Shown here: piece after piece, positions 1 through 32,062 of the stretch | Numbering within the stretch: the stretch's first letter is position 1 | Layout of the letters: every line of letters starts with the position of its first letter | Assembly (NCBI GenBank): GCA_018698135.1 | Contig: JABINZ010000280.1 | Coordinates: 1-32,062, forward strand | Length of the DNA stretch: 32,062 bases | Direction: 5' to 3' | Source of the DNA: Bacteroidota bacterium | GTDB lineage: Bacteria > Bacteroidota > Bacteroidia > CAILMK01 > JAAYUY01 | The notes under the pieces: model-generated | Database searches by the model: none | What the model was told of the DNA's origin: nothing | Seen by the model: the letters and a program-made list of their open reading frames with translations, nothing else | Program-made: the position numbers and the translations under genes

Positions 1-1107
1 ATTGAGATTATTTACAATCGGATGGTTTGTTGCCGGAAACACAACCGGAAAGTAAATCCAGGGGCGAAAATCTTGCTGGGGAGCTCCCTGATTAACCAGT
101 ACAGGAATCAAATGACATTGGATGTCCTGAACCAGATTATAATTCAGGCGGATACCATAATGGAAGAACAAATCTTTCAGATTCAGGTCATAATCGAGGG
201 TTGTGGTAACACCACCATTTGTAGCTAAACTATCCATATTGGCCATGAGGCTTTCCACTAGCCACAAAACACGTCCACCTTTAACAATGAATTGATCCAG
301 TTTGTATTTTTCTAAATCATTGAATTGTGAATCGGGCTTAGCCACAATAGCCAAATCAAAATCATCTAAAATGCCCACTTTAAAAGAGGGTAGATGAATA
401 CGCTTGACTTCATAAAACTCAGATAAAGTATTGTAAATATCTTGAGTTTGGTCTTTATCTAATTCACCATGTCCTTCAATAAATGCAATTCGACTTTTTG
501 AGTTGCTGGCTAATTTTCGGATGGCATTACTGAATTCATATTCCAAGCTGACAATGGAGTTGTGTAAGACTTCATCAGGCGCAGTGGCTATTTGTTGTTT
601 GAGTAATTTTAATGGTATTTGTTTGTTCTTGTAGAAAATGATTGCACCCGGGAAAATTATTTTCTGGGTTTTATTTCCTTCTGTTTGCACCTCCAGATTA
701 ACGGGCTCTAAACCCATTTCGATGAGTTGCTGATAAATTTCTTGTTGTTCTTTTGCATTTCCCGATTCTAACGGATCGATAAAATCATATTCAATTTTTG
801 TTTTGGTTGAATTACGCATCTCATCGAGCAATTCACGAGTCGATTCTTTTAATTTACGGAATCCTGCAGGTAGTTCACCTTCAAGGTATATTTTAACATA
901 AACCTGATCGTCTAATTCGTTCAGTAAATTAATTGTTGGCTCACCTAAGGTATAACGATTGTCTTGTGTTAAATCTAACCTGAAATAACTATGAGACGAG
1001 AAAATATTCAAAAGAATTATGACAGCCAGCAGAATAGCCGCTTGCACAAAACTTTGTCTTTTATATTTCGTCAAATTGTCCATTTGCTTGGTGTCCTTTT
1101 TTACCAT
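1..1107 (-). CDS. gldG: GldG, gliding-associated ABC transporter auxiliary/substrate-binding subunit (3' part missing)
   Basis: The frame is open from the ATG at 1107 to the window edge, giving 369 residues with no stop. The family is about 550 residues, so the C-terminal third lies outside. Translation starts MVKKDTKQMDNLTKYKRQ, followed by one membrane helix at about residues 18-36, then RLDLTQDNRYTLGEPT and VYVKIYLEGELPAGFRKL, which are typical of GldG. A later stretch reads IAFIEGHGELDKDQT, a conserved GldG segment. GldG is thought to be a membrane-anchored, periplasm-exposed partner of the GldA/GldF transporter. The ATG overlaps the gldF stop by 7 bases (ATGGTAA), which suggests translational coupling. 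An in-frame ATG at 1083 is the alternative start. Identification is strong; the start is less certain. Confidence 0.9.
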   Translation of the reverse strand, partial: MVKKDTKQMDNLTKYKRQSFVQAAILLAVIILLNIFSSHSYFRLDLTQDNRYTLGEPTINLLNELDDQVYVKIYLEGELPAGFRKLKESTRELLDEMRNSTKTKIEYDFIDPLESGNAKEQQEIYQQLIEMGLEPVNLEVQTEGNKTQKIIFPGAIIFYKNKQIPLKLLKQQIATAPDEVLHNSIVSLEYEFSNAIRKLASNSKSRIAFIEGHGELDKDQTQDIYNTLSEFYEVKRIHLPSFKVGILDDFDLAIVAKPDSQFNDLEKYKLDQFIVKGGRVLWLVESLMANMDSLATNGGVTTTLDYDLNLKDLFFHYGIRLNYNLVQDIQCHLIPVLVNQGAPQQDFRPWIYFPVVFPATNHPIVNNLN

Positions 1108-1829
1108 TTTCTCTTTTCCATTATTAAGCGTGATAAAAAGAGGAACAATGCTGAAAAGCTGATGAAATAAATCATGTCGCGGCTATCAATAACACCCCGA
1201 CTCATGGATATATAATGTGTATTGATGCTTAAATACTCAAGGAAAGGATCGATGGGACTAATTAGAAGTAAACCTCTTAGCATATCCAGTAAAGAATAAA
1301 AGAAGAAACAAATAAAAAGAGCAAGGATGAATGAAATAATCTGATTATCGCTTAATGAGGAAGCCAGTAAACCAATGGATACATAAACAGCTCCCAGAAA
1401 AAACAGACCCAGATAAGACCCCCATGTGCCACCAATGTCCATGTTTCCAACTGGCGAAGCCATTTGATATACACTAAAGAAATAAACCAAAGAGGGGAGG
1501 AGAGCAAATAAAACGAGGCTTAAGTTGGCAAAATATTTTCCCAATATTATTTGAATATCCGACACAGGTTTGCTTAGAATTATTTCCAAAGTACCCGATT
1601 TTCTTTCTTCTGCAAAAGAACGCATGGTAATGGCCGGCACCAGAAACATAAATACCCAGGGTGCTAATTCAAAAAGCTGATCGAGACTGGCATAACCGAA
1701 ATCAAAAATATTGCTTTCAGGCAAAAGCCAAAGAAAAACTCCGTTGGCAACTAAAAAGACAATAATCACCACATAAGCTATGATGGAGCTGAAAAAGTTA
1801 TTGATCTCTTTTAAATAAATTGCAAACAT
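1101..1829 (-). CDS. gldF: GldF, gliding-associated ABC transporter permease
   Basis: A 242-residue ABC-2 type inner-membrane permease. About six hydrophobic segments are visible, the first at residues 13-35. The cytoplasmic loop around residues 66-97 contains RSFAEERKSGTLEIILSKPV, a hallmark of this permease class. It lies 6 bases downstream of gldA and overlaps gldG by 7 bases, so the three form one operon encoding ATPase, permease and auxiliary subunit. In Flavobacterium johnsoniae the GldA/F/G transporter was linked to gliding, but many non-gliding Bacteroidota carry it, so motility cannot be inferred from these genes alone. The length is normal for the family. Confidence 0.92.
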   Translation of the reverse strand: MFAIYLKEINNFFSSIIAYVVIIVFLVANGVFLWLLPESNIFDFGYASLDQLFELAPWVFMFLVPAITMRSFAEERKSGTLEIILSKPVSDIQIILGKYFANLSLVLFALLPSLVYFFSVYQMASPVGNMDIGGTWGSYLGLFFLGAVYVSIGLLASSLSDNQIISFILALFICFFFYSLLDMLRGLLLISPIDPFLEYLSINTHYISMSRGVIDSRDMIYFISFSALFLFLSRLIMEKRKW

Positions 1830-1835
1830 TTGTCT

Positions 1836-2747
1836 CTATTGCTTTGTATTAGTTATCTGTTGAAAAACTTGTTCCAGATTTTCACGAATAGGGCTCATTT
1901 CCAGAATTGTATTGCCAGTTTGAACAGCAAACTCAAAAACGAATTCACGCGATTTGATATCATTGAGTTTTAGCAGCCATTTTCCTTGTTGATTCTCGGC
2001 ATGAATTAAACCTTTAAGCTTATTTAAATCGGCTCTTTTTATTGCTTTCTTGAACTCTACCTGAATGAGTATGCCCTTATCTGTTTTAGCTACTAATGAT
2101 TCTGTTTTATCATCAGCAACAATTTTTCCTTCGTTGATAATGATTACCCGATTACACATGGCTTGCACTTCCTGCATAATATGGGATGAAAGTATGACGG
2201 TTTTGGTTTTGCCAATGTCGACAATTAGTTTTCGAATATCAACCACCTGATTCGGATCCAAACCGGAAGTTGGTTCATCAAGCAATAACACATCAGGATT
2301 GTGTATGAGTGCTTGTGCAATACCAACCCGCTGCTTGAAACCCTTTGATAGTTCTTGAATTTTCTTATGGCGCTCTGGTGTTAAACCTGTGAGTTCAATC
2401 ATTTCTGAAACCCGCTTTGAATAGGAACCACTTATTTTATGAAGTTGAGCAATAAAAAACAAGTACTCTCTAACATACATATCCTCATAGAGCGGATTAT
2501 GTTCAGGTAAATAGCCAATATTTCTTCTGATTTCTACAGGATCGGTGAGAATATCAATTCCATTAACAAACGCATTGCCGGATGTAGGTAGGGTAAAGCA
2601 GGAAATAATTTTCATTGTGGTTGATTTTCCAGCTCCATTCGGACCCAAAAAACCAACTATTTCACCACTTTTTACTTCAAATGAAATGGAGTCGATAGCG
2701 CGTTGGCTTCCGTATATTTTAGTTAAACTATCAACTTTAACTGACAA
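1836..2747 (-). CDS. gldA: GldA, gliding-associated ABC transporter ATP-binding subunit
   Basis: A 303-residue ABC ATPase. The Walker A motif GPNGAGKS is at residues 35-42. The signature region LSKGFKQRVGIAQAL is near residue 134, with Walker B and D-loop VLLLDEPTSGLDP after it and the H-loop SSHIMQEV near residue 190. The last 80 or so residues form the accessory C-terminal region seen in GldA and other CcmA-type exporter ATPases. It would energise GldF in the inner membrane. It is the first gene of the gldAFG operon, 6 bases ahead of gldF, with a Bacteroidota-type -7 box about 29 bases upstream of its ATG. The sequence alone says ABC-2 exporter ATPase; the gldF-gldG context supports the GldA name. 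Confidence 0.92.
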   Translation of the reverse strand: MSVKVDSLTKIYGSQRAIDSISFEVKSGEIVGFLGPNGAGKSTTMKIISCFTLPTSGNAFVNGIDILTDPVEIRRNIGYLPEHNPLYEDMYVREYLFFIAQLHKISGSYSKRVSEMIELTGLTPERHKKIQELSKGFKQRVGIAQALIHNPDVLLLDEPTSGLDPNQVVDIRKLIVDIGKTKTVILSSHIMQEVQAMCNRVIIINEGKIVADDKTESLVAKTDKGILIQVEFKKAIKRADLNKLKGLIHAENQQGKWLLKLNDIKSREFVFEFAVQTGNTILEMSPIRENLEQVFQQITNTKQ

Positions 2748-2775
2748 GGTTCTTTCTTTTTGTTTGTAAGGACTG

Positions 2776-2783
2776 CAAAATTA
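2776..2783 (-). promoter_or_regulatory. -7 box of gldAFG promoter
   Basis: The minus strand reads TAATTTTG, a full match to the Bacteroidota TAnnTTTG element. It lies 28 bases upstream of the gldA ATG, implying a leader of about 20-25 nt. No clear TTTG -33 box is seen at the standard 19-base spacing. Confidence 0.5.
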
Positions 2784-2866
2784 CAATTCACAGGTTTAAT
2801 TGAACGGTAATATGAACTAATTATTTCTGAAGCCTTTTAATTTCTTAATCATGCCATTGATTGCCA

Positions 2867-3064
2867 TCAACTGTTCAAAAAATCCTTAAACTTTTCAATG
2901 GTGAAAACTTTCCAAATGGCCAAAACAATGGATAATACTTCAATTACTGAAGCGGATAATAATAAAACTCCGGCACCTACCCAATGCATAATTTTGAATA
3001 AAGATCCTATCATCAAAAACAACACCCCAATCAAATAAATAAGTATAATATGCTTGACCTTCAT
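2867..3064 (-). CDS. small GldL-like two-helix membrane protein (mini-GldL)
   Basis: A 65-residue protein with two hydrophobic helices at about 6-20 and 31-50. The sequence LFKIMHWVGAGVLL (residues 22-35) matches the inter-helix region of GldL, the inner-membrane T9SS/gliding motor protein. Residues Y10, K24, H27 and E42 sit where full-length GldL has its polar membrane residues (Tyr13, Lys27, His30 and Glu49 in F. johnsoniae numbering from memory, allowing a 4-residue insertion there). The long cytoplasmic domain of GldL is absent, and a stop follows FKDFLNS. It lies 9 bases downstream of the phosphatase gene and is probably co-transcribed with it. No gldK, gldM or gldN is nearby. Function unknown: it could be a GldL paralogue, an accessory peptide or a remnant. 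Confidence 0.7.
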   Translation of the reverse strand: MKVKHIILIYLIGVLFLMIGSLFKIMHWVGAGVLLLSASVIEVLSIVLAIWKVFTIEKFKDFLNS

Positions 3065-3073
3065 CTGATACAG

Positions 3074-3565
3074 CTATATAATTTGGTCTAAATAATTTCC
3101 TAAATCTGCATTTGGTTGGATCAATATGCTTGATAATCCGGCTTTATCTCCGGCAAGCACATCTCTTTCGGTATCGCCAATGAAATAACTTTGATCGGGA
3201 TCAATATGATATTGGGCCATTGCTTTTTCTAGCATCAACGAATCTGGTTTGCGACATAAACATTTTCCAACTTTATCGTGATGGGGACAGTAGTAGAAAT
3301 CTGTTATTTTTATACCGTAAGTTTGAAAGAATTCACGCAATGTTTTATGAACTTCTTTTACTTCTTTATGGTTATACAGTTTTTTGGCAATTCCCCCCTG
3401 ATTAGTAATTACAATCAGCAGATATCCTTTTTCCTGTAATATTTGTAAGGATTCCACCATTCCATCATTAATATTTACATGATCTGCCAAGAAGTTGTAG
3501 TGCCCTTGTTCCTCGATGATAACGCCATCTCTGTCCAGAAAAACTGCTTTATTAACTTTGTTCAT
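3074..3565 (-). CDS. HAD-family heptose-bisphosphate phosphatase-like protein (GmhB/HisB-N type)
   Basis: A 163-residue HAD phosphatase. The N-terminal catalytic motif FLDRDGVI (residues 9-16) provides the nucleophile and acid/base aspartates. Motif II is VITNQGG (residues 52-58), and the C-terminal acidic motif is FIGDTERDVLAGDKAG (near residues 134-149). The insert CPHHDKVGKCLCRKPD carries the Cys-His/Cys-Cys zinc site typical of GmhB and the HisB N-domain. GmhB removes the 7-phosphate from D-glycero-manno-heptose 1,7-bisphosphate in ADP-heptose synthesis for LPS cores. No histidine or other heptose genes are adjacent, so substrate is inferred from family only. The length fits GmhB, slightly short. 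It shares a divergent intergenic region with the glycosyltransferase at 3698. Confidence 0.8.
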   Translation of the reverse strand: MNKVNKAVFLDRDGVIIEEQGHYNFLADHVNINDGMVESLQILQEKGYLLIVITNQGGIAKKLYNHKEVKEVHKTLREFFQTYGIKITDFYYCPHHDKVGKCLCRKPDSLMLEKAMAQYHIDPDQSYFIGDTERDVLAGDKAGLSSILIQPNADLGNYLDQII

Positions 3566-3608
3566 TGATCTTTTTTAATAGCCAGATTATATTCTTGCGA
3601 AATTAGCT

Positions 3609-3616
3609 CAAAAATA
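3609..3616 (-). promoter_or_regulatory. -7 box for the phosphatase/mini-GldL pair
   Basis: The minus strand reads TATTTTTG, matching TAnnTTTG, 43 bases upstream of the ATG at 3565. The -33 element is not evident. It is one half of a divergent promoter pair in a 132-bp intergenic region. Confidence 0.4.
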
Positions 3617-3651
3617 ATATATATCATTAAGCGTTTAATTGGTAAAGGTAT

Positions 3652-3659
3652 TATTTTTG
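3652..3659 (+). promoter_or_regulatory. -7 box for the glycosyltransferase gene
   Basis: The plus strand reads TATTTTTG, matching TAnnTTTG, with its end 38 bases upstream of the TTG start at 3698. It is opposed to the divergent box at 3609-3616. No good -33 element is seen. Confidence 0.4.
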
Positions 3660-3697
3660 CACCTTTCAACTATTTTAAAATTAGTAAAACTATTCCA

Positions 3698-4441
3698 TTG
3701 ACGAAGCCAATTGTAATTATTCCAACCTATAATGAGAAGGAAAACATTTCTGATATTATCAATAAGGTATTTACTTTATCGGTTCCTTTTCATGTACTCA
3801 TTGTTGATGATGGAAGCCCGGATGGTACGGGGCAAATTGTGAAAGATTTGATGGCCAATTCATACCAGAACAAATTACACATTCTTGAAAGGGAAGGGAA
3901 ACAAGGTCTTGGAACGGCTTATATTGCTGGATTTCACTGGTGTTTGGAAAGAGGATACGATTACATTTTTGAGATGGATGCCGATTTCTCTCACAATCCT
4001 GATGATTTAGTGCGGTTACATCATGCATGTGCCAACGAAGGAAATGATTTAGCCGTGGGTTCCCGATATATTTCCGGTGCCAATGTTGTAAACTGGCCTT
4101 TGGCTCGTGTTTTATTATCCTATTATGCTTCTCGCTATGTGGGTATCGTTACGGGTATGCCAATTAAAGATACTACAGCTGGTTTTGTTTGCTATTCGGC
4201 TGAAGTACTACGAACACTTGAATTGGACAAAATCAAATTTAAGGGTTATGCTTTTCAGATTGAGATGAAGTTTTTGACCTGGAAATATGATTTTAAAATA
4301 AAAGAGGTGCCTATTATTTTCACCGACAGAACCCGTGGTGTATCAAAAATGAATAAATCGATTATTAAGGAAGCCTTTTGGGGAGTACTTCAAATGAAAT
4401 TCAGCTCTTTATTCAGAAAGTTTGATCGAAAATCAAACTAA
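3698..4441 (+). CDS. polyprenol monophosphomannose synthase-like family 2 glycosyltransferase
   Basis: A 247-residue GT-A fold enzyme. The N-terminus has PIVIIPTYNEKENI, followed by LIVDDGSPDGTG (residues 34-45) and the metal-binding EMDADFSHNPDD (near residue 93). This is the signature set of dolichyl/polyprenyl-phosphate mannose synthases. It would move a sugar from a nucleotide donor to a lipid phosphate at the inner membrane for glycan or protein O-glycosylation. No C-terminal membrane helices are visible, so it is the short soluble type. The start is TTG: no in-frame ATG exists between the upstream sequence and the conserved PTYNE motif, and starting here gives the usual N-terminal length. 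Its 3' end overlaps the convergent atpC by 9 bases. The exact sugar is not determined. Confidence 0.88.
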   Translation: MTKPIVIIPTYNEKENISDIINKVFTLSVPFHVLIVDDGSPDGTGQIVKDLMANSYQNKLHILEREGKQGLGTAYIAGFHWCLERGYDYIFEMDADFSHNPDDLVRLHHACANEGNDLAVGSRYISGANVVNWPLARVLLSYYASRYVGIVTGMPIKDTTAGFVCYSAEVLRTLELDKIKFKGYAFQIEMKFLTWKYDFKIKEVPIIFTDRTRGVSKMNKSIIKEAFWGVLQMKFSSLFRKFDRKSN

Positions 4442-4666
4442 AACGGTTATCGTATTATCCACAACTTCTACAAAACCTTTATTGGTATTGAAAGTTTCGG
4501 TTGAACCATTTTGATCGACAACTTTTATTTCACCAGCTTGAAGCAAAGAAATCAAGGGAGCATGGTCTTTGAGTATTTCAAAATAGCCATCCTTGCCCGG
4601 TAATCTAACACTTTGGACTTCACCTGTATATATAACTTTGTCCGGAGATATTATCTCAAGTAACAT
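4433..4666 (-). CDS. atpC: F1Fo ATP synthase epsilon subunit, short form
   Basis: A 77-residue protein starting MLLEIISPDKVIYTGEVQSV, with the beta-sandwich motif GYFEILKDHAPLISLL typical of the epsilon N-domain. Epsilon links the rotor to F1. The C-terminal helical hairpin that inhibits ATP hydrolysis in E. coli (about 135 residues in total) is missing. The short form is usual in Bacteroidota, so this is not a truncation. It lies 18 bases downstream of atpD and is presumably co-transcribed. The stop is TGA at 4433-4435, within the 3' end of the convergent glycosyltransferase gene, and no hairpin terminator was seen after it. Confidence 0.93.
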   Translation of the reverse strand: MLLEIISPDKVIYTGEVQSVRLPGKDGYFEILKDHAPLISLLQAGEIKVVDQNGSTETFNTNKGFVEVVDNTITVLV

Positions 4667-4684
4667 GCTTTTAAAATTTAAGTA

Positions 4685-6196
<1,512 letters not shown>

Positions 6197-6224
6197 TTAT
6201 TTTTTTACCGTTATTTTGAGAGTA

Positions 6225-6232
6225 CAAAGGTA
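6225..6232 (-). promoter_or_regulatory. atpD: -7 box of atpDC promoter
   Basis: The minus strand reads TACCTTTG, matching TAnnTTTG, 34 bases upstream of the atpD ATG. The -33 box is weak or absent. The implied leader is about 28 nt. Confidence 0.55.
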
Positions 6233-6354
6233 GCAGATTTCTTCTTATTTGACTTCATTCTAAAGTAATTAATTCAATAATTAAGTGATTAATTGATCAG
6301 CAATAATACATAAGTTCCTATTGAATGCAGTAGTATTTGCGTATGCGAAATTTA

Positions 6355-6676
6355 AACCTGAGTTCGGGATAAGCTTTGCTCACAGTTTCAGGTGATTAGT
6401 TCATAGACAACTCCAATTTTCGAAGTACTATCTGGATAATTCCTGCCCGACCTTGTCATTCAGGCGAGGCAAGGAAATTTGAGGAAGTATATGGGCTAAT
6501 CATCGAAACCCATGAATGGGAAAGCTAATTTACATCATCTTTGAACTTAAAATCACTTGAAATAGCATGCTATAACTTCATGATTATAAGCACTAATCAA
6601 ACTTGCCAGAATGAATCCGTTCAGGCGGGTGCCCCATTAGTTTTCTGTGAGTTAAATCTTATCCTTAACTCAGGTT
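6355..6676. mobile_element. MITE-like non-coding element with terminal inverted repeats
   Basis: The left end at 6354-6385 begins AAACCTGAGTTCGGGATAAG. The reverse complement of the right end (6645-6677) begins AAACCTGAGTTAAGGATAAG, and similarity continues to a shared CTCACAG, giving arms of about 32 bp with few mismatches. TTTA flanks both sides (6351-6354 and 6677-6680), consistent with a 4-bp target-site duplication. The interior of about 260 bp has no ORF. This fits a miniature inverted-repeat element moved by a transposase encoded elsewhere, or a solo remnant of an IS. The transposase family is not identified. Confidence 0.55.
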
Positions 6677-6726
6677 TTTAGGCAGCAAGTCAATTCAACT
6701 ATTCAATGGTATGTGCTAATACCAAA

Positions 6727-6740
6727 TGTAAACGTTTACA
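6727..6740. promoter_or_regulatory. perfect 14-bp palindrome resembling a LacI-family operator
   Basis: TGTAAACGTTTACA is its own reverse complement, with the central CG and flanking arms of LacI/CcpA-type operators. It lies between the giant gene's terminator and the MITE-like element, more than 500 bp upstream of atpD, so no obvious regulated gene is next to it. Confidence 0.35.
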
Positions 6741-6755
6741 GATTAAGCATTCTAC

Positions 6756-6790
6756 AAAAAAAAAGAGCCTCCATAAACTATGGAGGCTCT
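6756..6790 (-). terminator. rho-independent terminator of the 2471-residue protein gene
   Basis: A perfect 12-bp stem (AGAGCCTCCATA / TATGGAGGCTCT, 6764-6790) with a 3-base loop is followed on the minus strand by an uninterrupted T run (A run at 6756-6764 on plus). It starts about 20 bases after the stop codon. Confidence 0.9.
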
Positions 6791-6812
6791 CTAATCAATT
6801 GTTAATCAGAAA

Positions 6813-9800
6813 TTAATGTGCAATGATAAATTTCTCATTATACTGCTTGTCGCCTGCATAAATTCTGATGTAATACATACCTGAACTTAATTTGGAAACA
6901 TCAATTGTTTTTTGCTCGGCTTTAATACTTCCAGCAAAAACATCCACAACTTCTTCACCAAGTGTATTGATTACGGATACTTTGATATCCTTATAAACTG
7001 GTAAGTCAATTGTAATTGTTAATATACGATCAGCTGGGTTTGGATAGTAGCTGATAAATTCTGACAAGTCTTTTTCATCAATTGATGAAGTACTTGGAAG
7101 AACATAAATCGTTCTGAAAATATCACCTGAACAATTTCCTGATACATCACAAACTGAATAAGAATAAGTATATAATCCTTCTTCGAATGTATTGTCAGGA
7201 TAGGTTCCATTTGAATTGTTGTTGATTGTTAACACAGCTTCTGCGTCATAGTTGTCATGAACTTTAACACCTGCATCAACATAATCCTGCCATCTTTCAA
7301 TGGTTACCGTAGTTGAACCTAATAACTCAATAGTTGGAGCAATTTGATCAACAACTTCAACTGTTCTGGTCATTATGGCTGAAACGTTTCCAGATCCATC
7401 AACTGCCTGATAAGTAACTGTATAAGTTCCTAATACATAGGTATTAACAGTAGAGTTGGTGGTTAGAATAATTTCTCCATTAGCAAAACTGTAATAATTA
7501 TCAACGATATCTACACTTGGATCTTTGAAATTCTGGTGTACAGGAAGTATGAATGGATTTGCTCCTATCATTGTTAAGGTTGGAGGAGTGTTATCTTCAA
7601 CAATAACTGTTCTGTCAACACATACAGGACCATTTCCTGATGAGTCAGTAACACAATAGGAGAGGAAGTAAGTACCTAATTGATTCACATCAACTGATCC
7701 AATTACTTCATAGGTTAAACCTGAGTAGTAATTATCTTGTGGATCAGCACCAGGATCGTTAAATACATCACCAGCTTCTAACATAATTGGGTTACTTCCC
7801 AGCAGCGTAATGGTAGGATCAATATCATCATATATATATACATCTCTGTAAGAAGTATCTATATTTCCGGCATTGTCTTCCAAAACAAACATAACCTGCT
7901 GCCATCCGACAACCATTCCATTAACATTGTTAACATATGAATGTGATTTAACACCACTACAATTATCTGTTGGTGTATAACCAGGATCTGTATACATATT
8001 ACCTACTGCAGCAGAGTCAGGATTGTTACCGTTAAGCATTGGTTCTGGATTTACAATATCCTTAAGAACAATAACTTGTCTGATAACTTGCATGGCTGCT
8101 ATTCCAGCAGGACTGGTTACATTGTATTTAATATCATATGTATCAGCAACAGTTGGGTTAATAGTTCCTGTTACAACAACTGAACTAGTTAAATTACCCT
8201 GAACATTACTCCAAGCCATATAACCTGGTTCTGCATAGGATGCACAACTATTTGAAATTAGTGGATTGTTTCCAATCAGTGTAATAACTGGTACACTAAC
8301 ATCTTCAGTAATTTCTAATCCGTAATCTTCGAATTCACCACTAAAGTTTGGTCCACAACCTTTGTTATTCAATTGACCGGCATTGGTTGCTATTCTCATT
8401 TTTGCCAATCCTGTTGCGATAGTAGAAGGAATTGTTACATCAATAGTCCAGCTCAATGAGCTTGAATTGTATTGCTTGGCAACTTCTTCTCCAACATCAT
8501 TAAAATCTCCATCCTGATTGTAATCAATATAAATTGAACGGGTAATCTTATTGAAATTGGTGTTTCTATCTAAGGTAAATGTATAAGTACCTGTTTTAGC
8601 AACAGTTGCTTTCTTAAGAACACTATAATCAGTATAGGCAGTCATTCCGATGGAAGAACTATTCTGAATTAACGTATCACCTCCAATGTTTTGTAAGGTG
8701 AATTTTGAAATTCCAACATCTGGGTTAAGATTTCCTACCAATGGTGTACAAGATTTGTATACATAAATGTAATCAACCTTTACCATGGAATCTTTTCCTT
8801 GTTGGTTTGTACAAACTAACTTAACAGTATACTTACCTACTTTGTTAAATACAGCACTGAAGCTAGTTTCGTTCAAATCACCTGATAAAATGGTGTAATC
8901 CATAGGTGTAATATCCCATTGCCATTCATACACTGTATTATCGGCATCTTCTGTCAATACAACAGGATCAACGATAGTAATATTGGTATAATCGGCATAG
9001 AAATCTACAACTGGTTTTGAAGTTGGATCCAATACAACTAAATCAAATGTTGTTGTATCTAATTTACCACAAGTATAAGCAATCAGTGTAATGGTATGAA
9101 CACCTGCAGTTGTATACTGCCAGCTAACATTTTCTGTGAATAAATCAGCCCAACCATCATCGTCCATATCCCAATAGAAATCGAGAGCACCAATTGACGA
9201 ACTGTTAAAGTAAGCCACTTGATTTGTATAGATGGTGTCTTGTCCTGTAATGGAAGCAACAGGAGCTGTTGGTGTAAATGTCTGTGCAGTCCACTTGGCT
9301 TTAAATCCTGTTCCTACTGCGCCACAGTTAACATAAAACTCAAGATACATACTTCCTGAATTTGCAGTAACTGATGGAGGAATTCCAATGCTTGCATTAC
9401 CTGGTCCGTTTGTAAATCCATTCGGGAACATAGGATCTCCGTTTCCATCTAAGAATTGTAAATGCAATGGTGTTCCTGAGTTATCAGTACCATCATACAC
9501 TCTTAATCCGTCTGAAGGAATCGTATTACATCCGTTAAGTACATTACTGGCTACATCAAAATCAAGGAAATCTAATGTAACTGCATTAGCACAATCAGGA
9601 ATCAATAAATAATCACAAGTATAGTCATCTCCACTAGTTGGATTGGTATAATTGTTTGATCCGCCATTATCGAAAACAAAACCTGTTATTGCACGGCTAC
9701 TGAAATCTGAACAGAAAACTTCTTCTTTCAGAACACTGATGTAATCAACTTTTGTAGCTGTATTATATCCTATGGTATTCTGTGTAGTAAGACTCACAGT

Positions 9801-12800
9801 ATAATCACCAATTTCATGGAAAATAACACTTGGTTCGCGATCGCTGGAAGTACCCAAAAATGTATGGGTTGAATTACCATTAATAGTATCGGGTGTAATT
9901 ACCCACTCCCATGCAAAAGGACCATTGGTTGTTAAGTCTGTGAAATTGACGGTTGTATTTGGTGTAAGAATATTATTGTCAGAAATAAAATTGGTAACAG
10001 GTACTGTAGTTGCCTGAACAATCACAATAGACGTATAGGCAATTGCAGAAGTCGTGGTGTCGAAACAACCTTGATTTACTGCTTTAACAGCCACTGTTTT
10101 TATTCCTGTTGTTGCGAAATAATATTCACCCATGTCAGATGTGTCATCTACTACATTATTGTTATCGTAATCCCATAAGATGAAAATATCACCATCTGTA
10201 TCCAGAACAGGGGTAAAGAGGACTAAACCTGAAACATAACCAGTATCTTTATTAGTAATCGATACAACTGGGGTTTTCTCTGGAGCGATATAGAGTAAAA
10301 AGTCTTCGACTTCACCATAATTTGTTGTTCCACAAGGATTAGGAGTATATGCACCGTAATCTGATACAATTCTCATTCTATGAATTCCTGTTGTTACATC
10401 ACAAGGAATGGTAATGAAACTTTCGGTTTTACTAGCTTCTGGTATATTGATAAAATCTTTAACTCTTTCATTGGCTGTAAAGTATCCATCATTATTGTAA
10501 TCAAGAAATATAGAAGTACTTTGATCATTCAGTTCACCATGTTGAATAGTTATCGGATATGTTACTTTACGGTGTACGGTAGGAACAGGAGTTGTATTGA
10601 ATTGTACAACACTGTTATTTGGTACAAAACCCATATCTAAAGTACCTGATTTTACATCAATATCTTCAAACTTAATTCTACGTGTACCAATGGAATAAGC
10701 ACCATTTTGAACACGAACAACATCGCAATAATCAGCATAACTCGATGGAGCTACAATGTATGTGCTACCCACAGGATTGCTGTTTCCAACTTTTGCATAG
10801 CGCATTACACCATCTATCATGGCTGAGTCAAAAGACATATCCATTGAATCGTTTACAGTAGCACCAAATTCTACATCATAAGCTGCAAAAATCTGGACAA
10901 CATCACCAACATTTGTTCCTGAAGGAGGAATTATGGTAATGACACCTGAAGGGTTATCAACTGTGTATATTTGATCCATATCATCTAATGGAGCACCATT
11001 CTGATTGTACCATCTGAATTTTTCTAAATCAGCTGGGTCGCTACAACCATTAGTGCTGAAATAAGCAGCAGATATAGGTAGCGGATTTGCAATTCCTGTA
11101 ATCTTGATATCAACCTTCAGCATTTTTACACGGGTTTGACCGGCAAAAGCAAACTGAGGGGATAAATCAGTTACAACAAATGAATCGAATACCATTGGTT
11201 CTGGTTCATCAGCACCTATAAATACAGTTGTATTTGGTCTGCTTTGATTGTCAATGTCATCATCAATTCCAATATATGGAGCTTGTAATGTAAGACTTGC
11301 AGTGGTTAGATGAAAATCAGTTGTACTTTTCAAACCAGGATTGATTTCCCATGAATTGGCATTTAAGGTTGAGTAGGCTGATTTCCAGGCAGCTAAATTA
11401 TTGTATGAAGAACCCCAATAAACAAAATTATTATTTTGATTATAATAACAGTTATAATCGACACTTCCTGAGGCCCATGTTCCGCTCGATCTGTAAATGG
11501 AGTAACCATAATTACCTCCATCATGGAAAATATTATTCTTCAATTCACAACCTGAGTTATTGTATAGGTACATGCCACAATAAGAAGTGGAGTTAGAACT
11601 TATATTTGTTCGTATAGTGTTGTGATAAAACTTTGTGTTTTGTGCATAATAGGCATAAACTCCACGGTTATAACTTGTATATCCGAAATTATAAAGAGCG
11701 TTATTTGCAAATAATGAATTACCACTAATATAACGGTTCTGGTAATAAAAATAGAATGCATAAGCACCTGTTTGAACATCATTGCGCAAAACAGTATCGG
11801 ACGTACCATAATAGAGCATAATTCCATATCCTGTTGATGCAGATACATTCCTAATAACGTTATCAGTCACATGCATTTCTCCATTATAATAAATATACAT
11901 GGGATAATAATACTGATTTGTGACCAGGTTATTTATGAAATTATTACCCAAATTCGGTGTAGAAGAACCACCGCCATAAAAACGAATTCCATAATATCCA
12001 CCATAAACGGTGTTATTGCTAATGGTATTATACCATGCATTATTACCTGTTGTAGAATAACTTGTTTTACTACCTGAGGCAATAATTGGAATAGTATATG
12101 AAGCAGATCCAGAAGGAACATTGATATAGCAACTGTCGATTAAGTTATGACGTGCATCGTTTGTAAAAAAGAAACAGTTGGCATAAGATGAACCTGTATT
12201 CTGAACTCTCATGTTTTTAAAGGTAACATAATCGGCTCCATCTAGTGTAACGGTTGTCCAGTTCGAGGTTGATGTACCTGCATAGGTCAATATAGTTTGT
12301 GTACTACCAGCGCCAATAAATTTAATTGGGTTAGAGGCACTTGCTCCTAAAACTTCTGAGAGTGATATTTTTTCACTATAGGTTCCAGCAGCAACTAAAA
12401 ATGTTACAGGACCTGCAATACCACTTGTGTTTAGGTCATCAACTGCATCTGAAAAGTTAGTATAGTCAGCACCGCTGCCTCCAATTGTGTATGTTCCATT
12501 CAAGGAGGTTTTTAAGGTATAGTATAAGGTGTCGTTAGCTGGCACATCATCTGGTGAACTATTATTTGGCTTGGCTACCCATATTTTTAATGAATAAGTT
12601 CCATCAGCAGGAATATTTACCGGTGTGGAGAAGCTATAAGCCATTCCATCACCCTGATTTAAAGAAGCAGAAGGGGTGTAACCTGTAATGTTAACAGGAG
12701 TTCCATTGCCTAGCTGATAGCCAAAATCCAAGGAATTAACGACTGTTTTGCGTAAATTGGCAAATGTTACTTCTAACGTATTATTTCCAGTTGACCATGT

Positions 12801-14228
12801 TGTTGGTCCATCAACGCTAAGCATGGCAATATCTTTTCCGTTAATATCGACTTTGTCGGCACCAATAATAGAAAATGTGTTTCCTCTTGCATCACCATCT
12901 ATGTCAACTGCAACATCTGTGTTTGGGCCCATCAATAAGGGTGATGAAGCTGTCAGATGCATATCGGTTGTACTGGCTAAATATGGATTTGAGCTAATAG
13001 AATTTACATTGAGAGTTGGATTTGCAGTTTGCCATGCACTTAATGAAGAGCGTGTTGCCCCTCCCCAAGTAACAAAATAATTACCTGTGCTATAGTAGTT
13101 GTTGTAATCAACACTTCCATCGGCCCAGGATCCGTAGTTTTCATAAATGCAACGACCATAAGAGCCACCGCTATTGACAAAAATATTACTTTTTATTTCA
13201 CAACCATTGTTGTAATAAGCATAAATTCCACAATAGGAGGTTGATGAACTACTTGATTTTGTCCAAATGGTATTAAAAAGGACTTTGGTATTTTCTGCAC
13301 GATAGAAATAAATTCCACGATTGTATCTAAACCCAAAGTTATAAATCATGTTATTGGCTAACAAACTCTGGCCTTTAACATAATAGTTGTTATAGTAAAA
13401 ATACATTCCATAACGTTGTGTTTGGATATCATTATGGGTAACGGTGTCTGAAGTACCATAATAAAGCATTATACCATAACCACCTGTAGATGTTATATTA
13501 CGTATTGTATTACGCTGTACATGCATTTCACCATTATAATATATATACATTGGGTAATAATACTGATCCGTAATTAAGTTATCAAGGAAGTTGTTTCCCA
13601 AGTTTGGAGAGGAAGATCCTCCACCATACATTCGGATTCCATAATAACCACCATAAATAGTGTTTTCACTAATGGTATTGTACCAGGCGTTATTTCCTGA
13701 TGTTGAATAACTGGTTTTACTACCAGAGGCAATAATAGGAATTCTATAGGAAGCTGAACCTTTACCCACATTGATATAACAATTATGAATAGTGTTATAT
13801 CTCGAATTGTTTGTGAAAAAGAAACAGTTCGCATAAGAAGATCCTGTGTTCTGGACTTTCATGTCTTTAAACACAAAATAATCTGCACCATCAAACTGAA
13901 CAGTAGACCAGTTGGATGTTGACGATCCCGAATACGTAAGGGTAGTTTGTGTGTTACCAGCCCCGATAAAACTAATTGTATTGGTTAAACTTGCGCCTGA
14001 AACAGGTGTAAGAATAATTTTTTCGCTGAACGTTTGCGCTGCAACATTAAATACAACAGGACCACTTACTCCTCCTGAATTCAAAGCTGATACTGCAGCT
14101 GAAAAAGTTGTATAATTACCGGCTGAACCAATTGTGTAAGTTCCAGATAATTGTCCGTATGCAAATTGACTCATCAATAATGCACTTACGAAAACCAATG
14201 AAAGAAAACGTGTAAAATTTCTCATCAT
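6813..14228 (-). CDS. giant T9SS-secreted multidomain protein with two beta-helix modules
   Basis: 2471 residues. A signal peptide (to about residue 25, ending AYGQ) leads into two homologous right-handed beta-helix modules (about 26-430 and 573-980), joined by a CARDB-like linker. Then come: a BNR-associated N-terminal-like domain (about 1000-1170), a GEVEDF domain ending GEVEDFLLYIAPE (near 1306), PKD domains, a CUB-like domain (about 1504-1650), two more PKD domains, a second GEVEDF-type domain ending GEFEDYGLEI (near 1970), about five DUF5011/Ig-like repeats (1980-2385), and a T9SS type A sorting domain with YYPNPADRILTI and a C-terminal EKFIIAH. It should be exported by Sec and then T9SS to the surface or medium. 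No catalytic residues are recognised. An adhesin or glycan-binding role is a guess. It has its own promoter and terminator. Confidence 0.88.
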   Translation of the reverse strand: MMRNFTRFLSLVFVSALLMSQFAYGQLSGTYTIGSAGNYTTFSAAVSALNSGGVSGPVVFNVAAQTFSEKIILTPVSGASLTNTISFIGAGNTQTTLTYSGSSTSNWSTVQFDGADYFVFKDMKVQNTGSSYANCFFFTNNSRYNTIHNCYINVGKGSASYRIPIIASGSKTSYSTSGNNAWYNTISENTIYGGYYGIRMYGGGSSSPNLGNNFLDNLITDQYYYPMYIYYNGEMHVQRNTIRNITSTGGYGIMLYYGTSDTVTHNDIQTQRYGMYFYYNNYYVKGQSLLANNMIYNFGFRYNRGIYFYRAENTKVLFNTIWTKSSSSSTSYCGIYAYYNNGCEIKSNIFVNSGGSYGRCIYENYGSWADGSVDYNNYYSTGNYFVTWGGATRSSLSAWQTANPTLNVNSISSNPYLASTTDMHLTASSPLLMGPNTDVAVDIDGDARGNTFSIIGADKVDINGKDIAMLSVDGPTTWSTGNNTLEVTFANLRKTVVNSLDFGYQLGNGTPVNITGYTPSASLNQGDGMAYSFSTPVNIPADGTYSLKIWVAKPNNSSPDDVPANDTLYYTLKTSLNGTYTIGGSGADYTNFSDAVDDLNTSGIAGPVTFLVAAGTYSEKISLSEVLGASASNPIKFIGAGSTQTILTYAGTSTSNWTTVTLDGADYVTFKNMRVQNTGSSYANCFFFTNDARHNLIDSCYINVPSGSASYTIPIIASGSKTSYSTTGNNAWYNTISNNTVYGGYYGIRFYGGGSSTPNLGNNFINNLVTNQYYYPMYIYYNGEMHVTDNVIRNVSASTGYGIMLYYGTSDTVLRNDVQTGAYAFYFYYQNRYISGNSLFANNALYNFGYTSYNRGVYAYYAQNTKFYHNTIRTNISSNSTSYCGMYLYNNSGCELKNNIFHDGGNYGYSIYRSSGTWASGSVDYNCYYNQNNNFVYWGSSYNNLAAWKSAYSTLNANSWEINPGLKSTTDFHLTTASLTLQAPYIGIDDDIDNQSRPNTTVFIGADEPEPMVFDSFVVTDLSPQFAFAGQTRVKMLKVDIKITGIANPLPISAAYFSTNGCSDPADLEKFRWYNQNGAPLDDMDQIYTVDNPSGVITIIPPSGTNVGDVVQIFAAYDVEFGATVNDSMDMSFDSAMIDGVMRYAKVGNSNPVGSTYIVAPSSYADYCDVVRVQNGAYSIGTRRIKFEDIDVKSGTLDMGFVPNNSVVQFNTTPVPTVHRKVTYPITIQHGELNDQSTSIFLDYNNDGYFTANERVKDFINIPEASKTESFITIPCDVTTGIHRMRIVSDYGAYTPNPCGTTNYGEVEDFLLYIAPEKTPVVSITNKDTGYVSGLVLFTPVLDTDGDIFILWDYDNNNVVDDTSDMGEYYFATTGIKTVAVKAVNQGCFDTTTSAIAYTSIVIVQATTVPVTNFISDNNILTPNTTVNFTDLTTNGPFAWEWVITPDTINGNSTHTFLGTSSDREPSVIFHEIGDYTVSLTTQNTIGYNTATKVDYISVLKEEVFCSDFSSRAITGFVFDNGGSNNYTNPTSGDDYTCDYLLIPDCANAVTLDFLDFDVASNVLNGCNTIPSDGLRVYDGTDNSGTPLHLQFLDGNGDPMFPNGFTNGPGNASIGIPPSVTANSGSMYLEFYVNCGAVGTGFKAKWTAQTFTPTAPVASITGQDTIYTNQVAYFNSSSIGALDFYWDMDDDGWADLFTENVSWQYTTAGVHTITLIAYTCGKLDTTTFDLVVLDPTSKPVVDFYADYTNITIVDPVVLTEDADNTVYEWQWDITPMDYTILSGDLNETSFSAVFNKVGKYTVKLVCTNQQGKDSMVKVDYIYVYKSCTPLVGNLNPDVGISKFTLQNIGGDTLIQNSSSIGMTAYTDYSVLKKATVAKTGTYTFTLDRNTNFNKITRSIYIDYNQDGDFNDVGEEVAKQYNSSSLSWTIDVTIPSTIATGLAKMRIATNAGQLNNKGCGPNFSGEFEDYGLEITEDVSVPVITLIGNNPLISNSCASYAEPGYMAWSNVQGNLTSSVVVTGTINPTVADTYDIKYNVTSPAGIAAMQVIRQVIVLKDIVNPEPMLNGNNPDSAAVGNMYTDPGYTPTDNCSGVKSHSYVNNVNGMVVGWQQVMFVLEDNAGNIDTSYRDVYIYDDIDPTITLLGSNPIMLEAGDVFNDPGADPQDNYYSGLTYEVIGSVDVNQLGTYFLSYCVTDSSGNGPVCVDRTVIVEDNTPPTLTMIGANPFILPVHQNFKDPSVDIVDNYYSFANGEIILTTNSTVNTYVLGTYTVTYQAVDGSGNVSAIMTRTVEVVDQIAPTIELLGSTTVTIERWQDYVDAGVKVHDNYDAEAVLTINNNSNGTYPDNTFEEGLYTYSYSVCDVSGNCSGDIFRTIYVLPSTSSIDEKDLSEFISYYPNPADRILTITIDLPVYKDIKVSVINTLGEEVVDVFAGSIKAEQKTIDVSKLSSGMYYIRIYAGDKQYNEKFIIAH
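11290..12510 (-). repeat. second beta-helix module (intragenic repeat, copy B)
   Basis: It encodes residues about 573-980. Blocks shared with copy A include TGSSYANCFFFTN, IPIIASGSKTSYST, YYYPMYIYYNGEMHV and GYGIMLYYGTSDTV. Boundaries are approximate. DNA differences between the copies fall largely at third codon positions. Confidence 0.75.
12940..14150 (-). repeat. first beta-helix module (intragenic repeat, copy A)
   Basis: It encodes residues about 26-430, directly after the signal peptide. It is collinear with copy B, starting GTYTIG-AGNYTTFSAAV and ending near STTDMHLTASS (copy B: STTDFHLTTAS). The repeat offset is roughly 1.64 kb. Confidence 0.75.
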
Positions 14229-14262
14229 AAACTTATTATTTAATTATAGAATATACCTTACT

Positions 14263-14293
14263 CAAAGGACATACTTTTGCCCTTGTAAGCAAA
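14263..14293 (-). promoter_or_regulatory. promoter of the 2471-residue protein gene
   Basis: On the minus strand a -33 TTTG (14290-14293) is followed by exactly 19 bases and then GTCCTTTG (14263-14270), which matches six of eight positions of TAnnTTTG, including TTTG. The ATG is 35 bases further on. Confidence 0.5.
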
Positions 14294-14404
14294 TTTACTC
14301 AGATTTTTTTTTTTACACAAGTTTATCTTAGCTATTACTGCGTATTTCTACTTGTATTTCCTGAATAATTAGTTGATAAGTGGAGAGTTAGTTTGATAAA
14401 GGCC

Positions 14405-14432
14405 AAAAAAAAACCCGGTATTACCCGGGTTT
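14405..14432 (-). terminator. rho-independent terminator of the 1651-residue protein gene
   Basis: A stem AAACCCGG / CCGGGTTT (14411-14418 and 14425-14432) with a 6-base loop is followed on the minus strand by a T run (A run at 14405-14413). It begins about 18 bases after the stop and separates the two giant genes. Confidence 0.88.
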
Positions 14433-14450
14433 TTGTATGAAAATAATTAT

Positions 14451-17400
14451 TTACTTTGTCAAAATGAACTTCTTATTGAACTCGGTATCTTCTCCAACAT
14501 TAAAGCGGATATAATACATACCAGCTGCAAGGTTGTTTACGTTTACCTGATAAAGATCATTCATTACATAACCTTCATTTACATCCATTACTTTTTCGCC
14601 AAGTGCATTGAAAATTGATATTTGTACATGCTTGTAAGAAGTCATGGCCACTTCAATGTTTAATACATCGGTAACAGGATTTGGATAGTAGCTGAAGTTT
14701 TCTTCACTTACTACGTCATCGATAGAAGAAGTGCTCTCTGAAACATAAACAAATCTGGTTAGTACGGCTGACTTGTTGCCAGAACCATCTTCAACCTGAT
14801 AAGTAATTGAATAGAGACCTACTTCCTGTGTACTCATAAATGTACCAGCATTTGGAAGAAGTGTCAAATCAGCAGGATCTTTGTAATAATTATCACGTGC
14901 TGTTACACCTGGATCCATTAAGCTATCCCATCTTTCAACAGTCATTAACGAACTACCAACTAATTCAATTTCTGGAGCTACTCTGTCGACAACATCGATA
15001 GTAATAACTACATCTGCTGAAACATTTCCAGCTGCATCAGTTGCATTGAAAGTTAATGGGTATGAACCAACTTTGTATGTGTTCACACTTCCGGCTGTTT
15101 TCATTACGATAATATTAGCTGGATCCCAAACCAAATCCGTTACAGTGTAAGCAGGAGTGGTATAAGGATGGAATACATCCAGTGTATAAGTTGATTGTGC
15201 AAATGTTAAGGTTGGTGCTTTAGTATCTTCAACGATAACCAAACGGTCAACACAGTTAGGTCCGTTTCCTGAATTGTCAGAAACACAATATGTGAGGAAG
15301 TAAGATCCTAATTTGTCAACGTCAACAAAACCTTTTAAACTGGCTACTAAACCTGTATCATAATTATCAGAAATCGAAACCCATGGGTCAACAAATGCTG
15401 TTTTGGCTTCCCAATAAATGGTGTCATTTCCTAATAATGTAATGTCAGGATTAATGTCATCATATACTTCAACATAGCGATAAACAGTATCTGAATTACC
15501 TGCTAAGTCTGTACCCCAGTAGCTAATTGTATAAACACCGGTTACATTAACATCAACAGTACCGGCTGATCCACTAGCTGATGCATCAACACCACTACAA
15601 TTGTCAGTGTATATTGCTCCAGGATCTGTATATGCACTGCTAAATACAGCAACACGGTCGTTCATATTACCATTCATTGTAATGGTAACAGGAATAATGT
15701 CTTTTAACACTTCAACAACACGTATGGCTTGTACAGCATCATTACCAGCATCATCTTGTACATCATAAGTTAAAGGATAATAAGCAGCAGCTAAAGGATT
15801 GATAGCTGATGTGCCATTAACAACAACTTGTGAAGTAAGATCACCACTTACATCATCCCAACCTTTGTAACCTGGTTCTACCCAAGTAGCACAAGAGTTC
15901 AGAATAAATGTATCAGGACTTGCCACAACGTCAGGGAATGCAGGGTTGAACAATTCAATATAAGGAATAACGTCATCATTCTTGATTACTAAACCATAAT
16001 CTTCAAATTCTCCTGAATAGTTTGGTCCACAACCTTTGTTGGTTAGAATACCAGCATTAGCTGCAAGTCTGAGTTTGGTTAAACCTGTAAATACGTTTGC
16101 TCCACCAGCAGGAATAACAATTGTGTCAACCCACTCAGTTTGGCTTGAATTTTTAAGTTCAACTAATAAATCTTCTGGTCCATTGTATTGTCCATCTTGG
16201 TTTAAGTCGGCAAATACTGTCCAGTTGATGTTATTGAAATTTGAATTTCTCTTTACAGTAATTTTATAGGATCCTGTAAGATATAAATCAGCAATTTTCG
16301 ATTGGGAATAATCTGTATATGATCGTTGTCCAATAGAAGAAAGGTTCCTGATTAAGGTATCACCAGCTAAATTCTGTAACATGAATTCAGACATACCAAG
16401 GTCGGCATTTAGGTTGGCAACACCTGGCTCACAGTTCTTATATACATTAATATAGCTGACTTTTACCATGGAGTCGATTCCAACTGCATTGTAACAAATA
16501 AGCTTTACAGTATAAGTACCCAATTCAGTGAATTGTACCTGAATATCTGAACTGTTTTGATCTGTACCATTCAAGAAATTGAAGGTAGGAGGATCAATAG
16601 ACCAGAAATAGGAATAAACAGTATTATCTGACTTATCCATTATAGTTAATGGATTCACTTTTGTTGTACGAACATAATCTGCTTCGAAATCAACAACAGG
16701 AGCTGCTATTGGATTGATAACAGTTAAGCTGATATAAGATGTATCCAAGAAATCGCAACTCTGAACAATAAGTCTGATGGTATAATTACCAGTAGCTGTA
16801 TATACCCATGAAGTTAATGAATCGTATGTGTCGTTAAAACCATCACCATTTAAATCCCAGAAATAATCTAAATCGTAACCAGATGAAATACTGGCAAATT
16901 CTATAGTTTTTAATCTGTAAACAGTTGTAGGACCAGCAATAATTGCTGTTGGAGGTGAAGGAGTGAAAATGGTTGTTGACCAAAATCCTTCGAAACCTGT
17001 TCCAACACCACCGCAGTTTCTGTTAAATTCAATAAACATTGAACCTGTTGATGAGGTAACTGAAGGAACGATAACAGGAGAATTACCTCCTCCATTTTGG
17101 AAACCTAATGGGAACATTGGGTTGCCTAAAATATCTTTAACACCTAAATGTAAAGGAGTGCCTGAATTGTTTTTACCTTCATAAATACGGATGTTATCTC
17201 CAGCTGTTAGATTGATACAACCTGTACTGTTGTATGAACATACATCAAAGTCAAGGAAGTCAAGCGATACAGATGAAGCACATTTTGGCTCAATCAAATA
17301 AGTACACGTAACATAAGTGTTACCAGCCTGATCAGCATAATTACCATATTTTCCACCATCATCATAAATATAACCGGAACGAAGTTTAGTACTTGCATCG

Positions 17401-19406
17401 GTACACATGATGTTTTCTTTACCAACACTGATGTAATCTACTTTTGTATTGGTTGCAGATCCAATGATGTTTTTGGCCCATAATTCAACTGTATATGTTC
17501 CAATTTCATGGAATTGAACAGTTGGATTTTGTTCTGTATCATCAGAAATAGTGAAAGCAGGCTGACCGTTACCAGCTAAAACCGGAGTAATAGTCCACTT
17601 CCATTCGTTTGGACCTAATGTTGAAAGGTCAGTAATTTCAATAGGAATAGAAGGGGTAATGGTATTTAAGTTGGTAATGAAATTAACACCAGGAGCTGTA
17701 GTTGGCGCTAAAATATTTATAGTACCTGAATATACAGCACCTAATATAGTATCTGTACAACCATAAAGTACACCTCTAACGCGAACAGTTTTTGTACCTG
17801 CACTTGTAAATGCATAAGCACCATTCATGGTTGTTGTATCATCCCATGTGTTATCATTGTCATAATCCCAAATATAATTGATGTTTCCACCAACGGAAGA
17901 TTCAGGAACTAACTGGGTGAGTCCACCTACATAATTAAGTGGTTTTTCCGGTGTAAATGTAACAACAGGAGTACCTGATGGAGCAATAAACATTAAATAA
18001 TCTTCAGCTTCACCAGTTGTTGTATTTCCACAAGCAGGTGCGCCAGCGCCATCTGAATCGACAGATATTCTCATTCTGTGATAACCAACAGTGGCATTAC
18101 ATGGAATTGTAATATTATCATTAATAATGGTTGCAGGAGCTAATCCATTATAGGTTGCAACCAATTCATTTGATTCAAAATAGGAGTTATTATCCCAATC
18201 AACATATAGTTTTGCCATTCTTCCGTTAAAAGCAGCATGCTGCATCATAATCGGATATGTTTGCTGACTATATACTGTTGCAATGTCATCAGTATAAAAA
18301 TCAACTGAATTACCGGTTGCTGCGAAAACACCTGATGTGTGATCAATGTCTCCGAAAATAACACGTGTTAATCCAATTAAATAGTTCAAACCAGATGTCC
18401 TGTTATAGGCACAATAGTTTGTGTAATCTTTAGGATGAACAATTGTTCTGTTGCCAGCAGGATTACCAGCTGTGCCAGCAGTTCTAATTGTATCGTTAAT
18501 ACGGGCAGCTAAAAGCTGACAGTCAATTTTATTGCCAGGAGTGGCCGTATAAGAAATATCATATGCTAAGTAAAGATGGTTGTCACCATATCCGAGTACT
18601 GTTCCCGAATCGAAAACAAACATAAATGTACCATTGGGATTCGCAATAGGATCGCCCAATTGGTTGTAAGAACTAAGTGGATTTCCATCGGTATGGAAAA
18701 TTCTAACGTTTTTGATGTCAGCAGCATTGGTTGTTCCGTTTGTTGAAAACCAAACTGTATCAATAGGAAGTGGATCGGCAATACCATTATATGTATTAAC
18801 GGTTGCTGTCATAATTTTCACCAAATTCTGACTGATAAAACAATCACTGGTATCCTGTGTTGCCGTTATATTGCCAAGAAACATTTTTGCCGGAGCAGGA
18901 ATGTCAACATTGAAATCGCCAGAATTACCATAAGTAACATTTCCACAAGGATCTGAAGTTGAACCCAGCCAATTGGTTCTGAATCTCAACCTTTTTGTAC
19001 CATAATTCCCGGCAGGAACGGTAAAGGTTGTTGTGTAAGTGGTGCCTGATGCTACACAATTATATCCATTTACTACAATTTCAGAAGATTGAAATGTGCC
19101 ATCACTATTGACATCAATCCAAACTGTTACATATGTGCTGCTATAGCCAGCAACAAAAGAAATTGAAACAGTAGTTCCAGGGATAAGGGTAGCCACATTA
19201 CCTGAAGTCCAATCATGATAATAGGCAGGAGTTCCTGCACAAGCCACGGCTTGATTTGTTGTTCCAAAGGAAATGTTGGTTAAACCATCACCATATGTAC
19301 ATCCACTTGAATAAGCTGGAGTACAATATGTTTGTGCTTTAGAAATGTTAGTACCAACAAGTAAAAACACTAACGAGGATAACAAAAGTGTAAAACGTTT
19401 TTTCAT
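14451..19406 (-). CDS. giant T9SS-secreted multidomain protein with GEVEDY, CUB, PKD and Ig-like domains
   Basis: 1651 residues. Signal peptide MKKRFTLLLSSLVFLLVGTN to about residue 24. Domains in order: a GEVEDY-like domain (26-170, terminal motif degenerate, GNSGDFNVDI); a BNR-associated N-terminal-like domain (172-330); a GEVEDY domain ending TGEAEDYLMFIAP (near 465); two PKD-type domains (480-665); a CUB-like domain (667-815); two PKD domains (820-985, with YFWDLNGDGFND); a GEVEDY domain ending GEFEDYGLVI (near 1145); about five DUF5011/Ig-like repeats (1150-1565); and a T9SS type A sorting domain with FSYYPNPVTDVLNI, ending KKFILTK. The order from the BNR-type domain to the C-terminus matches the neighbouring 2471-residue protein, so the two are tandem paralogues. 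Many aspartate-rich loops (e.g. DLNGDGFND) suggest calcium binding. Function unknown; probably a surface structural or binding protein. Confidence 0.88.
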   Translation of the reverse strand: MKKRFTLLLSSLVFLLVGTNISKAQTYCTPAYSSGCTYGDGLTNISFGTTNQAVACAGTPAYYHDWTSGNVATLIPGTTVSISFVAGYSSTYVTVWIDVNSDGTFQSSEIVVNGYNCVASGTTYTTTFTVPAGNYGTKRLRFRTNWLGSTSDPCGNVTYGNSGDFNVDIPAPAKMFLGNITATQDTSDCFISQNLVKIMTATVNTYNGIADPLPIDTVWFSTNGTTNAADIKNVRIFHTDGNPLSSYNQLGDPIANPNGTFMFVFDSGTVLGYGDNHLYLAYDISYTATPGNKIDCQLLAARINDTIRTAGTAGNPAGNRTIVHPKDYTNYCAYNRTSGLNYLIGLTRVIFGDIDHTSGVFAATGNSVDFYTDDIATVYSQQTYPIMMQHAAFNGRMAKLYVDWDNNSYFESNELVATYNGLAPATIINDNITIPCNATVGYHRMRISVDSDGAGAPACGNTTTGEAEDYLMFIAPSGTPVVTFTPEKPLNYVGGLTQLVPESSVGGNINYIWDYDNDNTWDDTTTMNGAYAFTSAGTKTVRVRGVLYGCTDTILGAVYSGTINILAPTTAPGVNFITNLNTITPSIPIEITDLSTLGPNEWKWTITPVLAGNGQPAFTISDDTEQNPTVQFHEIGTYTVELWAKNIIGSATNTKVDYISVGKENIMCTDASTKLRSGYIYDDGGKYGNYADQAGNTYVTCTYLIEPKCASSVSLDFLDFDVCSYNSTGCINLTAGDNIRIYEGKNNSGTPLHLGVKDILGNPMFPLGFQNGGGNSPVIVPSVTSSTGSMFIEFNRNCGGVGTGFEGFWSTTIFTPSPPTAIIAGPTTVYRLKTIEFASISSGYDLDYFWDLNGDGFNDTYDSLTSWVYTATGNYTIRLIVQSCDFLDTSYISLTVINPIAAPVVDFEADYVRTTKVNPLTIMDKSDNTVYSYFWSIDPPTFNFLNGTDQNSSDIQVQFTELGTYTVKLICYNAVGIDSMVKVSYINVYKNCEPGVANLNADLGMSEFMLQNLAGDTLIRNLSSIGQRSYTDYSQSKIADLYLTGSYKITVKRNSNFNNINWTVFADLNQDGQYNGPEDLLVELKNSSQTEWVDTIVIPAGGANVFTGLTKLRLAANAGILTNKGCGPNYSGEFEDYGLVIKNDDVIPYIELFNPAFPDVVASPDTFILNSCATWVEPGYKGWDDVSGDLTSQVVVNGTSAINPLAAAYYPLTYDVQDDAGNDAVQAIRVVEVLKDIIPVTITMNGNMNDRVAVFSSAYTDPGAIYTDNCSGVDASASGSAGTVDVNVTGVYTISYWGTDLAGNSDTVYRYVEVYDDINPDITLLGNDTIYWEAKTAFVDPWVSISDNYDTGLVASLKGFVDVDKLGSYFLTYCVSDNSGNGPNCVDRLVIVEDTKAPTLTFAQSTYTLDVFHPYTTPAYTVTDLVWDPANIIVMKTAGSVNTYKVGSYPLTFNATDAAGNVSADVVITIDVVDRVAPEIELVGSSLMTVERWDSLMDPGVTARDNYYKDPADLTLLPNAGTFMSTQEVGLYSITYQVEDGSGNKSAVLTRFVYVSESTSSIDDVVSEENFSYYPNPVTDVLNIEVAMTSYKHVQISIFNALGEKVMDVNEGYVMNDLYQVNVNNLAAGMYYIRFNVGEDTEFNKKFILTK

Positions 19407-19457
19407 AATATTAGCATTTGATTAAATGTATACAATATAGTTATGATTTGAATCAGG

Positions 19458-19465
19458 CAAATATA
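19458..19465 (-). promoter_or_regulatory. -7 box of the 1651-residue protein gene
   Basis: The minus strand reads TATATTTG, a full match to TAnnTTTG, 51 bases upstream of the ATG at 19406. The -33 element is poor. It shares a 119-bp divergent intergenic region with the pseudouridine synthase gene. Confidence 0.5.
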
Positions 19466-19513
19466 GCAAACATCCCAGATATTAAGAAATAAAAGTTTAT
19501 AAATTGTTTTAGC

Positions 19514-19521
19514 TAATTTTG
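19514..19521 (+). promoter_or_regulatory. possible -7 box directly before the pseudouridine synthase gene
   Basis: TAATTTTG matches TAnnTTTG but ends only 4 bases before the ATG at 19526. If it is used, transcription would begin at or next to the start codon. Confidence 0.3.
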
Positions 19522-19525
19522 AAGC

Positions 19526-20566
19526 ATGTCAGATGAAGCAAATAAATCAGAACAAGAAGAGTTTTTTGAGCATTACAGAATTACAGTTGATGCCGGACAA
19601 ATACCTGTTCGCATTGATAAATTCCTTTTAAACAGGATAGAGAATGTAAGCCGAAATAAGCTTCAGAATGCAGCCAAAAGTGGCTGTATTTTAGTGAATG
19701 AAAAAGCCGTAAAAAACAATTATAAAGTAAAACCCAACGACCTGATTTTGATTCTGCTTCCACAGCCTCCACGCGACAAGGAAGTGAAAGCTGAAAATAT
19801 ACCCATTAACATTGTGTATGAAGACGATCAGTTGTTGATTGTTAACAAAGAAGCAGGAATGGTCGTACACCCTGCATATGGCAATTTTACAGGTACTTTG
19901 GTGAATGCGCTGGTCTATCATTTCGATCAATTACCTGCGGATAAAAACAATGATTATCGGGCTGGTTTGGTGCATCGAATTGACAAGGATACAAGCGGAT
20001 TATTGCTTATTGCCAAAGAGGATTTTAGTTTGAGTTTTTTAGCCAAGCAATTTTTTGATCATAGCATCAGTCGATTATACACAGCATTGGTTTGGGGCGA
20101 TGTTTTAGCCGATGAAGGAAGTATTGTGAAAAATGTACTTCGTGATCCCAAGGATAGACGAAAAATGATTTCTGTTGCGGCTACGGAAGATGGGAAACAT
20201 GCCATTACCCATTATAAGGTGTTGGAAAGATTTCATTATTGTACTTTGCTGGAATGTAAATTGGAAACGGGTCGCACACACCAAATCAGAACACATCTGG
20301 CTTCTATAGGTCATCCCTTATTTAATGATGAAACATATGGTGGAGCCCGAATTATCAGTGGTCCGTCTTTTACGAAATACAAGCAATACATCGATAACTG
20401 CTTTAAACTTATTCCCCGTCAAGCTTTGCATGCACGAACCTTGGGGTTTATCCATCCTGAAACTAAAAAAGAAGTCCATTTTACATCCGATTTACCTGCT
20501 GATTTTTCTGCGGTACTGGAAAAATGGAGAGCCTATTCAAAACAATTACATGATTTTGATTCCTAA
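19526..20566 (+). CDS. RluD-family 23S rRNA pseudouridine synthase
   Basis: 346 residues. An S4 RNA-binding domain lies at about 22-85 (VRIDKFLLNRIENVSRNKLQ). It is followed by the RluA/RluD catalytic domain, with IVYEDDQLLIVNKEAGMVVHP, the active-site motif HRIDKDTSGLLLIAK (near residue 151; its first Asp is the nucleophile) and the conserved GRTHQIRTHL (near 250). It converts uridines in 23S rRNA to pseudouridine. The length and S4 domain favour RluD over RluA or RluC, but site specificity cannot be proven from sequence. The ATG start is close to the N-terminus expected for the family. It is divergent from the giant protein gene and may be followed in the same direction by the CCG-domain gene 54 bases on. 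Confidence 0.92.
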   Translation: MSDEANKSEQEEFFEHYRITVDAGQIPVRIDKFLLNRIENVSRNKLQNAAKSGCILVNEKAVKNNYKVKPNDLILILLPQPPRDKEVKAENIPINIVYEDDQLLIVNKEAGMVVHPAYGNFTGTLVNALVYHFDQLPADKNNDYRAGLVHRIDKDTSGLLLIAKEDFSLSFLAKQFFDHSISRLYTALVWGDVLADEGSIVKNVLRDPKDRRKMISVAATEDGKHAITHYKVLERFHYCTLLECKLETGRTHQIRTHLASIGHPLFNDETYGGARIISGPSFTKYKQYIDNCFKLIPRQALHARTLGFIHPETKKEVHFTSDLPADFSAVLEKWRAYSKQLHDFDS

Positions 20567-20589
20567 GTAAAAGATGACTGTTTTTTCAA

Positions 20590-20597
20590 TACTTTTG
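20590..20597 (+). promoter_or_regulatory. -7 box of the CCG-domain protein gene
   Basis: TACTTTTG matches TAnnTTTG, 23 bases upstream of the ATG at 20621. No standard -33 element is visible. It suggests the gene can be transcribed independently of rluD. Confidence 0.45.
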
Positions 20598-20620
20598 TAG
20601 TTGAAAATTAGGACTGAATA

Positions 20621-21340
20621 ATGGAAGTAGATATATTTATCCCCTGTTACATCGATCTCATGTATCCTGAAACCGGATTTAACATGGTAAAGGTGCTGGA
20701 GAAATTAGGTTGTAAAGTACACTACAATCAAAACCAAACGTGTTGTGGTCAACCCGCTTTTAATGCCGGTTATAAGCAAGAAGCCTTTAAAATTGCCAAA
20801 AAATTTGTTAATGATTTTAAAGGAAACCGATATATTGTAAGTCCTTCGGCTTCTTGTATTAAAATGGTGAAAGACAGCTACGAAGATTTTTTCATTAATT
20901 CTTCCAAGCGCAGCGATTATAAAAGAATTCAAAGCAAAGCCTACGAGTTTAGCAGTTTTTTAACCGATGTACTCAACGTAAAAGATGTAGGTGCTGAGTT
21001 TAATGCCAAAATCACCTATCACGATTCCTGCAGTGCTTTTAGGGGAATGAATATTAAAAATGGTCCGCGTGAACTACTCAAACATGTAAAAGGATTGGAG
21101 CTTATTGAGATGAAAGAAAGCGAAACCTGCTGTGGATTCGGAGGTACTTTTGCTGTTAAAATGGAACCCATCTCTTCAGCCATGGCGGATCAAAAAACAA
21201 TTAATGCGCTGGCAACAGGTGCCGACTATATTGTTGGAACCGATAGTAGTTGCCTGATGCATATTGAAGGTTATCTGAAAAAGCAAAACAAAGAAATGAA
21301 AGTGATGCATATTGCTGATGTGCTTGCGCAGGGGTACTAG
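20621..21340 (+). CDS. LutA/YkgE-like (Fe-S)-binding CCG-domain protein
   Basis: 239 residues with two cysteine-rich CCG domains. The first has the motif QTCCGQPAFNAGY (near residues 39-51); the second has ETCCGFGGTFAVK (near 168-180). Upstream cysteines at CYIDLMYP and YHDSCSAFRG complete the usual ligand pattern. The same domain pair occurs in heterodisulfide reductase subunit B, GlpC and LutA, where it binds an iron-sulfur cluster and serves in electron transfer. The length fits LutA, part of the LutABC L-lactate oxidation complex, but no lutB or lutC is next to it here. The product could be a lone LutA-like subunit acting with partners elsewhere. It is followed immediately by the tandem-repeat region. 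Confidence 0.85.
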   Translation: MEVDIFIPCYIDLMYPETGFNMVKVLEKLGCKVHYNQNQTCCGQPAFNAGYKQEAFKIAKKFVNDFKGNRYIVSPSASCIKMVKDSYEDFFINSSKRSDYKRIQSKAYEFSSFLTDVLNVKDVGAEFNAKITYHDSCSAFRGMNIKNGPRELLKHVKGLELIEMKESETCCGFGGTFAVKMEPISSAMADQKTINALATGADYIVGTDSSCLMHIEGYLKKQNKEMKVMHIADVLAQGY

Positions 21341-21521
21341 GTTTTTGGTTTCTGGTTGCTCGTTTCTCGTTTCTGGTTGCTCGTAGCTCGTTGCTGCTCG
21401 TTTCTTGTTTCTTGTTTCTTGTTTCTGGTTTCTGGTTTCTGGTTTCTGGTTTCTGGTTTCTGGTTGCTCGTTTCTCGTTTCTTGCAACTCATAACTCCCA
21501 ACTTCACACTCCTAACTCATT
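21341..21521. repeat. period-7 tandem repeat tract
   Basis: From just after the CCG-gene stop, about 25 consecutive heptamers of form NNNNNCT are seen. Units are GGTTTCT, CGTTTCT, TGTTTCT and GGTTGCT; one 3-base slip (GCT) occurs near 21395. The register continues as TGCAACT, CATAACT, CCCAACT, CCTAACT. Five identical GGTTTCT units are contiguous near 21424-21464. It contains no gene; the open frame across it on the minus strand merely translates the repeat. Confidence 0.85.
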
Positions 21522-21787
21522 TTCGAACAATAGAATAATAGAACAATTGAACAACGAATTAAGAACCTTTAACAACCTGTAACTTTTAACTTTCAACTTC
21601 CAACTCTTAACTCATGTTAAAAAAGTAGAATAATAGAACAAATGAACAACGAATTAAGAACTTGTAACCTGCAACTTTTAACTTTTAACTAATGTTAGAA
21701 CAATAGAACAGGAGAACAATAGAACAACGAATTAAGAACGATTGAGAACTTTCAACTTTTAACTTTTAATTCATAACTTCCTACTCC
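21522..21787. repeat. composite period-8/period-7 repeat, three higher-order copies
   Basis: Three copies (starting near 21524, 21626 and 21697) each consist of octamers such as GAACAATA and GAACAACG, the fixed string CGAATTAAGAAC, then heptamers TTAACTT, TCAACTT or TTAACTC. Copies 1 and 2 end at an ATGTTA-like boundary and the third runs to the stop of the convergent TPR gene. With the preceding tract this makes 447 bp without a gene. Confidence 0.8.
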
Positions 21788-22855
21788 TCAATACTTCACG
21801 CCATTTACCCGATTATACTCTGTAATGTTCATTTGGTTGTTGGCAAACCAGCTTTCGAATGAAGCCATTTGTTTACTGAAAATTTTGATCCAGTCATTGT
21901 ATTCAGCAGGGAAGGAATCTTTGAAAAGCCAGAAAATATAGGCTTCAAGATGATCCGATTCTGAGATTGTTTTTTCCCATTCAAAAATAAAGCAGGGATA
22001 TTCCAATTCCTTTTTACGAAACCAATAATTGACAAAATCCCGGTAATAAAAATACATATTGGTTAACGACAAGCCATCTTCAAGTCGATAGAGTCCAATT
22101 TCAAGTGTGGTTTCATATGATTCTGCAAAGTTGACAACAAACTTTTTCTCATCAAATTTATCCAATCCATAAGTTGCTTTTTCTTGTGTAAGTTCAACAC
22201 TTACTTCATCGGCTGTATTGATGGTAATTGAATTTCGCCAGGTATCCATCATGAGCTTTTTAATCTCCAGCGTTCTTTCGGTGGTTTTCTCGAGGTTGAC
22301 AAAAATTTCACCATAAATCAGCGTCCACATACGCTCCACAGTTCCAGCATATAATTTGGCAGCCTGATAATAATACTCTGCTTCATCGGGTTGCAAATTA
22401 ATTGCATGGTCGAAATACAAGCGGGCTTTGGCAGGATCAGAATTAATCATTTGCATGGCTTCGTGTGCATATTCCTTTGCAGAAGAAGGGCCTTTTACAA
22501 TAACTTCTTTTGGTTTAATGTTGTATTCCTTGCCAAGCGATTCGTATAAATTGGCTAAAAAAGCATGATAGTCTTTGAGATTGGTGTTTTCTTTTAAAAC
22601 AGGATCAATAATTTTCCAGGCTTTTTTCCCCTTGCCTAACATATAATAACCATAGGCAATGTTGTATTTATAATCGATATTTTTCTTGTCAATTTTCAAG
22701 GCTTTCTTGTAAAGTTTAATCCCGTCTTTGTATTCTTCGAAGCGAATTTTATTGGCTCCTTTTTCAGCCAATTGTTTTGCTCCATCTTTTCCATCTTGAG
22801 CATAGGTTAAACTAAACAGGAAAAGTAAAATTGATAAGAATCCAATTTTTTTCAT
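21788..22855 (-). CDS. exported TPR-repeat protein of unknown function
   Basis: 355 residues. The signal peptide MKKIGFLSILLFLFSLTYAQ is followed by TPR-like helical repeats at about 25-110 (IRFEEYKDGIKLYKKALKID; YNIAYGYYMLGKGKKAWKII) and 125-170 (SDPAKARLYFDHAINLQPDE). The C-terminal half, about 175-355, is rich in aromatic and charged residues and matches no family I recognise. With no lipobox and no sorting domain it is probably periplasmic. It starts 11 bases after the stop of the gingipain-like gene, so the two are very likely co-transcribed and may act together. Its 3' end abuts the repeat tract. Confidence 0.8.
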   Translation of the reverse strand: MKKIGFLSILLFLFSLTYAQDGKDGAKQLAEKGANKIRFEEYKDGIKLYKKALKIDKKNIDYKYNIAYGYYMLGKGKKAWKIIDPVLKENTNLKDYHAFLANLYESLGKEYNIKPKEVIVKGPSSAKEYAHEAMQMINSDPAKARLYFDHAINLQPDEAEYYYQAAKLYAGTVERMWTLIYGEIFVNLEKTTERTLEIKKLMMDTWRNSITINTADEVSVELTQEKATYGLDKFDEKKFVVNFAESYETTLEIGLYRLEDGLSLTNMYFYYRDFVNYWFRKKELEYPCFIFEWEKTISESDHLEAYIFWLFKDSFPAEYNDWIKIFSKQMASFESWFANNQMNITEYNRVNGVKY

Positions 22856-22866
22856 GATGATTTGTT

Positions 22867-24843
22867 TTATTCAACAATTATTTTACGAATAGAAGTAGTA
22901 GCGTCTGAATTTATGTTGAGAAAATAGATGCCTTTGCCATATTCTGCCAAACGAAGTTTTACGATCAGCTCATTTTGTGCATCCTGAAGCTGGTTGTGAT
23001 AAAGTTGCTGTCCTACAGCATTTGACAAACTAATTTGAACATCTTTAGCCTGATTTCTTTTTATTAAAACAGTTAATTCATCTTTCGTAGGATTGGGATA
23101 CGTGCTGACGATTGCTTGAGCCTCCTTTTCCTGAAGGGATGTAGGCCAATTGGTGGAGGTGGAGTCAAAAATCCCCTGACTAAGTTGATAAAAACTTCCA
23201 CTACCTGAAACCTGAAGTTTCATTGCACGTATCATATACACATTGTTTCCATTGAGTGAGGCTTCATCTAAATAAGAGTTGCCAATAACCAAATTGCTAT
23301 TAATTTTTTCAAACTTGCTTTTGAGGCTATTTGCCCGGAATATTTCATATCCTAAAATATCAGGATCAGCTGAAGCAGTCCAGTTTAGTTGAACAGTTAC
23401 GTTTCCAACGCTGTCGGCTTTCAATGAAGTAGCTGGTTCAACTATGTGCATGCTCAAAGTTGGGTCGCCCATTAATGCCACATGAACCCAGCGAGCGCCA
23501 TAACCAGCTGGATATAAACTGCTGTTATTTTGCGTTAGCCTGGTTGAATAACCAATGTGTTTTCCTAAGTCCATGTGATGGATATGCCAATGAGGTCGCC
23601 CAGCCCAAAAAGTGGCTAATGGAGATGTGGGGGCAGCCAGAGGTGCGCGAAGGAAATTGTTTTGGGCATCCCAATCGCCAAAATAAGAACCGAATAAGGG
23701 AGTGAAAACAGCTTTGATAGTGGTTGCAGCAATATCGGTTGTTTTGCCTATTCCTCCGCAAGAAGTATAGGATCCTCCTCCACAACCATAAGCCCATAAG
23801 TAGGATTCTGTTGCCAGTGTGCCTAAGAAATCAAGAGCACTCACATTGTCAGCACCAAACATGGCAGAAAAATATCTCCAACCCGTTTGTGCAAATCCTT
23901 CATCATAACTTTTAAAATTGTCATCAATCAGGGCTCTTTTTTCTGCCTTTAATATGGCATGACGGAAATCATGATTTTTATTTAAGTACTGACGAATTAA
24001 TTCCACATCACTTAAGGCAAAAGCGGGCATATTGTATAAATCAACACGACCAACTTCTAAATCAACATCAGATGGTATTACACTTTGATCGAATTTCCCA
24101 TCTCCGGGTATATTGTCATTTTCATCTCTTGAAGCTGTTACATTGTTAATGGATGCATCTGTCCAACTTCCATCAATCTCACCATAATACAAATCAGCTG
24201 GCCATGCACCAAGGTGATCACCGTGTGCGTCCGGATTAATATTTCCTGAATAGGGCACAGGAATATGTCCTAATAGAAAAACAGTACTTAACTCTGGTGT
24301 TGCTGTTTTATCGGCAATAATCAGATCGCGTATATCCGAAACGCTTGTCCCTCTTGAAATGTCGTGTCGAATAATTCGCCATCCATCTCCAATTAAATCC
24401 ATTTCTAAACGGTCAATTTCTGTTTTGAGATCAATTACATAATTACTGTCAACTAATAAAACTACGGTGCCTCTGTATTCAATGGCAGGCATTTCAATCC
24501 CGGCATATAGATAGCTGTAACCTTTTAAGTTGCCTATTCCTCGGTTTTTATAAAACTTGTATTCATATGCTTCTCCGCTTCTAACCTGATCATCTACAAA
24601 ATAAGTTGAGGTGTCGGCAATGTTAGCATAAGCTGGCCCCCAACTGCTGGCATTAATTTCTTTTTTCGAAATAACGTAGTATTCAGCGCTTGCATCAGCT
24701 GGCCAGCTAAAAATAATTTTTGGTGTTGATGTTTCTACCTGACAACTTACCTTAATGGTTTGGTCTTCGGCTTTGGTCTGTGAAAAAACAAAAAATGGTA
24801 AAAACAGTGATAAAACTAAAATTAGAGTAAATGATTTTGTCAT
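22867..24843 (-). CDS. T9SS-secreted gingipain-fold (C25-like) protein with altered active site
   Basis: 658 residues. A signal peptide (to about 21, ending FVFSQ), an N-terminal FN3-like domain (about 28-120), a C25/caspase-like region (about 125-470), an FN3 domain (about 475-565) and a T9SS type A sorting domain with STYPNPTKDELTVL at the C-terminus. The C25-like region has LLGHIPVPYSG (near 190), HGDHLGAWPADLYYGE (near 205), YGCGGGSYTS (near 353), GSYFGDWDAQNNFLRA (near 385) and VHVALMGDPTLSMH (near 460). In gingipains a catalytic GHG histidine and a cysteine about 33 residues later occupy the third and fourth positions. Here these read GCG/GGG and Ser-Tyr-Phe-Gly-Asp, so the normal dyad seems absent. 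This is my alignment by eye. It heads a two-gene unit with the TPR protein. Confidence 0.75.
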   Translation of the reverse strand: MTKSFTLILVLSLFLPFFVFSQTKAEDQTIKVSCQVETSTPKIIFSWPADASAEYYVISKKEINASSWGPAYANIADTSTYFVDDQVRSGEAYEYKFYKNRGIGNLKGYSYLYAGIEMPAIEYRGTVVLLVDSNYVIDLKTEIDRLEMDLIGDGWRIIRHDISRGTSVSDIRDLIIADKTATPELSTVFLLGHIPVPYSGNINPDAHGDHLGAWPADLYYGEIDGSWTDASINNVTASRDENDNIPGDGKFDQSVIPSDVDLEVGRVDLYNMPAFALSDVELIRQYLNKNHDFRHAILKAEKRALIDDNFKSYDEGFAQTGWRYFSAMFGADNVSALDFLGTLATESYLWAYGCGGGSYTSCGGIGKTTDIAATTIKAVFTPLFGSYFGDWDAQNNFLRAPLAAPTSPLATFWAGRPHWHIHHMDLGKHIGYSTRLTQNNSSLYPAGYGARWVHVALMGDPTLSMHIVEPATSLKADSVGNVTVQLNWTASADPDILGYEIFRANSLKSKFEKINSNLVIGNSYLDEASLNGNNVYMIRAMKLQVSGSGSFYQLSQGIFDSTSTNWPTSLQEKEAQAIVSTYPNPTKDELTVLIKRNQAKDVQISLSNAVGQQLYHNQLQDAQNELIVKLRLAEYGKGIYFLNINSDATTSIRKIIVE

Positions 24844-25188
24844 AAATTAATGTTTAGATTCTTCGGACAGCTAAGATATAAATTTAATGTGAATTGATAA
24901 AGGGATTTAGTTAACAATGCCTTTTGTGAAAGCCTAGGTGAATAAATAAAGCATTGCATTATTGAAATACATAAATATTCAAATAATAATCAACTTCAGA
25001 TTATCTTCAGATTGTTCGCAGTAAAATTGCATGTGAAAAATGAAGGATAAAACAGGCTTGGTTTGAACCTTTGGACAATCGAACTTTTGTCAATCAGGAA
25101 AAGGTTAAGTTTTATTTTTTCATTCGTTTTTCATTCAGCAGATTGTGTGAATCTGTTGTCATTTTTTTTAAATAACGACATAATAATC
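24844..25188. other. 345-bp divergent control region upstream of the haem operon and the gingipain-like gene
   Basis: No gene is seen. Two CTTCAGATT copies lie at 24994-25002 and 25005-25013, exactly 11 bp apart. A TATCTTAG box on the minus strand (about 24874-24881) could serve the gingipain-like gene. No full TAnnTTTG element with proper spacing was found for the haem operon. An in-frame TTG at 25063 would extend hmuY but is not credible. Confidence 0.5.
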
Positions 25189-26478
25189 ATGAAAAAATTA
25201 ATACTAAGTTTAAGCATTCTCCTCTTACTATACACACAGGCAACTTCAACCACTTTACAGCTTTTTGAAGGTGATTCAATTGAAATGGGTTCCGATTATG
25301 CAAATGATGTTTTCTATAGTTTTGCGAATGGAAATGTTGCTGAAGAAGACCGCTTTATGTGGGATATTGCTTTTAGAACCAACATCATGAGCTCTTCCAT
25401 TATCATTAATGGTGGATCAGGAGTTGTGCTTTACACCTATCAAAATGGAGATACATCGGGTTGGATGTCAGCTGATACCAGCGGACTTTCTGGCTGGAAA
25501 GCGATGAATAATAGCCTAACTGATTGGGAAGAAGGTGCTTTTTCTGCACATGCAGGAACACATCCCGATTACGGCTGGTGTAATTACAATTCAACCACCC
25601 ATAATTTAATTGCTGATTCATTCTATATCATAAAGTTAACCGATCAGTCTTTCAGGAAAATATGGCTAGTTAAAAAGGAATCATCAAAAAATAAATATCA
25701 TTTTATGTATGCTATGTTGGATGGTTCGCAAGAAAAATCAGTTGTACTCGATTGCAATACATATATGACTAAAGATTTTGTTGCTTATGATCTGTCCAAT
25801 GATGTTGTCAGAGATCGTCAGCCAGCCAAAACAGATTGGGACATGGTTTTTACAAAATATGTCGACAAAGTATACATGGGACCTACTCCTGTCGATTATC
25901 CGGTTATGGGTGTTTTAACGAATGAAGGAGTCTATGTTGCACGAGTTGTGGGACAAGAAGAAAGCACATATGAGGATTATGTAAATGAAACATTCGACTC
26001 AACTTCAATATCTGTTATAGGAAGAGATTGGAAAGCATCAAACGGTATGCCTCCGGTTTATTATATGGTGGATTCTTTGTTGTATTTTGTTTCAGATATA
26101 AATGGAAATATTTACAAACTTTATTTTACTGATTTTGTGAGTGGATCTACCGGAACGGGTAAAGTTGTTTTTAATACAAAAAATATTGGTGGAAGCTCTG
26201 TTTATAACGATCAGGGCATTAAGCAAGCTGAATTTGTTGTTTATCCAAATCCTGCAAGGGCAGGAAATTTAAACTTTGTTTTGCATGCTGTTGAAAATGC
26301 ACAAGTCAGTCTTGACATTTACACAATGATGGGACAAAAAGTACACTCCACCAAATTTGAGCATAGTACAGGTTTAAGTAGGCTTAGTTTGAATTCATTA
26401 TCCTTAAGCCAAGGAAATTATATTGCTAAAATTAATGTTAATGGCCGAACAATGGTTCAGCAATTTGTTATTAATTAA
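25189..26478 (+). CDS. HmuY-family haem-binding protein with T9SS sorting domain
   Basis: 429 residues from the ATG at 25189, chosen because it begins a normal signal peptide (MKKLILSLSILLLLYTQATS). The open frame extends to a TTG at 25063, but that would bury the signal. HmuY features: FMWDIAFRTN near residue 55, followed by SIIINGGSGV, then a second pseudo-repeat KTDWDMVFTKYVDKV and YPVMGVLTNEG, and LYFVSDINGNIYKLYFTDF before the linker. The C-terminal 80 residues form a T9SS type A domain (VVYPNPARAGNLNFVLH, ending QQFVIN). HmuY proteins capture haem and hand it to a TonB-dependent receptor. A histidine-rich stretch (HAGTHPDYGWCNYNSTTHN) may matter, but ligands cannot be assigned. First gene of a three-gene operon, 17 bases before hmuR. 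Confidence 0.87.
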   Translation: MKKLILSLSILLLLYTQATSTTLQLFEGDSIEMGSDYANDVFYSFANGNVAEEDRFMWDIAFRTNIMSSSIIINGGSGVVLYTYQNGDTSGWMSADTSGLSGWKAMNNSLTDWEEGAFSAHAGTHPDYGWCNYNSTTHNLIADSFYIIKLTDQSFRKIWLVKKESSKNKYHFMYAMLDGSQEKSVVLDCNTYMTKDFVAYDLSNDVVRDRQPAKTDWDMVFTKYVDKVYMGPTPVDYPVMGVLTNEGVYVARVVGQEESTYEDYVNETFDSTSISVIGRDWKASNGMPPVYYMVDSLLYFVSDINGNIYKLYFTDFVSGSTGTGKVVFNTKNIGGSSVYNDQGIKQAEFVVYPNPARAGNLNFVLHAVENAQVSLDIYTMMGQKVHSTKFEHSTGLSRLSLNSLSLSQGNYIAKINVNGRTMVQQFVIN

Positions 26479-26495
26479 GCGATCGATTGTTGTTC

Positions 26496-28730
26496 ATGTC
26501 AAAACGATTAGTACAGAAGCTGTTTGTTATATCTGCCTTGGTTCTCCTTTTTTCAGGAGAACTGATTGCACAGGATATTAACATCCGTGTCGTTAATAAA
26601 TACTCAAGAGAACAGCTTGCTTTTGCCAATATTTGTCTGGAAAATGTGCTGACCAAAGAGAAGCAATTTGTTACCACCAATGAAAATGGATTTGTTACAG
26701 TTCAAGCAAATGGGCGAAACATTATTGTAATTTCATATATTGGTTTTGAAAACCTGATAGATACCATAACAGCATCTGAGAATTTGATTTTTGAGCTGTT
26801 GCCTTCCAGTTATCAGGAGAATGAATTTGTGGTAACTGCCCAATACACACCTGTTAAGGCCGATCAATCAATCTACAAAGTGAAGGTGATTGATGTAAAC
26901 CAAATTAGTGAAAAAGGAGCCAATAACCTGAGCGAATTGTTGGCTACAGAGCTGAATATAAGAACCTCACAGGACAACTCCCTTGGATCCAAAATGAGCA
27001 TGCAAGGTTTGTCAGGCGAGCACATAAAATTGTTGATAGATGGAGTTCCTGTAATTGGGCGGATGGATGGTAATATTGATCTCAGTCAGCTGAATCTGCA
27101 CAATGTCGATCATATTGAAATTGTGGAAGGGCCTATGTCGGTTATCTACGGAAGCAATGCATTGGCAGGAGCGATAAATATTATAACCAAAGAAAGCAAA
27201 TTGGCTCGGTTTTCAACAGCTTTCGATACCTATTATGAATCAGTTGGTGTGTACAATTTTTCGGGAATTATTTCCGGAAAAAAGAAAAACCATATTTACT
27301 CTATTTCAGCTGCCAGGAATTTTTTTGGTGGCTATAGTGAAACTGATAGTGTACGGTCGAAGCAATGGAATCCCAAAAGGCAATACACCACCGATGCGTA
27401 TTATATTTATGACCTAAAGAAAATGAAGTTTAAGTATTCTGCTTCCTTTTTTCATGAATTATTGCAGGATAAAGGCGATTTGCAGGCTCCATATTTTGAA
27501 AATGCTTTTGATCAATATTTTACAACCATTCGCTTGGCTAATAAATTGGATTTCAGTGCAAAACTGAAAAGCGACCGATTTCTGAATATATTATTTTCCT
27601 ATTCCTCATTCAATCGTGCTAAACAAACCTATTTCACCGATTTAACCACTTTGGAACAAAACTTAACCTCCTATGAATTCGATCATGATACCAGCTTGTT
27701 TCATGCCTATTTGTTAAGAGGTACTTTCAGTAAAAGCAAGAAGGAAAGTAAATTCAATTACCAGTTGGGCTACGATTTTAATATTGAAAGTGGAGGTGGT
27801 AAACGCATACTGAATCAATCTCAAAATATAGGTGATTATGCTGCTTTTTTAAGTGTGAAATACAGCCCAAGCAATCTATTAACTTTTCAACCTGGTTTGC
27901 GATATGCCTATAATACACGTTATGAGGCACCTTTGGTTCATTCACTAAATATAAAATGGCAGGCAGCTCAAAAACTGCTGTTCAGAGCATCTTATGCAAG
28001 GGGATTTAGAGCGCCATCTTTAAAGGAATTGTATTTGTATTTTGTGGATGTAAATCACAACATTATTGGCAACGAAAATTTGCAGGCAGAATACGCTTAT
28101 AATTTCAGTTTATCAGCAGCTTATAAATTCAGTAAATCAAAGCATAATTTTGGTTTTGAGACTTCTCTTTTTAATAATATTATCGAAAATATAATTACCC
28201 TTGCTGCCGAGGATGCCACTCACTATTCATATATTAATGTTGATCATTTTAAAACACATGGTGGTCAGTTTAATTTCACTTATCAGATGCACCCCCGATT
28301 TACAGTAAAGACGGGCTTTTCCTTAACCGGACGATATAATTCTTTTACAGATGAAAATCCGACATTAGCTGATTTTACCTATAGCAAAGATGTGAGTGCA
28401 AACCTAAGATACAAGAACGTAAAGTACAAGTTTTTCATTTCAGTTTATTATAAGTATAACGGCAAATTGCCACAATTTTATTTAAGTGATAATGGGGTGA
28501 TAAGTGAAGGCTATATTAGCGATTATCACAGCATGGATATGTCGTTTGGAAGACGATTTGTGAAAGACAAATTGGAGGTATCAGCCGGTGTGAAAAATTT
28601 ATTTGATAACACAAATATTGTAGGCATTGGCAGCAGTGGTGGAGTGCATACTGATGGAGGTGGAAACACACCTGTTGCATGGGGTCGAACTATGTTTTTC
28701 AAACTTGCTTATGTATTTAATACATATTAA
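26496..28730 (+). CDS. TonB-dependent haem receptor, HmuR-like
   Basis: 744 residues from the ATG at 26496; a TTG three codons upstream is also in frame, but the ATG gives a clean signal peptide (to about residue 26, ELIAQ). A carboxypeptidase-regulatory-like beta domain (about 28-105) precedes a TonB-box-like ENEFVVTAQ, the plug (NNLSELLATELNIRTSQ; VIYGSNALAGAINIITKES) and the 22-strand barrel region to the C-terminal aromatic residue. FRAPSLKELY (near 503) and GNENLQAE (near 524) correspond to the FRAP and NPNL boxes of haem receptors, with a histidine (VNHNI) between them, as in HmuR. It would import haem through the outer membrane using TonB energy. Flanked by two HmuY-family genes, the next overlapping its stop by one base. 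Confidence 0.92.
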   Translation: MSKRLVQKLFVISALVLLFSGELIAQDINIRVVNKYSREQLAFANICLENVLTKEKQFVTTNENGFVTVQANGRNIIVISYIGFENLIDTITASENLIFELLPSSYQENEFVVTAQYTPVKADQSIYKVKVIDVNQISEKGANNLSELLATELNIRTSQDNSLGSKMSMQGLSGEHIKLLIDGVPVIGRMDGNIDLSQLNLHNVDHIEIVEGPMSVIYGSNALAGAINIITKESKLARFSTAFDTYYESVGVYNFSGIISGKKKNHIYSISAARNFFGGYSETDSVRSKQWNPKRQYTTDAYYIYDLKKMKFKYSASFFHELLQDKGDLQAPYFENAFDQYFTTIRLANKLDFSAKLKSDRFLNILFSYSSFNRAKQTYFTDLTTLEQNLTSYEFDHDTSLFHAYLLRGTFSKSKKESKFNYQLGYDFNIESGGGKRILNQSQNIGDYAAFLSVKYSPSNLLTFQPGLRYAYNTRYEAPLVHSLNIKWQAAQKLLFRASYARGFRAPSLKELYLYFVDVNHNIIGNENLQAEYAYNFSLSAAYKFSKSKHNFGFETSLFNNIIENIITLAAEDATHYSYINVDHFKTHGGQFNFTYQMHPRFTVKTGFSLTGRYNSFTDENPTLADFTYSKDVSANLRYKNVKYKFFISVYYKYNGKLPQFYLSDNGVISEGYISDYHSMDMSFGRRFVKDKLEVSAGVKNLFDNTNIVGIGSSGGVHTDGGGNTPVAWGRTMFFKLAYVFNTY

Positions 28731-29734
28731 TGAAAACGAACCTATACATATTGTTTTTGATATTATCCATGGTTGGATTGCAGTCTTGTTTTGAAAAGGA
28801 TGTGTTGGTTCCAAAGCACAATTCTGGAGATATACAATCTGCTGAAATTGAAATGGCTGAGGATTATAAGTATCAGGTTTATTTTGACTTGGGAACAAAT
28901 AAAGTGATTTCCTCTAATCATAAAACCGATTGGGATCTGGCATTTGAGAGTTCAGATACCGGCTATAGTATCATTATGAACAATTCAAAATTCATGAAAA
29001 TGCTTGTCGTTGGTGTAACTAATTTTTATGCTGCATTTGATACAACCGGAGGCAATTGGAAATTTGATGAGCCATCAGGACATACTGATTCTATGGCCAT
29101 TGGTAAATGGGCTGATTTATCTAAAAATCCACCAATTTCATATAAATCAGTTTATGCCATTGATTTAGGAATGAATGAAGAAGGTAATCAATTGGGTTAT
29201 CGGAAAATACAGCTGCTGGCTTACAATGAAGGGTATTATTTGAAATATGCTGAACTGGATGGTGGCAAGGAAGATAGTTTGCTAATTCCAAAAGATACCG
29301 ATAGAAATTATGCTTATTTTTCTTTTAAAAATGGAGGTAAACAAGTTAATATCGAACCTTTGAAAACGAATTGGGATTTACACTTCACACAATATTCACA
29401 CGTTTTGTATACCGATGAAGGAGAAGCTGTTCCTTATTTGGTTTTAGGTGTTCTGTTAAATCCGTTTAAAGTGTTGGCCACAGTTCTGAAGGATACAGAT
29501 TTTGATAACATTTCCTTTTCCACCGTCAATCATTTGTCTTTGCTGAATCAACGCGATATTATTGGCTATGAGTGGAAAAAGTATAGCTTTACCAATGGAA
29601 CCTATGAAGTTAATTCCCAGGATGTATATATTATTCAGGATACTGATGGATTTTTATACAAGTTTCGTTTCATAAGTTTTTATAATCAGCAAGGAGATAA
29701 AGGCTTTCCTACTGTTGAATTACAAAAGCTATAG
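28730..29734 (+). CDS. HmuY-family lipoprotein, second haem-binding paralogue
   Basis: 334 residues. A lipoprotein signal peptide ends at the lipobox LQSC (Cys near residue 20), so it is probably anchored at the outer membrane. It aligns with the HmuY protein upstream of hmuR: TDWDLAFESS with SIIMNNSKF, then KTNWDLHFTQYS, YLVLGVLLNPF, IIGYEWKKYSF and VYIIQDTDGFLYKFRFISF. It has no T9SS sorting domain. The ATG overlaps the hmuR stop (TAATG), suggesting coupled translation. A surface lipoprotein acting with the receptor matches the known P. gingivalis HmuY arrangement. The operon is thus secreted HmuY, receptor, lipoprotein HmuY. Haem ligands are not assigned. Confidence 0.87.
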   Translation: MKTNLYILFLILSMVGLQSCFEKDVLVPKHNSGDIQSAEIEMAEDYKYQVYFDLGTNKVISSNHKTDWDLAFESSDTGYSIIMNNSKFMKMLVVGVTNFYAAFDTTGGNWKFDEPSGHTDSMAIGKWADLSKNPPISYKSVYAIDLGMNEEGNQLGYRKIQLLAYNEGYYLKYAELDGGKEDSLLIPKDTDRNYAYFSFKNGGKQVNIEPLKTNWDLHFTQYSHVLYTDEGEAVPYLVLGVLLNPFKVLATVLKDTDFDNISFSTVNHLSLLNQRDIIGYEWKKYSFTNGTYEVNSQDVYIIQDTDGFLYKFRFISFYNQQGDKGFPTVELQKL

Positions 29735-29752
29735 TATGCTATCGATATTTTG

Positions 29753-29760
29753 TAAATTTG
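29753..29760 (+). promoter_or_regulatory. -7 box overlapping the annotated start of the DAHP synthase gene
   Basis: TAAATTTG matches TAnnTTTG. It contains the TTG start codon at 29758 itself. If it is used, the mRNA would begin near 29766 and the start must be the in-frame TTG at 29779. Confidence 0.35.
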
Positions 29761-30873
29761 CCCAAGAAAAATAATCACTTGGCAGCACTAAACTTACAAG
29801 CAATATCAACCTGGAATCCTTTATTGAAAGATAAACCACTTATTATAAGCGGTCCTTGCAGTGCAGAAACCGAAAAGCAATTATTGGATACGGCTTTAGC
29901 TCTGAAGAAAATTGATAGGGTTAAAGTAATCAGGGCAGGTATTTGGAAGCCCCGAACCAGTCCGAATTCATTTGAAGGAGTCGGCAATATTGGTTTGCAG
30001 TGGCTGAATACAGCGAAAAAGGAAACCGGTTTACTCACTACTGTAGAAGTAACTACACCTGAAGATATTGAAGCATGTTTGCAAAATGAAGTTGATATTT
30101 TATGGATAGGAGCACGCTCAAGTTCAAACCCCGTTTATATTCGCAAACTTGCTGATGCATTAAAAGGCATTGACATTCCAGTACTGATTAAAAATCCAAT
30201 ACATCCCGATATCGATTTGTGGATTGGAACATTGGAAAGGTTCAATAAAGTAGGGGTTTCAAAACTTGCAGTTGTTCATAGGGGCTTTTTCCCTTTTGAA
30301 AAAACAGCTTTGCGAAATATTCCCAAGTGGGAGATACCTCTGGAACTAAAACGCAGATTTCCTAACTTACCCATTATTTGTGATCCTAGTCATATTGCTG
30401 GAAACGTAGATTCAATTTTTGAAATAGCACAAAAAGCACTCTATTTGGGAATGGATGGATTGATGATTGAAAGTCATATTGATCCAAAAAGCGCCTTGAG
30501 TGATGCCAAACAACAAATGTCACCACAGCAGTTAAGTCTTTTATTGGATAGCTTAACCTATAGCCATTTTGTTTTTGAAAGCAATTTAAAGCACGATAAG
30601 CTGGAAGTGTTCAGAGAACAACTCGATAGCATTGATCAACAAATGATAGAACTTCTTTCTCAGCGCATGGAAATTGTTGAGCAGATTGGGGAGTATAAAA
30701 AGAAAAATAATCTCACTATTTTTCAATTAAGACGTTGGCAAAAAACCATTAATCTCAATACCAAAATTGGACGAAAAATGGGTTTGTCAAGAGAATTTCT
30801 GGTGAAATTGGTTTCTCTTATTCACATGGAAAGTATTCTCAGGCAAAATGATGTGATGAATAGGGAGGACTAA
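29758..30873 (+). CDS. bifunctional DAHP synthase / chorismate mutase type II
   Basis: 371 residues. The N-terminal DAHP synthase domain (about 25-265) has PLIISGPCSAETE (27-39), VIRAGIWKPRTSPNSFEGVG (near 58-77), WIGARSSSNP and CDPSHIAGN. This domain condenses phosphoenolpyruvate and erythrose 4-phosphate at the start of the shikimate pathway. The C-terminal chorismate mutase domain (about 279-371) has LEVFREQLDSIDQQMIELLSQRMEIVEQIGEYKKKN, quoted here in part as REQLDSIDQQMIELLSQRM, and converts chorismate to prephenate. The fusion is usual in Bacteroidota and allows feedback by the mutase domain. No ATG is available: the start is TTG at 29758 or, perhaps better, TTG at 29779, which gives MAALNLQAISTW. 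It follows the haem operon by 23 bases but has its own candidate -7 box and a terminator after it. Confidence 0.92.
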   Translation: MPKKNNHLAALNLQAISTWNPLLKDKPLIISGPCSAETEKQLLDTALALKKIDRVKVIRAGIWKPRTSPNSFEGVGNIGLQWLNTAKKETGLLTTVEVTTPEDIEACLQNEVDILWIGARSSSNPVYIRKLADALKGIDIPVLIKNPIHPDIDLWIGTLERFNKVGVSKLAVVHRGFFPFEKTALRNIPKWEIPLELKRRFPNLPIICDPSHIAGNVDSIFEIAQKALYLGMDGLMIESHIDPKSALSDAKQQMSPQQLSLLLDSLTYSHFVFESNLKHDKLEVFREQLDSIDQQMIELLSQRMEIVEQIGEYKKKNNLTIFQLRRWQKTINLNTKIGRKMGLSREFLVKLVSLIHMESILRQNDVMNRED

Positions 30874-30919
30874 GCTTAATTTGCTAATTCGGCAATGATA
30901 AACCTCACAGCTTTTGCCT

Positions 30920-30947
30920 TAGTTGGTGTTATCACCAACTAGTTTTT
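30920..30947 (+). terminator. rho-independent terminator after DAHP synthase/chorismate mutase
   Basis: TAGTTGGTG / CACCAACTA (30920-30928 and 30933-30941) form a perfect 9-bp stem with a TTAT loop, followed by GTTTTTG. The loop side GTGTTATCAC also has a 10-base inverted copy at 30963-30972. Confidence 0.75.
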
Positions 30948-31032
30948 GACTTATTGTTGTTAGTGATAACACAAAACTTGGGGCAGGTTTAATTTGTGTG
31001 TTGTTGTACTAGATCTGCGAGCCTGATAATTT

Positions 31033-31869
31033 TTAGTTGAAATAGATATACAATCCCACAGCTCCATTTAAGTTATCGCCTTGTATATCAAAGTCCAATT
31101 CTTCACCTATAGCTGTTGTCTGTTCCCTAACTTGTTGTGTAAAGGGAGCCCATAGCTCAGAAGTCGCTTTTCCTTGTTTCTTCATACTTAATTCTGCTAG
31201 AATTCCGTATTCAGCACTTAACGAAATATTTGGACAGATGAAAAATTCAAGTCCAACGAATGGTCTGAGACTCGAAATAAATGCTAAACCATCATTATAG
31301 GAAGTAACCCGATAACCGTCATAATTCTTGCCATGATAAGTTGACGTAGGATAAGGATTGGTCACTGAAAATTCATTTCCATAAATGTATTCGTGTGTAT
31401 AATTTGAAAATCCAAGACCTAGGTCGGCACCTACATATCCAGTCATTCGTCCTTTGGATTTTCTTTTTTCAATACCTCCATACACCATTAATCCATGATT
31501 TTTTGATATAGTGAGATCACTCACTTTAGCATTGTTATAAGGATCGCCTGGAAGTATAAGGTCATCCACTACAAGCTCTTCATCTTTAACAGAATGCAGC
31601 ATCGGATTAATAGCCATTCGGATAGCCATATTTTCTGATTTAAGGTATTTCATATTAATACTCAGGCCTCTTAACATGCCTAGTCTGAAATAGTTGTTAT
31701 TATCCCCATTAAACATATTTCCTGCGAAATTAAGTATGGGAGTTGCATCAAGTCCAAAGGCAAAAGATTTTGCTTCAGGTAGGATTTTTACGCCTTTTTT
31801 AGTGACAAGATCCTGAGCAAAGACAAAAGTTGATGAGCAGAGCAGAAAGATAATCAGTAATTTTTTCAT
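31033..31869 (-). CDS. exported, probably outer-membrane beta-barrel protein of unknown function
   Basis: 278 residues. The signal peptide MKKLLIIFLLCSSTFVFAQ is followed by a mature part with alternating hydrophobic/polar strands and many glycines. The protein ends GAVGLYIYFN, with a terminal aromatic-rich strand as in outer-membrane barrels. Segments such as GRMTGYVGADLGLGFSNY and SSLRPFVGLEFFICPNISLS read like transmembrane strands of the porin/OmpA-like superfamily. No catalytic motif or plug domain is present and no named family is recognised. It stands alone: convergent with the DAHP synthase gene on its 3' side and facing an intergenic region with inverted repeats on the 5' side. Confidence 0.75.
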   Translation of the reverse strand: MKKLLIIFLLCSSTFVFAQDLVTKKGVKILPEAKSFAFGLDATPILNFAGNMFNGDNNNYFRLGMLRGLSINMKYLKSENMAIRMAINPMLHSVKDEELVVDDLILPGDPYNNAKVSDLTISKNHGLMVYGGIEKRKSKGRMTGYVGADLGLGFSNYTHEYIYGNEFSVTNPYPTSTYHGKNYDGYRVTSYNDGLAFISSLRPFVGLEFFICPNISLSAEYGILAELSMKKQGKATSELWAPFTQQVREQTTAIGEELDFDIQGDNLNGAVGLYIYFN

Positions 31870-31957
31870 GTGAGTTTTTTTTAAGTTTAAAAGAATATTA
31901 ACAAAGTTTACATGAAATTATTGTGAATGTGAACATATTTGTTGTTTGTTGGCATCA

Positions 31958-31989
31958 GACCTATCTGGTTGAATAAAACCTGATAGGTC
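31958..31989. repeat. imperfect palindrome, possible dispersed intergenic repeat
   Basis: GACCTATCTGGTT (31958-31970) and AACCTGATAGGTC (31977-31989) are reverse complements except for one position. The last 15 bases or so of the window (32048-32062, TGTTAGGTTTTATCA) are a diverged reverse complement of the right arm plus its flank, so a second palindrome may continue past the edge. Confidence 0.5.
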
Positions 31990-32062
31990 GAAAGGGAAAC
32001 TTATTGATATTTATTCTATATTTCAACCAAACAGGAGCAAGGCCACCTGTTAGGTTTTATCA

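Follow-up and report, generated by a model that had tools for sequence, protein, structure and literature searches.

The locus analysed here is supported as a haem operon in which two distinct HmuY-fold proteins, one with a type IX secretion system (T9SS) sorting tail (T) and the other lipid-anchored (Y), flank a single TonB-dependent receptor (R). This two-HmuY module, of the HmuY/HmuR kind, is real and widespread, and a relay of haem between its components is plausible, though unproven. The most useful new result is a link, seen across relatives, between haem synthesis and the presence of putative haem-dismantling genes beside the module. Throughout, "the window" denotes the whole stretch of DNA that was analysed, with a length of 32,062 nucleotides.

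Organization of the locus and folds of its proteins

The receptor gene lies between the two HmuY genes, as the original prediction had placed it (Table 1), and the stop codon of R overlaps the start codon of Y in a TAATG in which one A is common to both, so that the proposed coupling of Y to R holds as well. The sorting domain ascribed to the first HmuY was recovered by profile searches (Por_Secre_tail, 8.5e-10; TIGR04183, 46.8 bits against a cut-off of 23), and the lipobox ascribed to the second is present (LQSC, with Cys20). T has the properties of type A T9SS cargo, namely a signal peptide, a type A C-terminal domain and a T9SS in the genome, where SprA scores 2497 bits.

Table 1. Features of the T-R-Y locus (positions in the window)
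Feature	Position	Strand	Details
Direct repeat CTTCAGATTATCTTCAGA	24994..25011	+	about 180 nt upstream of T; candidate regulator site
T, T9SS-exported double HmuY protein	25189..26478	+	429 aa; ATG 25189; signal peptide, two HmuY-like halves, C-terminal sorting domain
First HmuY-like half of T	25264..25764	+	residues 26-192; HmuY match 25294-25680
His138 of T, candidate haem ligand	25600..25602	+	His in 78/78 aligned T proteins
Second HmuY-like half of T	25765..26193	+	residues 193-335; HmuY match 25924-26166
T9SS type A C-terminal sorting domain of T	26239..26475	+	residues 351-429; Pfam, NCBIfam
R, TonB-dependent receptor	26496..28730	+	744 aa; ATG 26496, 17 nt past T stop
His521 of R	28056..28058	+	between FRAP and NENL; His in 78/79 receptors
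Y, lipoprotein double HmuY	28730..29734	+	334 aa; ATG 28730
Lipobox Cys20 of Y	28787..28789	+	Cys in 58/58 aligned Y proteins
First HmuY-like half of Y	28817..29299	+	residues 30-190; HmuY match 28862-29104
Second HmuY-like half of Y	29300..29731	+	residues 191-334; HmuY match 29303-29719

The Pfam HmuY model (PF14064) matched both proteins over its cut-off (T, 9.3e-14; Y, 1.3e-17), each in two stretches, and these four hits, two per protein, are all that the model gave in the host genome. Each protein is about twice as long as classical HmuY and has an internal repeat, a doubling that the original prediction had missed. Within T, hhalign matches one half to the other (94%, E 1.3e-7), and it does so within Y as well (85%, E 5.9e-6); between the two proteins the homology runs from end to end (100%, E 2.2e-49, 272 columns). 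Because the repeat and the lengths of 429 and 334 residues do not suit the classical single-domain protein of about 200 residues, T and Y are assigned to a double-length branch of the HmuY family and not to classical HmuY. When 116 T and 100 Y proteins were placed in one tree, all T were separated from all Y by a single branch (support 0.948), a split that would suit one old duplication.

AlphaFold2 models were obtained with mean pLDDT values of 91.5 for T and 94.5 for Y, and HmuY-family structures lead the Z-ranked fold matches of both, in agreement with the proposed HmuY fold; chance matches to the HmuY model are thereby ruled out. The top solved match of Y is 3h8t HmuY (Z 16.2, rmsd 2.5, 136 residues aligned), and its other top matches all belong to the same family (Z: 6ewm 15.8, 8b6a 15.7, 6r2h 15.5, 3u22 14.1, 4gbs 13.8, 6eu8 13.4 and 8b61 12.5). 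Searching the Y profile against PDB sequences gave six HmuY-family entries and nothing else at E<=1. For T, the top matches are PinO 6r2h (Z 13.2, rmsd 3.4, 148 residues aligned) and 3h8t (Z 12.8), while its C-terminal domain matches T9SS C-terminal domains (8qb1, Z 11.2; 8glk, Z 10.2). The HmuY fold of T is taken from this Z-scored list and not from the Foldseek ranking of the whole model, in which unrelated beta proteins outrank HmuY and 3h8t stands at rank 26, probably because of the sorting domain. Since the fold alignments span residues 26-334 and 32-334 with about 135 residues aligned, the models hint at a composite HmuY core, to which repeat one would contribute its first half and repeat two its last half.

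Upstream of T, the direct repeat CTTCAGATTATCTTCAGA occurs once in the window against 0.14 expected (up to 3 mismatches allowed) and is kept in the genus-mate G001, where the remaining upstream region has drifted; it may be a tandem regulator site. Scans for sigma-70-type promoters (23 against 26.1 in shuffles) and terminators (2 against 4.1) gave no excess, and thus a stem-loop at 25136-25158 is not claimed. Y is followed by a DAHP synthase gene and then by an ORF without a Pfam match. The former, a DAHP synthase/chorismate mutase gene (29758-30873, plus strand), begins 23 nt past Y in the same orientation, precedes a terminator-like stem-loop (30919-30942) and is also a neighbour of the module in the genus-mate; it possibly forms one transcript with the haem genes. 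On the minus strand of the window, two very long adjacent ORFs (6813-14228 and 14451-19406; 2471 and 1651 aa) fall into the same similarity cluster. Another minus-strand gene (22867-24843), divergent from T and adjoining a TPR protein gene (21788-22855), encodes 658 aa; its product carries a T9SS sorting tail and matches no further Pfam family over cut-off.

Occurrence of the module and the proposed route of haem

The order HmuY(T9SS)-receptor-HmuY(lipoprotein), which had been proposed as a search target, was sought in two collections of genomes and is common in both, ruling out a rare one-off arrangement. The relatives set consisted of 100 relatives and the own genome, with 40 regions fetched, and PF14064 was matched in 34 of the 100 relatives. 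With the own locus included, 29 of 36 T loci have T-R-Y on the same strand. The others comprise two with the order R-Y-T (L079, L086), two with T-R at or near contig ends, whose Y lies on a different contig of that genome (L071, L073), one with T divergent from R-Y (L091) and two with T but no R-Y nearby (L055, L087). The named set came from a separate search and holds the best 80 of 168 loci, ranked by likeness to a mainly slot-bearing query, a bias by which the shares of slot and compact loci in it are not population shares; at least 8 of its loci lie on contigs that also occur in the relatives set. Among these best 80 of 168 loci, 64 are T-R-Y, two R-Y-T and one T-R-Y-R-Y-T, six show T-R ending at a contig edge, and seven show T alone. 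Three of the last group reach the contig end (L099, L153, L171), three do not (L116, L120, L123), and L129 may belong to either kind.

Y stays close behind R, and T is the looser part of the module. In the named set most R-Y junctions overlap or touch, 58 of 68 measuring <=20 nt, whereas T-R gaps are bimodal (up to 467 nt, or 1100 nt and more) and extend to 4 kb. The loci where T lacks R-Y nearby (L116, L120, L123, L055, L087 and perhaps L129) indicate that T is not strictly tied to R-Y. Two of them, L116 (labelled as an Azovibrio restrictus MAG) and L120 (labelled as uncultured Bacteroides), have the same local layout, and the former is probably a mis-binned Bacteroidota contig. In L070 (genome G067) the Y gene consists of two overlapping ORFs (5755-6764), reflecting a frameshift or an assembly error.

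At E<=0.01, the Pfam HmuY model is matched by all 35 Y homologues and by 24 of 36 T homologues, and 35 of the 36 T homologues have the T9SS sorting domain. Most of 59 Y proteins start with C-x-K-[DE]-E (44 have K at +3 and 54 have E at +5); this is close to C-X-K-(D/E)2-X, which is a surface-lipoprotein signal after the lipid-bearing Cys according to excerpts of PMC5080379. The window Y starts with CFEKDV, which is off the optimal signal, and its surface exposure is therefore less sure than that of its relatives.

On balance, we consider it probable that the locus is a module for haem import whose two haemophores differ in reach, and which would deliver haem whole to this organism and haem to be dismantled for iron to haem-making relatives. 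T would pass through the outer membrane by the type IX system to the surface or the medium and serve as the haemophore of longer reach. Y, its lipid-anchored duplicate, made in coupling with R, would act as the membrane-bound partner of the receptor, and R would import haem into the periplasm with TonB energy. The haem path would most likely run from T through Y to R. In this organism the imported haem would be used whole, and in haem-making relatives the same module together with a dismantling gene would supply iron. A relay is consistent with the sorting tail and looser placement of T, with the lipid anchor of Y and with the close coupling of Y to R; the transfer and its direction are plausible on this anatomy, though likewise unproven. 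Counting against the module as proposed are the lack of an invariant His or Met in Y, a B. fragilis HmuY homologue that binds no haem, the off-signal start of the window Y, the Pfam HmuY match in only 24 of 36 T homologues, the T genes without R-Y nearby, the normal growth of a Flavobacterium columnare hmuY mutant, and receptor scores below every curated cut-off.

We regard it as unlikely that the two haemophores instead work in parallel, each feeding R, with T collecting distant or protein-bound haem and Y free haem near the surface. Being homologous over their full length of 272 columns, both could dock on R, and T is also found away from R-Y; however, the R-Y adjacency, tighter than that of T and R, suits Y as the direct partner. 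Still less probable is that T serves as a surface haem sink or adhesin (for protection, biofilm or display) and that Y and R do all the uptake. T can occur alone, and deletion of hmuY in Flavobacterium columnare, whose HmuY is T9SS-tailed, caused no growth defect in the media tried (excerpts of PMC9618737), but the order of T with R-Y is strongly kept across many families, and His138 of T is invariant.

Haem as the probable ligand and the proposed fate of imported haem

For the favoured haem-import module, sequence features and gene context suggest haem as the ligand. The invariant His138 may be a haem ligand of T. Y has not kept the classical ligand positions and contains no invariant His or Met, the best being H313 (40 of 58 proteins; Arg in the window) and H224 (35 of 58; present in the window). 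In P. gingivalis HmuY the haem ligands are His134/His166 (excerpts of PMC2671838), and any haem-binding mode of Y would thus differ from it. R has plug (PF07715, 1.1e-19) and barrel (PF00593, 2.3e-27) domains over cut-off and an N-terminal CarboxypepD_reg-like domain below it. Its best NCBIfam matches are haem and B12 receptor families with about equal scores, all below cut-off, including the haem receptor families TIGR01785 (112 bits; cut-off 316.85) and TIGR01786, so that the label "haem receptor" rests on motif and context. As to the motif, the His/FRAP/NPNL set is typical of haem receptors in the excerpts of PMC6449446, and R reads GFRAP...NHNIIGNENL, with NENL in place of NPNL; its His521 is residue 524 in an alignment frame that begins 3 codons earlier. 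Of 79 receptors, 58 have an exact FRAP and 75 have a second conserved His (718 in R numbering). As to the context, FecCD-type ABC transporter genes and HemS lie between T and R in eight loci (L065, L109, L128, L130, L134, L136, L154 and L158).

We think it quite improbable that another tetrapyrrole (porphyrin or cobalamin) or bare iron is the ligand of a re-used HmuY fold: R scores equally for B12 and haem families, the slot chelatase of relatives has its best score, below cut-off, with a sirohydrochlorin chelatase relative, and excerpts of PMC12106395 describe HmuY-fold proteins binding porphyrin or nothing, with B. fragilis HmuY-3 (BfrC) binding neither haem nor porphyrin, but the haem-receptor His and FRAP of R, the HemS and haem-type ABC ATPase in the same loci of relatives, and the tie to haem synthesis loss all argue for haem.

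In the own genome (completeness 96.95%), HemB and HemH were sought and neither was found, and the same holds for HemS and CobN/HmuS; the genus-mate G001 and the family-mates G002 and G003 are also without HemB and HemH. The own genome carries two COX1 genes (haem-copper oxidase subunits), and this combination of haem-copper oxidases with no HemB or HemH means that haem import is probably required. The likeliest host is an aerobic haem auxotroph using imported haem whole. Of the iron-extraction genes carried by relatives (CbiX-type chelatase, DUF6607, HmuTUV with HemS), none was found in the window.

Many relatives have, between T and R or beside the trio, a CbiX-type chelatase, a DUF6607 protein or ABC transporter genes with HemS, here called putative dismantling genes. 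The CbiX-type chelatase is secreted, mostly lipobox-bearing and often accompanied by a PepSY_TM or an FMN/4Fe-4S membrane protein. The three kinds are almost mutually exclusive, two of them occurring together in one of 49 loci (L142). Other recurrent companions in the T-R interval of L095-L154 are PepSY_TM_like_2, DUF6686, an FMN/4Fe-4S protein and RIC-type iron-sulphur repair proteins, to which we presume a DoxX-like membrane protein can be added.

HemH accompanies 14 of 16 loci with a putative dismantling gene and 1 of 21 without one in the relatives set with the own genome, and 32 of 33 against 3 of 16 in the named set (Fisher 2.7e-7 and 2.8e-8 for the two sets); pooled, the figures are 46 of 49 against 4 of 37 (Fisher 5.7e-16). 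In the named set, 50 of 65 candidate loci were examined and 49 counted, after exclusion of 8 contigs shared with the relatives set; L107, on a 4.4-kb fragment with a 467-nt gap, was excluded from the HemH counts (partial HemH below cut-off, HemB present). A Pagel test on the receptor tree (79 tips), which substitutes for a species tree and includes many MAGs, preferred dependent over independent change (LR 39.0, 4 df, p 7e-8), with the highest fitted rate for losing the dismantling gene once HemH had been lost. L101, L132 and L143 had no receptor long enough for this tree. The label used, a gene anywhere in the locus, is post hoc and was adopted once CbiX and DUF6607 had been seen beside compact trios; under the first label, based on the gap only, HemH was present in 9 of 41 compact and 38 of 41 insert loci (Pagel LR 21.9, p 2e-4).

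Exceptions occur in both directions, with a putative dismantling gene but no HemH in L058 and L060 (CbiX) and L109 (HemS), and with HemH but no such gene in L074, L105, L137 and L151. L074 shares its genome (G044) with another module, L073, which carries CbiX. The presence of HemB matches that of HemH in all counted genomes except G131 (L137), where HemH is present and HemB absent. L109 (G111), in which ABC transporter genes and HemS occupy the T-R interval but HemB and HemH are absent, is the clearest exception in the named set. We give a low probability to the view that the link reflects shared ancestry or genome incompleteness only, as the association appears in two separate sets and in the Pagel test and HemB and HemH are concordant in nearly all genomes, even though the two traits are common to neighbouring species, the genomes include many MAGs and the tree was one of receptors.

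These results raise the possibility, which we hold tentatively, that a single uptake module comes in two forms, determined by whether the organism synthesizes haem. Auxotrophs would have a form that uses haem whole; haem makers would have one that extracts the iron, and in it the secreted CbiX-type lipoprotein, DUF6607, and HmuTUV with HemS would be interchangeable haem-dismantling devices. These enzymatic roles are predictions. If the two-form reading is true, DUF6607 would be an undescribed haem-iron-releasing protein, and the secreted CbiX a de-chelatase of a class other than HmuS.

Comparison with known systems and significance

The locus resembles hmuYRSTUV of Porphyromonas gingivalis and Bacteroides in having an HmuY-fold lipoprotein beside a TonB-dependent haem receptor and in being used by haem auxotrophs. 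The original comparison with P. gingivalis, in which a single lipoprotein HmuY serves HmuR, is right as far as it goes. In contrast to that system, the window has two HmuY proteins, both double-length and one T9SS-tailed, the lipoprotein gene comes after the receptor gene, no HmuSTUV genes are found at or downstream of the locus, and CobN/HmuS is missing from the own genome. The CobN-like HmuS de-chelatase takes iron from haem beside an HmuY-HmuR module (excerpts of PMC12583661), whereas relatives have CbiX-type, DUF6607 or HemS genes and the own genome has neither CobN nor HemS.

A T9SS-tailed HmuY is already known singly from F. columnare (C6N29_01035; pfam14064 and TIGR04183). It is stated to be T9SS-secreted and, unlike the window proteins, is treated as a single protein, the excerpts of PMC9618737 describing no lipoprotein partner or shared receptor. 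In Flavobacterium psychrophilum, HfpR and the haem-binding, HmuY-like HfpY are encoded in one transcript with the receptor first, but with one haemophore and another gene between them (excerpts of PMC9331221). The hmu operon of Porphyromonas endodontalis has a gene for a T9SS-tailed protein (POREN0001_0445) upstream of hmuY; unlike T, its product is described in the excerpts of PMC11208336 as barrel-like and possibly a transporter, and not as HmuY. Excerpts of two further papers report that two or three HmuY homologues can occur in Porphyromonas species (PMC12106395) and that HmuY and HmuR of T. maritimum were detected in the secretome (PMC10288586). The excerpts searched in the open-licence PMC literature gave no account of a T-R-Y set, a double-length HmuY, or a CbiX or DUF6607 gene next to HmuY, and no paper naming DUF6607 was found in the same literature.

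The module would carry HmuY/HmuR, known from anaerobes associated with hosts, into Bacteroidota that are mostly environmental, in a widespread form with two haemophores. At its single receptor, type IX secretion would be combined with nutrient capture. Whether a dismantling gene is present would predict the fate of imported haem, whole use or a source of iron. DUF6607 thereby gains a testable functional prediction, and the putative dismantling genes may provide candidate haem de-chelatases outside the CobN/HmuS class.
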